Source of the DNA: Campylobacterales bacterium | GTDB lineage: Bacteria; Campylobacterota; Campylobacteria; Campylobacterales; Sulfurimonadaceae | NCBI GenBank assembly: GCA_026390075.1 | Contig: JAPLGP010000052.1 | Span: 1-64,000 of the forward strand | Reading direction: 5' to 3' | Length of the DNA stretch: 64,000 nucleotides | Part shown: positions 1-64,000 of the stretch, in pieces | How positions within the stretch are numbered: the stretch's first letter is position 1 | How the letters are laid out: the number at the start of each line of letters is the position of its first letter | Made by a program: the position numbers and the translations under genes | Notes under the pieces: model-generated | Seen by the model: the letters and a program-made list of their open reading frames with translations, nothing else | Told to the model about the DNA's origin: nothing | Database searches by the model: none

Positions 1-113
1 CTCTCCTTTTTAACACCAAACCTCCTATTCCAAAAATGAAATTAAAGTTTAGCAAAACTAATTTATTAGTTTAAGGTTCAACAATCAAAATATAACTTTT
101 TGTGATTTATTGA

Positions 114-302
114 CTGCCTAGTTTAGCAGTTCGTTTGACAGATGATGAAGATTTTAAAACCGAACAACAAAATAAACCTTTTGAAAAAAATACAAATCTA
201 TCTATATCTGATGAAATAAGAAAATTAAAATCATTAAAAGATGATGGACTTATTACAAATGATGAGTTTTTATCTCAAAAAGAAAAATTGTTAAATAATT
301 AA
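114..302 (+). pseudogene. SHOCT-domain protein remnant
   Basis: The frame is open from 114 to the TAA at 300-302. Its last 30 or so codons read as a SHOCT domain: DEIRKLKSLKDDGLITNDEF followed by a basic tail (SQKEKLLNN). The frame has no ATG; the only usable start is a TTG at 135, and a stop lies at 111-113. SHOCT domains normally sit at the C-terminus of longer, often membrane-linked proteins, so this is probably the surviving tail of a broken gene. A very short TTG-initiated protein is the alternative. Confidence 0.5.
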
Positions 303-372
303 AAAAAAATATTTCCTCATTCCTATCGTCCTTGATGCAAATACATACAAGCACTACAATCCGCAACACAAA

Positions 373-393
373 CTCCCAAGCTGGACTTGGGAG
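373..393. other. Perfect inverted repeat, 8-bp arms
   Basis: CTCCCAAG and CTTGGGAG flank a 5-base loop. A single GGCATGTGG-family word (407-415) follows. The hairpin lies between the SHOCT remnant and the radical SAM gene. It has no clear T-run, so its role as a terminator is uncertain. A similar hairpin built on AAGCT...AGCTTGG lies near 30359-30394. I see nothing else supportable between 303 and 498. Confidence 0.4.
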
Positions 394-498
394 CTAGAAT
401 ATATTTCCACATGCCAAGATATTTCTACATACTGGATTCTTACAATCAAGCGAAAAATCCATACTCCCAAACAGCACCAATTCTGCTAAAATTCGCCT

Positions 499-1749
499 AT
501 GAATTCCTATACAGATAAATTTAACAACGCAACTCAAAACACTCTTTTCAGCAAACTCCCACATGCCGAGCAGGAGTTTATAAAAGAAAAAGCACATCGG
601 TTTGGCTTTTCACATCAAGAACTCAAGCAGATGATTGATATGGCTCGTGATCTTGGCATGTGGAATGAGAAAAGCATTATCGAAATATTCCCTGAGCATG
701 AGCAGAAAAAAGTAGTTTTTACCAGACTCAAAAAAGCATACGAAGAGATACGAAATGCTCCCAACTCCTATAAAAATTTTACGCTCAAAAATATTCCACA
801 AGAGCAAAAATATTCCTTTACAACGGTGCAAAAAGAGGGTTTTGGTTTGGGGCTTTGTCCCGTGGCGAGTGAGAAAACTAGATGCTGTAATCTTCTCACA
901 CTTGACGCTGTGGAGAGTTGCGGATTTGATTGTTCTTACTGCTCTATCCAGAGTTTTTACAAACAAAACACCATTACATTTGACAGCGGTTTTGCAGAGA
1001 AACTCAAAAATCTCAACCTCGATAAAAACAAATCCTACCACATCGGAACTGGACAGAGTTCAGATTCGCTTATGTGGGGAAATCGTGAAGGTATTTTAGA
1101 TGCTCTTTTTCTTTTTGCAAGAGAAAATCCACATGTCATTTTAGAGTTTAAAACAAAGTCCGACAACATCAAATATTTTTTACAAAATGATGTTCCTAAA
1201 AATATATTTTGCACATGGTCACTCAACACGCCAACCATTATAGAAAACGAGGAACATCTCACAGCTTCCCTTGATAAACGCATAAATACCGCTAGAGCCT
1301 TAGCAGACAAAGGTGTAAAAGTTGGCTTTCACTTTCATCCGATTGTCGAGTACGAAAACTATCTTGATGAGTATCAACAAGTTTATAAGCAACTCCTACT
1401 AAAATTCGACCCTAGCGAGGTTGCACTGGTGAGTTTTGGAACACTCACTTTTATAAAACCCGTTATAAAAAAACTTCGAGAGCGGGAGTTTAGAACTAAA
1501 ATCACGCAGATTCCACATGCCGATGCAAGTGGAAAAAGTTCCTATCCACATGCCACTAAACTTGCGATGTTCAAACATGCGTATGAGAGTTTTTCATCTT
1601 GGCACGAAGATGTATTTTTGTATCTATGCATGGAAGAACATGGCATGTGGAAAGAGGCATTTGGTTATGAATACGCAACGAACAATGATTTTGAACACGC
1701 TATGCTCGGTGCATACTGTAAAAAAATTGGCATAAATTATCTCATCTAG
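499..1749 (+). CDS. Spore photoproduct lyase-like radical SAM protein
   Basis: A 416-residue radical SAM protein of the SplB-like group. The cluster-binding CxxxCxxC is at Cys141, Cys145 and Cys148 (CGFDCSYC), followed by IGTGQSSDSL, a typical spore-photoproduct-lyase-like stretch. The family includes an enzyme that repairs UV-induced thymine dimers with a 4Fe-4S cluster and SAM. This lineage does not sporulate, so the true substrate is unknown, and DNA photoproduct repair is an inference. The ATG at 499 is the first in frame. The NnrS gene follows 10 bases after the stop, so the two may be co-transcribed. Four GGCATGTGG-family words lie in the gene, three read as Pro-His-Ala and one as Gly-Met-Trp. 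Confidence 0.85.
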   Translation: MNSYTDKFNNATQNTLFSKLPHAEQEFIKEKAHRFGFSHQELKQMIDMARDLGMWNEKSIIEIFPEHEQKKVVFTRLKKAYEEIRNAPNSYKNFTLKNIPQEQKYSFTTVQKEGFGLGLCPVASEKTRCCNLLTLDAVESCGFDCSYCSIQSFYKQNTITFDSGFAEKLKNLNLDKNKSYHIGTGQSSDSLMWGNREGILDALFLFARENPHVILEFKTKSDNIKYFLQNDVPKNIFCTWSLNTPTIIENEEHLTASLDKRINTARALADKGVKVGFHFHPIVEYENYLDEYQQVYKQLLLKFDPSEVALVSFGTLTFIKPVIKKLREREFRTKITQIPHADASGKSSYPHATKLAMFKHAYESFSSWHEDVFLYLCMEEHGMWKEAFGYEYATNNDFEHAMLGAYCKKIGINYLI

Positions 1750-1759
1750 GAAACTTAAA

Positions 1760-2959
1760 ATGAAATTTCACGATCCAAAGAAAAAAGAAAATTATTTTTT
1801 ATCACAACCACATCAACCTTTTTTTATACTCGGCGTTGCAACCTCCATCCTGATGATGTTAGTTTTTGCTTTGAGCTACAAAGGCGTTATTTGGCTGAAC
1901 ATGTGGAGTGTAAACTTTCATGTCTATTCCCTTATTTTTATCGTTTTTACAAATGTTTTCACGGGCTTTTTATTTACAACCTTTCCAAGATTTTGCCAAT
2001 CCGAAGTGATACCTAAAAAATTTTATACAAATATTTTCTATGCAAACATTTTGGGTGCGTTCCTATTTTTGCTAGGTTCATTTATAAATCACTCTCTTTT
2101 GATTGCAGGTATGGCGCTCCTTTTTGCCTCACAAATCTTTATCGTTTTAAAGCTTCAAGAGATTTACAAAACTGGTTTTATGCCTGTAAAAGAAGACCCA
2201 TTTTGGATTTTAATAGCGCAGTATTTCGGTCTTTTAGGGCATTTTATTTTTATAGTCGTTGAGATAGGTCGGCATGTGGAAGTGGATACTCACTTATTTG
2301 GCACAGCTGTAAATATCTCTTTTTATATGTATTTGGTTTTTTTAGGTTTTAGTGTCGCACAAAGAATGATTCCTTTTTTCTCTCACTCCCACGCAGAAAA
2401 AAATGAGCAATTTATAAAAGTTGTTTTTGCTCTGTTTCTCCTAAAAACTCTCACAAGTGCAGTAGGCATAACAGCGATTGAAATAGTGATAGACCTTCTC
2501 CTTGGCGCATACATGTTAAAAGAGTTTTTAAGATGGAAACTCTCCCCTCTCAAATCACCAGCGATTTTATGGGTGCTTCATTTAGCTCTTTTCTGGCTTC
2601 CTTTAGGATTCTTTTTATCCGCGATAAGCCTGAGCGTAGAACTCTTTTTGCACACCAGTTTATACTTTTTAAACATCCATCTCATCGCTATTGGTTTTGT
2701 CACAACAGTTCTCATTGGCTTTGGGACACGCGTCACACTTGGACACTCAGGGCAAAGTCCACATGCCGACAAAGTTGCTACAACTCTCTTCTGGTTCATT
2801 CAAGTTGTTGTACTTTTAAGAGCTTTATATAGCGTAAATGTAGCTTTTGGATGGGAACTCAATTTCTTATTTGATATCTCTTTCACTTCATGGCTTATTC
2901 TGTTTTTGGTTTGGGGTGCGAAGTATGCGAAGGTGTTAGTGTTTGGGAGTAAGGTTTAA
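1760..2959 (+). CDS. nnrS: NnrS family haem/copper membrane protein
   Basis: A 399-residue, strongly hydrophobic protein with about twelve predicted membrane spans. It starts with the typical NnrS layout: a short cytoplasmic head with HQPFFILG, then the first span. NnrS proteins bind haem and copper and are linked to nitric oxide stress and denitrification. The gene lies 10 bases after the radical SAM gene. Two GGCATGTGG-family words lie in the coding sequence (2271, 2759). The repeat element at 2983 lies just beyond the stop, between this gene and the convergent moeA. Confidence 0.88.
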   Translation: MKFHDPKKKENYFLSQPHQPFFILGVATSILMMLVFALSYKGVIWLNMWSVNFHVYSLIFIVFTNVFTGFLFTTFPRFCQSEVIPKKFYTNIFYANILGAFLFLLGSFINHSLLIAGMALLFASQIFIVLKLQEIYKTGFMPVKEDPFWILIAQYFGLLGHFIFIVVEIGRHVEVDTHLFGTAVNISFYMYLVFLGFSVAQRMIPFFSHSHAEKNEQFIKVVFALFLLKTLTSAVGITAIEIVIDLLLGAYMLKEFLRWKLSPLKSPAILWVLHLALFWLPLGFFLSAISLSVELFLHTSLYFLNIHLIAIGFVTTVLIGFGTRVTLGHSGQSPHADKVATTLFWFIQVVVLLRALYSVNVAFGWELNFLFDISFTSWLILFLVWGAKYAKVLVFGSKV

Positions 2960-2982
2960 TTTCAACGACATATGCAAATAGA

Positions 2983-3105
2983 TTTCTTGTATAACCCTCT
3001 TTTAGATTGCTTCACGCCGACTCGCAATGACGGTCATTGCGAGGAAGAACAACGGTCATGTGCCAAGGAGGAACGACGAAGCAATCTTGGATTTGCAATA
3101 AATCT
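2983..3105. repeat. MITE-like hairpin repeat, copy A (degenerate)
   Basis: The left end reads TTCTTGTATAACC, then a core containing AGATTGCTTC, GCAATGACGGTCATTGCGAG and CGACGAAGCAATCT, then a decayed right end (TTTGCAATAAATCTT). AGATTGCTTC pairs with GAAGCAATCT, and GCAATGAC with GTCATTGC, so the element can fold into a long hairpin. The same core recurs near 9978, 23895 and 30249. It fills the gap between the convergent nnrS and moeA genes. Confidence 0.85.
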
Positions 3106-3119
3106 TATTGAAAAAGTTT

Positions 3120-4331
3120 TTAAAAACTATCTAACAAAATAACATTTACAAAAGTACCTTGCTCTAAATCTCTATCTTCTTCTCCGCTAATCATCAAGGC
3201 ACTTCCATCGAGAAGATTTGTAAGAATGGCAGAACTTCCAACTTTTTTATTGTCAAAATTTACAAAATATTCGCCATCTTCTACAACTACATTACACGCG
3301 GTAAATTCGCTCATATTGCTTCTTTTTTCAAAGTTTTCGGCAAGTTTTGCTTCTATGGTTTTGTAGGGCTTCTCTTTTCCTAACATTTTTGCAATCAGTG
3401 GAAGCGTATAAAGTATGGCTGTAACAGTTGAAGAGTAGGCAAATCCAGGAAGTGAAAAGATAAATTTATTTCCTTGACTTGCTACTAAAATATGTCTCCC
3501 AGGCTTAATGGCAACACCTTTAAAAACTATCTCAGCACCCAAACGAGGAACAATGTCTTTTACAAAATCATAATCTCCAACACTCACTCCGCCCGTGCTT
3601 ACCAAAATATCAGCAGATTCAAGAGCGTTTATAAAAGCTTGTGTTATTGAGGCTTTATCATCTCCAACGACGCCAAGCTGAAGTACTTCCGCACCCGCTT
3701 GCTCAAAAAGTGCTGCTAAAGTATAGTTATTTGAGCTTCTGATTTGCGCAGGATTATCACTCGGTACACCTAAGTCTAAAATCTCACTTCCCGTAGCGAT
3801 AACGCCAACACGAGGGCGCACTGCAACTTTAACCATGACACAGTTCAGTCCAGCCAATACTCCTATTTGAGCAAAACCTATTTTTGTCCCTTTTTTTATT
3901 AAAACATCTTGGGCTTTGTATCCCTCGCCTATTTGACGAACCGATGCACCTTTTCCAACTCTTTTGTTGATAATAATCGTGCCATTTTCAACACTTACAT
4001 TTTCTATCTGAATGAGCGTATTGCTCCCTTGTGGCATCATAGAACCTGTAAAAGTTTTAATACACTCGCCTGAGGAGATAACTCTTTGTTCATCGTTTCC
4101 AGCGGGATTGCTCCCTACAATTCTTATACATTCTAAATCTTGGTCGGAGGAGATAATCGCATAGCCATCCATGGAAGCAGTCGGAAATTGTGGGTCATTA
4201 TACTGTGCGATGATATCTTCTGCTAAAACTCTTCCTAAGGATGCGCTTAATGGAACATTTTCACTTCTTAAAACTCCCGTGTTGAGCAAATCTAACATGT
4301 TACTACTTGTTTCGTATGAGAGTAAATTCAC
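3120..4331 (-). CDS. moeA: Molybdopterin molybdotransferase MoeA
   Basis: A 403-residue protein that inserts molybdate into adenylylated molybdopterin in the cytoplasm, the last step of molybdenum cofactor synthesis. The family motif TGGVSVGDYD is intact near the middle, SLPGFAYSS replaces the usual LPGxP loop, and the N-terminal MDGYAI motif is present. It is the last gene of a minus-strand moaD-moaE-moeA operon and overlaps moaE by 4 bases, which suggests coupled translation. Molybdoenzymes such as periplasmic nitrate reductase or formate dehydrogenase are likely clients in this lineage but are not in the window. Confidence 0.95.
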   Translation of the reverse strand: MNLLSYETSSNMLDLLNTGVLRSENVPLSASLGRVLAEDIIAQYNDPQFPTASMDGYAIISSDQDLECIRIVGSNPAGNDEQRVISSGECIKTFTGSMMPQGSNTLIQIENVSVENGTIIINKRVGKGASVRQIGEGYKAQDVLIKKGTKIGFAQIGVLAGLNCVMVKVAVRPRVGVIATGSEILDLGVPSDNPAQIRSSNNYTLAALFEQAGAEVLQLGVVGDDKASITQAFINALESADILVSTGGVSVGDYDFVKDIVPRLGAEIVFKGVAIKPGRHILVASQGNKFIFSLPGFAYSSTVTAILYTLPLIAKMLGKEKPYKTIEAKLAENFEKRSNMSEFTACNVVVEDGEYFVNFDNKKVGSSAILTNLLDGSALMISGEEDRDLEQGTFVNVILLDSF

Positions 4332-4774
4332 TTTTGTTCTCCTAAAATTCCACTGCCTTGGATTGGGGTTGAACGAGTTAGTGCGTAAATTCTTTCGCCA
4401 CCCTTTAAATCATACTTCCATATCGGTGCGGAGGCTTTAAAATCTTCCACAAACGCATCGATAAATTCGAGTGCCACACGGCGTTTAGGGGAAAAAACTG
4501 CGGCAATGTACGAGGATTCATGAAGCATAACATTTCCACGAGAGTGCGCCATTTTTATAATTGCACCTTGAAGCTGTGCTTTTTCTTGCCAAGCCTTAAA
4601 CCAACTCTCTAAAATAGGCTCATAAATGTCAAAACTCAGCCCATCAATGCCATCTTCTTCTCGTACAGTTCCAACAAAAGGTATATATGCACCGTAGTTG
4701 CTTTTAGTTTCTTGCACATACCAATCTTCTAATATTTTTGGTACTTCTAAGGCACCATCATAAAGGTAAAGCAC
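4328..4774 (-). CDS. moaE: Molybdopterin synthase catalytic subunit MoaE
   Basis: A 148-residue MoaE. With MoaD it transfers two sulfurs to precursor Z (cPMP) to make molybdopterin. Recognisable stretches are YIPFVGTVRE near the N-terminus, MAHSRGNV in the middle and KYDLKGGER with the conserved lysine near the C-terminus. The first codon is GTG (4772-4774), 3 bases after the moaD stop. The stop region overlaps the moeA start by 4 bases. Confidence 0.93.
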   Translation of the reverse strand: MLYLYDGALEVPKILEDWYVQETKSNYGAYIPFVGTVREEDGIDGLSFDIYEPILESWFKAWQEKAQLQGAIIKMAHSRGNVMLHESSYIAAVFSPKRRVALEFIDAFVEDFKASAPIWKYDLKGGERIYALTRSTPIQGSGILGEQK

Positions 4775-4777
4775 TTC

Positions 4778-4999
4778 TCAACCTCCACAAACAGGTGGAA
4801 GTAAAGAGACTTTATCTCCATCTTTTAACACAACATCAAGCGTCCCCACAAGCATGTCATTTACCGCTACTGCCGAGTTCTCTAACCACTCTGATAACTC
4901 ACTCTCTTTTTGCAAAATATCTGCTAACTCACTCAAATTTGTTATCTCTAATTCTAGCGGTGCTTTTTGGATTGGACCTAAAAATTCTACTCGTACCAA
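4778..4999 (-). CDS. moaD: Molybdopterin synthase sulfur carrier MoaD
   Basis: The open frame runs up to 5119, but I place the start at the TTG at 4997-4999. It has an AGGAG ribosome site 5 bases upstream and gives 73 residues, the usual MoaD length. The longer version would add about 40 hydrophobic residues that do not look like MoaD. The protein is a ubiquitin-like sulfur carrier ending in the required Gly-Gly (PPVCGG), which is thiocarboxylated to donate sulfur to MoaE. It is the first gene of the moaD-moaE-moeA operon and is divergent from the mqnA-like gene. Confidence 0.88.
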   Translation of the reverse strand: MVRVEFLGPIQKAPLELEITNLSELADILQKESELSEWLENSAVAVNDMLVGTLDVVLKDGDKVSLLPPVCGG

Positions 5000-5090
5000 A
5001 ATGACTCCTAATGCTCTATTTATGAGGGCGATTATATCAAAATAAGGTAATCGATGTATAATTTCAGCAAAAAAATATTGGAGTAATCTT

Positions 5091-5738
5091 TTGATTTTTG
5101 CAAAAATAGAGTATCTCAATCTTTTACCTTTTCATGTTTTTATGAAACGATTTACCTCAAGCGCACAGCAAAGCATGAGCATGAACTACAACAAAGGTGT
5201 GCCTTCAAAAATAAACCAAAAATTTTTATCTCGCAAGGTGGATGCAGCTTTTATTTCAAGCATAAAAGCAAAAAAACATCGGCATGTGGATTTAGGCATT
5301 ATTGCTAAAAAAGAGGTGCGAAGTGTTATCGTTATTCCACATGCCGAAAATGTAATCGACACCGACTCGGCAACATCCAATATTTTAGCTCGTATTTTAA
5401 ATGTAAAAGGTGAAGTTCTTATTGGCGATAAGGCTTTGCGCTATTTTTTGCAAAATAAACCGCATGTGGATTTAGCTGCCGAGTGGAATAAAAGATACAA
5501 CCTTCCCTTTGTTTTTGCTCTACTTTGCTTTCATAAAGATAAAAAAATATATAAAAAAATTCAAACAAACTTTTTAAAACAAAAGATTAAAATACCTCAA
5601 TACATGCTAAAACAGGCATCAACAAGAACGAACATAGCACCCAAAAATATTTTGGAATATTTAGAATACATTTCGTATCATTTAGATGCAAAAGCTAAAC
5701 TTGGGCTAAAAAAGTTCTATCATAAAGTCGGTATTTAA
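5091..5738 (+). CDS. mqnA: MqnA-like chorismate dehydratase family protein
   Basis: A 215-residue protein of the MqnA/MqnD periplasmic-binding-like fold. MqnA dehydrates chorismate in the futalosine route to menaquinone, the route used by Campylobacterota. The N-terminal IEYLNLLPF and KVDAAFISSIKA resemble the substrate-loop motifs of MqnA. The length is shorter than many MqnA proteins (about 270-290), so a relaxed function is possible. The start is a TTG at 5091 with GGAG at 5080-5083. Two GGCATGTGG-family words lie in it (5281, 5337), and a one-mismatch copy (CGCATGTGGAT) lies at 5461. Confidence 0.75.
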   Translation: MIFAKIEYLNLLPFHVFMKRFTSSAQQSMSMNYNKGVPSKINQKFLSRKVDAAFISSIKAKKHRHVDLGIIAKKEVRSVIVIPHAENVIDTDSATSNILARILNVKGEVLIGDKALRYFLQNKPHVDLAAEWNKRYNLPFVFALLCFHKDKKIYKKIQTNFLKQKIKIPQYMLKQASTRTNIAPKNILEYLEYISYHLDAKAKLGLKKFYHKVGI

Positions 5739-5761
5739 GTTTTGCTTGTTACAATTTTTAC

Positions 5762-6685
5762 ATGATGAAATTTTTATTATTTATTTTTATTGTTAGTTTA
5801 AGTAATGCCGCTGAGCCGATTTCTCCAATTCCTTTAGAGAACAATGCCGACATAAAAAAAGCACAACTTGGAAAAGAGCTTTTTTTTGACACTCTTTTAT
5901 CCAAGGACAACTCTACGGCATGTGTAAGTTGCCATGATGTTTATACTGGTGGCGCAGATTCGAGGGTTGTCTCAGAAGGCTTTGCGAATACAAAAGGCAA
6001 TATTCAAGCTCCAACTGTTTTTAATGCAAAATATAATTTTAAACAATTTTGGAACGGAAGAGCAAACAACTTAAAAGAACAAGCAAATGGTCCGATGAAC
6101 AATCCAGCCGAGCACAACATGAATCCAAAATTGGTAGAAGAGCGAGTCAATGCTCTCAAAGCATATAAAGAGAAATTTAAAGTCGCTTACGGTGTATCAA
6201 ACATACCATACGACTTAGTTTTAGATGCAATTGTAGAGTTTGAAAATGCGCTTACAACGCCTAACGCTAAATTTGATAAATTTTTACGAAATGAAGTAGA
6301 GTTGAGTAAAGAGGAAAAAGAGGGATACATTATTTTTAAACAAGCAGGATGTATTATATGCCATAATGGCGTAAATATTGGTGGAAACTCATTTCAAAAG
6401 ATGGGTACATTTTTAGAGTATGAATCAAATAACTCTTATCCCGATAGAGCAGAGATAACAAAAAAAGAAGAAAATAAAAATGTCTTTAAAGTTCCAACAC
6501 TTAGAAATATAACATTAACTGCACCCTATTTTCATGATGGAAGTGCGAAAACTCTTGAAAAAGCTATAGAGATTATGTCAAAATACAATCTTGGACAAAA
6601 GTTTTCAGATGAAGATGTAAAGAAAATCGTACTATTTCTTGGCATCCTAAAAGGTGAAACTCCAGAAATATTGGAAAAACTTTGA
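5762..6685 (+). CDS. Di-haem cytochrome c peroxidase (CcpA/MauG family)
   Basis: A 307-residue periplasmic di-haem peroxidase. It has a short signal peptide (hydrophobic residues 3-16, cleavage near Ala-Glu) and two haem c sites, CVSCH at 54-58 and CIICH at 197-201. The family reduces hydrogen peroxide with electrons from cytochrome c. LRNITLTAPYFHDGS near the C-terminus is typical. The TGA overlaps the TTG start of the next gene (TTGA), so peroxidase and c-di-GMP protein are probably co-translated. Confidence 0.93.
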   Translation: MMKFLLFIFIVSLSNAAEPISPIPLENNADIKKAQLGKELFFDTLLSKDNSTACVSCHDVYTGGADSRVVSEGFANTKGNIQAPTVFNAKYNFKQFWNGRANNLKEQANGPMNNPAEHNMNPKLVEERVNALKAYKEKFKVAYGVSNIPYDLVLDAIVEFENALTTPNAKFDKFLRNEVELSKEEKEGYIIFKQAGCIICHNGVNIGGNSFQKMGTFLEYESNNSYPDRAEITKKEENKNVFKVPTLRNITLTAPYFHDGSAKTLEKAIEIMSKYNLGQKFSDEDVKKIVLFLGILKGETPEILEKL

Positions 6686-8775
6686 AGCTTCATCGATTAA
6701 TATATTTCATTTTAGCAATTGGAATAATTTCGTCTGCTATTTTAATTTATTTTTATATTATTCAAAGAGATTTTACAAAAAATCATAGAGAGTTTTTAAT
6801 CTCTATAAACAAGCTAGAAAACGCAAATGCTGGTTTAACTTATCTTATTTTAGAAAATTCTTTATATGTTTATCATAATCAAGATGAAATTTCACAAAAT
6901 GCGAAAGAGTTGGAAAATGAATACAATAATTTAGTAAATTCAAATATTTTAAAAAATAAGAATTATAAATCAGTAAGTGAAGGTCTCTTCAATCTAAAAA
7001 AAGAGTTACTATTTGATCTGGAAAATATTGAAGAATATCTCATGACAAATGCGGGAATAAAAAATTCTCTTGTGTTTTTAACTCGGCATGTGGAAAATGC
7101 AACTTCGTTAAATCAAGAAGATAAAGAAATATTTTTAAAAGCAAATCAAATTTTAAAACATTTTCATGATGCTATAAAAATGCAGGATTTGGACTATATA
7201 GATGGTTTAGATATTTTAATACATTCAAATTCCCAAAGCTCAAAAACTCAAGAATTTATAAATGTTTTCAATCTTCACGCCAATTATTTACTAAAAAAAT
7301 ACCCACCATTTATAAATATTACAAAACAAGTTCTAAAGAACGATACACATCTTTCTATCAAAAGAATAAGCAATAATTTTTCAAAATTAGCTTTAAACGA
7401 TTTTCAAGCACTCGATATTTTTGCGTCTGTTATTTTTACTATTTTTATCCTCTCACTTCTTACAATCGTACTTTTATTTATGAAATATCAAAGAGAAAAT
7501 AAAAAACTCCTAAAGACAAAAGAGTCCCTTGAATACTCAAATACATACGATATGCTCACAGGTTTATTCAACAGAAAAGTGCTTGAAGATGACTTAAGCA
7601 AGTCCGATTTTCCGCATATCTTAGTTGTCAATATTGATGGATTTAAACATTATAATGATATCTATGGTAACAATGTCGGCAATATACTTTTAAAAGATTT
7701 AGCGAAGTTTTTAAAATTATTACTACGAGTTACAAATATTCCTAAATGTAAAGTTTATCGTCTTGGAGCAGATGAATTTGGGATTTTATTTGAAGATATT
7801 GATAAAAAAATTGCATTTGACATAGGAATAGAATTAGAAAAAAATATTGCTGATCATCTTTTTAGTATTGAAAAATTACGACTCAATCTTACAGTGAGTA
7901 TTGCAAGTAATTGTATAACGCCTATTTTGGAAAATGCAGATTTAGCTCTTAAACTGATAAAAAAAGAGCAAAGAAGCCATGTAATCGAGTATAAAGAGAG
8001 TTTAAATCTCAAAAGAAGTGTGCAAGAAAATATGGAGACTTTAGAGTTGATTAAAAATGCTATTGCAGATGATAGAATCATTCCATTTTTTCAGCCAATC
8101 ATCAACCTAAAAACATTAAAAATAGAAAAATATGAAGCTTTAGTAAGATTACAACTTCTCAATGGAACTTTTTTATCACCTTTTAAATTTTTAGATATTT
8201 CAAAAAAAACTCCCTATTATTATGAAATTACTAAAATAATGATTGCAAAAACAATTAAAGTTGCAGAAAAATTTCCAAAATATCGATTTAGCATTAATAT
8301 TTCTATGGTGGATATATTGGATGATGAGATAACAGATATATTATATGAGAGCTTAAAAAGTCACCCTCTGGTATGTTCAAGAATAGACATAGAACTCTTA
8401 GAAGTAGAACATTTAGCGGATATAGAGAGAGTTCAAGAATTTATACAAACGCTACATAAGTTTGGCTCAAAAGTTCTTATTGATGATTTTGGTTCAGGCT
8501 ATTCAAACTTCTCCTATTTTTCAGACTTAGATATCGATATAGTCAAAATAGATGGCTCGATTGTAAGTGAAATAACAACAAATGAGAGAAAACTCCACAT
8601 GCTCAAAAGTATGCATCAGTTTTCTCATGGCATGGGAATGGAATGTGTTGCTGAGTTTGTAGAGACAAAAGAATCCGCTCTGCTTTTAAGAGATATTGGC
8701 GTGGAATATGCGCAAGGTTACTACTTCAGCCAACCACTTCAAATGCCATTAGAGAGTGATGAAGTAACTATATAA
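6682..8775 (+). CDS. Membrane-bound GGDEF-EAL c-di-GMP protein
   Basis: A 697-residue protein. Membrane spans at about 6-26 and 247-267 bracket an all-helical periplasmic sensor region, possibly a DAHL-type domain. A GGDEF domain follows whose signature is GADEF (362-366), so cyclase activity is doubtful. The EAL domain is complete, with EALVR at 485-489, IDDFGSGYSN, VKIDG and a C-terminal YAQGYYFSQP. It is therefore likely a c-di-GMP phosphodiesterase whose degenerate GGDEF domain may act as a GTP or signal sensor. The start is a TTG overlapping the peroxidase stop. One GGCATGTGG word is read as Arg-His-Val-Glu (7085). Confidence 0.92.
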   Translation: MKLHRLIYFILAIGIISSAILIYFYIIQRDFTKNHREFLISINKLENANAGLTYLILENSLYVYHNQDEISQNAKELENEYNNLVNSNILKNKNYKSVSEGLFNLKKELLFDLENIEEYLMTNAGIKNSLVFLTRHVENATSLNQEDKEIFLKANQILKHFHDAIKMQDLDYIDGLDILIHSNSQSSKTQEFINVFNLHANYLLKKYPPFINITKQVLKNDTHLSIKRISNNFSKLALNDFQALDIFASVIFTIFILSLLTIVLLFMKYQRENKKLLKTKESLEYSNTYDMLTGLFNRKVLEDDLSKSDFPHILVVNIDGFKHYNDIYGNNVGNILLKDLAKFLKLLLRVTNIPKCKVYRLGADEFGILFEDIDKKIAFDIGIELEKNIADHLFSIEKLRLNLTVSIASNCITPILENADLALKLIKKEQRSHVIEYKESLNLKRSVQENMETLELIKNAIADDRIIPFFQPIINLKTLKIEKYEALVRLQLLNGTFLSPFKFLDISKKTPYYYEITKIMIAKTIKVAEKFPKYRFSINISMVDILDDEITDILYESLKSHPLVCSRIDIELLEVEHLADIERVQEFIQTLHKFGSKVLIDDFGSGYSNFSYFSDLDIDIVKIDGSIVSEITTNERKLHMLKSMHQFSHGMGMECVAEFVETKESALLLRDIGVEYAQGYYFSQPLQMPLESDEVTI

Positions 8776-8975
8776 GATAGATTATGTAATCAAAATAAAA
8801 TCAAGATATTGAGGGAAAACTCAAGAGTATGGCATGTGGAAATATAATTAGAACCCAAATTACTAGATAAAAGAATGCTTGTAAATTGCTAAAGCCATAA
8901 GAAAATCTCGTAGCAAATGTGTTTTTGTTAAGAAAGCGTTAAGAAAGAGTTTAGTTATCGTTAATAGCTGTAGTC

Positions 8976-8981
8976 TATAAT
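8976..8981 (+). promoter_or_regulatory. Probable -10 box of small-protein gene
   Basis: TATAAT lies 28 bases before the ATG at 9010, in an AT-rich stretch. I see no good -35 hexamer. An AAAGGAG ribosome site precedes the ATG. Confidence 0.5.
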
Positions 8982-9009
8982 TTTCATATAAAATTTAAAG
9001 GAGCTAGGT

Positions 9010-9135
9010 ATGAAGGTTCAATCCCAAAGTGGCGTGAGCGGTTATGCTCCTACTCAAGGTACAGGTCAGACACAGGCATTACAACAGCTTATATCTGTAA
9101 TGGATACAAATAAAAGTGCTTCAATAAAATCATAA
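9010..9135 (+). CDS. Small EF-hand-like protein, 41 residues
   Basis: An ATG with a strong AAAGGAG site opens a 41-residue frame that ends in TAA at 9133. The C-terminal part, ALQQLISVMDTNKSASI, looks like the entering helix and first half of an EF-hand loop (Asp-x-Asn-x-Ser), but the frame stops before the loop's final Glu. It could be a truncated calcium-binding protein or a genuine small protein. The gap from 8776 to 9009 holds one GGCATGTGG word (8831) and the promoter. I see no further gene in 9136-9228. Confidence 0.5.
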   Translation: MKVQSQSGVSGYAPTQGTGQTQALQQLISVMDTNKSASIKS

Positions 9136-9228
9136 CTGCCTATGGTACTTCGTCTCCTACTTTGGGAATGACAAGCAACCTTTCAGCCTAACGACTTACA
9201 TAGTATTGATATCAAGGAGAAGAAATAA

Positions 9229-9990
9229 ATGACTGGAGAACAAATAAAAAACATCTCTTGTGTCATAATCGTTAAAAATGCTGAATTAACTATAACTAAA
9301 ACATTAAACTCTTTGAAAAAATTTCAAGATGTAGTTGTCTATAGCAACATTTCAACTGATAAAACTGAAGAAATAGCTAAATCTTATAAAAATGTAAACT
9401 TAGTTCAAGGTGATTTTATAGGCTTTGGACAAACTAAAAATTTTGCTGCAAGTTTTGCAAAAAATGATTGGATTCTTTCTCTTGATGCAGATGAAGTTTT
9501 ATCAGATGATTTTATTTTTAACTTAAAAAAAGAGAATCTAAAAGAAAACTGTATCTATTCAATTTTACGAACAAACTACTATAAACAAACACAAGTAAAG
9601 TACTGTTGGGGGAATGACATCATACTAAGAGTCTATAATAAAAATAAAACTGCCTTCACAGATAAGAAAGTACATGAAAAAATTATACAAGATGGCTTAA
9701 GCACATCATTTATCGCTGGAGCTATAAAACATTATCCTTATTCTTCAATAACAGATTTTATTATCAAGATTGACCTATATTCAACAATGTATGCTAATGA
9801 CAATGTTGGAAAAAAAAACTCATCTCCTCTCAAAGCAATCCTAAATAGTTTGTTCTCTTTTTTCAAAACATACATTGTTAAAAGAGGCTTTTTAGATGGA
9901 TATGCTGGATTAGTAATAGCATTTTCTCATATGGCAACAAATTTTTATAAGTATATGAAATTATACGAATTAAATAAACTTCTTGCATAA
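9229..9990 (+). CDS. Family 2 glycosyltransferase (WaaE/KdtX-like)
   Basis: A 253-residue GT-A fold enzyme. It has the N-terminal SCVIIVKN strand, the Mn2+-binding DADE motif (LSLDADEVLSDDF) and the HEKI motif, as in LPS-core glucosyltransferases of the WaaE/KdtX type. It probably adds a sugar to the lipopolysaccharide core at the cytoplasmic face. The last four codons and the stop (CTT CTT GCA TAA) are the left end of the MITE-like repeat, so the original C-terminus was probably altered by insertion of that element. Confidence 0.85.
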   Translation: MTGEQIKNISCVIIVKNAELTITKTLNSLKKFQDVVVYSNISTDKTEEIAKSYKNVNLVQGDFIGFGQTKNFAASFAKNDWILSLDADEVLSDDFIFNLKKENLKENCIYSILRTNYYKQTQVKYCWGNDIILRVYNKNKTAFTDKKVHEKIIQDGLSTSFIAGAIKHYPYSSITDFIIKIDLYSTMYANDNVGKKNSSPLKAILNSLFSFFKTYIVKRGFLDGYAGLVIAFSHMATNFYKYMKLYELNKLLA

Positions 9991-10083
9991 CCCATTTTTA
10001 GATTGCTTCGCTTTGCTCGCGATGACGGTCATGTGTCAAGGAAGAATGACGAAGCAATCTTGGGTTTGCAAGATGTCTATTAA
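9978..10083. repeat. MITE-like hairpin repeat, copy B
   Basis: The left end CTTCTTGCATAACCC starts inside the glycosyltransferase gene and provides its TAA. The core contains AGATTGCTTCGC, GATGACGGTCATGTG and GACGAAGCAATCT. The right end is GGGTTTGCAAGATGTCTA. The element fills part of the gap between the convergent glycosyltransferase and potassium-uptake genes. In 10084-10188 I see nothing else. Confidence 0.88.
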
Positions 10084-10188
10084 ACTTTCGCTCTATTGGT
10101 AGTAAATAAATGTTGATTACTGTGTACTTCAGCATCATAAAGTGCTAAATTTTACGATGCGTCTATCAGCAACTAGCAATTTGAGTCA

Positions 10189-10836
10189 TTATACTTTCTT
10201 ACTAAGAGCTGCGACATGATTACTATTACCCAACACTACTAGCAAATCGCCTTTCTCAAGGATATCATCTTTTTCAAAAGATGTATGCCATTCACCTTGA
10301 TGTTTATACGCAATTGGTTTGACTTCATAATCTTTTTCAAAACTAGAAGATAAAATAGATGTTCCCACCCAAAAATCAGGTACAGTCATTTTTGCAATTT
10401 TCATCGTAATGGAGAGGTCGATAGTTTCATAGTTCATATTGGTAACCATTTTCTTAACCAACTTTTTAGCCGATTCCATCTCAGGATAAATCACTTTTGC
10501 AGCACCTAATTTTGAGAGAATCTGACCGTGAACTTGCGTAATAGCCTTTGCAATGATTGTCTCTATGCCTACCTCTTTGAGTGCCATAATAGTTAATATA
10601 CTCGACTCTAAATGCTCCCCAATACTTACAATGGCTACTTCAGCATCAGCAATTCCTGCTTCACGCAATGCCTTTGGATCGGTCGAATCAAGCATAATAG
10701 CATCTTGAACGAATTCATTGATGTTACGAATTTTCTCCTCATCATTGTCTATTGCAATAACGGTCTCACCTTGTTGCGCAAGTCCTTGAGCCACATGAAA
10801 CCCAAATTTTCCTAATCCAATAACTACATATGTCAT
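10189..10836 (-). CDS. ktrA: Potassium uptake regulatory subunit (KtrA/TrkA, RCK domain)
   Basis: A 215-residue cytoplasmic RCK protein. The N-terminal Rossmann fold has VIGLGKFG and the acidic residue of AIDNDEE that binds the nucleotide ribose; a C-terminal RCK-C domain follows. It gates the KtrB/TrkH channel in response to nucleotide. The gene overlaps the upstream channel gene by 4 bases (ATGA), the usual arrangement for a two-gene potassium uptake operon. At about 215 residues it is a single-RCK KtrA-type protein rather than the two-RCK TrkA. Confidence 0.9.
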   Translation of the reverse strand: MTYVVIGLGKFGFHVAQGLAQQGETVIAIDNDEEKIRNINEFVQDAIMLDSTDPKALREAGIADAEVAIVSIGEHLESSILTIMALKEVGIETIIAKAITQVHGQILSKLGAAKVIYPEMESAKKLVKKMVTNMNYETIDLSITMKIAKMTVPDFWVGTSILSSSFEKDYEVKPIAYKHQGEWHTSFEKDDILEKGDLLVVLGNSNHVAALSKKV

Positions 10837-12161
10837 ATAATAACCTTCCCTTCTGCATATTTAATACGGCTTTGCACCGCTTTTCCGACGATAACGATAG
10901 TAAAGGCAAAAACACCAATTCGCCCCATCAACATCAACAAGATAATATTTACTTTTCCTAAATCACCAAACAACGCACTATAACTCAAAACGCCACCATT
11001 TCCAGTTGAAACACCAACTGTACCAAATGCTGAACAAGTTTCAAAAAGAGTACGAACAAAGTTAAGATGTTCACTCTCATTTAAAATAACCGTCGAAATA
11101 AGTACATAAAAAGATGCAACAAAAATCGTAGCGTACGCTTTGTTGATTTGATATGGATCTAAACTTCTACGAAAAATATGAGGATTGTTTTGACCACGAA
11201 GTGTAAACCACACACCAATGATTGCAAGTGCAATAACAGTAGTTTTAACACCACCAGCTGTACCACCAGGACTACCACCAGTCATCATAAAAATAGTTCC
11301 AAAAAATAGATCAGAGTCACTAAAAGCAGAGAAGTCGATAGTATTAAATCCTGCTGTACGATAGTTTACTGATGCAAACCATGCAGAGAGGATTTTTTCG
11401 TATGTACTCATATTTCCTAGAGAATTTGGGTTATTCCACTCGAATGAGAGAATAATTGCCATCCCAGCAAGTATCATAAATCCTGTCGTCCATAGTACGA
11501 TTTTAGTGTGCGTAGAGAGGCGTGTAAGCGATTGTTTACGATAGTTATAAAGTTCCAATAAAACTAAATATCCTAACCCCCCAATAATAATAAGCCATGG
11601 AATTGTAAAATTTATGACGAAATCACCGCGATAGTCCATTAGATTTGTACTAAAGAGAGAAAAACCAGCGTTATTAAAAGCAGAAACAGAGTGAAATAGA
11701 CCATACCATAAAGCATCCAAAAATGGCATATCTGCCCAAAATCGTAATGCTAAAATAATCGTACCAGTAAGCTCTATGAAAATAATAGTAGCAAACACGA
11801 TCTTTAAAAAGCGGAAAATTCCGCTCATTCCTGGATAATTGAGTGACTCTTTGAGGATTAAGCGATCACGGTAAGTAAGCCTTTTACCTCGCATGATAGC
11901 CATAAATGTAACCGCAGTCATATAGCCAATCCCACCGATTTGTATCAGGGCAAGAATGATAACATGCCCAAAACCAGTAAAATCGACTGGGGTATCTTTG
12001 ACGATAAGTCCTGTCACACAAACCGCTGAAGTAGCTGTAAAAATGGCATCTACAAATCGTAAATCACCATTATGTGCAAAGGGAAGCATAAGTAACAATG
12101 CACCTACAAAAACTAAAGTAACAAAGCTTATAAAAATTATTTTGACATCTTCTGTTTGCAG
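10833..12161 (-). CDS. ktrB: Potassium channel subunit (KtrB/TrkH family)
   Basis: An integral membrane protein with four M1-P-M2 repeats. The selectivity-filter loops read TSAVCVTGL, NNAGF, NYRTAGF and GTVGVSTG. Its first ATG or TTG start in frame would be at 12098, but that cuts the first membrane span. The frame continues upstream with EDVKIIFISFVTLVFVGALL, which looks like genuine coding sequence. An AAGGAG site (12168-12173) lies 6 bases before an in-frame CTG at 12159-12161, which I take as the probable start (442 residues). It forms an operon with the downstream RCK subunit. Confidence 0.85.
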   Translation of the reverse strand: MQTEDVKIIFISFVTLVFVGALLLMLPFAHNGDLRFVDAIFTATSAVCVTGLIVKDTPVDFTGFGHVIILALIQIGGIGYMTAVTFMAIMRGKRLTYRDRLILKESLNYPGMSGIFRFLKIVFATIIFIELTGTIILALRFWADMPFLDALWYGLFHSVSAFNNAGFSLFSTNLMDYRGDFVINFTIPWLIIIGGLGYLVLLELYNYRKQSLTRLSTHTKIVLWTTGFMILAGMAIILSFEWNNPNSLGNMSTYEKILSAWFASVNYRTAGFNTIDFSAFSDSDLFFGTIFMMTGGSPGGTAGGVKTTVIALAIIGVWFTLRGQNNPHIFRRSLDPYQINKAYATIFVASFYVLISTVILNESEHLNFVRTLFETCSAFGTVGVSTGNGGVLSYSALFGDLGKVNIILLMLMGRIGVFAFTIVIVGKAVQSRIKYAEGKVII

Positions 12162-12294
12162 ATGAAGCTCCTTATATAGCAGATTTAACGAATGAAAGTG
12201 AAATGGTACGCCTTATATACTTAAGTAACTATAATTTGATGATGATTGGAGTGAAGTTGTGAATTTATTGTGAAGATTATGAGTGTATATTTAA

Positions 12295-12321
12295 ACTTCT
12301 TGTATAACCTTATACAAGAAA
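12295..12321. repeat. Collapsed MITE-like repeat (ends joined)
   Basis: TTCTTGTATAA and TTATACAAGAA lie back to back around CC. These match the terminal sequences of the approximately 100-bp repeat with the whole core missing, so it may be a deletion derivative. It sits downstream of the minus-strand malic enzyme gene. Confidence 0.6.
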
Positions 12322-12324
12322 TCA

Positions 12325-12352
12325 ATTCGATAGCAATGAGGAGCTATCGAAT
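12325..12352 (-). terminator. Hairpin after malic enzyme gene
   Basis: A perfect inverted repeat with 10-bp arms (ATTCGATAGC / GCTATCGAAT) and an 8-base loop begins about 10 bases beyond the malic enzyme stop. The T-run after it on the minus strand is weak, so it is only a probable terminator. Confidence 0.5.
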
Positions 12353-12362
12353 CAAAATGAAA

Positions 12363-13643
12363 TTAGCTGTTATCAGCCATTTCTTGTAGTTTTGCCTTAT
12401 ACGCTTCAAGATTAAAATCTTTTACGCGTGCAACGCCATCTTGTACTGCTGCTTGAGCTACTGCTGAAGAAACCCATACTAAAAGTCGTTTGTCAAACGG
12501 AGAAGGAATAACATACTCTTTTCCAAATTCCATAACATCACGATTGTGCGCTTTTTTAACATAATCAGGAACAGTTTCTTTTGCTAAAGCAGCCAACGCT
12601 TGAGATGCTGCCATTTTCATATTTTCAGTAATTTTAGTCGCTCGAACATCTAAAGCACCACGGAAAATAAATGGGAAACCTAGAACATTGTTTACTTGGT
12701 TAGCGAAATCACTTCTACCTGTTCCAATGATTAGGTCATCACGAACCGCTTTTGCAAGGTCAGGCATAATCTCTGGAGTTGGATTTGCACATGCAAAAAT
12801 AATTGGATTTGCTGCCATAGAACGCACCATATCTTGAGAAATTTGCTCAGGACCTGAGAGACCTAAAATCATATCTGCACCTTTAGCCGCATCTTCAGGA
12901 GTACGGTCAGGTGTTTCAAATGCAAATTCTGCTTTTTGCTTATTCAAGTCAGTTCTTCCGTTGTGAATTACACCTTTTGAGTCCAACATAGTAATATTTT
13001 TTATGCCTAAACGCTTATACATTCTTGCACAAGCGATTCCACTTGCACCTGCTCCGATAACCACTACTTTAAGGTCTTCAGCTTTTTTACCACTCATCTC
13101 AAGAACATTGATAAGTCCTGCAGTTGTGATAACCGCTGTTCCATGTTGGTCATCATGAAAAACAGGAACATTACAAATTTCTTTAAGTCTGTCTTCGATT
13201 TCAAAACATTTTGGCGCACCGATATCTTCGAGGTTGATTCCACCAAAAGTATCTGCAATAGCTGCAACAGTTGCAATAATTACTTCAATATCTTTTGAAT
13301 TTATCTCAATATCTACAGCATCAACATGTGCAAATGATTTGAAAAGAACACATTTTCCTTCCATAACAGGTTTACCAGCCAAGTGACCGATGTCACCTAA
13401 ACCAAGAACTGCAGTACCATCAGAAATAACAGCAACTAGGTTTCCCTTATTTGTGTAGTCATACGCTTTATCGATATCTTTTTCTATTTCAAGACATGGG
13501 TATGCAACACCAGGACTATATGCCATAGCCAATTCTGCAACAGTATCACACGGTTTTGTAATAAGTGTTCCTATCTTGCCATTCGTGTCAAACTTATCAC
13601 GAGCCTTATGATAATCCAGACTTTCTTGTTCGAATGTAGCCAT
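12363..13643 (-). CDS. NAD(P)-dependent malic enzyme
   Basis: A 426-residue short-form malic enzyme that decarboxylates malate to pyruvate. It shows the YSPGVAYPC motif near the N-terminus, HDDQHGTA and the nucleotide-binding VVIGAGASGIACA. There is no phosphotransacetylase-like C-terminal domain, so it is the short bacterial type. It appears to be transcribed alone, with two palindromes after its stop and a divergent gap of about 200 bases to ktrB. Confidence 0.93.
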   Translation of the reverse strand: MATFEQESLDYHKARDKFDTNGKIGTLITKPCDTVAELAMAYSPGVAYPCLEIEKDIDKAYDYTNKGNLVAVISDGTAVLGLGDIGHLAGKPVMEGKCVLFKSFAHVDAVDIEINSKDIEVIIATVAAIADTFGGINLEDIGAPKCFEIEDRLKEICNVPVFHDDQHGTAVITTAGLINVLEMSGKKAEDLKVVVIGAGASGIACARMYKRLGIKNITMLDSKGVIHNGRTDLNKQKAEFAFETPDRTPEDAAKGADMILGLSGPEQISQDMVRSMAANPIIFACANPTPEIMPDLAKAVRDDLIIGTGRSDFANQVNNVLGFPFIFRGALDVRATKITENMKMAASQALAALAKETVPDYVKKAHNRDVMEFGKEYVIPSPFDKRLLVWVSSAVAQAAVQDGVARVKDFNLEAYKAKLQEMADNS

Positions 13644-13818
13644 ATTTTAATTCTCCAATATTTGTTTTATTTACAAAAAGGATTTTATCCAACAATCAAT
13701 TAACTACTCTTTTAACTGTTGCAAAAAGAAACACGAGTGGGACAAAAATGCAATTTAGTGTTACGAATAGATACAAAATAATATTTACACGCTATTTAAA
13801 AAAAAGAAGTACTCTGTT

Positions 13819-13901
13819 GGCATGTGCAAATAAGATTTGGCATGTGGAAATTTTGGAATGTGAAGAGAGAGGTTGGCATGTGGAAATGATGGCATGTGGA
13901 A
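13819..13901. repeat. Cluster of GGCATGTGGAA words
   Basis: Three exact 11-mers (13839, 13875, 13891) and one near copy, GGCATGTGCAA at 13819, lie in the same orientation within 83 bases. The spacing is irregular (20, 36 and 16 bases). A further weak match, GGAATGTGAA, lies at about 13855. They occupy the gap between the GGDEF gene (stop at 13907) and the malic enzyme gene. Confidence 0.9.
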
Positions 13902-13906
13902 CTTAA

Positions 13907-15190
13907 TTATTTTACAACAATCCTATTCCGTCCGCTCTTTTTTGCTTCATAAAGCGCGTCATCCACTCTTTTAAAAGTGTTATGTGGTTCTTCGCCGATG
14001 TTGTATTTTGTAAGACCAAAGGAAGCCGTTAGATTGATTTTCTCCACTACTTTGGTGTTTTGTACATTCATTCTTACTTTTTCTATGATTGTTTTTGCTT
14101 CGTCGATATTTACATTTTTTAACATAATGACGAATTCTTCACCGCCCCACCTTGCGATTAAATCATTCTCTCTTAAGGAGTTTTTGAGTGTTTTTGCTAC
14201 GGATATAAGAGCCTCATCTCCAACCTGATGTCCATAGTTGTCATTTATAGATTTAAAATGGTCAATATCGGTAATAACTAAAACGAAATCTGTTTCTGCT
14301 TTTCTTTGATGTTTCGTTATAGAACCTATAACCTCATCAAAATGTGCACGATTGTAAAGTTTAGTCAACGAATCAGTGATATATAGTTCTGCAAAAAGTT
14401 TTTCATTTGTAATATCATGATAAACAGCACTGAACTCAAAAAGTGCACCATTTTCATCTAAAATAGGCGTTATTCTGGATTGAACCCATTTTGCACCACC
14501 ACTTGCAGTTTTGTTTTTTACTTCTCCACTCCAAGTTTTTTTACTCTCTATTGTTTTCCAAAGCTCTTTATAAGTAGCATCTGAAACTTCCCCACTCTTA
14601 AATTTTGACGCTTTTTGACCTATAAGTTCTTCTTTTGTAAACTCAAAAAAATCGCAAAAAAGAGTACTTGCATCAATAATTACGCCATCTAATGTTGTTT
14701 TCATTGTCATAATATTTTTATCAATTATCTCTTGGTCAGCTTCTAATTTGTCATTGAGTTTATTTACTTTATCTATCTCTTTTTTAAGAGAAAGTTTTGT
14801 TTCATAAAGTTCGCTTATGTCGTAAATAGAAATCAGTACACTCGTTGGATTGTTCAAACAAGGAGAAATAGTAACTTGTTGTTGCATAAATGCTAATGCA
14901 GAAGTGGTAACTTTGTTTCGATTTATTGTGATGAATTTTGTGTTACTACTTGTATCATAAAAAGATGGTGTTTGAAGAGTTAGCGCAGTTCTTATCTTTC
15001 TCAAAAGAACCGTATAATTTAAGTCTGGATAAAACTCCTGCAAACTCTTGCCTATGATTTCATATTTGGATATTTGAGTATTGATTGCAAGCCATCGATT
15101 CCAATAAAGAACTATAAAATTTTCATCAATAATCATATGCCCATTTTCAAGAGAGTCTAACAGTACATCAGGATATTTTAATTCTATCAT
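13907..15190 (-). CDS. PAS-PAS diguanylate cyclase
   Basis: A 427-residue soluble protein with two PAS domains (about 10-130 and 160-265) and a GGDEF domain. The active-site GGEEF is at 349-353, with an inhibitory RxxD site (Arg340, Asp343) in front, so it should make c-di-GMP from GTP and be product-inhibited. It is the last gene of a minus-strand operon: deaminase, receiver, CheC, cyclase. It overlaps the CheC-like gene by 4 bases, which ties cyclase output to the receiver and phosphatase upstream. Confidence 0.92.
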   Translation of the reverse strand: MIELKYPDVLLDSLENGHMIIDENFIVLYWNRWLAINTQISKYEIIGKSLQEFYPDLNYTVLLRKIRTALTLQTPSFYDTSSNTKFITINRNKVTTSALAFMQQQVTISPCLNNPTSVLISIYDISELYETKLSLKKEIDKVNKLNDKLEADQEIIDKNIMTMKTTLDGVIIDASTLFCDFFEFTKEELIGQKASKFKSGEVSDATYKELWKTIESKKTWSGEVKNKTASGGAKWVQSRITPILDENGALFEFSAVYHDITNEKLFAELYITDSLTKLYNRAHFDEVIGSITKHQRKAETDFVLVITDIDHFKSINDNYGHQVGDEALISVAKTLKNSLRENDLIARWGGEEFVIMLKNVNIDEAKTIIEKVRMNVQNTKVVEKINLTASFGLTKYNIGEEPHNTFKRVDDALYEAKKSGRNRIVVK

Positions 15191-15810
15191 CCATAAATCT
15201 CTTCTATTTTTTGATCTATCAAAATTTTTAATCTCTCTATGGCTTCATCTTTTGTAAGTATATAAATACTGCCATAAATTTTTTGATCTTTAAACTCTAA
15301 AATAGTGCTAATTATGATAATTTTTGAGTAGTGATTCACATCATTGATATCTATAATTGAATCAGCATCAACAATCTGTGATGATGGTACAAAAAATTGT
15401 ACTTCTGTTCCAAGTTCACGAGTCAATCGACTCACTATCGTTGAACTTAATATATTTGTTAATTATATGACCGCATCGTTTATATCATCTTTAGACGGTA
15501 TAGTAAGACCATAAAGATGCTCACCGAGATTTTTTGCAGAGGTGTCACTCATAATAAACATACACTCCCCACCAAATTTTCCGGTAAAGAGCTGTTTTGT
15601 AACATAATACATCGACTTGGAATCTATCTCTAACTTCACTCTCGATATAAGCTCAGAACTTTCGCATATATCAATTTTAGGAATATGCATCGTTGCAAAT
15701 GCCCCTAAAAGATCTGCTAAATTTGCAGTTGCCGCACCAATGGATACATTCATAAACTCTTTTAGTGCATCTATCTGGTCTTCATTAAATTCTTTACTCA
15801 ATTGCATCAC
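15187..15810 (-). pseudogene. CheC-family phosphatase split by in-frame TAA
   Basis: The frame is intact over 208 codons except for one TAA at 15463-15465. The N-terminal half carries the first CheC active site, DALKEFMN (Asp-x3-Glu-x2-Asn). The second site reads DAVI-stop-LTN, so the stop sits exactly where the second catalytic Glu is expected. A single base change, GAA to TAA, explains it. Both sides of the stop remain clean coding sequence, so the lesion is recent, a sequencing error, or read through. CheC proteins dephosphorylate CheY-type receivers; the receiver gene lies immediately upstream (start at 16176, stop at 15814). The second half could also restart at an ATG near 15435. Confidence 0.85.
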
Positions 15811-15813
15811 CTT

Positions 15814-16176
15814 TTATATCAGTAAATCTTGCTGAAAAATTTGCAACATCTTCTCTTCATTAATAGGTTTTGGGTACATATTTCTAGCACCAGCTTTTAA
15901 TACCCTCTGTTTTGCTTCATTTTGAATATCTGCACTAATAACTATTACTTGCGCATCTGCATCTATGGCTATAATCTGTTGCAATGCTTCATATCCATCC
16001 ATTACAGGCATAGTCAAATCTAAAAAAACGACTCTCGGATTCTCAGCTTTAAAAATTGCGACGGCTTCAAGACCATTTGCTGCTTGAAACAATTCAGCAC
16101 TCGGCTCTATCTCTTTAAGACTCTTTATCACACCCATTCTTGCGAGTTTTGAATCATCTACAATCAAAATTTTCAA
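15814..16176 (-). CDS. CheY-like single-domain response regulator
   Basis: A 120-residue stand-alone receiver. The phosphoacceptor is Asp53 in VFLDLTMP, the acidic pair is DD at 7-8, and the conserved Lys is in YPKP. It has no output domain, so it signals by protein contact. It is followed after 3 bases by the interrupted CheC phosphatase, its likely off-switch, and then the PAS-GGDEF cyclase. It starts 3 bases after the deaminase stop. Confidence 0.92.
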   Translation of the reverse strand: MKILIVDDSKLARMGVIKSLKEIEPSAELFQAANGLEAVAIFKAENPRVVFLDLTMPVMDGYEALQQIIAIDADAQVIVISADIQNEAKQRVLKAGARNMYPKPINEEKMLQIFQQDLLI

Positions 16177-16179
16177 CTA

Positions 16180-16668
16180 CTACCTCTTTATATCTGTGCA
16201 ACTAATGGCTGCTATTGTATAATAGTTTTCATTAGCAAGAAGTTGCTCAATACTCACACCATTATCTTTAATAAATTTTGAAATCGTATCAGAATGCGTA
16301 TGCTCATATGGTTTTGCATAAACAATTCTTTTAATACCACTTGCGATAAGATTTTTACTACATTCACTACATGGCTCTAAAGTTACATATATCGTAGCAC
16401 CATCAATAGAAATTCCTTCTCTAGCAGCCCAAATAATTGCATTCATCTCAGCATGAATTTCGTATGTTTTTGACCATTCATGATGCTCTTTAGTGTATTG
16501 ATTATCCCAATAATCACAGCAGTTCATAAAACCTGCAGGAGTGCCGTTGTAACCAGTACTAAGAATGCGTCCATTTTTAACAATAACAGCACCCACTTGC
16601 TTTGATACACATTTTGAAGCACTTGCTATTTCTGTAGCAATATTTATAAAAATTTGATCATTTAACAT
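16180..16668 (-). CDS. dCMP deaminase family zinc enzyme
   Basis: A 162-residue cytidine/deoxycytidylate deaminase fold protein. The zinc site is complete: HAEMNAI with the catalytic Glu, and PCSEC. The extra Cys and His residues near the N-terminus (MNCCDYWD) fit the ComEB/dCMP deaminase type, which makes dUMP for thymidylate synthesis. It heads the signalling operon on the minus strand, probably only sharing a promoter. The gap to the divergent accB holds both promoters. Confidence 0.88.
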   Translation of the reverse strand: MLNDQIFINIATEIASASKCVSKQVGAVIVKNGRILSTGYNGTPAGFMNCCDYWDNQYTKEHHEWSKTYEIHAEMNAIIWAAREGISIDGATIYVTLEPCSECSKNLIASGIKRIVYAKPYEHTHSDTISKFIKDNGVSIEQLLANENYYTIAAISCTDIKR

Positions 16669-16776
16669 GTTTACTTTTCTCTACTTTTAAGCTCATCTTG
16701 TAATTTCCTAAAACATAATTATTATCAATTTTATGGTATTATATCGCAAAATTATACATATTTTGGAGTCTTACCT

Positions 16777-17220
16777 ATGGATACAAAACAGATTAAAGCA
16801 CTCATTCGTGATTTCGATGAAAGCGGTCTTTCTAAACTAAAAATCAAGCAAGAAGCTTTTACTATTGAACTTGAAAAAGCTACGGGCTTAATAGCAGCAC
16901 CCGTTTTTACACCAGCTCCTATTGCCTCAGATCCAGTAGCACACATAGCAGTTACATCATCAGTACCAGCTGAAATCAGTGGTGATGCTATTCTTTCTCC
17001 GATGGTAGGAACATACTATTCGTCTCCATCTCCAGATTCTCCAGAATTTGTAAAAGTGGGTGATACAGTGAAAAAAGGGCAAGTTGTTGCTATTTTAGAA
17101 GCTATGAAAATTATGAATGAACTAGAAGCTGATTTTGATTGCAAAATTCTTAAAATTCTTGCTTCAAATGGTCAAGCAGTTGAATACGATATGCCACTTT
17201 TTATAATAGAAAAGATATAA
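16777..17220 (+). CDS. accB: Biotin carboxyl carrier protein of acetyl-CoA carboxylase
   Basis: A 147-residue BCCP. It has an N-terminal helical region, an Ala/Pro-rich linker (about 37-65) and a C-terminal biotinyl domain with EAMKIMNE, in which Lys111 carries biotin. It shuttles CO2 from biotin carboxylase to the carboxyltransferase in fatty acid synthesis. A GGAG site at 16765-16768 and a TATTAT box at about 16736 precede it. accC follows after 4 bases. Confidence 0.96.
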   Translation: MDTKQIKALIRDFDESGLSKLKIKQEAFTIELEKATGLIAAPVFTPAPIASDPVAHIAVTSSVPAEISGDAILSPMVGTYYSSPSPDSPEFVKVGDTVKKGQVVAILEAMKIMNELEADFDCKILKILASNGQAVEYDMPLFIIEKI

Positions 17221-17224
17221 ATTT

Positions 17225-18565
17225 ATGCGAGAAATCAATAGAATTTTAGTTGCTAATCGCGGAGAAATTGCTCTTCGTGCAATTAGAACAATTAAAGAGA
17301 TGGGGAAAGAGGCTGTTGCGGTTTATTCAAAAGCTGACAAGGGTAGTGAATATCTAAAACTAGCAGATGCGGCTATTTGCATCGGTGATGGTCCAAGCAG
17401 TAAAAGTTATCTAAACATTCCTGCCATTATTTCTGCTGCTGAAATCAGTCACTGCGATGCAATTTTTCCAGGATATGGTTTTTTAAGTGAAAACCAGCAC
17501 TTTGTTGAGATTTGCACACACCACAACATCAAATTTATTGGACCAACCCCAGAAGTTATGGTTTTAATGAGTGATAAATCAAAAGCTAAAGATGTTATGG
17601 TTGCAGCAGGCGTTCCTGTAGTTCCAGGAAGTGATGGTGCAATCAGTGATATAGCCGATGCTAAAAAAAGAGCTGCGGAAGTTGGTTATCCAGTGATTCT
17701 TAAAGCTGCTCAAGGCGGTGGCGGTCGCGGTATGCGTGTTGTAGAAGAGGAAAGTTACTTAGAAAATGCGTTTCTAGCTGCTGAGAGTGAAGCAATAACT
17801 GCATTTGGTGATGGCACTATTTATATGGAAAAATTTATAAAAAATCCTCGCCATATTGAAGTTCAAATCATGGCAGATGCACATGGAAATGTTCTTCACA
17901 TAGGTGAGCGAGATTGTTCTATGCAACGCCGACACCAAAAACTTATTGAGGAGTCTCCTGCTGTTGTACTAACACAAGAGGTAAGAGAAAAGCTTTGGGC
18001 ATCAGCTATTCGTGCTACAAAATTTATAAAGTATGAAGGTGCTGGTACATTTGAATATCTACTCGATGCGAACTTAGATTTTTATTTTATGGAAATGAAT
18101 ACAAGACTTCAAGTTGAGCATACTGTTTCTGAAATGGTAAGTGATTTAGATCTTATTAAAATGATGATTGAAATTGCTGAAGGCAAAGAACTTCCAGCGC
18201 AAGATACTATCAATCTCAAAGGACACTCAATTGAGTGTCGTATCACAGCAGAGGACCCAATCAAATTTTTACCATGTCCTGGTAAAATCAACTCTTGGAT
18301 TGCACCAGGTGGAAAAGATGTTCGTATAGATTCTCACGCACATGCTGGTTATATTGTGCCTATGATTTATGATTCGATGATTGGAAAACTTATTGTTTAT
18401 GGTAAAACAAGAGAAGAAGCAATTGCAAGAATGCATAGAGCCCTAAGTGAATTTACTGTGACTGGCATAAAAACTACGATACCATTTCACTTAAAAATGA
18501 TGGAAAACGAAGATTTTATATCAAATAATTTTGATACAAAATATTTAGAAAGATATAACGGTTAA
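17225..18565 (+). CDS. accC: Biotin carboxylase subunit of acetyl-CoA carboxylase
   Basis: A 446-residue ATP-grasp enzyme that carboxylates the biotin on AccB using ATP and bicarbonate. It shows ILVANRGEIALRA at the N-terminus, the glycine-rich AAQGGGGRGM ATP loop, EERDCSxQRRHQK-like residues (GERDCSMQRRHQK) and EMNTRLQVEH. The length is normal. It forms a two-gene operon with accB. Confidence 0.97.
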   Translation: MREINRILVANRGEIALRAIRTIKEMGKEAVAVYSKADKGSEYLKLADAAICIGDGPSSKSYLNIPAIISAAEISHCDAIFPGYGFLSENQHFVEICTHHNIKFIGPTPEVMVLMSDKSKAKDVMVAAGVPVVPGSDGAISDIADAKKRAAEVGYPVILKAAQGGGGRGMRVVEEESYLENAFLAAESEAITAFGDGTIYMEKFIKNPRHIEVQIMADAHGNVLHIGERDCSMQRRHQKLIEESPAVVLTQEVREKLWASAIRATKFIKYEGAGTFEYLLDANLDFYFMEMNTRLQVEHTVSEMVSDLDLIKMMIEIAEGKELPAQDTINLKGHSIECRITAEDPIKFLPCPGKINSWIAPGGKDVRIDSHAHAGYIVPMIYDSMIGKLIVYGKTREEAIARMHRALSEFTVTGIKTTIPFHLKMMENEDFISNNFDTKYLERYNG

Positions 18566-18588
18566 TTTTAACCGTTATATATAAAGAA

Positions 18589-18978
18589 CTACCAACCTCT
18601 TACAATTGCATGACAGCGAGTACAGTCACGAATAACATCCGAATAAATCGATGCAGCTTCTAACATATTTCCTTGAGCAAGATACTCATTCATTGATTGT
18701 AAATCTGTTTTTAGGTGTTGCGCACTTAAAAGAGTAACACCTACAAGTTTTTTCTTATCAGTAGGTAAAGTTGTTTCAACAGATTTTTTATCATGAAACA
18801 TCTCGTTTGATGTTTCTATTTTAGCAATACCACTTAATACAGTAGCTTTGTTATTATACAAAAACCCATCTTGAACTTCCAATAAGCCATCTCTCATCAT
18901 TTTCATATTTGAGCCTATATCATTTGCTTGTAAGCCTAAACTAACTAATAGACTCAAACTAAGTACCAATCTTTTCAT
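18589..18978 (-). CDS. Periplasmic cytochrome c (cytochrome c'-like)
   Basis: A 129-residue secreted protein with a signal peptide (MKRLVLSLSLLVSLGLQA) and one C-terminal haem site, CTRCH, about 10 residues from the end. The C-terminal haem and helical character resemble class II cytochromes (cytochrome c' type). It might bind small gases or carry electrons, but no partner is visible nearby. It is convergent with accC and divergent from the receiver-GGDEF gene. Confidence 0.75.
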   Translation of the reverse strand: MKRLVLSLSLLVSLGLQANDIGSNMKMMRDGLLEVQDGFLYNNKATVLSGIAKIETSNEMFHDKKSVETTLPTDKKKLVGVTLLSAQHLKTDLQSMNEYLAQGNMLEAASIYSDVIRDCTRCHAIVRGW

Positions 18979-19115
18979 TTCTCCACCTTGTAATATATTA
19001 GTTTAATAATATCCAAACTAATCTTAAATATTAATCTTATCTTTATATGCGCATATAATTTATTGTAAAGTTTATTTTATATATACTCCTACCCTTATAA
19101 TCAAAGGACGCCAAC

Positions 19116-20027
19116 ATGATTCATTATAACGAATATACTATTCATATAGTTGATGACAGTAAACTAGTTATAGCCTCTTTAAAAAATGTATTAGAAGCGC
19201 AAGGATATAATGTTGTATATTCTATGAATGGGAAAGAAGCTTTAGAAGCAATTTACAACAATAATCCATCTTTAATAATACTTGATGTAGAAATGCCTGT
19301 TATGAACGGCTACGAAACCATTAAGCTCTTAAAAGATAGTCCAGACACTTCATGGATTCCAGTTATTTTTCATACATCACTCACTAAGCCTGAGGTCGTT
19401 AGGAATCTTTTTGAGCTTGGCGCATCTGATTATATTTCTAAACCTTTTGTAGCAGAAGAACTTTTAGCCAGAGTTCTCAAAGAAATTAAAAATATAAATT
19501 TACAAAATCTTCTTAAAGAAAAAATGTCTAAACTCGCAAAAGCTGTCTCTCAAGACACTCTCACAAAAACTTTTAATAGAACCTATATGACTTCAGTAAT
19601 TAACAAAAGAATGCACTTGCTTGAAAAAGAGAATAAAGATATTTTTTCATTCATCTATATTGATATTGATGATTTTAACAAATTTAACACTATGAATGGT
19701 TTTAAAAAATCAGACCATGCTCTACATAAATTTTCAAAAATTGTGCAAATGAGTCTTAGAGACAGTGATATTTTGTCACGATGGGAAGCTGATAAATTTT
19801 TAGTACTTTTACCTAAATTATCAAAAATACGACTTCGTCAAATTGCAAATGCGATTATTTCTAATGTTGCGAAGACTTCGTTTTCATCAACAATCGGTCT
19901 TAGTTGTTCCATAGCTATGATAGAAATTATTACCGCTGACAATATGGCTAATATTATAAAAAAGCTTGAAAATAAAATGATAGAATCTAAAAAAATAAGA
20001 AACGGAACTATTCTAATGATAGAATAA
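19116..20027 (+). CDS. Receiver-GGDEF response regulator, degenerate cyclase
   Basis: A 303-residue protein with an N-terminal receiver (phosphoacceptor Asp57 in ILDVEMP, conserved Lys in SKPF) joined by a helix to a GGDEF-fold domain. The cyclase signature is replaced by EADKF (in SRWEADKF), losing both glycines and the catalytic acidic residue, so it should not make c-di-GMP. It probably acts as a phosphorylation-controlled scaffold or nucleotide-binding regulator. The gene is separate from both neighbours. Confidence 0.88.
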   Translation: MIHYNEYTIHIVDDSKLVIASLKNVLEAQGYNVVYSMNGKEALEAIYNNNPSLIILDVEMPVMNGYETIKLLKDSPDTSWIPVIFHTSLTKPEVVRNLFELGASDYISKPFVAEELLARVLKEIKNINLQNLLKEKMSKLAKAVSQDTLTKTFNRTYMTSVINKRMHLLEKENKDIFSFIYIDIDDFNKFNTMNGFKKSDHALHKFSKIVQMSLRDSDILSRWEADKFLVLLPKLSKIRLRQIANAIISNVAKTSFSSTIGLSCSIAMIEIITADNMANIIKKLENKMIESKKIRNGTILMIE

Positions 20028-20036
20028 TCTAAAAAT

Positions 20037-20873
20037 TTATTTTGGCATTCTTATTGTTTTTATGTCAGCACTTATTCGAAGTCTTGCAAAATAATCGCTT
20101 AAAACCTGTTCTCTTTTTTGAGACATAAGGTGGTTCGCTATTTCATCTTTTATATTCTCCAAACTACTCTCTTTAGCATATTTTGTCTCTTTAATATAAA
20201 AGCTAATAAAACCATCTTTTGCATCTGGAACAACTTGTGTAAACTGGTTCTTAGGCGTATTTTCAAGTAAAGATGCCAACTCTGGAGCTAGTTTACTGTA
20301 TGGCAAATCTTGCTCACTTCTTTGTATTTCTAAAGAACTAAGCATTGGATTATTTCTCATTTCTTCAAGCTTCGCTCTGTTTTTTGACTCATAAATAACA
20401 ACTAAAAATGAACTTGGATGTACAAAACTATCTTTATGTAACTTGTAATACTCTTGTATCTCAGAATCACTCGGCTGAGCCATTTGTGCGTAAGCGATTG
20501 CAGCATAGAGTTTTTGACTTAAAAGTTTTTGCTTCACACTCTCTTTTATATCTGCTGAACTTAAACCATTGGAATTTCGAACAGCCTCATAAAATTCATT
20601 GATGCTTAATTTATTTCTTGCTGCAGTCTTTTTTATATCTTCATAAACTTCTTCACTGCTCACATCAATATTTCTTTCCTTAGTCTCTGCAAGTTCAAGC
20701 TTTTTACGAATTAAAATATCTGATGCCATTTTTGCATCCACTTTAGATGTTTGCATCTCTTTTTTGATATCAAGCATCGAAATTGCTTCACCCTTTACAA
20801 CGATAGCTATACCACCGACTATCTCAGCACTTAAAGATGCAACACAGACAAGACTTAAAAAAATTTTATACAT
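20037..20873 (-). CDS. SurA-like periplasmic chaperone/peptidyl-prolyl isomerase
   Basis: A 278-residue secreted protein: signal peptide (about 1-16), a SurA-type N-terminal helical chaperone domain, and a parvulin-like segment of weak similarity between about 150 and 240. It probably helps outer-membrane proteins fold in the periplasm, as in related Campylobacterota proteins of this size. Its stop lies 9 bases from the convergent receiver-GGDEF gene. It is divergent from gltX. Confidence 0.75.
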   Translation of the reverse strand: MYKIFLSLVCVASLSAEIVGGIAIVVKGEAISMLDIKKEMQTSKVDAKMASDILIRKKLELAETKERNIDVSSEEVYEDIKKTAARNKLSINEFYEAVRNSNGLSSADIKESVKQKLLSQKLYAAIAYAQMAQPSDSEIQEYYKLHKDSFVHPSSFLVVIYESKNRAKLEEMRNNPMLSSLEIQRSEQDLPYSKLAPELASLLENTPKNQFTQVVPDAKDGFISFYIKETKYAKESSLENIKDEIANHLMSQKREQVLSDYFARLRISADIKTIRMPK

Positions 20874-20967
20874 AATTAATTCACTTTATAAAAATTTAGA
20901 TGTTTATTTTACCCATCTTTAACCAATATTTGCCTAAAATTCGGCAATTATTTATAAAAGGTTTTTC

Positions 20968-22356
20968 ATGATTGTTACTCGCTTTGCTCCAAGTCCTACG
21001 GGCTATCTTCATATCGGTGGTCTTAGAACCGCTCTTCTTTCTTACCTTTGGGCTAAAAAAAACAATGGAAAGTTTTTTCTTCGTATTGAAGACACCGACA
21101 AGGCGAGAAATTCTGTAGAAGCTGCAGAAGCAATTGTAAAAGCTTTTGATTGGTTAGGTCTCTCTTATGATGGCGAGGTTATTTACCAATCAAGCAGAGA
21201 TGAAATCTATGCAAAATATATCAAGCAACTCCTTGATGAGGGCAAAGCGTACTACTGCTACATGAGTAAAGAAGAACTGAGTGAACTTAGAGAAACGCAA
21301 ATGGCAGCAAAAGAGCGAACAATGTACAATGGAAAATACCGTGATTTTAACGGCACTCCACCAGAAGGCATTGAACCCGCTATCCGCATCAAAGCTCCTC
21401 AAAGCGGAACAATAACTGTAAAAGATAAGGTTAAGGGCGATGTAGTTTTTAACGCTGTTGATATTTTAGATGATTTTGTAATTGCAAGAGCAGATGGAAG
21501 CCCAACTTATAACTTTGTTGTTGCGGTGGATGATGCGCTTATGGGCGTAAATGAAGTTATCCGCGGAGATGACCATCTCTCAAACACGCCAAAACAGATA
21601 ATTGTGTACGAGGCTCTTGGATTTACTATTCCAAATTTTTACCATGTTCCTATGATTCACAATCACGAGGGCAAAAAACTAAGCAAACGCGATGGTGCAA
21701 CGGATGTTATGGAATATAAAGAGATGGGTTACACTCCTGCAGCACTTTTGAACTTTTTGGTTCGTTTGGGCTGGAGTCACGGTGATCAAGAAATATTTTC
21801 AATGGATGAAATGAAAGAGCTTTTCAATCCAAAAGATATCAACAAATCGGCTTCGATTTACAATACAGAAAAGCTTGATTGGCTCAATGCACATTATATA
21901 AAAAACACTCCTAATACAGAACTTGCAGAGCTTTTAAGAGAGTATGATTTAGTTCTTACTTCACACGATAAAAAAGAGATACTTTTGGATGTTATCAAAG
22001 AGAGAGCAAAAACTCTTAAAGAGCTAGCAGAACTTGCAAAAGAAGTGCTTAACACTCCAACCTCTTATGATGAAAAAGCTGTTCATAAAGTGTTTAAAGA
22101 GAATGCTATTGAAGTTTTAAATGCCTTTGGGGCGAAACTCACAAAAGCAGAAGAACTTCATCTTCCGAGTGACTACCACCACATAATGGAAGAAGTAGTC
22201 CATGAAATGGGAATCGGTTTTGGTAAAATCGGTCAGCCTCTTCGTATCGCACTTTTGGGAAAACTCTCAGGTCCAGGGCTTGATAGTGTTATGGCAATTA
22301 TTGGTAAAAATGAGACTCTGCTTAGAATAGCACAGGCGATAACTACACACGAATAA
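20968..22356 (+). CDS. gltX: Glutamyl-tRNA synthetase
   Basis: A 462-residue class I synthetase. The HIGH signature is in FAPSPTGYLHIGGLRTA and the KMSKS signature appears as KLSKRDG. Campylobacterota often carry two GltX paralogues, one of which charges tRNA-Gln with Glu before amidation by GatCAB. Which of the two this is cannot be told from sequence alone. Confidence 0.95.
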   Translation: MIVTRFAPSPTGYLHIGGLRTALLSYLWAKKNNGKFFLRIEDTDKARNSVEAAEAIVKAFDWLGLSYDGEVIYQSSRDEIYAKYIKQLLDEGKAYYCYMSKEELSELRETQMAAKERTMYNGKYRDFNGTPPEGIEPAIRIKAPQSGTITVKDKVKGDVVFNAVDILDDFVIARADGSPTYNFVVAVDDALMGVNEVIRGDDHLSNTPKQIIVYEALGFTIPNFYHVPMIHNHEGKKLSKRDGATDVMEYKEMGYTPAALLNFLVRLGWSHGDQEIFSMDEMKELFNPKDINKSASIYNTEKLDWLNAHYIKNTPNTELAELLREYDLVLTSHDKKEILLDVIKERAKTLKELAELAKEVLNTPTSYDEKAVHKVFKENAIEVLNAFGAKLTKAEELHLPSDYHHIMEEVVHEMGIGFGKIGQPLRIALLGKLSGPGLDSVMAIIGKNETLLRIAQAITTHE

Positions 22357-22405
22357 CTCTATTATGAGCTTATAAATTAATCTCAATATCAAAAGATGTT
22401 TCCTT

Positions 22406-23815
22406 TTAAATATCTTTTGATAATTCTCTAATTATCTGTGTATATTCATCTATATTTTTTAACACTATTTCAACCAGTTTTGGGTCAAAATGTTTGCCAT
22501 TCTCTTCTTTTATTAATACAATCACATCATCAACAGACCAAATATCTTTGTAAACACGCTTGGAAAGTAATGCATCTAAAACATCTACAATGGTAACAAT
22601 ACGAGCGAAGATAGTTATCTCATCTCCTTTTAACCCTTGCGGATATCCTGTACCGTCATACCTTTCATGATGTTCATAAGCGATACTTGCCGCAGCTTGT
22701 AGAACAGCCCGTTCAGAGTACTTTAATATTTCATGTCCAAAAATAGGATGTTTTTTCATTAACGAAAATTCTTCCTTTGTTAATCGCGCAGGTTTATTTA
22801 AGATTGCATCAGCAATTCCAATTTTTCCAATATCGTGCAAAGGCGAGGCAAGCTCAATCAGTTTTAACTGCTCATTATCTAAACCATATTCTTTGGCAAT
22901 CAATGTACTTATAACAGAAACGCGCTTTGTGTGGTGTTTTGTTTCAAGTGACCTTATCTCTTCTATCTGTCCCATCGCAAGAAGTGTCTCTTTAAGTGTT
23001 AATTCTATCTCTTCATTAAGCATTTTAAGTTGCTTATTTTTCTCTTGAAGTTCTTTTTCTTTTTCTATAACATTGTGATTAAATTTATTCACATTCTGTA
23101 CCATATCTTCAAACTCTTGACTCTCATATTTTTCGCTATCAATATCTTGATGGGATACATAAGCGTTTTCCCCATCATTAATTATTCTTGAAAGTGGTTG
23201 ACGGACATGGCGTTCAATGACATGGAACATATTAAGTATTATGATTAAGGCAAAAAATAGTAGTACAGCAGCAATAATATAATTATTTCTAAAAACAAAG
23301 TTTTGATACAAACCTGTATCCATAATAATATTTACAGCACCTAAAACTTCACCATCCTTGACATGATGACATTGCAAACAATTTAAACTTCCTTTAGCGT
23401 TTGCAATATAAGGAACGATCGCTTCAACACTGCTATCTTTATCTTTCCACAGAAAGTATGCTTCTTTTTTATCTATAATTTCTCGAAGAGTATTATCTAG
23501 TTTTTTTTCAAATGATTTAGATTCACCAAACTGTTTACTAACAGCATCCGCACGAATAATTTGAATAGATTTAATATCATACACAGAAGATATCTCATTC
23601 AAAAAATAATCTCGTTTCTCCATAATTCCCGCTTTCATATGCGATGTCAGACCAGCTTGAATTATTTCTGAAACAGAAAGAACCTCATTTTTAACAACAA
23701 ACTGAAAAAAACTTCGATAACTTAATGCAATAATGAAAACAATAATAAGAATAGAGAGAAGAAATACTTGTAATAAACGGGTGAGTGCAATTTTTTTTAT
23801 ACTCTGTTTTTTCAT
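22406..23815 (-). CDS. Membrane HD-GYP phosphodiesterase with c-type haem sensor
   Basis: A 469-residue protein. Spans at about 13-33 and 178-200 enclose a periplasmic domain that ends in the haem c motif CLQCH (146-150), like the Tll0287/DUF3365-type sensors. A HAMP-like and coiled-coil linker leads to a full HD-GYP domain: HDIGKIG, HPIFGHEIL, HHERYDGTGYP. HD-GYP proteins hydrolyse c-di-GMP. The haem suggests control by redox state or a gas ligand such as NO. It is a single gene behind the MITE-like repeat. Confidence 0.9.
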   Translation of the reverse strand: MKKQSIKKIALTRLLQVFLLSILIIVFIIALSYRSFFQFVVKNEVLSVSEIIQAGLTSHMKAGIMEKRDYFLNEISSVYDIKSIQIIRADAVSKQFGESKSFEKKLDNTLREIIDKKEAYFLWKDKDSSVEAIVPYIANAKGSLNCLQCHHVKDGEVLGAVNIIMDTGLYQNFVFRNNYIIAAVLLFFALIIILNMFHVIERHVRQPLSRIINDGENAYVSHQDIDSEKYESQEFEDMVQNVNKFNHNVIEKEKELQEKNKQLKMLNEEIELTLKETLLAMGQIEEIRSLETKHHTKRVSVISTLIAKEYGLDNEQLKLIELASPLHDIGKIGIADAILNKPARLTKEEFSLMKKHPIFGHEILKYSERAVLQAAASIAYEHHERYDGTGYPQGLKGDEITIFARIVTIVDVLDALLSKRVYKDIWSVDDVIVLIKEENGKHFDPKLVEIVLKNIDEYTQIIRELSKDI

Positions 23816-23894
23816 TTTATATCCATTAAACTATATTAATAATGAAGTATAAAAACACTTACTAAAAATAAAGCTGAATTTCATTAATTAGTAA

Positions 23895-23984
23895 AACTCT
23901 CTTTTTAGATTGCTTCGCTTCGCTCGCAATGACCGTCATTGCGAGGAGGAACGACGAAGCAATCTTAGTTTTGCAAGAAGTCTA
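23895..23984. repeat. MITE-like hairpin repeat, copy C
   Basis: This copy keeps the core (AGATTGCTTCGCTTCGCTCG, GCAATGACCGTCATTGC, ACGACGAAGCAATCT) and the right end TTTTGCAAGAAGTCTA. Its left end is reduced to AAACTCTCTTTTT. The final CTA gives the TAG stop of the minus-strand Nudix gene (23982-23984). Confidence 0.88.
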
Positions 23985-24560
23985 ATTAATCTTTATATCA
24001 AAAACCTCATCCAGCAAGATAAGCAGTTCATTTTTAGCAGAACCTGCAAAACTATTTTGCAAAAAGTAGTTTATTCCCTTGCCTGCATGTTGTACAAGAG
24101 GAATGATTTTTATACCCGTTATCTCAGACATAAAATGCGATTTGTCTCCCTCTTCGTAGGCGTGGAGCAAAATAGAACGAGAAAAATTGTTGAGTATGTG
24201 GTAGTAAATATGTAAAAATTCCGCTTCTTGAACTTCAAGCCCATAAAGATGCGTGGCGATTTTCCACTCATGCGAAGCGATTGGGCGGACTTTGTCAGGC
24301 TTAACATTTATGCCGATTTCCTCTTTAACCTCTCGCACAAGTGCATCTATAAGGCTCTCACCCTCATCCACCGTTCCACCAGGAAAACCCATGCGTCCAT
24401 CCCATCTGTCTATCATGATAATCGCGGGGCATCGCATACTTTTTATGTCATCATTAAAATATTTCCATGGCGATATTTCATTGACATAGATAACCAAAAA
24501 AACAGCATTTTTTTTGTCTCTGTAGTGGTCGCCAAATTCTACTCTTTTCATATCACTCAA
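23982..24560 (-). CDS. NUDT16-like Nudix hydrolase
   Basis: A 192-residue Nudix enzyme with an intact Nudix box at about 62-84 (GGTVDEGE... REVKEEIGI). The flanks differ from the usual bacterial MutT proteins. DGRMGFPGG before the box and NYFLQNSFAGSAKNELL near the end closely match my recollection of animal NUDT16/X29 proteins, which hydrolyse inosine diphosphates and remove RNA caps. The substrate here is unknown; (d)IDP or nucleotide-capped RNA is an inference. The TAG stop is supplied by the adjoining repeat. Confidence 0.82.
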   Translation of the reverse strand: MSDMKRVEFGDHYRDKKNAVFLVIYVNEISPWKYFNDDIKSMRCPAIIMIDRWDGRMGFPGGTVDEGESLIDALVREVKEEIGINVKPDKVRPIASHEWKIATHLYGLEVQEAEFLHIYYHILNNFSRSILLHAYEEGDKSHFMSEITGIKIIPLVQHAGKGINYFLQNSFAGSAKNELLILLDEVFDIKIN

Positions 24561-24638
24561 AGTTGCTCTTTATAAAAAATTTGTAGAATTTTACATTAAA
24601 AAAAGTCTCTTTACTCCTAGCAAAGATATAATAGCACC

Positions 24639-26408
24639 ATGAATAATAATCCTATCACACTCAAGACTGTACTCAAACTTATTTTAGAAAACAAACCAGC
24701 ACTTATTTATGGGCAGATAGTCACGCTTTTAGCGATACTTGTGAGCATCCCTGTTCCTTTAATGCTTCCGATTATGGTCGATGAAATTCTTTTACATAAA
24801 CCCTCTTATTTTGTGCATAGCATAAACTTTTTTGTGGGTGAAACAACTGCTTTTTACTATATCGCTCTGGTTACATTGGCAGTTATTTTTTTACGACTTA
24901 TCTACTATTTTCTTGGTGTAGTTATCACAAAAATTTTCACTAAAATCTCAAAATATGTTACCTTTATGATACGAAAAAGGCTGATTGAGCATCTGAAAAT
25001 ATCCTCTATGAATGAGTATGAAACACTTGGTAGCGGTGCAATTACTGCGAATCTTATCACAGATGTCAATACACTTGATAGTTTTATTATCACAGGCGTG
25101 AGTCGCTTTGTATCCTCTGTTTTAACGCTTGTTGGGGTTGGAATTGTAATGATTATGATAGACCCAATTTTAGGGATTTTGATACTTATTGTGCAACCGC
25201 TCATTATGCTTATCAGTAAAAAGATGTCAGCAACTGTGGGTCGATTAAAAAAAGAAGAAAACGAGGCGATTGAAAAGTTTCAAAATGATGTTGGGGAAAC
25301 TCTTGAGCTTTTTGGGCAAATCAAAGCAAGTAACAAGGAAAACTACTTTTTTTCTCAAGCAATAATTCACGCACAAGAGATTCAAAGAAGTTCAAACGAG
25401 TTTGGATATAAAAGTATCGCTTATGAAAAACTCTCCTACACAATCTTTTTGATTATGTTTGAAATTATCCGTGCAGCTGGACTTCTTTTAGTCGCGTACA
25501 GTGATTTGAGCATAGGTATGATGTTTGCGATGTTTGGCTACATCTGGTTTATTATGACGCCCGTTCAAGATATACTCTCCATTCAGTACAGCTACTCTTC
25601 TGCGATGAATGCACTTAAGAGAATCAATAAAATCCTTTCACTCAAAACAGAACACACGGGAGAAAAAACTCTCACAGCACGGCATGTGGATATCTCTCTA
25701 AAAAATTTAAGTTTTTTCTATAATGAGGGTAAAAATATACTTGAAGATATCTCTTTAGATATAAAATCAGGCTCTAAAATAGCACTCATTGGTGCGAGTG
25801 GAAGTGGCAAAACAACTCTGGCACAAGTGGTTTCAGGCTTTTATGAAAAAACAAGTGGCGTGGCAACTTACAACAACATCGACATAGAGGTTTTAGACAA
25901 AAGCGCACTTAGAGAGAAAATATTTTTGGTTTTACAGATGCCGATACTTTTCAACTCTACGCTTAGATTTAATATCACGATGGGTGATGAAACAATAAAC
26001 GATGCACAAATTTATGAAGCTCTCAGCATCGCGCAACTCAGTGAGATGGTAGAAGCGATGGAAAATGGACTTGACACCATAGTAGGTCGTCATGGGGTCA
26101 GACTCTCAGGCGGACAAAGACAACGCCTAAGTATCGCTCGAATGATTATCGCCAATCCTAGTGTTGTAATATTTGACGAATCCACTTCAGCACTCGATGT
26201 TCACACAGAAGCAAAACTTTTTAAAACTATTACACCACTTCTCAAAGATAAAACTGTCATAACCATAGCCCATAGGCTCAGTACAGTAAAAAATGCGGAT
26301 ATTATTTATGTACTCGATGGCGGAAAAATTGTTCAAAGAGGAACACATACCCAGTTAGAAGATGAGCAGGGACACTATATGGAGTTTATTAAAAAGCAGT
26401 TGATTTAG
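24639..26408 (+). CDS. ABC exporter, fused permease-ATPase (MsbA-like)
   Basis: A 589-residue half-transporter. A six-span membrane domain (about 1-320) is followed by an ATPase domain with Walker A GASGSGKTT, signature LSGGQRQRLS, Walker B VVIFDESTSALD and the H-loop AHRLS. Such proteins export lipids, peptides or drugs as homodimers; the substrate cannot be read from sequence. One GGCATGTGG word (25681) is read as Arg-His-Val-Asp at the start of the ATPase domain. The gene ends 7 bases before an inverted pair of words. Confidence 0.93.
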   Translation: MNNNPITLKTVLKLILENKPALIYGQIVTLLAILVSIPVPLMLPIMVDEILLHKPSYFVHSINFFVGETTAFYYIALVTLAVIFLRLIYYFLGVVITKIFTKISKYVTFMIRKRLIEHLKISSMNEYETLGSGAITANLITDVNTLDSFIITGVSRFVSSVLTLVGVGIVMIMIDPILGILILIVQPLIMLISKKMSATVGRLKKEENEAIEKFQNDVGETLELFGQIKASNKENYFFSQAIIHAQEIQRSSNEFGYKSIAYEKLSYTIFLIMFEIIRAAGLLLVAYSDLSIGMMFAMFGYIWFIMTPVQDILSIQYSYSSAMNALKRINKILSLKTEHTGEKTLTARHVDISLKNLSFFYNEGKNILEDISLDIKSGSKIALIGASGSGKTTLAQVVSGFYEKTSGVATYNNIDIEVLDKSALREKIFLVLQMPILFNSTLRFNITMGDETINDAQIYEALSIAQLSEMVEAMENGLDTIVGRHGVRLSGGQRQRLSIARMIIANPSVVIFDESTSALDVHTEAKLFKTITPLLKDKTVITIAHRLSTVKNADIIYVLDGGKIVQRGTHTQLEDEQGHYMEFIKKQLI

Positions 26409-26415
26409 AAATTAC

Positions 26416-26444
26416 GGCATGTGGAAATTTTATTTCCACATGCC
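26416..26444. terminator. Inverted pair of GGCATGTGGAA words
   Basis: GGCATGTGGAAA and TTTCCACATGCC form a perfect 12-bp stem with a 5-base loop (TTTTA). It lies 7 bases after the ABC exporter stop and 12 bases before the stop of the convergent GH17-like gene. It could terminate transcription from both sides. Confidence 0.75.
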
Positions 26445-26456
26445 ATAAAATAGCAA

Positions 26457-28211
26457 TTAGTTCAAATACTTTTTTTCTTTTGTAAGAAGATGAAGTACCA
26501 CTACAAAAGCGATTGAACCAAAGAATGTATTAAACATCACAAGTGCGAAAACAGTTAAAAACAGAGCAACAAGAGAGATGATTTTTTTGTTTAAAAGTAG
26601 GGCAACTCCTGCACTTATCATAGCAATATAACCCAATGTTTGAAGATACACATACATCGCAAGAGAATTTCTTAGCTTACATATAATAGAGTCTAAAGAT
26701 GTACTACACGCTACTTCAAAATAACTGTTTCTTAAAATTCCATAGCGGATAGCAACAAAAAAAGCTGAAAATGCAAGCATAATAAGTGCAAGATTTTTAA
26801 GTTCGCTATATGCTATTTTTTTACTGCCCTTATATAAAATAGAAGCAAATCCTAATGCAATTACAATCCATACATCTGAAAAAAGATTGAGAAATCCTTC
26901 ATTTACTAAAATAGTAATTGATGATATTACAAGAATGACAAAAGATGCTTTTTCAAATTTTCCAAAGTTCAAACTCTCAAACGCTCCTCTATAAAGCCAC
27001 AAGTATGAGATGATTGAAATAAGAAAAACATAGACCTCAAAATTTCGATATCTTCCTTCAAGGGCGAGTGTAATCGTTGTTATGAGAACAAAAACTAAAG
27101 AGAGATAAAACGATAGCATAAGAGATGCGTCCATGCTAAATATTTTTTGCTTTAAAATCATGCCTATATTTAGGATATTTGGCTTCTTCTCATGTGCGAT
27201 GTGATAAAGCACAGCCGAGTAGATAAACAGATTTGTAAGACTCACAAGAACTGCCCAAACAAGTTCGACACTCGTTCTCACGGTTACATAATACTGCTCC
27301 ATTTGAAGCATAAATAACAGAGCAAAAAGAGCGTTTACAACACCAAACAGTAAGATATTTTTAGTTTGAATTTTTCTATTTTTCAACATCAAAGAGAAGG
27401 CAACAACAAGAAAAATCGAGCCAAGAGCTAAAGGTTTATAATTTGGAAAGTTTGAAACATCCCCGCTGAAAACATGTTTATCCATTCTATCTTTATCAAA
27501 GAGTCCCCAAAAGCCACCTACTGCACCTTCACTTACTCTTTTCCAAGGCTGGTCAAACGCTTCTATGATGTTGTAACTCCACCCTTTTTCCTCGGCTAAC
27601 TTTACAAAATCTCTGATATAAATTGCTTGATTTATTTTGCTAGGAAGTGCATCTTCACGCATTCTTCCCTCTGAGGGCCAACCTGTTTCGCCTATTACAA
27701 TATTTTTATCTTTGAGTTTTACTTCAACTTCTTCTCTTATATTTCGCACATGTTCTATCGCACTACTTATATTCATAGTGTCATCTTCCCAGTAAGGCAA
27801 GATATGAATCGTTGCAAAATCTGTAACTTTTTGTATTTCAGGATTTCTAAGCCAAAATTCCCAAACATCTGCGTAGGTAACCTGAATATTTGGAAGAGCT
27901 TTTTTTACATCTTTGATATAACCAGCCAATACTGCATCTGTAACCTCTCCACGAAGAAGCGTTTCATTTCCTACAATAATTGCTTTTACTATATCTTGAT
28001 TTTCTGTTGCAAGTTTGATGAGAGCTTTTAATTCTATCTCTGTTAAAGTTTTATCACTACTGACCCAACCGCCCATAAACATTTTCATGCCTTTTTCTCT
28101 TGCTATTTTTGGAACAGATTCTAGTCCCATAACTGAGTATGTTCGGATACAATCTGTATATTTTGCAAGGAGTGTTAAATCCTCTCTTACTTGATTTTCA
28201 GAAATTACCAT
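26457..28211 (-). CDS. GH17-like glucanase/transglycosylase with membrane domain
   Basis: A 584-residue protein. Residues 1-230 form a glycoside hydrolase 17-like barrel: VGNETLL with the acid/base Glu, and IGETGWPS with the nucleophile Glu. The rest has about nine hydrophobic spans. Bacterial proteins of this layout act on beta-1,3-glucans or cyclic glucans. The ATG at 28211 is unlikely to be the true start: the frame continues upstream to 28253 with DQSPFLFAEG, which resembles the normal region before this point, but it has no start codon and ends at a stop beside an A8 run. A lost N-terminus or frameshift is likely. Confidence 0.8.
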   Translation of the reverse strand: MVISENQVREDLTLLAKYTDCIRTYSVMGLESVPKIAREKGMKMFMGGWVSSDKTLTEIELKALIKLATENQDIVKAIIVGNETLLRGEVTDAVLAGYIKDVKKALPNIQVTYADVWEFWLRNPEIQKVTDFATIHILPYWEDDTMNISSAIEHVRNIREEVEVKLKDKNIVIGETGWPSEGRMREDALPSKINQAIYIRDFVKLAEEKGWSYNIIEAFDQPWKRVSEGAVGGFWGLFDKDRMDKHVFSGDVSNFPNYKPLALGSIFLVVAFSLMLKNRKIQTKNILLFGVVNALFALLFMLQMEQYYVTVRTSVELVWAVLVSLTNLFIYSAVLYHIAHEKKPNILNIGMILKQKIFSMDASLMLSFYLSLVFVLITTITLALEGRYRNFEVYVFLISIISYLWLYRGAFESLNFGKFEKASFVILVISSITILVNEGFLNLFSDVWIVIALGFASILYKGSKKIAYSELKNLALIMLAFSAFFVAIRYGILRNSYFEVACSTSLDSIICKLRNSLAMYVYLQTLGYIAMISAGVALLLNKKIISLVALFLTVFALVMFNTFFGSIAFVVVLHLLTKEKKYLN

Positions 28212-28350
28212 TCCCTCTGCAAATAAAAATGGAGACTGGTCATTTTTTTTCCTTTATGATATAGGAGATTTTACTATTTATGATTTTGAAGTTTTTATTT
28301 TATTTTTGAAAGAAAATTGGAAGTTGCTCATATGAGCATTGAAAAGTAGA

Positions 28351-28435
28351 TGGTGCGGATGAGAAGACTCGAACTTCCACACCTTGCGGCACCAGATCCT
28401 AAGTCTGGCGTGTATACCAATTTCACCACATCCGC
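28351..28435 (-). tRNA. tRNA-Leu (TAG)
   Basis: This folds as a class II tRNA with a long variable arm. The anticodon loop is CTTAGGA (anticodon TAG), the T-loop TTCGAGTC, and the CCA end is encoded. It is the last gene of the five-tRNA minus-strand cluster. A 14-base palindrome around GCTCATATGAGC (28326-28339) follows and may end transcription. Confidence 0.95.
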
Positions 28436-28486
28436 GCACGCATATTTAAGTTTTTTATGTCTCTTCAGACATTACAATAAAGTAAG

Positions 28487-28563
<77 letters not shown>

Positions 28564-28666
28564 ACATGTAAACTCGATTTTCTTGATTTTGCAAAAAATC
28601 AAAGCTTTAGTGACCAAGCGTCTAGCGTAGATAAATGGACTTTGTTCATTTATCGTTTAAATCAAA

Positions 28667-28743
28667 TGGTACGCCCGATAGGATTCGAACCTATAACCCT
28701 CGGAGCCGAAATCCGAAACTCTATCCAGTTGAGCCACGAACGC
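28667..28743 (-). tRNA. tRNA-Arg (TCG)
   Basis: The acceptor stem is GCGTTCG/CGGGCGT with G-T pairs. The anticodon stem TCGGA/TCCGA encloses TTTCGGC (anticodon TCG). CCA is encoded. The 100-base spacer after it holds two AT-rich inverted repeats (around 28584 and 28632). Confidence 0.93.
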
Positions 28744-28779
28744 TACTGTATTTATTATTTTATTTATATTTTAATTCTA

Positions 28780-28857
28780 TGGGGTGGGATGCGGGGCTCG
28801 AACCCGTGACCCCCGGCACCACAAACCAGTGCTCTAACCAACTGAGCTAATCCCACC
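28780..28857 (-). tRNA. tRNA-His (GTG)
   Basis: The acceptor is GTGGGAT/ATCCCAC with the extra 5-prime G paired to the discriminator C, typical of tRNA-His. The anticodon loop is TTTGTGG (GTG). CCA is encoded. Confidence 0.95.
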
Positions 28858-28890
28858 ATGCCTAAAATATAAAAGTTTAAAATTTAAAAG

Positions 28891-28968
28891 TGGTCGGGGT
28901 GAAAGGACTCGAACCTTCGGCCCCCTGGTCCCAAACCAGGTACTCTAACCATACTGAGCTACACCCCG
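28891..28968 (-). tRNA. tRNA-Pro (TGG)
   Basis: The acceptor is CGGGGTG/CACCCCG. The anticodon stem CCTGG/CCAGG encloses TTTGGGA (anticodon TGG). CCA is encoded. It is the first tRNA after the promoter at 29015-29043. Confidence 0.95.
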
Positions 28969-29014
28969 ACCTATCACAAAAACCTGCTAGCAAGTAGCTG
29001 ATTAATGAGGCGAA

Positions 29015-29043
29015 ATTATAGTCAATTTCTTTCATAATGTCAA
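29015..29043 (-). promoter_or_regulatory. Consensus sigma-70 promoter of tRNA cluster
   Basis: On the minus strand TTGACA and TATAAT are both perfect and separated by exactly 17 bases. The start point would be about 40 bases before tRNA-Pro. Such a strong promoter fits a stable-RNA operon. Confidence 0.85.
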
Positions 29044-29118
29044 TACTATTTTGTTAATTCTTTTATATATTTCTATTTTCATGTATAATAACTTCAATAA
29101 ACATAGGAGTTTTGTAAA

Positions 29119-29391
29119 ATGAATGATGTAAAACAAAAGTGCGAAAAAATTTTAACTCAAGAAGGAATAGACATAAATTCAGAGATAGATTTTGATGTCA
29201 ACGGAAAAGTGCACACACTTAGTTTTCTCTATATTCTTGAAACTTTTATGCTCTCCTCAGATGAGTCACAGCTTGTTTTTTTGGCAGCTTTAGAAAAGGC
29301 ACTTGATGCAAAAGACATGGGTGTTGATAGGTTTTTTGAGGGGATGGGTCAGCTTTTACTCATGACACATTTATCAGACAAAATAGAGTAG
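29119..29391 (+). CDS. Hypothetical acidic protein, 90 residues
   Basis: I do not recognise this family. It is a small soluble acidic protein, mostly helical by composition, with no signal peptide, cysteine motif or membrane span (one Cys at residue 8). An AGGAG site lies about 10 bases before the ATG. It is bounded by the tRNA promoter upstream and an inverted word pair 4 bases after the stop, so it is a single-gene unit. Confidence 0.75.
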   Translation: MNDVKQKCEKILTQEGIDINSEIDFDVNGKVHTLSFLYILETFMLSSDESQLVFLAALEKALDAKDMGVDRFFEGMGQLLLMTHLSDKIE

Positions 29392-29395
29392 TAGT

Positions 29396-29422
29396 GGCAT
29401 GTGGAAATCCTTTCCACATGCC
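29396..29422. terminator. Inverted pair of GGCATGTGGAA words
   Basis: GGCATGTGGAAA and TTTCCACATGCC form a 12-bp stem with a 3-base loop (TCC). It lies 4 bases after the hypothetical gene stop and 24 bases before the stop of the convergent thiG. A bidirectional terminator is likely. Confidence 0.75.
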
Positions 29423-29446
29423 AACTCTTTCAAAAAATATTCGTCT

Positions 29447-30226
29447 TTAAAACTGTATCATTCCATCTATTGGCGAACTTGCAGTCGCATACGGTCGTTT
29501 TGGAATTCTTCCTGAGAGGTAGCTCATGCGTCCCGCGATTACTGCATGTTTCATAGCTTCCGCCATTATCATCGGATTTTGCGCACAAGCGATTGCCGTG
29601 TTTGTTAAAACCCCATGCGCACCAAGTTCCATCGCATACGCCGCGTCACTCGCACAGCCGATTCCCGCATCTACGATGACAGGCACACTTACAGCTTCAC
29701 GAATGAAAACGATGTTATACGGGTTTTGAATCCCTAAACCACTTCCAATAGGTGCAGCGAGAGGCATGATGGCGTGTGCTCCAGCGTCTTCTAGGCGTTT
29801 TGCCATAATCGGGTCATCCGAAGTATATGCCATGATTGTAAAGCCCTCTTTTGCCAAAATAGCACACGCTTTTATAGTCTCCAAAACATCAGGATAAAGC
29901 GTTTTTTGCGTGTCACCGATAACTTCGAGTTTTATCAAATCGATTCCCGTCGCTTCACGCGTGAGACGAAAAGTCGTGATTGCCTCTTCAGCGGTTGTGC
30001 ATCCTGCTGAGTTTGGCAAAAATTTTACATTTGTGCCTTTAAATGTATCACGAAGATTTTCTTGGTCTGGATTTGTGATGTTCAAACGACGAACAGCAAC
30101 CGTGATAAGCTCACTTCCCGAAGCAAGTGTTGCCAACCTTGTTGTCTCAAAATCTTTATATTTTCCACTTCCAACTATGAGGCGAGAGCCTAGTTCATAT
30201 TTTCCGATTTTTAAAATGTTATCCAT
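29447..30226 (-). CDS. thiG: Thiazole synthase ThiG
   Basis: A 259-residue TIM-barrel enzyme that builds the thiazole ring of thiamine from deoxyxylulose phosphate, dehydroglycine and ThiS thiocarboxylate. It shows [13 protein letters not shown] at the N-terminus, the LIKLEVIGD lysine that forms the Schiff base, and the phosphate-binding [12 protein letters not shown]. No other thi gene lies next to it, and there is no visible TPP riboswitch: the upstream gap is filled by a MITE-like repeat. Confidence 0.95.
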
Positions 30227-30248
30227 TTATTATTTCCTTTATTTATAA

Positions 30249-30353
30249 TAGACTTCTTGCATAACCCATTTTTAGATTGCTTCACTTCGTTCGCAATGAC
30301 GGTCATGTGCCAAGGAAGAATGACGAAGCAATCTAGGTTATGCAAGAAGTCTA
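30249..30353. repeat. MITE-like hairpin repeat, copy D (complete)
   Basis: This is the best preserved copy. The ends are perfect inverted repeats of 18 bp, TAGACTTCTTGCATAACC and GGTTATGCAAGAAGTCTA. The core contains AGATTGCTTCAC, CGCAATGACGGTCATG and GACGAAGCAATCT. It is 105 bp long, flanked by TA-rich sequence, and too short to code. It lies between thiG and the Nnr gene. Confidence 0.92.
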
Positions 30354-30358
30354 ATGTT

Positions 30359-30394
30359 TTTCTCGTTCCAAAGCTAGAGCTTGGAAACGAGAAA
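30359..30394. other. Inverted repeat after Nnr gene
   Basis: TTCTCGTTCCAA and TTGGAAACGAGAA pair with a one-base bulge around AGCTAGAGC. It lies 14 bases beyond the minus-strand Nnr stop and could terminate that transcript. Confidence 0.5.
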
Positions 30395-30407
30395 GAATTT
30401 ATCACTT

Positions 30408-31832
30408 TTATAACTTTGCAATGCCATTAATCAAATCATAAGGTGTCAGCGAAAAATCTGCCCCTTTATATCCACATGCCAACTTTGCGTGAGCGAGTGA
30501 ACCATTTTTTGCAGCTTCGAGAGGTGTGTAACCTTGTGCTAAAAGTGAGCCTATCAAGCCACTCAAAACATCACCACTTCCACCTTTTGCCAAAGCGGAT
30601 GTGCCATGTGGATTTATAAAAAATTCATTTGCACATGCCACGATAACATTTGCACCTTTGAGTAAAAGCACGGCATGTGGAAATTTTTGAGTAAACAGTT
30701 CTACATATTTAAAACGATTTTTTTGCAAAACTTCTACACTTATGTCTGCGAGTTCAGTACGCTTTAAAAGTGCCACAAATTCTTTGGCATGTGGAGTTAA
30801 AACAACATTTTCTCTTTTTAAAATCTCTGTAAGTATCGGTACCCCAAGGGCATTTCCTCGTTCCTCACAGCACATGTGGAAAATATCCGCATCGGCTATG
30901 AGAGGAAATGAATTGTCTAAAAATTTCTTCAATTCTACATTGCTAAACTCATCGCCCAAACCCATTCCACATGCCAAGGCAGTTGTATTTTTTGGAACTT
31001 CGGTAGAATACATTATTGTCTGTGGAACTTGCACCGCATCATGCACGACAAGCGTCACCAAACCAGCTCCAAATCTAAGTGCAGTCTCAGCACTCATAAT
31101 ACTCGCACCCGATTTATTTCCACAAGCAAGAGCCAGATGTCCGAAACTTCCCTTATGAGAATCTTTTTTAGTTCTATGTGGAAGTTTCAAATCCTCCAAA
31201 TCAAGCAAATTCCAAGAGCTTTGCGTCTCATAAATCGCTCGAGAGATACCTAACTCTATCACTTCGATTTTACCAACAAACTCTTTTGCCTCGTCAAGAA
31301 ACATTCGTTTTTTTAAAGCACCCATAGTGAGCGTTACATCACTCACAAAACATTCATCGACACATTCACCATTTTGTTTTAAACCTGATGGAATATCGCA
31401 TGCAATTTTAAAAGCTTTTAGAGAATTTAGCTTTTTCATTGTAATTTTTAATGCATCATCAAACGCGCCATCAAAGCCAGTTCCAACAACTGCATCCACC
31501 AAAACATCACAATCCATAAGCTCCGTACAAATTTTTACACCAACACTTTTGGCTCTTTTGTCTTGCAAAATCGCCATCTCTGATTTTGGTTGTTTGACAT
31601 AAAAAAGTGAAACGGCATACTCGCCATGGAGCATTCTTCCACATGCCAAACCATCTGCACCATTGTTGCCACTTCCACATGCCAAGATAATTTTTGAGCC
31701 TTTTGCAAAATTTTTACGGATAAAATTCGCCATTCCATGTGCGGCATTTTCCATCAAAATATCTTCGCTGAGTGCAAATTTTTCGTAGCATCTTTTGTCT
31801 AAGGATGCCACTTCATCAAAAAGTTTTTGCAT
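30408..31832 (-). CDS. nnr: Bifunctional NAD(P)HX epimerase/dehydratase
   Basis: A 474-residue repair enzyme. The N-terminal epimerase domain has GSGNNGADGLACGRML; the C-terminal ADP-dependent dehydratase domain has GGSGDVLSGLIGSLLAQG. It restores damaged, hydrated NADH and NADPH. It holds six exact GGCATGTGG-family words, the densest gene in the window, and several fall on family motifs read as Ala-Cys-Gly (LACG). One-mismatch copies at 30602 and 30631 bring the density higher. It follows the ATPase gene after 2 bases. Confidence 0.93.
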   Translation of the reverse strand: MQKLFDEVASLDKRCYEKFALSEDILMENAAHGMANFIRKNFAKGSKIILACGSGNNGADGLACGRMLHGEYAVSLFYVKQPKSEMAILQDKRAKSVGVKICTELMDCDVLVDAVVGTGFDGAFDDALKITMKKLNSLKAFKIACDIPSGLKQNGECVDECFVSDVTLTMGALKKRMFLDEAKEFVGKIEVIELGISRAIYETQSSWNLLDLEDLKLPHRTKKDSHKGSFGHLALACGNKSGASIMSAETALRFGAGLVTLVVHDAVQVPQTIMYSTEVPKNTTALACGMGLGDEFSNVELKKFLDNSFPLIADADIFHMCCEERGNALGVPILTEILKRENVVLTPHAKEFVALLKRTELADISVEVLQKNRFKYVELFTQKFPHAVLLLKGANVIVACANEFFINPHGTSALAKGGSGDVLSGLIGSLLAQGYTPLEAAKNGSLAHAKLACGYKGADFSLTPYDLINGIAKL

Positions 31833-31834
31833 AA

Positions 31835-32566
31835 CTATTTTTTAGTGTACTCATCAATCGTAACTAAATTACTTATGATATTGTTAAAAAGAAGCGTGCG
31901 GTGCGCTGTACGATACTGATGAAAAAAGTTATTTTTCTTCAATGTTTTTAGTTGTGCAGTATTGTAATACTCTAAGTTAGAGCATTTTCCAAGATATAAA
32001 AATGTAAATAACAGTTTCACTTGTGGGTTTTCAAAAATTTCATGAGGTTGCGCCAAAAATGTGAGACCGTATTTTTTGAGATTTAAAAATCCAAGCATAT
32101 AAAGTAAAAAATCCTCAAATTTTGTATAAAAACCATCCAAATTTTTAATATCGTGAAAAAAGTAATAGTAGTTATCCAAAAGCCCTTGCGTTTGAAGTGT
32201 TTGCGTAAGTTTACTTGTGATATCTCTTTTGTTTGAAAAATAACGAGGGTCAACCGCCATGTAGATATGTTTTTTGTCCGCTATTAACTTCGCTAACTCT
32301 CCTTGAAATGCATCACTTTCATCAAATCGTATATAATTAAAATACTCATTTTTATATCTCTCTTCAATCTCATCCACATTGGAATCAGCAAAATCAACAT
32401 AAAGTGTTGCGACATTGTTGTCTATTGCATAGTTTCTAATTTTACATGCGAGGTTCGTTTTACCCGCACCTTCTTCTGCTAAAATGAGTGTATTATATTT
32501 TAGTGCTCGCTCTTGAAGTTTTAACGCATTTATACTACTCTCAAATTTTCCTATAACATCTCTCAT
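31835..32566 (-). CDS. Putative P-loop ATPase, unknown role
   Basis: A 243-residue protein with a Walker A-like motif, AEEGAGKT (30-37), preceded by a hydrophobic strand, and a possible Walker B around HIYMAVD. The rest is Phe/Tyr-rich and not assignable by eye. It is co-transcribed with nnr (2-base gap) but no functional link is evident. I would call it an AAA-type ATP-binding protein of unknown function. Confidence 0.7.
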   Translation of the reverse strand: MRDVIGKFESSINALKLQERALKYNTLILAEEGAGKTNLACKIRNYAIDNNVATLYVDFADSNVDEIEERYKNEYFNYIRFDESDAFQGELAKLIADKKHIYMAVDPRYFSNKRDITSKLTQTLQTQGLLDNYYYFFHDIKNLDGFYTKFEDFLLYMLGFLNLKKYGLTFLAQPHEIFENPQVKLLFTFLYLGKCSNLEYYNTAQLKTLKKNNFFHQYRTAHRTLLFNNIISNLVTIDEYTKK

Positions 32567-32631
32567 AATTTTCTCCGAAAAAATTTTAATAGTGATTATA
32601 TCTTATAATGCTTTTAAGTCAATTGTGGATT

Positions 32632-32865
32632 TTAACTCGCTCTTAAATAGCCGATGTTTTTCTTGTTAACTGCGATATCAAGCATCAATAAAAGAGCTTC
32701 TTTGTTGCTTTTTGCGTATGTTTTAATGATATTGGTTGGTTTTTTATGGTGTGCAGAGCCGTACTCTTTTTGGATTAAAAAATCTCCAAAAAGAGTAGGA
32801 TAAATATTGATTTTGTAGTAACTAACTCTATCTTTTACACATTTGAGTAAAATCATAACTTTCAC
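32632..32865 (-). CDS. Small WGR-domain-like protein
   Basis: A 77-residue protein that covers little more than a WGR domain: YYKINIYPTLFGDFLIQKEY with a following KTY and a helical end. WGR domains bind nucleic acid ends and occur in PARP-like and other DNA-repair proteins, and as short stand-alone bacterial proteins. The tryptophan of the name motif is replaced by Tyr-Gly (EYGS). The function is unknown. Confidence 0.65.
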   Translation of the reverse strand: MKVMILLKCVKDRVSYYKINIYPTLFGDFLIQKEYGSAHHKKPTNIIKTYAKSNKEALLLMLDIAVNKKNIGYLRAS

Positions 32866-32926
32866 GCTCTCTTTAATATAATTTAAAAGATTAGCAAGAA
32901 CTATTCCTAATTACTCAAAAACTCTC

Positions 32927-33217
32927 TTAGTTTGGCTGTCTACCAGCACCTTTTTTAGGTCTACATGCTTGAAGTTGCTCTTTAGTTGTAGCAGCATTTG
33001 CACACTCTTGAACACCTTTAAGAGTTATTATTCTTTTTTCAATAGTAGAGTTTAGTTTAGTTTTCATTTCTTCTAAGCTCATGTTCTGACCCATACCTTT
33101 ACCTTGTTGTCCTGCCACTGGAGGTGGTGGTGGTGGAGTTTGCGCAGCGACTTCTGCAGCACAAGCAACTGAAGTAATCATAGCCGTTGTAACCAATACC
33201 ATAAGAGTTTTTTTCAT
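32927..33217 (-). CDS. Small secreted protein with Pro-rich segment
   Basis: A 96-residue protein with a clear signal peptide (MKKTLMVLVTTAMITSVACA), then a proline run (TPPPPPPV), a Gly/Met/Gln linker and a helical part with two Cys that could form a disulfide. The Cys near the cleavage site raises the alternative of a lipoprotein, but no clear lipobox follows. The family is unknown; it may be a periplasmic stress or metal-binding protein. Confidence 0.7.
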   Translation of the reverse strand: MKKTLMVLVTTAMITSVACAAEVAAQTPPPPPPVAGQQGKGMGQNMSLEEMKTKLNSTIEKRIITLKGVQECANAATTKEQLQACRPKKGAGRQPN

Positions 33218-33375
33218 TTGTAATCCTTTTTTTAGTTTAAAAAATTGTACTCAAAATTTGGTAACTAAATACATTCAATTTATAGTTCTTAACCATTTCC
33301 ACATGCCAAAGTAGATATACTTCTGTCTCACAAATCTTAAAATTATTAAGATAGACGGAATTACAAGGAAACAGT

Positions 33376-34224
33376 ATGAAACAAAACGAATATTTAGAAC
33401 TAGGACTTATCAATTGCTTACGCGTTGACAGACACACGCCACATGGCATATTTTTAATGGCACTCGATGGAAATGATGTGCTTTTGCCACAAGCGTATGT
33501 AACCGAGAGTATGCTTGAAGATAACTTGCTTGAAGTCTTTTTATACACAGACTCAGAAGACAGACTTATCGCTACTACTTTAAAGCCACATGCCATGCTT
33601 GATGGATTTGCACTTTTTGAAGTTGTTGATGTTGCTCCTTTTGGTGCATTTGTAAACTGGGGACTTTTAAAAGATTTAATGGTGCCTAATATGTTCCAAA
33701 AAACACCCTTCAAAATAGGCGATAAAAGATTTCTCAAAGTGGTTTATGATGAGCGAACACACCGCCTTGTTGGAACTGAAAAAATCGGCGATATTTTTGA
33801 AAAACGCGTCAAAGGTCTTTCTCCAAACAAAGAGGTGAAAATCATCATCCTTGCTAAAACTCCGCTTGGATTTAAATGTTTGGTTGAAGATAAATATGAA
33901 GGACTCATTTATCACAATGAAATATTTGAAAATATTGCGCTTGGCGATACAAAAACTGCTTTTGTAAAAACTATCAGAAAAGATGGAAATATTGACCTAA
34001 GTTTACGAAAATCTGGAACAAAAACGAGTTCTGGCACAGGCGATATCGTTCTTGATTTACTCCAAGAGAACAATGGAATTATGCCATATAACTATAAAAG
34101 CGATCCAGAACTCATTAGAGGCGTTTTTGGCTTGAGTAAAAAAGAGTTTAAACGCTCACTCACAGCTTTGCAAGATGCTGGTAAGATAGAAGTAAAAGAT
34201 ACTGGAATCTATATAAAAGGGTAA
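33376..34224 (+). CDS. cvfB: CvfB/YitL-family S1 RNA-binding protein
   Basis: A 282-residue protein with S1-like repeats (VAPFGAFVNWGLLKDLMVP is the clearest S1 strand pair) and a C-terminal winged helix (YNYKSDPELIRGVFGLSKKEFKRSL). CvfB proteins bind RNA and affect virulence and RNA turnover in Firmicutes. One GGCATGTGG-family word is read as Pro-His-Ala (33586). The upstream divergent gap holds another at 33299. Confidence 0.88.
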   Translation: MKQNEYLELGLINCLRVDRHTPHGIFLMALDGNDVLLPQAYVTESMLEDNLLEVFLYTDSEDRLIATTLKPHAMLDGFALFEVVDVAPFGAFVNWGLLKDLMVPNMFQKTPFKIGDKRFLKVVYDERTHRLVGTEKIGDIFEKRVKGLSPNKEVKIIILAKTPLGFKCLVEDKYEGLIYHNEIFENIALGDTKTAFVKTIRKDGNIDLSLRKSGTKTSSGTGDIVLDLLQENNGIMPYNYKSDPELIRGVFGLSKKEFKRSLTALQDAGKIEVKDTGIYIKG

Positions 34225-34227
34225 ATA

Positions 34228-34437
34228 ATGGCAGTAAAAAAGAAAAGTGTAGAACTCTCAGAGAAAAACATAGCGTTTATAATGAATAAAATGTCCTATA
34301 AAGTTATCCGTTTTTATCCAACTGCAATGTCACTTGATGTTATGGTGCATGATGAAAACGGTGTAAAAATCGGTGTGCAGAATATCCCTTTTGCACATGT
34401 TACAAAAGATGTAAAAAAATTAATCAAACCAAACTAG
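34228..34437 (+). CDS. Hypothetical basic protein, 69 residues
   Basis: I do not recognise this family. It starts 3 bases after the cvfB stop, so it is probably translated with it. It begins with a basic patch (AVKKKSVELSEKN) and ends in a Lys-rich tail, with beta-strand-like hydrophobic segments between. It could be a small nucleic-acid-associated partner of CvfB, which is only an inference from position. Confidence 0.65.
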   Translation: MAVKKKSVELSEKNIAFIMNKMSYKVIRFYPTAMSLDVMVHDENGVKIGVQNIPFAHVTKDVKKLIKPN

Positions 34438-34484
34438 CAAGTTTTATCATTCATAAGTCAAAATTGATACTATGTTAATTATAA

Positions 34485-34517
34485 TAGCCCCGAATTAAAT
34501 TATTTAAAAAAGGGCTA
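34485..34517 (+). other. Inverted repeat in trpB leader
   Basis: TAGCCC and GGGCTA are separated by 21 AT-rich bases and end 7 bases before the trpB ATG (34525), so the right arm covers the ribosome site region. No tryptophan-rich leader peptide is visible, so classical attenuation is not supported. Confidence 0.35.
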
Positions 34518-34524
34518 TGCAATT

Positions 34525-35742
34525 ATGAAAAAAAGTTATTTAGAGTCACATCCAGATGAAAACGGTTTTTTTGGAAAATTTGGGGGTTCATTTATACCGC
34601 CTGTTTTAGAACAGCCGTTTGCTGACATCACAAAAGCATACATAGAACTTAAAAATTCACCTCTCTTTATAGAAGAACTCAAATATGTTAGAAAACACTA
34701 TCAAGGTCGCCCTACTCCAATATCCTTCGCAAAAAATCTTACTAAACATTGCGGTGGTGCAAAAATCTATCTCAAACGAGAAGATTTAAACCATACGGGT
34801 GCACACAAACTTAACCACTGTATGGCTGAAGTAATTCTGGCTAAATATTTAGGAAAAACAAAAGTTATTGCCGAAACTGGTGCTGGACAACATGGAGTAG
34901 CGCTTGCGACTGCTGCTGCGTATTTTGGGCTTGAGTGTGAAATCCACATGGGCGAAGTTGATATCGCAAAAGAGCACCCCAATGTTGTGAGAATGAAGAT
35001 TTTAGGTGCTAAAGTTATTCCTGCGACACATGGACTCAGAACACTTAAGGAAGCGGTTGATAGTGCATTTGAGAGTTATGTTCCTCAGGCAGAGAGTGCA
35101 ATATATTGTATCGGTTCTGTTGTTGGACCACATCCATTTCCAATGATGGTGAGAGATTTTCAGTCTGTCATCGGTTTTGAATCAAAAGAGCAATTTTTGG
35201 AACATGAAAACTCTCTTCCTGACAATATAGTAGCTTGTGTTGGCGGAGGCTCAAACGCTATGGGAATTTTTTCTGCTTTTATAGAAGAGGAAAATATTAA
35301 TCTTTATGGTGTTGAACCGATGGGCAGAGGTGACAAAATAGGCGAACATGCGGCAACTCTCACTTACGGGACAGAGGGAATAATGCATGGTTTTAATTCT
35401 ATCATGCTCAAAGATGAAAATGGAGAAGCAGCTCCTGTTTACTCCATAGGCTCTGGCATTGATTACCCATCTGTTGGACCTGAACACGCCTACCTCAAAG
35501 AGAGTGGAAGAACCAAAGTTGGTCTTTGTAACGATGAAGAGGCAATAGATGCTTTTTACAAACTCTCGCAACTTGAAGGAATCATACCTGCACTTGAATC
35601 TGCACATGCCGTTGCATTTGCTATGAAACTTGCAAAAACTTTGGGTAAAGATAAAACTATTTTAGTAAATCTAAGTGGTAGAGGCGATAAAGATATAGAT
35701 TTTGTAATTGAGAATTATCCTATTCCAAACGCTAAGTTTTAG
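34525..35742 (+). CDS. trpB: Tryptophan synthase beta chain, stand-alone
   Basis: A 405-residue PLP enzyme that condenses indole and serine. The PLP lysine is in [17 protein letters not shown], the catalytic Glu in AETGAGQHG, and the phosphate loop in GGGSNAMG. Residues after the lysine ([12 protein letters not shown]) and [12 protein letters not shown] differ from the usual TNNALGQ-type and VDVERQ-type stretches, so it is a divergent TrpB. No trpA or other trp gene is adjacent. It may be a salvage or second copy. Confidence 0.9.
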
Positions 35743-35765
35743 TCTCACTTTCATTTTATGACTTT

Positions 35766-35787
35766 GGCATGTGGGTTTCCACATGCC
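35766..35787. terminator. Inverted pair of GGCATGTGG words
   Basis: GGCATGTGG and CCACATGCC form a 9-bp stem around GTTT, 23 bases after the trpB stop. Only the right copy keeps the AA/TT extension. It separates trpB from the downstream hemerythrin-PAS gene, on the same strand. Confidence 0.7.
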
Positions 35788-35896
35788 GTAATCTTCTTCT
35801 TACATTGAAACAAATTAAAAATTCATTCATATTGCTTTAAATCAAAATATAAAAACATAAAAAGCATATAATTCCTCATTATTATAAAGGAATACA

Positions 35897-36880
35897 ATGA
35901 GTGAATTTTTAGGTCAAAGCACATCTTCAAGCCTACCAGAAGGTCATCCAGTTAGAGTTTATCTGGATGAAAACCAATTAATCAGAGAATTAATATTCAA
36001 AATAAACAGCATAAATATAGAAGAAAAAAATGAAGAGTTTACAAAACTCTTCTCAAAACTTTGTCTTGTTGAAAAACATTTTGCCAGAAAAGAAAATCAA
36101 CTTTTCCCCTACCTAGAAAAATATGGTTGGACAAGCCCTAGCCAAAATATGTGGGCTTTTCATGATCAAATCAGAGATGAAATCAAAGCTGTTCATGGTG
36201 CTATAAAATCTCAAAATATACTCAGCATAAGTCAAAATTTACACCGAGTTTTTGAAAGTTTAGAGCATATTTTACAAGTTGAAGAGGGAAGACTTTTACC
36301 AAGAGCTTTTAGCATGCTAAGCAGTGATGATTGGGAAGAGATGAGAGCTGGAGATGAAGAGATAGGCTGGATGTTTGATGAAGCACCTCCTGCTTTTCCT
36401 GCTATAAGTGAACAAGACTATGTACACCCAAGTCAAGATACAAAAAGAAGAAAACTCCCTTTCTCCCTTGATAATAGAATCAAGCTTGATGAGGGTTATT
36501 TGCTCCCTGATCAGATTAACTGGCTTCTTAAATTTATGCCCGTTGATATCACTTATGTGGATGAAAACGATATAGTCCTATTTTACAACCGTGGTGACAA
36601 CAGAGTATTTCCAAGAAGTGCAGGTATTATAGGTAGAGAAGTGAAGTTTTGTCATCCTCCTAAAAGCGTTGATCAAGTTTTGTTGATACTAAGAGAGTTT
36701 AAAGCTGGAAGAAGAGATGAAGCAGAATTTTGGATAACATTTAAAGGTAAGTTTATTCATATCAGATACTTTGCTATTAGAGATGATGAGGGTGCATACA
36801 AAGGGGTAATAGAAGTAAGCCAAGATGTTACACATATCAGAAGTCTTGAAGGTCAACAAAGATTACTTGACTGGGAATAA
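35897..36880 (+). CDS. Hemerythrin-PAS sensor protein (DUF438-like)
   Basis: A 327-residue soluble protein. The N-terminal half (about 15-150) is a hemerythrin-like four-helix bundle with iron-ligand-type residues in EGHPV, EKHFARKENQLFP, HDQI and EHILQVEEGRLLP. The C-terminal part is a PAS domain (about 215-315). The arrangement matches DUF438-type proteins, proposed oxygen, NO or redox sensors. There is no kinase or cyclase domain, so the output partner is unknown. A GNRA-loop hairpin follows the stop. Confidence 0.85.
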   Translation: MSEFLGQSTSSSLPEGHPVRVYLDENQLIRELIFKINSINIEEKNEEFTKLFSKLCLVEKHFARKENQLFPYLEKYGWTSPSQNMWAFHDQIRDEIKAVHGAIKSQNILSISQNLHRVFESLEHILQVEEGRLLPRAFSMLSSDDWEEMRAGDEEIGWMFDEAPPAFPAISEQDYVHPSQDTKRRKLPFSLDNRIKLDEGYLLPDQINWLLKFMPVDITYVDENDIVLFYNRGDNRVFPRSAGIIGREVKFCHPPKSVDQVLLILREFKAGRRDEAEFWITFKGKFIHIRYFAIRDDEGAYKGVIEVSQDVTHIRSLEGQQRLLDWE

Positions 36881-36910
36881 ATGAAAATTTATCTAATTTT
36901 TGATAAAAAT

Positions 36911-36926
36911 CTCAGCGAAAGCTGAG
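36911..36926 (+). terminator. GNRA-loop hairpin after hemerythrin-PAS gene
   Basis: CTCAGC and GCTGAG close a GAAA loop 30 bases after the stop. The T-run after it is poor, so it is a possible terminator or RNA-stabilising hairpin. The remaining gap to 37177 shows a TATAAT at 37131-37136 before the chorismate mutase gene and no other gene. Confidence 0.5.
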
Positions 36927-37177
36927 ATAACGAAGTATGTTCTTTATGAATGAGGTAAAAGACCATACAAGGAGAATCGTAGTAGTATTGTATTTCTTTT
37001 TTGTTACAAATGTGTTAATAGAGTTGTATCTTTTTTTTGCTAATATATATAATTAAATACAAATTTGAGACATCTCTCTTTAAAAAATTTGTTTGAACTT
37101 GATAAAAATAAATTAAGACTCAAATGCAGTTATAATTTGGATAAAATAGACAAATTCAAGCAAACTAAGGAATAAAT

Positions 37178-37471
37178 ATGAAAGTTTACAACTCATTAGA
37201 AGAAGTTAGACATGATATCGATATACTCGATACTAAACTTGTTGATATCATAGCAGAGAGAAGTCACTTAATACGCCAAGTTGCTAAGTTTAAGAATAGT
37301 GTTGATGAAGTAAAAGCTGAAGACAGAATTGAATTTATTTTGCAAAAAGCTAGACACCAAGCCATAGAACTTGGATTATCTCCAAATTTAATATCTGAAC
37401 TGTTTACGATTATGATTAATGAAATGGTTGAAACAGAAATATCAGAATTTAGAAATAAAGAAGCATTTTAG
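37178..37471 (+). CDS. AroQ-type chorismate mutase
   Basis: A 97-residue helical protein with the AroQ pattern: EVRHDIDILDTKLVDIIAER at the N-terminus with the active-site Arg, then Lys and Arg residues in AKFKN and AEDR, and a final helix with MINEMVETE. It would convert chorismate to prephenate for Phe and Tyr synthesis. There is no fused prephenate dehydratase. It is convergent with infA and shares a terminator hairpin with it. Confidence 0.85.
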   Translation: MKVYNSLEEVRHDIDILDTKLVDIIAERSHLIRQVAKFKNSVDEVKAEDRIEFILQKARHQAIELGLSPNLISELFTIMINEMVETEISEFRNKEAF

Positions 37472-37473
37472 AT

Positions 37474-37507
37474 AAATAAAAAAGAGGAGATAAACCTCTT
37501 TTTATTT
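37474..37507. terminator. Bidirectional terminator, chorismate mutase/infA
   Basis: AAATAAAAAAGAGG pairs with CCTCTTTTTATTT around AGATAAA, so both strands end in a T-rich run. The infA stop codon (37502-37504) lies inside the right arm. It closes the ribosomal operon on the minus strand. Confidence 0.8.
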
Positions 37508-37720
37508 ATAACGATAAGTGATTCGTCCCTTATCAAGACTGTAGGGTGTTAGCTCAAGTTTAACACGGTCACCTGGTAATATTTTAATATAGTGCATACG
37601 CATTTTTCCTGCTATATGACATAAAATAATATGTTTATTTTCTAATTCAACACGAAATGTTGCATTAGGTAAAGCCTCTATAATCTTGCCATCAACTTCG
37701 ATAACATCCGATTTAGCCAT
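37502..37720 (-). CDS. infA: Translation initiation factor IF-1
   Basis: A 72-residue OB-fold protein that blocks the ribosomal A site during initiation. Recognisable stretches are [21 protein letters not shown] and the [20 protein letters not shown] end. It is the last gene of the operon, 18 bases after map. rpmJ and the rpsM-rpsK-rpsD-rpoA-rplQ group that often follow are not here. Confidence 0.97.
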
Positions 37721-37738
37721 TATATATTCCTTACTTCT

Positions 37739-38497
37739 CTATGCAAGAGATAAAATTTCAGCTTTACCGTTGATAACTGCAACAGTATGCTCATAGTGTG
37801 AACCGCGCAAACCATCGGCACTAACAACATCCCACTTATTTTCTAAAATAATTGGTTTTGAATCTTTTTGACAAATCATAGGTTCAAGACAAAAAACCAT
37901 TCCGTTTTTAATCTTTGGACCAGCTTTAGCATTTTTTCCATCTAAATAGTTTGGTATTTCAGGCTCTTCATGAGGTTTTTTTCCTATTCCATGCCCGCAA
38001 AAACTATGAAGTGGAACAAAACCTCTTGCTCTTATAAAATTTTCCATAAGAAGAGAGAGCTCTTTAAATCTCATTCCCTCTTTTATCTCTCCTATTGCAT
38101 AATAAAGAGTATCTTTAGCGCATGCAATTAAATCTTCATCTTCTTGACTTATCTTTCCAACCGCCACTGTTATAGCAGCATCACCAAAATATCCATCAAA
38201 TTCAGTTCCAATGTCATATCCTATAACATCACCTTCTTTGAGTTTATAATCAGTTGGAATGCCATGAATAATTACTTGATTGAGTGAAGTACATACAGCA
38301 TTAGGAAAGCCATAAAGACCTTTAAAAGAGGGCTTAGCACCTTGACTTAGAATATAATTCTCAGCCATGGCATCAAGCTCATTTAAAGAGATCCCTACTT
38401 TCGTATTTACACGAAGAAGTTCTAAAGCACCGCCAACAATTTTGTTAGCAGCTCTTAGTTTTTTGATTTCATCATTTTTTCTAAGCGCAATCGCCAT
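37739..38497 (-). CDS. map: Methionine aminopeptidase type I
   Basis: A 252-residue metallo-enzyme that removes the initiator Met from new proteins. The metal ligands are seen in GYDIGTEFDGYFGDAA (two Asp), HGIGKKPHEEPEIP (His, Glu) and the final HYEHT Glu. It starts 2 bases after the secY stop, as usual in this operon type. Confidence 0.96.
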   Translation of the reverse strand: MAIALRKNDEIKKLRAANKIVGGALELLRVNTKVGISLNELDAMAENYILSQGAKPSFKGLYGFPNAVCTSLNQVIIHGIPTDYKLKEGDVIGYDIGTEFDGYFGDAAITVAVGKISQEDEDLIACAKDTLYYAIGEIKEGMRFKELSLLMENFIRARGFVPLHSFCGHGIGKKPHEEPEIPNYLDGKNAKAGPKIKNGMVFCLEPMICQKDSKPIILENKWDVVSADGLRGSHYEHTVAVINGKAEILSLA

Positions 38498-38499
38498 TT

Positions 38500-39762
38500 T
38501 TATAGACCAACCGCACTTAGTGTTTCATATTTGCTCATATAAATCTGAGCTTCTATCTTTCTCATAGTATCAAGTGCAACTTGAACAACGATTAAAACCG
38601 CTGTTCCTCCAAAAAAGAATGGTACACCCATTCCCTTGATAATCATAAATGGCAGTGTTGCAACAAGACCAAGGTAAAGAGCTCCCGTAAAAGTTAATCT
38701 ACTAGCAGTTTCATTTAAGAAATCTTTTGTAGCTTCACCTGTACGAATACCTGGAATAAATCCACCTTGTCTTTTTAAATTATCGGCTATATCTTTTGCA
38801 TTAAATGTAATTGATGCATAAAAGAATGCAAAAAATACAACAAAAACAAATGTCAGAAAGTTAAAAAAGTAGCTATTTGGATGTAAAAAGTCAGCAATAC
38901 CTTGAATAGTAGGGTTAGTACTACTCGATAAAACAGTCATAGGAAACATCAATATAGCACTAGCAAATATAACTGGAATTACACCAGCTAAATTCACTTT
39001 GATAGGAATATAGTTCATTACTCTTTTGTTTTGGTTTTGCATCATAGTCTTCTTCGCATAAGTAATTGGAATACGACGCTCACCTAATTCAACATAAATT
39101 ATCACAGCAATAGTACCTAATATAAGTGCTAATATGGCAATTACAGTAAGAAAGCCCATTGCACCAGTATTGACCATGGTTACAGTTTGACCTATAGCAC
39201 TTGGAATTGCTGAAACTATTCCAGCAAAGATAATAAGTGAAATACCATTACCTATTCCGCTCTGCGTAATTTGCTCACCTATCCACATTAATAACATAGT
39301 TCCTGCTAGCATTGAAACAGCAGAAAGGAGAATAAATGTGTTGTGATCAGCTAATATTGCGCTATTTCCACTTGGTCCTGTTAAACTTTGAAGTCCAACA
39401 CTTACACCAATTGCTTGAATAAGAGTAATAACAATAGTCGCATAACGAATAATTTGCATATACTTTACCATACCATCACGCTCTTTTTTCATTTGTCCTA
39501 AAGTAGGAAATGTAGCAGCTAAAAGCTCCATAATAATAGAAGCCGTGATATAAGGCATAATTCCAAGTGATATAATAGAAAGTCGCTCAACAGCTTTACC
39601 ACTAAACATATTAAATAAGCCTAGAGCATCTGCTTGATGTGAATTGAAGAATGAAGCTATAACAGCAGTATCTACGCCTGGAACTGGCACATAAGCCAGT
39701 AGGCGGTAGATAAATAAAAACCCTATTGTAATAAGTATCTTATTAACTAGATTTTTATTCAC
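38500..39762 (-). CDS. secY: Protein translocase channel SecY
   Basis: A 420-residue, ten-span inner membrane channel for secreted and membrane proteins. YRLLAYVPVPGVD in the first span, the plug and GIMPYITASIIMELL, and the cytoplasmic loop with QGGFIPGIRTGE are typical. It is 2 bases after rplO. Confidence 0.97.
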   Translation of the reverse strand: MNKNLVNKILITIGFLFIYRLLAYVPVPGVDTAVIASFFNSHQADALGLFNMFSGKAVERLSIISLGIMPYITASIIMELLAATFPTLGQMKKERDGMVKYMQIIRYATIVITLIQAIGVSVGLQSLTGPSGNSAILADHNTFILLSAVSMLAGTMLLMWIGEQITQSGIGNGISLIIFAGIVSAIPSAIGQTVTMVNTGAMGFLTVIAILALILGTIAVIIYVELGERRIPITYAKKTMMQNQNKRVMNYIPIKVNLAGVIPVIFASAILMFPMTVLSSSTNPTIQGIADFLHPNSYFFNFLTFVFVVFFAFFYASITFNAKDIADNLKRQGGFIPGIRTGEATKDFLNETASRLTFTGALYLGLVATLPFMIIKGMGVPFFFGGTAVLIVVQVALDTMRKIEAQIYMSKYETLSAVGL

Positions 39763-39764
39763 GA

Positions 39765-40163
39765 TTAGTTACCAGTTGTAGTAATGTTTTCGTCTTTAAT
39801 TTTTGATGCTAAATCTTTCGCAGTAGCACCAACTAATTTAACTTTAGTAACCATAGAACTGATTTTATGAACACTACGGATTGATTCCATAGTAATTTCA
39901 ACTAACTCAGCAATAGCACCTATTTTTTCAACATTGATTACATAAGGTTTTACAACACGAGAAGTAAATCCAATTTTTGGCAATCTTCTTGCAAGTGGAG
40001 TTTGTCCACCTTCAAAGTTTCTTTTTCTTGAACTACCAGAACGAGCAGTTTGACCTTTTCCACCACGAGTAGAAGTCTTACCCATACCAGAACCTTGTCC
40101 ACGACCTACTCTTTTACGAGAAGATGTTGAACCTTCAGCAGGCGTTAAATTTTCAATACCCAT
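39765..40163 (-). CDS. rplO: 50S ribosomal protein L15
   Basis: A 132-residue protein with the glycine/arginine-rich N-terminus [20 protein letters not shown]. It follows rpsE after only 3 bases, where many bacteria have rpmD (L30), so L30 is absent from this operon. Confidence 0.97.
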
Positions 40164-40166
40164 TTT

Positions 40167-40610
40167 CTATCCTTTTATACGAGACAATGCTTCAATTGTA
40201 GCACGCACGAGTGTGTTTGGATTGTTAGAACCAATTGATTTGGTAAGAATATCTTTAACACCAGCAAGCTCAAGTACATGACGAGCAGCTCCACCAGAGA
40301 TAACACCAGTACCTTCTGATGCTGGCTTTAGTAAAACACGACTAGCGTTGTATTTGTGCTCAATATCATGTGCAATTGTTGAACCTTTAATTTTAACAGT
40401 AGTTAAATTTTTAAAAGCGTTATCAACTGCTTTACGAATAGCATCTGGAACTTCTTTAGCTTTACCAACACCATATCCAACAGTACCTTTTTTGTTACCT
40501 ACAACTATAAGTGCAGTAAAACGAAAACGACGACCACCTTTTACAACTTTAGTAACACGACCTATATTTACGATTGATTCTTCAAAATCTTCTCTATTGA
40601 TTTCCATCAT
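40167..40610 (-). CDS. rpsE: 30S ribosomal protein S5
   Basis: A 147-residue protein. [21 protein letters not shown] is the S5 double-stranded-RNA-binding signature. It helps decoding accuracy and helicase activity at the mRNA entry. It lies 5 bases after rplR. Confidence 0.97.
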
Positions 40611-40615
40611 AACCC

Positions 40616-40972
40616 CTAGAACTTAATTTCGTTAGCACGAAGTGCGTCACCAAATGCAGCAATTACGCCGTGGTATTGGTAACCATTACGGTCAAATACT
40701 ATTTCAGAAATATTAGCAGCTTTAAGTGTAGCAGCAAATGCAACACCTAGCGCAGTTGCACCTTCTCTGTTTGATTTATGACCAGTTGACTTTGAGTGAA
40801 GAGCAGCTACTGTTGTAGCAGTTACATCATCAATAGCTTGCACACTTATATAACGATTTGAACGAAATACAGAAACACGAGGAAGTGAAGCACAACCAGA
40901 TATTTTTGCACGAATACGACGCTTACGCTTTAAGCGATTAGCAACTTTGCTTTTTAATACTTTAGCATTCAT
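40616..40972 (-). CDS. rplR: 50S ribosomal protein L18
   Basis: A 118-residue 5S rRNA-binding protein with a basic N-terminus ([14 protein letters not shown]), followed by [20 protein letters not shown]. It lies 13 bases after rplF. Confidence 0.97.
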
Positions 40973-40985
40973 TTATACTTCCCCC

Positions 40986-41522
40986 TTATTTCTTAGAAGT
41001 TTTACCGGCTTTACGCGCGATATGCTCTTCCATGTATTTAACACCTTTACCTTTGTAAGGCTCTGGTGGACGGAAAGAACGAATTTTAGCAGCAACTTGA
41101 CCAAGAGCTTGTTTGTCATGACTTTTAATAGTAATAACATTTTTCTCTACAGTAGCTTCCATACTTTCTGGCAATTCAAAATTAATATCATGTGAAAAAC
41201 CTAGTTGTAAGTTAAGCACACTTCCATTTACTGCAGCGCGGTAACCAACACCATTAATTTCCAATTGTTTTGTATAACCAGTAATCAAACCAGCTACTAT
41301 ATTTGCAGCTAAGGCACGGTATGTACCCCAAAAAGCTCTATGAGTTTTTGCATCTGACAAAGTGCTAAAAGTTAAAGTGCTTCCATCAATTGTAAAAGCA
41401 ACATTTCCTTTTGTATCTAAATCAACACTATTGCTACCTTTAGCAAAAGTTATAACATTTCCATTTGAACTAATATTAACATCAGCAGTACATTCTACTG
41501 GTAATTTTCCAATTCTTGACAT
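40986..41522 (-). CDS. rplF: 50S ribosomal protein L6
   Basis: A 178-residue protein with the signature RSFRPPEPYKGKGVKY near the C-terminus. It binds 23S rRNA near the factor site. It lies 9 bases after rpsH. Confidence 0.97.
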   Translation of the reverse strand: MSRIGKLPVECTADVNISSNGNVITFAKGSNSVDLDTKGNVAFTIDGSTLTFSTLSDAKTHRAFWGTYRALAANIVAGLITGYTKQLEINGVGYRAAVNGSVLNLQLGFSHDINFELPESMEATVEKNVITIKSHDKQALGQVAAKIRSFRPPEPYKGKGVKYMEEHIARKAGKTSKK

Positions 41523-41531
41523 GTTATCTCC

Positions 41532-41927
41532 CTACCAAACCGTACACATAACTTCGCCACCAATGCCAAGCTCATACGCTTTGTCATTTGGTAGTACGCC
41601 ATGTGATGTACTTACTATAATTGTTCCATAACCATTTTTAAAACGCTTAATTTCTTCTTTGCCTTTGTAAACACGACGACCAGGTTTAGAAATTCTTTTT
41701 AGCTCATTAATTACAGTTTTACCTTGTTCATTGTACTTAAGCACAACTTTTATAGTTTTCTTAACGCCATCTTCTACTACATTGCAGCTTTCAAGATAAC
41801 CTTTGTCCACTAAGATATTAGCTACTGCTTCAACACTTTTAGAGTGAACCAAAGTAGTAACAGGTAATCTTCTCATACCAGCATTACGAACGCGAGTTAA
41901 AGCATCCGATACTAAATCATTTATCAT
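41532..41927 (-). CDS. rpsH: 30S ribosomal protein S8
   Basis: A 131-residue protein with the C-terminal signature [20 protein letters not shown]. It is a central 16S rRNA binder and autogenous repressor of the spc operon in E. coli. The 47-base gap before it is the longest in this operon. Confidence 0.97.
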
Positions 41928-41974
41928 TTATTTTCCTTGTTAACAGTTAGGAGTTTCAGGTGGAAGGCTTGTGC

Positions 41975-42160
41975 CTACCAGCTTGACTTTCTAACGCCTG
42001 GGATTAATCCCTCATTTGCCATTTTTCTAAAGCAAACACGACAGATACCGAAATCACGAATAACAGAGTGTGGACGACCACAAATCTGACAACGAGTATA
42101 ACCACGAACTGTAAATTTTGGAGTTCGTGCCGCCTTAGCGATCATTGACTTTTTAGCCAT
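41975..42160 (-). CDS. rpsN: 30S ribosomal protein S14, zinc-binding type
   Basis: A 61-residue short S14 with four zinc ligands, CQIC and CRVC, 12 residues apart (C+ form). A zinc-free copy for zinc starvation is not seen in the window. It overlaps the rplE stop by one base. Confidence 0.97.
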
Positions 42161-42705
42161 TAGTTGCTCCCTTTAGTAAAAGGCATACCCATTTTCTCTA
42201 AAAGAGCAAATCCAGCCTTATCAGAATCAGCAGTTGTAACAACTGTAATATTCATACCATGAATTTGCATGATTGAGTCATAACTAATCTCTGGAAAAAT
42301 CAATTGTTCTTGTAATCCAAAGTTATAATTTCCACGACCATCAAAACCATTTCTAGGAACACCACGGAAATCTTTTACACGAGGAAGTGCAATAGAAATC
42401 AAACGGTCTAAAAAGTTGTACATGTTTTCACCACGAAGTGTAACACGAATACCAACTGGCATACCTTCACGAACTTTAAAACCTGCAACAGATTTTTTAG
42501 CTATTACAGTACTTGCTTTTTGACCAGCAATTGCAGTAATAGTGTCTTCAATATTTTTTATAAGCTTATTGTCTTTCATTGCAAAACCAGCACCAACAGA
42601 TATTACTATCTTATCAAATGAAGGAACTTGCATAGGATTTTTAATTCCTAAGTCAGCTTGTAATTCAGATTTTAAACCTAAATATTTTTCTTTAAAACGA
42701 GCCAT
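42160..42705 (-). CDS. rplE: 50S ribosomal protein L5
   Basis: A 181-residue 5S rRNA-binding protein. It contains [11 protein letters not shown], the [31 protein letters not shown] region and the [13 protein letters not shown] end motif. It lies 4 bases after rplX. Confidence 0.97.
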
Positions 42706-42709
42706 CTAA

Positions 42710-42940
42710 TTATGCCTCCACTTTTCGTACATTTGAAACATCTATAGGCATTTCTTTATTTAAAAAGCCACCTTTAGTGTTGTCTTCAGTTGGCTTAATA
42801 GCTTTTTTAGCTATTTTACAACCCTCTACGATTACCTTGTTTTTCTTAGGCATAACTGCTAATACAGTTGCCTTTGTTCCACGGTCATCTCCAGCGATAA
42901 TTTCTACAGTATCGCCTTTTTTGAAATTAAACTTTGCCAT
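42710..42940 (-). CDS. rplX: 50S ribosomal protein L24
   Basis: A 76-residue KOW-domain protein ([21 protein letters not shown]) that starts 50S assembly. It is at the short end of the family. It overlaps rplN by one base. Confidence 0.96.
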
Positions 42941-43308
42941 TAAACAACCTCCGGCGCAAGAGATACAATCTTCATAAATCCAGCGTAACGAACTTCACGA
43001 CCAACAGGTCCGAAGATACGAGTACCGATAGGCTCTCTCTTATCATCAAGTATAACTGCTGCATTATCATCAAAACGAATAAGAGAACCGTTTTCACGCT
43101 GAATCTCTTTTCTTGTTCTAACGATAACAGCTTTTACTACTTTACCTTTTTTAACTTTAGAAGTTGGAGCCGCTTTTTTTACAGAAGCAATAATTACATC
43201 ACCAACTGTAGCATAACGACGCTTTGAACCGCCAAGTACCTTAATACACATAATCTCTTTTGCACCTGTATTATCAGCTACATTTAAACGAGTAAAACCT
43301 TGTATCAT
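42940..43308 (-). CDS. rplN: 50S ribosomal protein L14
   Basis: A 122-residue protein starting [18 protein letters not shown] and ending with the [19 protein letters not shown] signature. It contacts 23S rRNA and bridges the subunits. It overlaps both neighbours by one base. Confidence 0.97.
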
Positions 43309-43559
43309 TATTCTGCTCCTGATACAACTGTTTTAAGTCTAAAAGATTTAGTCTTAGAAAGTGGACGACATTCGATTGCTATAATCTGGTCTCCAACTTT
43401 TACTTCATTTCGTTCATCATGTACTAAGTACTTTTTGAAACGCTTTACAACTTTATGGTAACGAGGGTGCATTACACGACGCTCTACCAGTAAAGATACT
43501 GTTTTATCGCCTGCAATTTTAACTACACTACCCTGAATTTCACGCTTATGTGTCATCAT
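43308..43559 (-). CDS. rpsQ: 30S ribosomal protein S17
   Basis: An 83-residue OB-fold protein with the motif [23 protein letters not shown] and [16 protein letters not shown]. It is an early 16S rRNA binder. It lies 6 bases after rpmC. Confidence 0.97.
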
Positions 43560-43565
43560 CAGCCC

Positions 43566-43754
43566 CTAGTTTGATACTGCAGTAAGTGCAGTATTGATTC
43601 TAGCAATGTCTTTTTTTGCAACACTTAATTCATTAGTGTTAGTCAATTGCATCATCTTTTGTTTAATTTTTAAAGTAAAAAGTTCAGTCTTTTTTGCTTT
43701 AAGCATAGCTTGAAGTTCAGCTGAATTTTTATCTGCTAAATCAGAATATTTCAT
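43566..43754 (-). CDS. rpmC: 50S ribosomal protein L29
   Basis: A 62-residue helical hairpin protein ([20 protein letters not shown] start; [11 protein letters not shown] end). It overlaps the rplP coding end by 14 bases, the longest overlap in the operon. Confidence 0.95.
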
Positions 43755-44166
43755 TGTTCATCTCCGCAGTGATTATTTTCGTTTTGAATGGCAACTTGTG
43801 CATTGCAAGAGTTAATGCTTCACGAGCAAGTTCCTCAGGAACACCAGCCATTTCAAAAATTATACGACCTGGCTTGATATTCATTACCCATTGATCAACT
43901 GAGCCCTTACCCTTACCCATACGAGTTTCAAGAGGTTTTGCAGTTAATGGTTTAGCAGGGAATACACGAATCCAAATCTTACCATTTCTTTTTATGTGAC
44001 GAGTTGCAGTAATACGAGCCGATTCAATCTGACGAGAATTGATACGACCTGCTTCTACAGCTTTAAAAGCAATGTCACCAAAAGCTAACTTATAGCCACT
44101 ACGAGCATAACCACGGTTACGCCCTTTCATAACTTTACGATATTTTGTTCTTTTTGGCATCAACAT
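43741..44166 (-). CDS. rplP: 50S ribosomal protein L16
   Basis: A 141-residue protein starting [20 protein letters not shown], with [13 protein letters not shown] and the loop that reaches the tRNA sites. It lies 2 bases after rpsC. Confidence 0.97.
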
Positions 44167-44168
44167 AA

Positions 44169-44879
44169 TTAATCAGCCTTTCTCGGAGCACGCTTCGGAC
44201 GACGCGTCTCTTTATTTGTATTTTCTTCTTTTACTTCTGCAGGAATACCCTTAGTAAGCACTTCACCTTTAAATATCCATACTTTTACACCAATACAACC
44301 ATAAGTAGTATGAGCTTCTGCAAAACCATAATCGATTTTAGCGCGTAATGTATGAAGTGGAACACGACCTTCTAAGTACCATTCAGTACGAGCCATCTCT
44401 GCTCCGCCTAAACGACCAGAAACAGATACTTTAATACCTTTAGCACCAGAGCGTTGTGCACCTTGCATAACTTTCTTCATAGCACGACGAAATGCAACAC
44501 GACGCTCAAGTTGAGTAGCTACATTTTCAGCAACAAGCTGTGCTGAAGTTTGAGCTTTTTTCTCTTCTTTAATATTTACAGATACATCTTTACCTATAAG
44601 ATTTTGAAGAGAAGTTTTAATCTTCTCAATATCTGCACCTTTTTTACCAATAATGATACCAGGACGAGCAGCAACGATAGTTACACGAAGTCTCTTAACT
44701 GTTCTTTCTATAATGATGTTAGCAACACCAGCATAATAAAGTTCTTTTTTTAGATATGTACGAATCTTGTGATCTTCACCTAAAGCTGCTGGTGCAGTTT
44801 TAAAATTAGGAAACCAACGGCTTTCCCAATTTCTGTTGATACCAAGACGTAAACCAATAGGATTAACTTTTTGACCCAT
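44169..44879 (-). CDS. rpsC: 30S ribosomal protein S3
   Basis: A 236-residue protein with a KH domain ([16 protein letters not shown]) and the C-terminal signature [24 protein letters not shown]. It is part of the mRNA entry helicase. The C-terminal tail is basic (KRAPRKAD). Confidence 0.97.
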
Positions 44880-44880
44880 A

Positions 44881-45198
44881 TTATTTACCCTCTACTTCTA
44901 CTAATATATGTGCTGTCGGCTTTCTGATGCCTGATGCCATACCACGAGCTCTCGGACGAAATCTCTTAAGTACAGGACCATTATCAACACGGCACGATGT
45001 AACAATACAATCTTCAGCTTCATTACCACTATTAGCAACTGCAGATGCAAGTACTTTAGCGATAATTTTTGCTGCTTTATTTGGAGTAAATTCTAAAGCT
45101 GCTAATGCCTTTTCAGCATTCATACCTTGAATCTCTCTTGCAATAAGACGAGATTTTATAGGTGAAACACGGATAAATTTTAATAATGCTCTAGCCAT
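44881..45198 (-). CDS. rplV: 50S ribosomal protein L22
   Basis: A 105-residue protein of the exit tunnel ([18 protein letters not shown] start; [20 protein letters not shown] end). The hairpin loop reaching the tunnel is present. It is a little shorter than the usual 110-120. Confidence 0.96.
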
Positions 45199-45200
45199 GA

Positions 45201-45479
45201 TTAACCTACCTTTTTCTGTACAGAACCTTTATGGCCCTTGAATGTACGAGTTGGTGCGAATTCACCTAATTTATAACCAATGTGGTTCTCTGTAACATAT
45301 ACAGGAACAAATTGGCGACCATTATGAACATTGAATGTTAAACCAACCATATCAGGTAGAACAACACTTCTACGAGACCATGTTTTAATAGGTTTTTTAT
45401 TATTATCAGCCTTAGCTTCAATAACTTTTTTCATCAAGTGATCATCTACAAATGGACCTTTTTTTACTGAACGAGCCAT
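45201..45479 (-). CDS. rpsS: 30S ribosomal protein S19
   Basis: A 92-residue protein ([18 protein letters not shown] start; signature [16 protein letters not shown]). It sits in the 30S head with S13. Confidence 0.97.
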
Positions 45480-45481
45480 TA

Positions 45482-46327
45482 TTAACCTACCCTTTTAGCA
45501 TTTGGTTTACGGCGAGTAATAATAAGTTTATCACTTGCTTTCTTATGACGAGTTTTAGCGCCCTTCGTTGGTTTACCCCATGGAGTAACTGGATGACGAC
45601 CTGAGTTCGTTTTACCTTCACCACCACCATGCGGGTGATCAACAGGATTCATTGCTGAACCACGAGTCTGAGGACGAATTCCCATATGACGAGAACGACC
45701 AGCTTTTGCAATAACTATATTGATATACTCTTCGTTTCCAACAGTTCCAACAGTAGCTAAACACTCACCTAAAACTAAACGCATTTCAGAAGATGGCATA
45801 CGAAGTGAAACATATTTTCCATCACGACCCATAATTTGAGCTGAAGTACCAGCAGAACGAACCATTTGTCCACCCTTGCCAACTTTTAACTCAATATTAT
45901 GAACAACTGTACCAACTGGGATACTCTTTAGTTTCATAGCGTTACCAGGTTTAACATCTAAACCAGCTTCAGCAGAAGATATAACATCACCAACATTTAA
46001 ACCTTTTGGTTGAAGTATATATCTTTTGTCACCATCAATATAGCTGATAAGCGCTATACGACAGTTACGGTATGGATCATACTCGATAGCTGCAACTGTA
46101 CCGGCAATACCAAACTTATCTCTTTTGAAATCAATAATACGGTAAAGTTTTTTAGCACCCGCTTGTTTATGACGAGATGTAATACGACCATTATTGTTAC
46201 GACCTGCATGTGCTGGTAGTTTAATCAATAATGAACGAACACTTGCTTTTGCAGTAATGTCAGAATTTTCAACATTAGTGTAAAAACGACGACTTGGAGT
46301 TGTTGGTTTATAAGATTTTATTGCCAT
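45482..46327 (-). CDS. rplB: 50S ribosomal protein L2
   Basis: A 281-residue protein near the peptidyl transferase centre. The signature [14 protein letters not shown] and the conserved His are present, with [12 protein letters not shown] at the N-terminal side. It lies 1 base after rplW. Confidence 0.97.
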
Positions 46328-46328
46328 A

Positions 46329-46610
46329 TTAAACCGCCAAACTTTCTATTTGTGCACCTTCTGGCAATTTAACATAAAACTTTTTAAAGTTATTCTGTTT
46401 ACCAGCTACACCACGGAATTTTTTTGTTTTTCCGCTTTGATTAAGTGAGTTAATATTTGTTGGAATAATTCCAAAATACTCACGAAAAACCTCTTTAAGA
46501 CCCATTTTTGTCATACGAGGAGAAGTTTGAACAACGATTACACCGTCTTCTTGCATAGCAAGAGTCTTCTCTGTATATATTATTGACTTTATATCTGTAA
46601 TATCTGCCAT
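46329..46610 (-). CDS. rplW: 50S ribosomal protein L23
   Basis: A 93-residue protein at the tunnel exit that docks trigger factor and SRP. The order L4-L23-L2 and the fold support the call; the sequence is divergent from E. coli as usual in this phylum. It overlaps rplD by one base. Confidence 0.95.
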
Positions 46611-47224
46611 TATTTAGCCTCGCTCACAAGACTTTCCCATACTGCTCTTTCGATCACGATTGAACGATAATTAGCAGCTAAGAAAGCGTTTAATTCATTA
46701 GACTCTATTACATAAGAAGCAGCGATATTCTCAAACGCTAAATATGTTGGTTCATCTAAAATAGACTTAACTAAAAGTACATCTCTTTGGTTAAGTTGTT
46801 TAAACATTGCGTATGCATCTTTAGTTTTACCTGATGCAATTTCAATGCTATCCATTATGAAAAGCGTGCCATTTTGTGCATGCTCATTCAAAGCAAAATG
46901 TAAAGCAAGTTTTTTTTGCTTTTTATTTACTTTTTGATCATAGTTACGATTGTTGTTTGGACCAAATGCTTGACCACCACCAACAAAAACAGGAGAACGA
47001 CGAGAACCTGCACGAGCACGCCCGCCACCTTTTTGAGCCCATGGCTTTTTACCACCGCCTCTTACGCCTGCACGAGTTAAAGCAGTTGCACTATTAGCAC
47101 GTTGTGCTGCCTGAGCTGACTTAACATACAAGTATAAGTTATGAGGATTAATTCCTGCAAAACTTTCTGGTAGAGCTAATTCAGAAGCTCTTTGCATTTT
47201 TTCATTTAGAATAATTGCACTCAT
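46610..47224 (-). CDS. rplD: 50S ribosomal protein L4
   Basis: A 204-residue protein with the loop [23 protein letters not shown]... that lines the tunnel (conserved Lys/Arg/Gly stretch). In enterobacteria it represses its own operon; that is not shown here. It overlaps rplC by one base. Confidence 0.97.
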
Positions 47225-47799
47225 TATCTAGCTACCTTTAAACGACCTAAAGCACCATTAGCACCTGAAACAGAACCAGCTACAACTAAGATATTATTCT
47301 CAGCATCGTAAGAGATTATTTCATTTTTAACACTATTTTTTGTGTTACCGTATTGTCCAGGCATTTTTTTACCCTTCATTACACGACCTGGCCACTCAGC
47401 ATTACCAATTGAACCTGTTCTACGACCAAATCTATGACCGTGTTCCGCAGGACCACCACTAAAATTCCAACGCTTCATAGCACCAGTAAAACCGCGACCT
47501 TTTGTATTAAAAGACACCTGAACTACTTTTGCTTCGATTAATGGAGTTAAATCTAAATCACCAGCTTCACTATTCGCTACATCCATTGTAGCAAAACGAT
47601 TAAATTCAGAAGAAAGTGTATATTTTTTCTGCTGACCTTCAATTGCTTTATTGATTCTTTTACCACTATTGTAAGCTACAATCGCAGTACCTTCGTTCAC
47701 TTCACATACCTTAGCATCTAATACTCTTAAAAGAGTAACAGCTTTACTTGGAACTGTGATTGTACGGCTCATACCTATTTTTTCAACAATATATTCCAT
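47224..47799 (-). CDS. rplC: 50S ribosomal protein L3
   Basis: The open frame begins at 47853, but I choose the ATG at 47797-47799. It starts [14 protein letters not shown], has an AGGAG site just upstream, and does not overlap rpsJ. The 191-residue protein shows [23 protein letters not shown] and the [23 protein letters not shown] signature. Confidence 0.95.
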
Positions 47800-47809
47800 G
47801 ACCCTCTCC

Positions 47810-48121
47810 TTACTTATCCATAGAGCGGACTTCAACATCCACTTCAGGTGCAAGATCTAGTTTCATTAGAGAATCAACTGTTTCTGGCGTAGCAGATATA
47901 ATGTCGATAACTCTAGCGTGCATACGAATTTCAAACTGCTCACGAGAACTTTTGTTAATGTGTGGAGATTTCAATACCGTATATTTACGAATCTTTGTTG
48001 GCAAAGGTATTGGACCACGAATTACCGCGCCTGTACGCTTTACAGCCTCAACTATTGATGCAACGGATCTGTCAAGAACGCGGTGATCGTAAGCTTTTAA
48101 TTTTAAACGAATTTTTTCCAT
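47810..48121 (-). CDS. rpsJ: 30S ribosomal protein S10
   Basis: A 103-residue protein with [20 protein letters not shown] and the C-terminal [11 protein letters not shown]. It is the first gene of the S10/spc operon. In other bacteria the same protein (NusE) also works in antitermination. A well-spaced sigma-70 promoter lies about 60 bases upstream. Confidence 0.97.
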
Positions 48122-48176
48122 GTTTTTCCTTCTAAAGAACTCGTCAGGTCTAGCCTAACTATTTTAAGGGACGCGA

Positions 48177-48205
48177 ATTGTAGCAAGATTCATATCTATA
48201 TTCAA
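48177..48205 (-). promoter_or_regulatory. Sigma-70 promoter of S10 operon
   Basis: On the minus strand TTGAAT and TACAAT are separated by exactly 17 bases, about 56 bases before the rpsJ ATG. No other strong promoter was seen on this strand down to infA, so it may drive the whole 10.6-kb operon. Confidence 0.75.
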
Positions 48206-48297
48206 GGTTTTAGGGCACAAAAATAGAAATATATTAAAATATACTTCCTTTTATAAAGGAAATGATAAAATATGAAAAAGATTTTTATGGAGAAATC

Positions 48298-49362
48298 ATG
48301 GAAATATTACTTGAAGAATTTTATAAAACTGATATATATTTAGAAAAATTTCATTACAGGAAAGTATTTATTGAAGAAAAAAGTTATCAAATAAATGGAA
48401 TTACACAAAGTGGAAAAACAAAACTTATTAAAAATTACCTTTTGTCACTAAAAAAAAGTTCCTATCTTTACATAGATTGCAATGATATTAGAATTAATAT
48501 CGATGTATTAAACAAAAATCTTCCAACTTTTTGTAAAGAGAATAAAATTGATGTACTCATTCTTGACAATTACACTGACACTATAAAGTTTGCAAATGTT
48601 TCTCAACTTATCATTACTTCAGAAATTCATTATGAAATAGATTTTTTAGAAACACTTACCCTCTATCCATTAGATTATGAAGAATTTTTAGCGTATGAGC
48701 ATAAATACGATTCAAGTGCGCTCAACCATTTCTTTAAACTTGGTGGATTACCTTCTATGCACAAAGTGAATGCAGATGAGAGAAATATATATATACAAAA
48801 AACACTCAAATATGCGCTTGATGTAATGGAGTTTGACATACTCTGCTTTTGTGCAAAAATGATGTCACAAAAAATTTCTCCTTTTAGTGTTTATGAAAGA
48901 TTAAAAAATAGTCGAAAAGTTTCTAAAGATAAACTCTATAAATCCTATGAAAATTTAGTTGCTAAAAAATACATTCATCTTTTAGAGAAGAATAATCATC
49001 CAAAAGCCATTAAAAAACTCTATCTCTGCGATATCTCTTTAAAAACTGCTCTCACTGTTGATAAGCATTTTGGACGACTTTTTGAAAATATGATTTATTT
49101 AGAATTACTCAAGTCAAACAGAGAGTGTTACTACGATGATGGTATAGATTTCTATCTTCCACATGCCGAAGAGATAATTTTATGTATGCCATTTACAGAT
49201 GAGCGCGCACTTTTCAAAAAAATTGAGCAAATTGAAGGATTTATATTTCGCTATCAAATAAAAAAAATTACGATGATTACAATGAACCGTGAAGCAAAAG
49301 TATCGCATCCGCTTTCTAAAATAGAGATGATTCCCTTTGATATATGGGCTTTAGGAGATTGA
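48298..49362 (+). CDS. AAA ATPase of the DUF4143 type
   Basis: The frame is open from an ATG at 48262, but the ATG at 48298 has a better GGAG site about 9 bases upstream, while the first one lies in a hairpin (TTCCTTT/AAAGGAA). The protein (about 354 residues) has an N-terminal AAA_14-like ATPase with Walker A NGITQSGKTK and Walker B-like DVLILDN, and a C-terminal DUF4143-like domain. The family is widespread and its function is unclear. One GGCATGTGG-family word is read as Pro-His-Ala (49159). Confidence 0.75.
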   Translation: MEILLEEFYKTDIYLEKFHYRKVFIEEKSYQINGITQSGKTKLIKNYLLSLKKSSYLYIDCNDIRINIDVLNKNLPTFCKENKIDVLILDNYTDTIKFANVSQLIITSEIHYEIDFLETLTLYPLDYEEFLAYEHKYDSSALNHFFKLGGLPSMHKVNADERNIYIQKTLKYALDVMEFDILCFCAKMMSQKISPFSVYERLKNSRKVSKDKLYKSYENLVAKKYIHLLEKNNHPKAIKKLYLCDISLKTALTVDKHFGRLFENMIYLELLKSNRECYYDDGIDFYLPHAEEIILCMPFTDERALFKKIEQIEGFIFRYQIKKITMITMNREAKVSHPLSKIEMIPFDIWALGD

Positions 49363-49443
49363 TTAAAAATATTACAGCTATGAAACCAAAATGAGAATGT
49401 TTTTTGCTACAATTGTCAAAATACCAAAAAAAGGTCTAACTTC

Positions 49444-50763
49444 ATGTTTTTTTCAAACAAAAACGATAATCATAAAATAAAAGAACTAGAGGATAAAATT
49501 GTATCCCTTCAAAATGAGCTAGATTTTTACAAAGAAACAGCGAGTTTTTCTCAAGAAGAGATGCTCGTTGTTCTCGATAGTAGAGGAGAACTTTTGTTTC
49601 AAAATGAAAAAGCTTCTTCAACCATAGAACAACCTCAACTACTCGTAACAGAGCTAAAAAAAGGTAATAGCATTATTGAGTTAAATCATTGCACAGGCAA
49701 GAGCGTCTCACGCAAACTTAAAAATGGTGCAACACTTTATAGAATTACTAAAACGGATATGAGAGATACTCGTGATAGCAGTATCTTAAGTCTTCACCAA
49801 AAAGCTATAACTATGGCTTTAACAGACACACAAAAAACATTTTCACAAATGTTAGATGAATTAAAAGTTATGAAAAATGAATCTACTGCGATTGCAAGTG
49901 AATCTCAAGAGGGATTAGTGCTTATTGAGCAATCAGCGCATGCAATGGATAAATTAAGTGAACACATGGAAGAAAACATGCACGGCATGCGCTCTTTAAA
50001 TCAAAGAAGTAGTGAAATATCTACCGTTATCACCCTCATTCAAGGCATTGCAGACCAAACAAATTTACTCGCCCTCAACGCTGCAATTGAAGCAGCAAGA
50101 GCTGGTGAACATGGACGAGGCTTTGCGGTTGTAGCTGATGAAGTGAGAAAATTAGCTGAAAAAACTGCTACTGCTACAAAAGAGATCTCTTTGGTTGTCA
50201 AAGCTATGCAACAAGAGACAAATCAAGCTGAAGCAAATACTGATAATGTAAACGCACTCGTTGTTGATACAAAAGAAAAAATTGAAGATTTAACTATAAA
50301 AATTCAATCTTTTGAAGCAAATGCTTCTCGTAGTCAATACGAAGTGGAGCACATAAGCGATAAAATCTTTACATCTTTAGCAAAAATTGACCATGTTATT
50401 TATAAACATAATGTGTATGCCTTAATTTTTGGTGAAGAAAATAGCTTTAAAGCTTCCTCACATAATGACTGCCGTTTGGGACAATGGTACGGGCATGGTG
50501 TTGGCAAAGAGAACTTTTCTAAGATGCCTTCTTATCCTAAACTTGAAAGTCCACATGCCATAGTTCATGAACAAGCAAATCTTCTTGCAAACGAATGCGG
50601 TGGCGAAAAAATATTATGCTCCAAAGAGATTATAGAGCAAAGAATTCGGGCAATAGAAGTTGCGAGTGGTGATGTATTTAAGTATCTCGATGAGTTAGTA
50701 GAACAACGCGCCGAGGAAACTATGCATAAAGCTGCAAAATATTTATTCAATAAAGGAAAATAA
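49444..50763 (+). CDS. Soluble chemoreceptor with CZB zinc-binding domain
   Basis: A 439-residue methyl-accepting chemotaxis-type protein without membrane spans. An N-terminal coiled coil and PAS-like region lead to the signalling hairpin tip, [22 protein letters not shown], followed by a C-terminal CZB domain (about 330-420): His, CRLGQWY, and PHAIVHE. CZB domains bind zinc and, in known cases, sense zinc or hypochlorous acid. The receiver and hybrid kinase downstream look like partners in one operon. One word is read as Pro-His-Ala inside the CZB domain, at 50551. Confidence 0.9.
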
Positions 50764-50765
50764 TT

Positions 50766-51137
50766 ATGAGTACCAAACAAGAAACGATAGTTATCATAGA
50801 TGATGAGAATGATATATTGCTGATGTTAGAAAAACATCTTACTCGTGAGGGCTATAAAGTTCAAACCTTTAATAATCCAGTAGTTGCTCTCTCTTCACTT
50901 CCAAAAGAGACAGATTTAATACTCCTAGATATTATGATGCCTCAAATGAACGGCTTAGATGCACTACCAAAACTCCTAGAAAAAAATTCAAAAAGTAAAG
51001 TACTTATGATGACAGCATATTCGACTCTTGACAAAGTTCTCAATGCGCACAGATATGGAGCGAATGACTATATAATGAAACCATTTCCTTCGCTGAGTGC
51101 GCTGAGCAAAAAAATCGAAGATGTTTTAAACAAATAA
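50766..51137 (+). CDS. Single-domain response regulator
   Basis: A 123-residue receiver with Asp55 (LLDIMMP), the acidic pair DDE near residue 12, and Lys in MKPF. It lies 2 bases after the chemoreceptor stop and 4 before the hybrid kinase, so all three are probably co-transcribed. It has no output domain and may be phosphorylated by the kinase next door or act as a CheY. Confidence 0.92.
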   Translation: MSTKQETIVIIDDENDILLMLEKHLTREGYKVQTFNNPVVALSSLPKETDLILLDIMMPQMNGLDALPKLLEKNSKSKVLMMTAYSTLDKVLNAHRYGANDYIMKPFPSLSALSKKIEDVLNK

Positions 51138-51141
51138 CCTA

Positions 51142-52707
51142 ATGCATTCACAAGAACTCTCCATTCTTTTTGTTGAAGACGATGAAACCATAAGAGTTGA
51201 AATAACAAATTTTTTAAAAAAACACTCTTTTCAAAATGTTATCGTAGCTCAAAATGGCGAAGATGGTTTACAAAAATACAATAAACATAAGCCAGATATC
51301 ATACTTACCGACTTAAGAATGCCCATCATGGATGGACTTGAAATGTCCAAAGAGATTAAATCCATAGATGCAAATATTCCCATACTTTTAATCACCTCTT
51401 TATTTGAAAAAGAGGTAACAGAAGCCGCTGTTGATATAGGAATAGATGGATATTTATTTAAGCCTATCTCTCTTGTCAGACTTGAGATGATTTTAGACAA
51501 ATATATTAGTCGTATTTTGTTACAAAAAAAGTTTCAAAACGAGCACAAACTTTTAGAAGAGTACAAAGGTGCTATAGATGTAAGTGCCTCTGTAAGTAAA
51601 ACGGACACGCAAGGTATTATTACTTATGTCAATGATTCATTTTGCAAGATGTCAGGGTACTCTAAAGAGGAGCTTATAGGGAAAAAACATAGTCTTGTTA
51701 AACATCCTGATACAGAATCAAAAACTTATTTAGACATGTGGAAAACTATAATAAATAAAAAAGTATGGCAAGGCAGAATGAAAAATCTCAAAAAAAATGG
51801 CGAAACATACTACGAATATTCTGTGATTGTTCCTATTTTAGACGAAGAAAATGAAATACAAGAGTACATTGCTCTCAGACAAGACATAACAGACTTATAT
51901 CAACAAGAGCAATATTTAAAAAATCGCATTGATGAAGAAGTGAAAAAGAATCTTCTTGAAGAAAAGTTTTCCATTATTGGCAGAATGGCAGCGGGAATAA
52001 CACATGAGATAAATACGCCTCTCACCTACATACGAGGTAATTTAGAACTTATGATACAAGATATAAAAAACCTCGATGATGCTATAGAACAAAAAGATTA
52101 TCTCTTAGAAGATAGCAAAATTGCACTTGAGGGTGTAAATCGAATTGCCTCTATTGTAGAGTCTATGCGGGAGATGGCATCGCAAACAAAAGAAATTTCA
52201 AAACCAAATAATGTTTACGCATCTTTAATCACTGCACTCACGCTCTCATACAACAAAGCCAAACAAATATCTCAAATACGCATTCAAAATGAACCTTTTT
52301 TTATAGGAATGGATAAAGAAAAGTTTAGTTTTATAGTCGATTTTCAAAAACAAAGAATGGAACAAGTTTTAATTATCATCATAAATAATGCACTTGATGC
52401 ACTCAAACATAAAGATGATTTTAATTCAAGACTTCTTGACATAACCATTGAAAATAGATCCGAATGTATTCTTCTCAGGTTTAAAGATAATGGCGGTGGC
52501 ATAAATGAAGATATTTTACCTAAAATTTTTGATCCATTTCAAAGTTCTAAAGAAGAAGGCGGAATGGGCATAGGTCTCAATGTCGCCAAACGAATTATTG
52601 ATGACCATGGTGGAAAAATCATTCCATCCAACTACGAAAATGGTGCACTTTTTGAAGTGTATCTTCCAAAAATTACTCAAGAAAACAAAAAATGCTCTGC
52701 GGAATAG
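51142..52707 (+). CDS. Hybrid histidine kinase: receiver-PAS-HisKA-HATPase
   Basis: A 521-residue soluble protein. It has an N-terminal receiver (Asp57 in ILTDLRMP), a PAS domain (about 140-260), a kinase dimer helix with the phospho-His in GITHEINTPL (about residue 285), and a C-terminal ATPase with N box INNALDAL, G1 DNGGG and G2 GMGIGL. The receiver comes first, so it is likely an input switch rather than an output. No sensor membrane part is present. The stop region overlaps the rnhB start by 16 bases. Confidence 0.92.
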   Translation: MHSQELSILFVEDDETIRVEITNFLKKHSFQNVIVAQNGEDGLQKYNKHKPDIILTDLRMPIMDGLEMSKEIKSIDANIPILLITSLFEKEVTEAAVDIGIDGYLFKPISLVRLEMILDKYISRILLQKKFQNEHKLLEEYKGAIDVSASVSKTDTQGIITYVNDSFCKMSGYSKEELIGKKHSLVKHPDTESKTYLDMWKTIINKKVWQGRMKNLKKNGETYYEYSVIVPILDEENEIQEYIALRQDITDLYQQEQYLKNRIDEEVKKNLLEEKFSIIGRMAAGITHEINTPLTYIRGNLELMIQDIKNLDDAIEQKDYLLEDSKIALEGVNRIASIVESMREMASQTKEISKPNNVYASLITALTLSYNKAKQISQIRIQNEPFFIGMDKEKFSFIVDFQKQRMEQVLIIIINNALDALKHKDDFNSRLLDITIENRSECILLRFKDNGGGINEDILPKIFDPFQSSKEEGGMGIGLNVAKRIIDDHGGKIIPSNYENGALFEVYLPKITQENKKCSAE

Positions 52708-53270
52708 ATGAAGCTGGAAGAGGGCCTCTAGCTGGTGATTTGGTTATGGCGGGGTGTATTTTAAGCTCTCATATCGAAGGCTTAAATGATTCAAAAAAAT
52801 TAAGCGAGAAAAAAAGAGAATCTCTCTACGAACTTATTATCAAAGATTCTCAGTACCACATAGTAAAATTTTCTGCACAAGATATTGACACCCACGGTAT
52901 TTCCACATGCCTAAGACGAGGGCTTGAAGAGATTATGAAAAACTTGGCACCCCAAGGGCATTTGTCGCTTCGCTCGGGCACATGTGTAAGATATCTTTTT
53001 GATGGAAATACAACCTTTGGTGTCAAAGGTTTAGAGACAATGGTAAAAGCGGATGCAACTGTGCCAGAAGTAAGTGCCGCATCTATTTTAGCAAAAGTAA
53101 CCCACGACAGAGACATAGTTACAATGTCAAAAATATATCCTCAGTATGAGTTTGAAAGACATAAAGGCTATGGCACAGCTCGGCATGTGGAACTGATAAA
53201 AAAATATGGATACTGCGAAATACACAGAAAAAGTTATAAACTCAAAGCGCTTGAAGCAACACTTTTTTAA
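52692..53270 (+). CDS. rnhB: Ribonuclease HII
   Basis: A 192-residue enzyme that cuts RNA in RNA-DNA hybrids and removes single ribonucleotides. The metal-binding DEAGRG is at the start (MLCGIDEAGRG), with the third Asp in FDGN and the fourth after KADA. Between EIMKNL and YLFDGN there are about ten more residues than I expect (APQGHLSLRSGTCVR); the DNA there contains CGCTTCGCTCG, as in the MITE-like repeat. It overlaps the kinase gene by 16 bases. Two GGCATGTGG-family words lie in it. Confidence 0.93.
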   Translation: MLCGIDEAGRGPLAGDLVMAGCILSSHIEGLNDSKKLSEKKRESLYELIIKDSQYHIVKFSAQDIDTHGISTCLRRGLEEIMKNLAPQGHLSLRSGTCVRYLFDGNTTFGVKGLETMVKADATVPEVSAASILAKVTHDRDIVTMSKIYPQYEFERHKGYGTARHVELIKKYGYCEIHRKSYKLKALEATLF

Positions 53271-53282
53271 AATGTAAAACTT

Positions 53283-54308
53283 TTAGTGCCACACGCCCTC
53301 AAGTTGATAACCACAATGTGGACAAATTCCATTGTTGTCAAGATGATTCATAACGAATTGACCGATGTTTCCACTTCTATCGATTACTCTCTCTTTACAG
53401 CTTGGACAGTAGGTTGATTCGTAATCGTTATCGTCAATATTCCCGACATAAACATATTTTAAACCTTCCTCTTTGGCAATTTTATAAGCCCTATGAAGCG
53501 TAGAAATTGTCGTTCTCGGAGCATCAAGCATCTTGTACATTGGATGAAAAGCGGAAAGATGCCACGGTATAGCGCTATCAAGAGAAGTTATAAATTTTGC
53601 AATCCCTCTTATTTCCTCATCCGAATCATTTTTCCCTTCTATGAGCAGAGTCGTTATCTCTATCCAAATTCCTTTTTCATAAGCATGCTTCACAGCCTCA
53701 AGAACTGGCTTTAACCTCGCCCCGCATATCTCTTTGTAAAATGTATCACTGAAAGATTTAATGTCAATATTCATTCCATTCACATAGGGAGCGAGCAAAT
53801 CTATAGCCTTTTTTGTCTCATACCCGCTTGTAACATAGATATTTTTTAACCCCTGTTCATGTGCAAATTTAGCAGTGTCATAGGTGTATTCAAAAAAAAC
53901 AACAGGTTCGTTGTAAGTATAAGCAATAGAATCACAGCCATGATAAAATGCTAAATCAACAATATGTTTTGGTGGATAGTGTTGCCCTTTTATTTCATGG
54001 TTATGTTCTTGCGGGTATTGTGATATATCGTAGTTTTGGCAAAATTTACAGGAGAAGCTACAGCCAACTGTTCCAACTGAAAATGCCTTACTTTTTGGAA
54101 GAAAATGAAACATCGGCTTTTTTTCTATGGGATCAACATTGACAGCTGCGGCAAATCCATATACAAGTAATTTAAGCTCTCCACCCTCCACTCTTCTTAC
54201 GCTACAGATTCCATATTCACCCTCTTCAAGCGAACAAGCTTGCGCACAAGCCTGACATAAAATTTTTCCGCTTGAGAGTTTTTTACTTAACCATGCTGCC
54301 TGTTTCAT
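53283..54308 (-). CDS. amrS: AmmeMemoRadiSam-system radical SAM protein
   Basis: A 341-residue radical SAM enzyme with cluster motif CSFSCKFC at 83-90, an N-terminal Cys group (CQAC, C25, C35) and a C-terminal zinc-like set (CPSC, CPHC). This matches AmrS of the AmmeMemoRadiSam system, a widespread group whose chemistry is poorly known. The MEMO1-like partner is not adjacent here. It is convergent with rnhB. Confidence 0.9.
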   Translation of the reverse strand: MKQAAWLSKKLSSGKILCQACAQACSLEEGEYGICSVRRVEGGELKLLVYGFAAAVNVDPIEKKPMFHFLPKSKAFSVGTVGCSFSCKFCQNYDISQYPQEHNHEIKGQHYPPKHIVDLAFYHGCDSIAYTYNEPVVFFEYTYDTAKFAHEQGLKNIYVTSGYETKKAIDLLAPYVNGMNIDIKSFSDTFYKEICGARLKPVLEAVKHAYEKGIWIEITTLLIEGKNDSDEEIRGIAKFITSLDSAIPWHLSAFHPMYKMLDAPRTTISTLHRAYKIAKEEGLKYVYVGNIDDNDYESTYCPSCKERVIDRSGNIGQFVMNHLDNNGICPHCGYQLEGVWH

Positions 54309-54414
54309 TTTGTTGCCTTTGGTATAAAATAAAATCTTGCTATGATTATAACCACAAAATCAAGAGTATTATTTGCAATATTAAAGCTTGTATATTAAAT
54401 GAAAACTATCTTAT

Positions 54415-57177
54415 TTAAATTTTGACTATTTTTATTTTATCTTCAAGCAAATAGCAGATATAACCATTGATTTGCTCGTTTGTAATCTCTTCTATCGCTT
54501 GAACATAATAGTTGACTTGTTTGATATGATGCGTTGTGTATGTTAAGGAACTTTTGTAGTCGATTACATTCCAAAATATATCCGAAAAAAGAGAGGTGCT
54601 TTCTTGTTTCTCACATCTGACTAATAAATCTATATACCTCAGATTATTTTTATATCGTATCGCTTTTTCTCTGTAGCACGCACCATCTATCAAAGTCATA
54701 AACTCTTTTGAATCCAAAAGCATTGAAACTCTTTTTGTGATGTCATCTATCTCGTCCTCTTCTAAAATCGTGCCATATTTATTGAGCATCATATTCTTGG
54801 CATGTGGAATATTTGAAAGTTTAAATTCGCCTAACATCTCCAACATATAGTGCATTGCAAGTCCAAAATTTATAGATTTCAAATCCTCTTCGATATTCTC
54901 TTCAAGAGCTAAAATATCGCTTTGTGTTCCGTAGTAGAGGGGTTTATAGTCGAGTGGTTTATAGTCGAGTGGTTTGAAATTATCTTGGCATGTGGAAATA
55001 ATTTTTTTATTTCCACCTATCAACTCGCCATTTGTTCCACATGCCAAGTCCAAAATTTCAAATGCTGAATCTTTTGACTTTACAAGCACAAATAAACTCT
55101 CTCTCGCCCTCGTAAAAGCAACATACAAGGCATTCAAACTATCTTCTCGCACCAATGCTTTTTCTTTTAAAAGTGCGTTTGCATACGCTTCATCAAGTGC
55201 ATCTCTGCCTTTGGTTCGCAAATAGATATTTTTGAGAGTAATGCCGTCATACTCATAAATTATGGCATCCCTTGCAGGTGGAGCTTTTTTGAGTCTGTCC
55301 AAAACTATAACATGCTCATACTCAAGCCCCTTTGATTTGTGAATAGTCAAAACTCTTACACCTCTAAGGTCGGAAGCCGCAGCGGAGATATCAAGCCTCT
55401 CATACTCAAAAAGGAGTGCTTCGATATCGCTGTATTTTGTAACTGCATTTAAAAACCTGATAAGATGAAAATCATCGCTAAAAAGTCCATACGAATCAAT
55501 CGCTTTTTTCACAACATCCAGAAGTTTTACCTGTGTAAAATCAACCCTTTTTATTGCTCGGACTTCTTGGTTTATAAGTGCAAAAAAATTGTGTTTGTAA
55601 ATCTCTTCTCCAAAATAGAGGTACTTCAAATACTCCAACATCTCTTTCACACTTTTTTGATTGATGAGTTTTGTCGTAGTCTCGGTTACAACTTCGATAT
55701 TTTCCTCTTGAAGTTTCTCTTTTATCGCTTCGCCATCGCCATTTGTGGCACATAAAATCGCTATTTCGTTGATGTCTGCGCCAAGCGATAAAAGTCTTTT
55801 TACCTGAGTAATCGCTTCTTCTAAAAGCTCGTCATTTTGGATGACTTCGACATAGCCGTTTTGTGCTTCGGCTCGTACTTTTTGGGGAGCGTAGTTGTTG
55901 ATTTTGTCTTTAAAAACGCTATTTACAAACTCGATAATCTCTTTTTGTGAGCGATAATTTGTCAAAAGCGGTTCGACATGCGTGTTGCACTCTTCTGCTA
56001 CTTCGCCAAACAAAGCACTCACCCCGCCACGAAATCTATAAATAGACTGCTTCACATCGCCCACAAAAAAGAAACTTCCCTCATTAAAAACACCCTGCCC
56101 TGAGACAATTTCTTTGATGAGCGGTTTTAAAATTTCATACTGCAAAATGCTCGTGTCTTGAAACTCATCGAGCAACATGTGTTCTATCTGCGAATCAAGT
56201 CTAAAGTACAAAAATTCGCTATCCACTCGCTCTTTTAGAAGGTAATGCACAAGCACCGTCACATCATTAAAACTGAGTTCACTATCATCGGTGTAGAGTG
56301 CTTTTTTGGACTTTATATAGATTGAAACGAGTTCATTCAATGCGTAAAAAAAGTTCTGCTCTTTGGCTTGATGGTATTTTTTTATTGCTTCTTTTATGGC
56401 GTGTAGATGGATGTCCATCTCAGGAGTAAAACATTTTGAAAAAGTAGCATAGTTGAGTGAATCTCGCCCAAGCCAACTCTTCTCCAATAGTGCCTCAAAA
56501 TCTTCCGAATAAACTCCATTTTTAGCAGTAGAAGAAGCTTTATCGCAATTTTCTACTATACTTTTGAATGCTTCGAGGCTATCCATCGCCTCATTTTCAT
56601 AGTGCCAAAACTCTTGCTTTGTAAATTTGAGATGACTCAATTCATTTTGTTTGATGTAAAATGCATCGAGCAATTCAAAGATATCTGTAAGTCTCTTTTT
56701 AGATTGAAGTGAGAGCGTGATGAGCGTCTCTTTTTGCCCTGCAACACTCACCTCTTTTAAAAATCTTGAGAGAAGTTTAAGCTCATGCTGTGAACTCATC
56801 GTGGAGAAGTCTGGCATCAAAGAGGCGTAAAGAGAAAATTTTCTGAGTATTTGTGTGAAAAATTTATCAATAGTCATTATTTTCGTATTTGAGTTTAAAA
56901 ACTCATCTAAAATCTTTTTGCGATTTTGTAACAGAACCTCTTTTGGCAATCCTGTAACTTGCGCTATCTCATCCAACTCACCACGATTCTCTAACTCTTC
57001 AAGAGTAAGAACAATTCGCTCTTGCATCTCGTATGCTGCTTTGTTTGTAAAAGTAAGAGCCAGAATTTTAGAAGGCGTCGCACCTTTGTAAAGCAGACTA
57101 AGATACCGCACAACAAGCATAAAAGTCTTCCCACTTCCCGCACTCGCTTCGTAGGCTAGGTTATTTATGAAGGACAT
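54415..57177 (-). CDS. addA: AddA/RecB-like helicase-nuclease
   Basis: A 920-residue UvrD-type helicase with a C-terminal nuclease. Walker A ASAGSGKT is near residue 11, DEFQDT is the Walker B motif, VGDVKQSIYRFRGG and HKSKGLEYEHVIV are helicase motifs, and the nuclease core is IDYKSS near the end. With AddB it processes double-strand ends for RecA repair. It starts 3 bases after the DUF1016 gene that separates it from addB. Three GGCATGTGG-family words (54799, 54987, 55037) lie in it. Confidence 0.92.
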   Translation of the reverse strand: MSFINNLAYEASAGSGKTFMLVVRYLSLLYKGATPSKILALTFTNKAAYEMQERIVLTLEELENRGELDEIAQVTGLPKEVLLQNRKKILDEFLNSNTKIMTIDKFFTQILRKFSLYASLMPDFSTMSSQHELKLLSRFLKEVSVAGQKETLITLSLQSKKRLTDIFELLDAFYIKQNELSHLKFTKQEFWHYENEAMDSLEAFKSIVENCDKASSTAKNGVYSEDFEALLEKSWLGRDSLNYATFSKCFTPEMDIHLHAIKEAIKKYHQAKEQNFFYALNELVSIYIKSKKALYTDDSELSFNDVTVLVHYLLKERVDSEFLYFRLDSQIEHMLLDEFQDTSILQYEILKPLIKEIVSGQGVFNEGSFFFVGDVKQSIYRFRGGVSALFGEVAEECNTHVEPLLTNYRSQKEIIEFVNSVFKDKINNYAPQKVRAEAQNGYVEVIQNDELLEEAITQVKRLLSLGADINEIAILCATNGDGEAIKEKLQEENIEVVTETTTKLINQKSVKEMLEYLKYLYFGEEIYKHNFFALINQEVRAIKRVDFTQVKLLDVVKKAIDSYGLFSDDFHLIRFLNAVTKYSDIEALLFEYERLDISAAASDLRGVRVLTIHKSKGLEYEHVIVLDRLKKAPPARDAIIYEYDGITLKNIYLRTKGRDALDEAYANALLKEKALVREDSLNALYVAFTRARESLFVLVKSKDSAFEILDLACGTNGELIGGNKKIISTCQDNFKPLDYKPLDYKPLYYGTQSDILALEENIEEDLKSINFGLAMHYMLEMLGEFKLSNIPHAKNMMLNKYGTILEEDEIDDITKRVSMLLDSKEFMTLIDGACYREKAIRYKNNLRYIDLLVRCEKQESTSLFSDIFWNVIDYKSSLTYTTHHIKQVNYYVQAIEEITNEQINGYICYLLEDKIKIVKI

Positions 57178-57180
57178 GTT

Positions 57181-58254
57181 TTAATTCTTTAAACTATTTT
57201 TGAGTTCATTTTCTATCATCTCAATAGTCGGTAAACTTGATTCAAACTCTTTTGGTAAAACCTCTGTTAATTCATACTCTGAAATGCCTATAGGCTGAGA
57301 CATATTTTTCAATGAATACTCAGCTACTATTTGATTTTTTTCTTGGCAAAGTATCAGCCCAATGGTTGGCTTGTCTTCTTTATGAGCTACAATTCCATCT
57401 ATAGCTGAACAGTAAAAATTAACTTGCCCCGAATATTCAGGCTTAAACTTTCCAGTTTTAAGTTCAATCACAACATAACATCGAAGTTTCAGATGATAAA
57501 AAAGCAAATCAATATAAAAATCATCATCTCCAACTTCAAGCTTGTACTGCCTTCCTACAAACGCAAAACCACTTCCAAGTTCTATAAGAAATTTTTCCAT
57601 GTGTTTAATTAAATTTGATTCAAGTTCTCTCTTTTTAAACGGCTGAGCGATAGTTAGAAAGTCAAATATATAAGGGTCTTTGAATGATTGTTGCACTAAA
57701 TCACTCTCTTGTGGAGTTAAAATATTTTTAAAGTTTGATACTAATTTTCCTTCTCTTTTATGCAACTCATTACCAATCATCAAAGCCAGTACATTTCGAC
57801 TCCAACCATGCTCAAGAGTTTTTTGAATATACCAATATCTTAAATTAATATCTTTAATTTTTTCTATTAAAATTACATTATGTGCCCAAGGTATCTGTGC
57901 CACTAGTGGTGGCACAATTGCATCTTCTATTTGTGCCTCTAGCGGTGGCACTTTTTCAAAATGTTCGGCATATTCTTTATAAAATCGCAACATTCTTTTA
58001 ATATTTCTAGTAGAAAATCCACTCATATCTGGAAATGCACTTTTTATATCATGACTTAATTTATCGATGACTTTTGCACCCCAACCAAGCACTTGCTGTT
58101 TTTTATATATACTTTTACCAATGCTAAAGTAGAGCATTACCATCTCTTGATTTACACTCTTTATAGCTTTTATTTGCGATGTTTTTATCTGCTGCTTTAT
58201 CTCTGATAAAAAAAAGTTGTAGTCATTTGAGTTTTGGTTTATTAGGTTTACCAT
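57181..58254 (-). CDS. DUF1016/YhcG-family PD-(D/E)XK nuclease
   Basis: A 357-residue protein with an N-terminal helical DUF1016 domain (HDIKSAFPDMSGFSTRNIKRM) and a C-terminal nuclease core: DDDFYIDLLFYH, then ELKTGK, then GQVNFY (Asp...Glu-x-Lys...Gln). Members often sit in defence islands and with mobile DNA. The linker carries two copies of VPPL-x-AQI, encoded by palindromic DNA (57899-57953). It begins 1 base after the ORF6N gene and ends 3 bases before addA. No GGCATGTGG word lies in it. Confidence 0.88.
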   Translation of the reverse strand: MVNLINQNSNDYNFFLSEIKQQIKTSQIKAIKSVNQEMVMLYFSIGKSIYKKQQVLGWGAKVIDKLSHDIKSAFPDMSGFSTRNIKRMLRFYKEYAEHFEKVPPLEAQIEDAIVPPLVAQIPWAHNVILIEKIKDINLRYWYIQKTLEHGWSRNVLALMIGNELHKREGKLVSNFKNILTPQESDLVQQSFKDPYIFDFLTIAQPFKKRELESNLIKHMEKFLIELGSGFAFVGRQYKLEVGDDDFYIDLLFYHLKLRCYVVIELKTGKFKPEYSGQVNFYCSAIDGIVAHKEDKPTIGLILCQEKNQIVAEYSLKNMSQPIGISEYELTEVLPKEFESSLPTIEMIENELKNSLKN

Positions 58255-58255
58255 G

Positions 58256-58567
58256 TTAATTGCCTTTTGTATCTTCTCTTTCCAATCTTCGCTCCATTAT
58301 CTCAAAACTTGCTTTATCCATTTTAGAAAATGCACTGCCCCAACTTGAAGTCGAAATTTTCGACCTCAAAATTTCATCATCTTCTTGACTTAGCTCAAAA
58401 TAAAAATCAGATGGAAACTTATCGAGATTGTTTCTTACTGCTTCATTGATTCTTTTTGTCTCAACACCATAAAGCTCCGCCAAATCTGCATCAAGCATTA
58501 CTTGCACATCTCTCATGGTAAAGATTTTGTTTTGGATAGTATGGTTGTCGGTTATGATATTGTTCAC
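58256..58567 (-). CDS. ORF6N-domain protein, probably truncated
   Basis: A 103-residue protein with the ORF6N fold (IFTMRDVQVMLDADLAELYG, RINEAVRNNLDKFPSDFYFEL), known from phage and plasmid antirepressor-like proteins. Full members continue after the ILRSKISTSSWG stretch with a conserved FTEQG motif; here the sequence diverges at SAFSKMDKASFEIMERRLERE and stops, so a deletion is likely. ORF6N and DUF1016 genes often occur together, and here the two are coupled (1-base gap). Confidence 0.75.
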   Translation of the reverse strand: MNNIITDNHTIQNKIFTMRDVQVMLDADLAELYGVETKRINEAVRNNLDKFPSDFYFELSQEDDEILRSKISTSSWGSAFSKMDKASFEIMERRLEREDTKGN

Positions 58568-58573
58568 AATTAT

Positions 58574-58744
58574 TTACCTTAGGTAATTTTGCATATCATA
58601 GCATTTAAAATCATCCACCAATTCATTATTTATTCTTTGTCCTTTCACATCTTTTACTACATATGCACTCGATACTTGAATTTTTAACTTATCTATAGAT
58701 TCTTTTTTAGCAATTATTAAATTATGAATATAAGAATTACTCAT
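58574..58744 (-). CDS. Small protein, 56 residues, coupled to GIY-YIG-like gene
   Basis: The frame starts at an ATG (58742-58744) that overlaps the stop region of the upstream gene (CGT AAT GAG TAA) by 8 bases and runs to TAA at 58574. It begins MSNSYIHNLIIAKKESIDKLK and is Lys-rich and probably helical. I do not recognise the family. Tight overlap suggests a real coupled gene of the cassette. Confidence 0.55.
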   Translation of the reverse strand: MSNSYIHNLIIAKKESIDKLKIQVSSAYVVKDVKGQRINNELVDDFKCYDMQNYLR

Positions 58745-59537
58745 TACGGACTTTCATACTAGAACTATAAACTACTTTACTGTTAATCCCACGTGTAATT
58801 TGAGTTTGACAGGAACTCTGAATTATTTTTTTAGACTGATAGTTTTCTAATTTTTTTATACTGTCACTTATATCTATAAAAAAAGTTAAACACATATCTC
58901 TGTTATTTTTATCATGCTTAATATTATATGTAAATGCCGAATTGCCAACTTCATCACCTTTTAATAATATAGATAAATCAAATACACTTTGTGAACTGTA
59001 TACTTCACTTAGAACATATTGTAAATTTAGTAATTCATAAAACAGTGAATCAAAGTTATTAATTCTAATATCAAAGTTTTTTATTTCATTAAAAGTAACA
59101 TGTATAGTTTTTGTATCAACATTTAAAAGCTTGTTGTATATGTAGTTAAAAAGCTTCAAATTGAAATAAGATTTTTGATGACTCGATAATTCATCGTATG
59201 ATAGAAGAGTCATTTTTTTTCGATTAAGTATATATTCTTCAATAAATTTAATTACTTCCTCAAATATAGATATATCAAACCATTCACTAAATCCATCTTT
59301 TGATAATGCAGTATTATCTATATTTGCTTCTGAATACATATAATGTAAAAATTTTTCAAGTTGATACACCTCATGTTTTTTAGTTTTAATAAATTTAGAA
59401 TTTTCAAGATCAAAAGTCCCCCACTCATATTTAAGTGTATTAACTCTACATAAAACATTATCTGCTTTACCAATTTTAAACATATTAGGATACTGATTTG
59501 ATTTTAATAGATATACAAATGAATATATTTCAAACTC
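58737..59537 (-). CDS. GIY-YIG/T5orf172-like nuclease, start uncertain
   Basis: The first ATG (59483) gives 248 residues beginning FKIGKADNVLCRVNTL, which is already inside the T5orf172/GIY-YIG fold. The same frame continues upstream to 59537 with EFEIYSFVYLLKSNQYPN, the expected first strand (Tyr-x-x-Leu), but has no standard start; an ATA (59526-59528) lies 6 bases after AGGAG. So the gene either uses a rare start or has lost its true 5-prime end. The rest is very AT-rich and of unknown function. No GGCATGTGG word lies in it. Confidence 0.65.
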   Translation of the reverse strand, partial: EFEIYSFVYLLKSNQYPNMFKIGKADNVLCRVNTLKYEWGTFDLENSKFIKTKKHEVYQLEKFLHYMYSEANIDNTALSKDGFSEWFDISIFEEVIKFIEEYILNRKKMTLLSYDELSSHQKSYFNLKLFNYIYNKLLNVDTKTIHVTFNEIKNFDIRINNFDSLFYELLNLQYVLSEVYSSQSVFDLSILLKGDEVGNSAFTYNIKHDKNNRDMCLTFFIDISDSIKKLENYQSKKIIQSSCQTQITRGINSKVVYSSSMKVRNE

Positions 59538-59562
59538 CTAAAGATATTAATTACTTTTGAAA

Positions 59563-59676
59563 TTAATTATAGCTTATTTCAAACGAATTAAATATCTCAC
59601 CATTACGATTCTCTTGATTTAAATAAGAGTATTCTCCATCAATTAAATACTTTTTTATAGCACTTTGATTCGCCAT
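59563..59676 (-). CDS. Small protein, 37 residues, after addB
   Basis: An ATG lies 2 bases after the addB TAG with a GGGA site, and the frame runs 37 codons to a TAA at 59563. The sequence begins MANQSAIKKYLIDGEYSYL. It ends NSFEISYN, and TTTGAAATA recurs at the start of the next gene, so it could be the broken N-terminal part of the nuclease gene or the remains of the original gene at the insertion point. Confidence 0.45.
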   Translation of the reverse strand: MANQSAIKKYLIDGEYSYLNQENRNGEIFNSFEISYN

Positions 59677-59678
59677 AG

Positions 59679-62024
59679 CTATTCCCTCTCACAAATAATT
59701 TTATACTCACAATACATACAATTTTTCAAATCTTCGCACTTGTCAAACTCATGTGTTTCATGTGCTGAAATGTCTTTTATATTTGATTCTAGCACTGCAA
59801 GTTTCTCTTGCAAAAATGGCTCTTCGACTATTTTGGACTCTTTTAAATCGTAATATCCACATGCCAAAACATTGCCTTTTGTTTTAGCTAACAGATAATA
59901 AAACTCCAACTGAAAATCTGTCGCATCTGTGAAATTTTTGGCTGTGTAAGTCGGGTAGTTTCCTGTTTTGTAATCAAGAACAAAAATCTCATCACCTCTT
60001 TTGTCGATTCTATCGATTACGCCCTGAAGTGTGACTCCAGCAAATTCGCATGTTAAAGGCTCTTCACGCATATCCACATGCCAAGATTCTTTAAATCTTT
60101 GTACTTCATTTTCACAAAAATCATCCATTCTTCTTTTTTGCAGACTGATGAGATATTTGTCAAGTTCGCTACTTCCACATGCCGCATCAAGTTCTTTGTG
60201 CAAATCTTTTTTTAACTCTTGAGCATTTGTATAAGAATTTTTTTTCTCGTAAAGCTCTTTGAGAGCAAGGTGAACGGCTGTTCCTATTTCCCACTCCTCT
60301 GGCATATCTTTTGGAATTTGGTGTGAAGCGATATTTTTTATATATCGGTAATAAAACTTTCTTTTACAAGTAAGAAATGTTTTAAGTTTAGTAGCAGAGA
60401 GTTTTTTCTCTTTAAAGTTATACTCTGCAACTATTTTCTCTTCTACCTTGGCATGTGGAATCGACTTATCAAAAAGTATGTTTGCATAATCCAATTCGAT
60501 ATGCGCGATGTTCTCTTTTATATTTAACTGTTTTAAAAAGCGTGAAGCACTACTTTCGCTTGACTTGACATAAGAGATGGCTACCTCTTTTGAGCGGTTT
60601 ATTAGCATCTGATAGTAGTGTTTTTGAAGGTTCTCTCTGTCGCTCATTGTCGGCAGAGATGCTATCTCTCTGATTTGCGTGTTTAAAAACATATCTTTGT
60701 CACTCTTTTTTGGAACATTTGAGTCGCTGAAATCGACAATAATTACCGCATCAAACGCAACTGCGCGAGTCTCTAAAACTCCCATCACAGTTATTTTTCC
60801 CCCTCGTACATCATCAAGAGTTCTGCAAGAGAGTCGCTGCATAAAAACACTCATCAGCGATTTTACGCTCATCTCTTGCATGTAGGGCAAAACTGTTTTA
60901 AAGCTGTAAAGCTCCTCTTCAAAGATTCTTAACTCTGCTTTTGAACCGATGCTCTCTTTGTATTGACTCAAAAAACTCATAAAATTTACTTCTGCAACTT
61001 TTTTATAGTAGATGCCGAAAAGTTCTCTGTAGAGTTCATCACCGACTCGCTCCAACCGTGCCTCATTCTCTTTGGAATCCTGCTCTATTGCTTGGCATGT
61101 GGAATTTAATTTTTCGTATGTTTTTGTTTTACTGTAAGGCTCACCCATTGCAAAATTGAAGTTTGACTTTTCATCAAATGCTTTTAATACTTCTGCCATG
61201 TTTTCATCAGGTAAAATAACGGCGATATTTTCAGGTGCCAACCCTTTCTTTATGTAACTGTACACTTTTTGCTTGACAAATGCAACTTGCAAAATCGACT
61301 CGCTGAAAGATTCGCAACTGATATTTTTATTTTTATCTATCTCTTTTTTTTCAATGACTGATTTTGAGTTGAGTGAAATCGTGTATCTAAAGTTTTTCTC
61401 TAATTCTATATCCATTTCCAAAAATTTACTCTGCATCTTCGTGTTAAATGCGGAGGTGTTTAAAATGAGCGAAACAGTGCTGAACTCGCAGCATTTCAAA
61501 AGCAGTTCGAGTTCAAAATTTGTTAGATGTCCTTCGATTTGGATTGTAATATTTTTATGTATTTTTGCAAATTTTGCATTAAATTTATAAAGTTTAGGTA
61601 AAAAAATTCTATCTAATATTTTTCGCTTACTGCAAAGTTTTTCGTATCTTTTATAGAGTTCTTGAAGTATTGTAATATGTTCTTCATATTCGGCATAAAT
61701 GTCGGAAGTATCAAGCTTAGAGATGTCGTACATTTCAGCACTTAACTCTTCGTAAAATTTAAAAATATAGGTGGAGTTTTTTGTGAATGTAAAAAAGTTT
61801 CTCTGGATTTGAAGATTTGCAAATGAGGCAAAATCGGATGCTTCTAAAAGTAGTAAAACTCTACTATCTTCATCCGCAATTTTAAAATCTTTTACAATAC
61901 AAAGCTTACTGATAAACTCTGACATTGTAATGTAGTTTGGTAAAAAAAGGGTTGATTCTTGGATAAGAAGTTGCTCATGCCGTATGGCACGGGCTGAAGG
62001 TAAGACTATGGTGTTTTCATTCAT
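59679..62024 (-). CDS. addB: AddB-like helicase/nuclease subunit
   Basis: A 781-residue protein with a C-terminal PD-(D/E)XK nuclease: LTCKRKFYYRY, EIGTAVHLALKELYE, then VLDYKTGNYP and the final cysteines of an iron-sulfur staple (CEDLKNCMYCEYKIIC). The N-terminal helicase-like part is degenerate. It pairs with AddA in double-strand-break resection. Five GGCATGTGG-family words lie in it (59857, 60074, 60175, 60450, 61094). It is upstream of the cassette in the same operon. Confidence 0.9.
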   Translation of the reverse strand: MNENTIVLPSARAIRHEQLLIQESTLFLPNYITMSEFISKLCIVKDFKIADEDSRVLLLLEASDFASFANLQIQRNFFTFTKNSTYIFKFYEELSAEMYDISKLDTSDIYAEYEEHITILQELYKRYEKLCSKRKILDRIFLPKLYKFNAKFAKIHKNITIQIEGHLTNFELELLLKCCEFSTVSLILNTSAFNTKMQSKFLEMDIELEKNFRYTISLNSKSVIEKKEIDKNKNISCESFSESILQVAFVKQKVYSYIKKGLAPENIAVILPDENMAEVLKAFDEKSNFNFAMGEPYSKTKTYEKLNSTCQAIEQDSKENEARLERVGDELYRELFGIYYKKVAEVNFMSFLSQYKESIGSKAELRIFEEELYSFKTVLPYMQEMSVKSLMSVFMQRLSCRTLDDVRGGKITVMGVLETRAVAFDAVIIVDFSDSNVPKKSDKDMFLNTQIREIASLPTMSDRENLQKHYYQMLINRSKEVAISYVKSSESSASRFLKQLNIKENIAHIELDYANILFDKSIPHAKVEEKIVAEYNFKEKKLSATKLKTFLTCKRKFYYRYIKNIASHQIPKDMPEEWEIGTAVHLALKELYEKKNSYTNAQELKKDLHKELDAACGSSELDKYLISLQKRRMDDFCENEVQRFKESWHVDMREEPLTCEFAGVTLQGVIDRIDKRGDEIFVLDYKTGNYPTYTAKNFTDATDFQLEFYYLLAKTKGNVLACGYYDLKESKIVEEPFLQEKLAVLESNIKDISAHETHEFDKCEDLKNCMYCEYKIICERE

Positions 62025-62039
62025 TTATCTATTTCATTT

Positions 62040-62065
62040 GGCATGTGGAACTTATTCCACATGCC
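62040..62065. terminator. Inverted pair of GGCATGTGGAA words
   Basis: GGCATGTGGAA and TTCCACATGCC form an 11-bp stem around CTTA. It starts 8 bases beyond the fixH stop and 15 bases before the addB start on the minus strand, so it should end the cbb3 operon transcript. Confidence 0.75.
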
Positions 62066-62073
62066 GTCGTTTA

Positions 62074-62580
62074 TCAATATTCGTACGCATCTTTGGCTCT
62101 TGTATCGGCTTTTACATTATAATATCTTTGTACATCTCCAACACTCACCTTTGCCATAATATCCCATCTACCTTCTTTTTCCAGCTTAATAGATTTAAAG
62201 GAATAAACACCATTCTCTATTTTTGGATTATTAAGTTGTTTGTCATATTGATGACTATCTGGCCTTGTGATTACAACCGTGATATTTGCGTCACAAACTT
62301 TTTCAGAGTTCAAGTCGCTCACTTTATATTTGATTGTACTCTCATTAAGAGTGAGAGAATCTGTAATATACTCTACCTTATATTTTTTATCAAATGCGAT
62401 GCGAGATTCAATGAGATCATTTGCCTTAGCATCTGCTTCATGATAGTCCATCATATATGCATCACTTTTCTCAACTGGCGATTTAGTTGCAATAACGACC
62501 GTTGTAACACCAGCAGCAAATATTAATACTATAGATATAACTATGGCATAAGGCCAAATTTGTCCATTACTTTTGCTCAA
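62074..62580 (-). CDS. fixH: FixH-family membrane protein
   Basis: A 168-residue protein with one N-terminal span (about 10-32) and a periplasmic beta domain with VVITRPDSHQYDKQL and GRWDIMAKVSVGDV, as in FixH, which helps cbb3 oxidase assembly. The start is a TTG inside the last codons of the TPM-like gene (14-base overlap). It is the last gene of the cbb3 cluster before a word-pair terminator. Confidence 0.88.
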   Translation of the reverse strand: MSKSNGQIWPYAIVISIVLIFAAGVTTVVIATKSPVEKSDAYMMDYHEADAKANDLIESRIAFDKKYKVEYITDSLTLNESTIKYKVSDLNSEKVCDANITVVITRPDSHQYDKQLNNPKIENGVYSFKSIKLEKEGRWDIMAKVSVGDVQRYYNVKADTRAKDAYEY

Positions 62581-63271
62581 GTTCTTCTCTTCCTGTATAA
62601 AATTTTCTTTTCAAGTACATAAATAGAGCATATAATATAAAACCATAGAATACCGTTTTAACTAATAAAATACTATTCTTATTTGCATTTCCTGCAGCAT
62701 TTTCTAAAACTATATTTTTACTTATAGCTATCTGCTCAGCAATATCAGTATAGCCATTAAACATAGCACCTGAATATTTACCTAGAGTTTCACCATCTTT
62801 AGCTTTTCCAGCAAGAAGAGGCAAAATTGTGCCATCTGAATCACTCATCATCTCTTTAAAAGTCTCAAAACTGTTGCTATATAACACAGCCATCAGAAAA
62901 GCTTGAACAGGAGATGCAACAGGACTTAAAACCTGTTTTTTATCAAAATACTCATATAAAGAAGCATCGTTTGCTAATATATCTACTTGTGAATCTAATT
63001 CTGAAAATGTGAGTAAAATTGTAGGTTCGCTGAAATCTTTTAGTATCTCTCTTTGATACTCAACTATATTTTTATCATGTGGTAATTTGCTTAACATGAT
63101 AAGTTTTAATGCTATACCAGTTTTACTATGTAGTTCAGTTCCAAGTTTTTCAACTTCTGCATTAAATTTAGGATTATAAATCAGTTCGTCTTTATATAAA
63201 TATTCTGCTGATACTATTGTTTGAAAACATATTGTGAGGATGAGGGCCGCGAGCCCTCTTGAAATTTTCAA
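62567..63271 (-). CDS. Secreted TPM-like protein of the cbb3 cluster
   Basis: A 234-residue protein with a signal peptide (about 1-22), a periplasmic TPM-type domain (VEKLGTELHSKTGIALKLIML) and one C-terminal span (about 205-222). TPM-domain proteins have been linked to photosystem and membrane-protein maintenance. Here it lies in the cbb3 oxidase operon before fixH and probably assists oxidase assembly, which is an inference. Confidence 0.75.
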   Translation of the reverse strand: MKISRGLAALILTICFQTIVSAEYLYKDELIYNPKFNAEVEKLGTELHSKTGIALKLIMLSKLPHDKNIVEYQREILKDFSEPTILLTFSELDSQVDILANDASLYEYFDKKQVLSPVASPVQAFLMAVLYSNSFETFKEMMSDSDGTILPLLAGKAKDGETLGKYSGAMFNGYTDIAEQIAISKNIVLENAAGNANKNSILLVKTVFYGFILYALFMYLKRKFYTGREELEQK

Positions 63272-63282
63272 AAAAATTTCCC

Positions 63283-63372
63283 TTAACCGACGTAAAGATG
63301 ATTAGGTGTTAAAACCGCGAAAAGAGTATAAGCAGCCATAACTACTAAACCTAATGTAATTAATTTTTCCAT
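63283..63372 (-). CDS. 29-residue membrane peptide in cbb3 operon
   Basis: The frame runs from ATG (63370-63372) to TAA (63283-63285): MEKLITLGLVVMAAYTLFAV then LTPNHLYVG. It is almost wholly one hydrophobic span. A strong AAGGGG site lies just before it. It lies between the DUF4006 gene (stop 63383) and the TPM-like gene on the same strand, with 10-base spacing on each side, so it is probably a small subunit or assembly peptide of the oxidase. Confidence 0.65.
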   Translation of the reverse strand: MEKLITLGLVVMAAYTLFAVLTPNHLYVG

Positions 63373-63382
63373 TATATACCCC

Positions 63383-63592
63383 TTATTTCACATCAACTAC
63401 ATGTTTAGCATTTTCCGTACTAAACATCTTAATTGATTGTTCATCTTTAATATCATAATAATTAGCAGCATTTGCATTTTGAACACCAAGACCTAAAACT
63501 GTAAGACCAGCTAGGATAGTGAGCAATAATACAGTTGCGATTAACATACCTGTAATACCATCAAGAGCAAAAACACTTCTATTTTCATTCAT
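63383..63592 (-). CDS. DUF4006 family protein
   Basis: A 69-residue protein with a central span (about 13-35, TGMLIATVLLLTILAGLTVL) and a short polar tail. DUF4006 genes are found in Campylobacterota directly after ccoP and are thought to belong to the cbb3 oxidase. It lies 10 bases after ccoP. Confidence 0.88.
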   Translation of the reverse strand: MNENRSVFALDGITGMLIATVLLLTILAGLTVLGLGVQNANAANYYDIKDEQSIKMFSTENAKHVVDVK

Positions 63593-63602
63593 GCTAATCT
63601 CC

Positions 63603-64000
63603 TTATTTACTTAAGTTAGTGATATATGCACCAACAGCTTCTTTTTGTTTAGCATTAAGTCTATCGAACTTAGGCATTTCACCAATTGCACCTTTTTTAC
63701 CATGCGCAAGCACATTAGCAACAAGTGCTGGATTGAAAGCAGCTATACTTGGAGCAACTGAATCCATACCTTTTCCATCAGCGCCATGACAAGCAGCACA
63801 AACACCAGCAAACACTTCAGAACCAGCACCTTTCATTCCATTTGCAACAAAAGAAGAAACGGCAGCTATTTCAGCATCTGTGATTAAAGCACTCGTATTA
63901 GCATTGAAAAGTCCATTACGATCTGGCATTGGCATTTCAACACCAAGCAGTTTATTATTTGAACCATTTTCAACTGCATATTTTACAGAGTTAGTTGCAA
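63603..64000 (-). CDS. ccoP: cbb3 oxidase di-haem subunit CcoP, C-terminal part
   Basis: This is the C-terminal 132 codons; the gene continues past the window edge. It shows part of the linker between the two cytochrome domains (YAVENGSNNKLLGVEMPMPDRNG) and the complete second haem site, CAACH, with the axial Met in GEMPKFDRL. CcoP passes electrons from soluble cytochrome c to CcoO and CcoN. The ATG at 63935 is internal, since the frame is open to 64000. Confidence 0.93.
   Translation of the reverse strand, partial: ATNSVKYAVENGSNNKLLGVEMPMPDRNGLFNANTSALITDAEIAAVSSFVANGMKGAGSEVFAGVCAACHGADGKGMDSVAPSIAAFNPALVANVLAHGKKGAIGEMPKFDRLNAKQKEAVGAYITNLSK

Follow-up and report, generated by a model that had tools for sequence, protein, structure and literature searches.

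A 9-bp word that is very probably a self-DNA tag of a marine sulfur bacterium, and its inverted pairs at gene ends

The word GGCATGTGG, found in many copies in the window (the whole stretch of DNA analysed here, 64 kb in length), is very probably a self-DNA tag of a marine sulfur bacterium. According to the mechanism that we propose, GGCATGTGG, extended to tTtGGCATGTGGAaaT, would be a DNA uptake sequence read by the natural-transformation machinery, and biased uptake together with recombination would have spread it through the genome. Two facing copies between genes would give a strong symmetric hairpin in the transcript, and such pairs would be kept at gene ends, where the hairpin may define or protect the mRNA 3' end on either strand. 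It could do so by blocking 3'-5' exonucleases once the transcript has been released further downstream, by Rho or otherwise, or, alternatively, it could act as a U-independent pause or roadblock. An uptake tag combined with a U-less hairpin role at 3' ends is, as a joint reading, the best explanation of the data, and one that we consider probable.

The abundance of the word is striking. The 2.403-Mb genome contains 1,427 copies, 724 on one strand and 703 on the other, while the reversed word, used as a control, occurs twice in the whole genome. The 64-kb window holds 44 words against 0.26 expected, a count that is not due to chance. The core is nearly invariant, as replacement of any central letter leaves 0-1 copies compared with 193 exact ones in 464 kb, and in the same 464 kb it is surrounded by a weaker flank, TTY before and A(A/T).T after.

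Single words were located by a word scan of the window. Those on the + strand lie at 655-663, 1642-1650, 2271-2279, 5281-5289, 7085-7093, 8831-8839, 13839-13847, 13875-13883 with its direct neighbour 13891-13899, 25681-25689, 30672-30680, 30786-30794, 53182-53190, 54799-54807, 54987-54995, 60450-60458 and 61094-61102. Those on the - strand lie at 407-415, 559-567, 1513-1521, 1546-1554, 2759-2767, 5337-5345, 30472-30480, 30967-30975, 31639-31647, 31675-31683, 33299-33307, 33586-33594, 49159-49167, 50551-50559, 52903-52911, 55037-55045, 59857-59865, 60074-60082 and 60175-60183. The ribosomal protein operon region (window positions 35788-49158) is free of the word over 13.4 kb, the longest word-free stretch found. 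Two other word-free segments have a low GC content: L052 11314-20000, with a Zot-domain gene and a filamentous-phage-like character, and L150 12530-20000, with a KAP NTPase and a C5 methylase. From these two segments, acquired DNA seems to come without the word.

Beside the single words, the window contains four inverted pairs, all of the stem type, defined as GGCATGTGG, a spacer of 0-25 nt and CCACATGCC. A preliminary description of this DNA had placed them 4 to 23 bases past a stop codon, two of them between convergent genes, and both statements are exact (gene calls throughout come from a simple caller written for the analysis). Pair 1 (26416-26444, GGCATGTGG-AAATTTTATTT-CCACATGCC) lies 7 nt past the stop of a + strand gene whose sequence signature suggests an ABC transporter ATPase (24639-26408), in the convergent gap shared with a - strand gene (26457-28211). 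Pair 2 (29396-29422, GGCATGTGG-AAATCCTTT-CCACATGCC) is found 4 nt past the stop of a short + strand ORF (29118-29391), also in a convergent gap, and faces a - strand gene that reads as a putative ThiG (29447-30226). The remaining two occupy tandem gaps: pair 3 (35766-35787, GGCATGTGG-GTTT-CCACATGCC), 23 nt past the stop of a + strand gene reading as a putative TrpB (34525-35742), and pair 4 (62040-62065, GGCATGTGG-AACTTATT-CCACATGCC), 8 nt past the stop of a - strand gene (62074-62580).

RNA folding predicts stable hairpins for all four pairs (-17.7 to -24.3 kcal/mol, z -4.7 to -7.3), and no shuffled sequence folds equally well. Stems measure 13, 13, 10 and 11 bp for pairs 1 to 4, with loops of 3-4 nt, and pair 1 read on the - strand gives a 17-bp stem; the stems of 9-12 bp and loops of 3-5 bases given earlier need to be corrected to these values. 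A stable GC-rich hairpin shortly past a stop codon, as looked for in a terminator, is present.

Taking the whole genome, 52 stem-type and 45 reverse-type pairs were counted, with about 5.5 of each expected from the word counts. Among the 37 reverse-type pairs examined, 14 form a 20-bp near-palindrome with a 2-bp centre. Pairs in the same direction are not enriched (9 against 6 expected in a sample). Since the placement sample was chosen to contain the pairs and serves for context only, enrichment is quoted here from the whole-genome counts. The inverted pairs are clearly not placed at random, in line with the preliminary description: of the 86 that were classified, 79 (92%) are intergenic, compared with 99 of 570 unpaired words (p 4e-43). 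Convergent gaps hold 36 of the 76 scored pairs but make up 15% of the spacer length (p 3e-11), while divergent gaps hold only 3 of the 76 though they represent 27% of it (p 2e-7). Of the 37 pairs in tandem gaps, 33 are closer to the upstream stop than to the next start, with median distances of 12 and 103 nt, respectively. This is how an element of the 3' end should be placed.

Intrinsic (Rho-independent) terminators need a U-tract, and it is on this point that the hairpins depart from them. In the 5 nt after the hairpin we found a mean of 0.61 T and 3.0 A for stem-type pairs, and of 1.28 T and 3.25 A for reverse-type pairs, where 1.76 T would be expected. Over 8 nt the values are 1.8 T (stem-type) and 2.3 T (reverse-type) against 2.6 at random positions, and 5 T or more occur in none or 2% of the pairs. 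Elsewhere in this genome, too, hairpins that precede a T-tract show no clear excess on the sense strand in tandem gaps (13 sense, 8 antisense). A few T-tailed hairpins are present in the window, and U-tract termination is not wholly absent. The flank accounts for this pattern: with CTT before and AAAT after the word, A-U pairs lengthen the stem and no U-tract results in either arrangement, and as neither yields a U-tail, both are about equally frequent.

It is thus unlikely that the pairs are ordinary intrinsic terminators of the TransTermHP type (hairpin plus U-tract) in which uptake words were reused as stems. Such a role would agree with their location 2-25 nt past stops, the convergent bias and the strong stems, and Neisseria and Pasteurellaceae show this coupling as well (PMC1852404), but the depletion of T past both pair types makes canonical termination by these hairpins unlikely. 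Lacking a U-tract, the hairpin would most likely be an exonuclease block or a U-independent pause, and 3'-end protection or U-independent termination would fit the data better. The earlier proposal that the pairs are used in the same way as terminators therefore stands for place and shape, the sites being terminator-like, and is probably wrong on the classical mechanism, as neither arrangement has a T-tail.

The word was then followed in 135 species genomes from a single genus, either Sulfurimonas or one close to it (the closest named homologues of one window protein belong to Sulfurimonas and other Campylobacterota). Its use is patchy, with 411-1,427 copies of the 9-mer in eleven genomes, 50-226 in eight and 0-27 in the rest. 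On a tree of the secY region most strong users fall in one part, yet users do not form one clade (AU p 4e-11), and three genomes with 165-226 copies (G149, G096 and G143) branch between G000 and G067, both of which have about 1,400 copies. Near-copies of the word exceed exact words 1.5- to 3-fold in the low-count lineages G096, G149 and G061, whereas exact words exceed near-copies in G000, G066, G067 and the pooled G081/G082/G093, the ratio being 0.1-0.4 in most samples of full users. The excess presents a picture of relics left after maintenance was lost. The near-copy ratio alone is no proof of decay, given that it is also high in the full-user sample of G084/86, where the cause is a dialect difference: in G084/G086/G119 the word variant is often not followed by AA, and in G084/86 the word often lacks the following A. 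Seven genomes of the genus without GGCATGTGG (G054, G049, G022, G109, G007, G013 and G020) show an excess of another 9-mer, CCTCACGCA (169-327 copies, strands balanced). Nearly all examined copies are genic, no inverted pairs were seen (L072, L085-L087), and CCTCACGCA is possibly a second uptake word.

Hairpins appear to outlive the word in some of these lineages, the positional conservation of pairs between users having been checked on sampled stretches. The homologue of the gene at 34525-35742, which precedes pair 3, is followed by a reverse-type pair in G082 and by a broken pair in G093. At the same 3' end G149 has AGCATGTGG-ATTT-CTACATGCT, in which both words are lost while 9 of 9 positions still pair, the outer one through a change on both sides and one as G-U. 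In G096, CTACATGCC-AT-GGCATGTAG, also changed on both sides, is located 27 nt past a stop. A worn pair is seen in G061, at 7 nt from a stop. In the genome of the window, compensating changes were found in none of 25 imperfect intergenic pairs, as would follow from selection on the word itself in this genome. Two layers of selection would fit these observations, one on the word as long as it serves for uptake and one on the hairpin at gene ends. With two to three decayed hairpins, below what statistics can address, the pairing kept with both arms changed is a lead, not proof.

These hairpins also bear on the idea that GGCATGTGG is an uptake tag whose pairs sit at gene ends only because spacers past stops tolerate change, the hairpin itself being inert. 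Single intergenic words do occur near stops too, and intergenic DNA is permissive. Nevertheless, permissive spacers alone would not restrict the enrichment to inverted pairs, with none among direct pairs, nor leave the divergent gaps, equally non-coding, nearly empty, nor keep pairing while both arms change in lineages that lost the words. We regard an inert hairpin as quite unlikely, and return to an uptake tag with a function at the 3' end.

Regarding the uptake tag itself, the sequence evidence was consistent. In a 1.18-Mb sample, 63% of the words lie inside genes, in either sense, and the strand balance seen genome-wide also holds within each 20-kb stretch. Genic word sites aligned to homologues from non-user genomes showed gaps in 2 of 123 alignments (1.6% in the control), and identity at word sites was 0.46 against 0.72 at control sites, the homologues coming from genomes without the word. 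Being gapless and at less conserved places, genic words arose by substitution and not by insertion; the Haemophilus USS was likewise made by substitution (PMC1626085). A signal of replication, segregation or recombination (such as Chi, KOPS or parS) or a methylation site would also be an abundant, conserved short word, but we find this very improbable and have rejected the Chi/KOPS and methylation readings: the balance of the strands tells that GGCATGTGG is not a polar chromosome motif, it is not palindromic, almost every other species of the genus lacks it, and inverted pairs at gene ends would be unexpected. Least credible of all, and also rejected, is the view that a transposase (RAYT/MITE) spread the word as a mobile or REP-like repeat, for in spite of the high copy number and the hairpin pairs, the repeat unit is only about 15 bp, with flanks that carry no information past about 5 bp and no longer unit inserted in spacers, and most words are single and genic, aligning without gaps to homologues that lack them.

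An uptake system requires competence genes, and the genome encodes ComEC, DprA and a T2SSE ATPase (type II secretion/type IV pilus), together with a GspG-type pseudopilin and several N-methylated pilins. A regular-expression search of half the genome gave no useful match for ComEA, RecA, a secretin or Rho; the presence of Rho is assumed from Campylobacterota in general. The receptor of a DUS or USS would be a dedicated minor pilin, ComP, with PpdA/ComN proposed, and none of nine pilins tested here matched the ComP-type domain (PF16732). A 224-aa candidate pilin (G000:C48:229-900) is found in users and non-users alike, in nearly every genome of the genus, and its presence alone does not track word use; its gene and the homologues sit at a contig edge in many assemblies, a position suggesting that a repeat, such as an rRNA operon, follows. 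A FimT-like pilin is not supported as the dialect determinant, since its homologues, at 41-60% identity, are spread over nearly the whole genus and do not track word use. Together, strand balance, the invariant core, origin by substitution, patchy dialects, relic words and the competence genes strongly support uptake as the probable role of GGCATGTGG at the level of sequence.

Several known systems resemble the one described here. Enterobacterial REP/BIME elements are hairpins that follow stop codons and lack a U-tract, and a protective role at mRNA 3' ends is ascribed to them. The word pairs share with them the U-less hairpin after stop codons but differ in that REP/BIME are longer mobile repeats confined to spacers, while here the arms are copies of a mostly genic word. 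The USS of Haemophilus and Pasteurellaceae (AAGTGCGGT) shares a 9-bp invariant core with an AT-rich flank, a density near 1 copy per 1.7 kb, equal use of the two strands, a substitution origin, dialects by clade and, close to gene ends, pairs in both the +- and the -+ arrangement (PMC1626085, PMC1852404). In contrast, GGCATGTGG is a different word in a different phylum (Campylobacterota), and its use is patchy even within one genus. Its flank polarity is also reversed, so that its pairs have no T-tail; in Neisseria and Haemophilus the extended word begins with A, hence the +- pair obtains an A-tail and a T-tail from the word's own flank, and this arrangement is favoured (PMC1852404).

The Neisseria DUS (GCCGTCTGAA) and its dialects are alike in their hundreds to thousands of copies, the species dialects and the inverted pairs at gene ends (PMC3630211). 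There, however, the +- arrangement dominates with its T-tail (226 to 5 over the other arrangement in N. meningitidis; PMC1852404), as opposed to 52 to 45 and no T-tail here, and the ComP domain was not seen in the nine pilins mentioned above. As uptake words are on record as being tied to gene ends in both Neisseria and Pasteurellaceae, the analogy drawn at the outset does strengthen the uptake reading (PMC1852404, PMC3630211).

The open-licence literature searched contained nothing relevant on uptake sequences in Campylobacterota, Epsilonproteobacteria or Sulfurimonas, where an earlier report is possible, and no uptake-sequence system outside Neisseriaceae and Pasteurellaceae. A 2026 survey of the terminators of thousands of genomes found uptake words only in these two families (PMC13020248); being confined to predicted intrinsic terminators, it could have let U-less word pairs escape. 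We give about even chances to a broader proposal, namely a third independent DUS system, in a new phylum (Campylobacterota), with several mutually exclusive words (GGCATGTGG, GGCATGTGG[G/A] and perhaps CCTCACGCA) that species of one genus would have acquired and lost, and with U-less 3'-end hairpins that would outlive the word by compensation. The hairpins of word pairs at gene ends recall those of Neisseria and Haemophilus, although the phylum is unrelated and the run of U that a normal terminator requires is missing. As close species of this genus have the complete word, its relics or none at all, they allow direct tests of how specificity of uptake comes and goes, of which protein determines it, and of whether selection maintains the hairpins built from uptake words for a benefit of their own.

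Three further repeats were observed along the way. Several non-user genomes have a strong, mostly genic excess of the palindrome TACATGTA(A/G) (loci L062 and L091-L093 in G041, L071 and L097 in G052, L063 and L081-L084 in G043, as well as L176 and L216). In 3' regions of the genome of the window and in samples of G061, genes are repeatedly followed by a REP-like hairpin in the spacer, CTCGCAATGACGGTCATTGCGAG, which has GATTGCTTCGTC as neighbours. Finally, CTCTTGAACC is present in 12 copies in 21 kb of L221 (Arcobacter sp. NORP36), as a repeat or another over-represented word.
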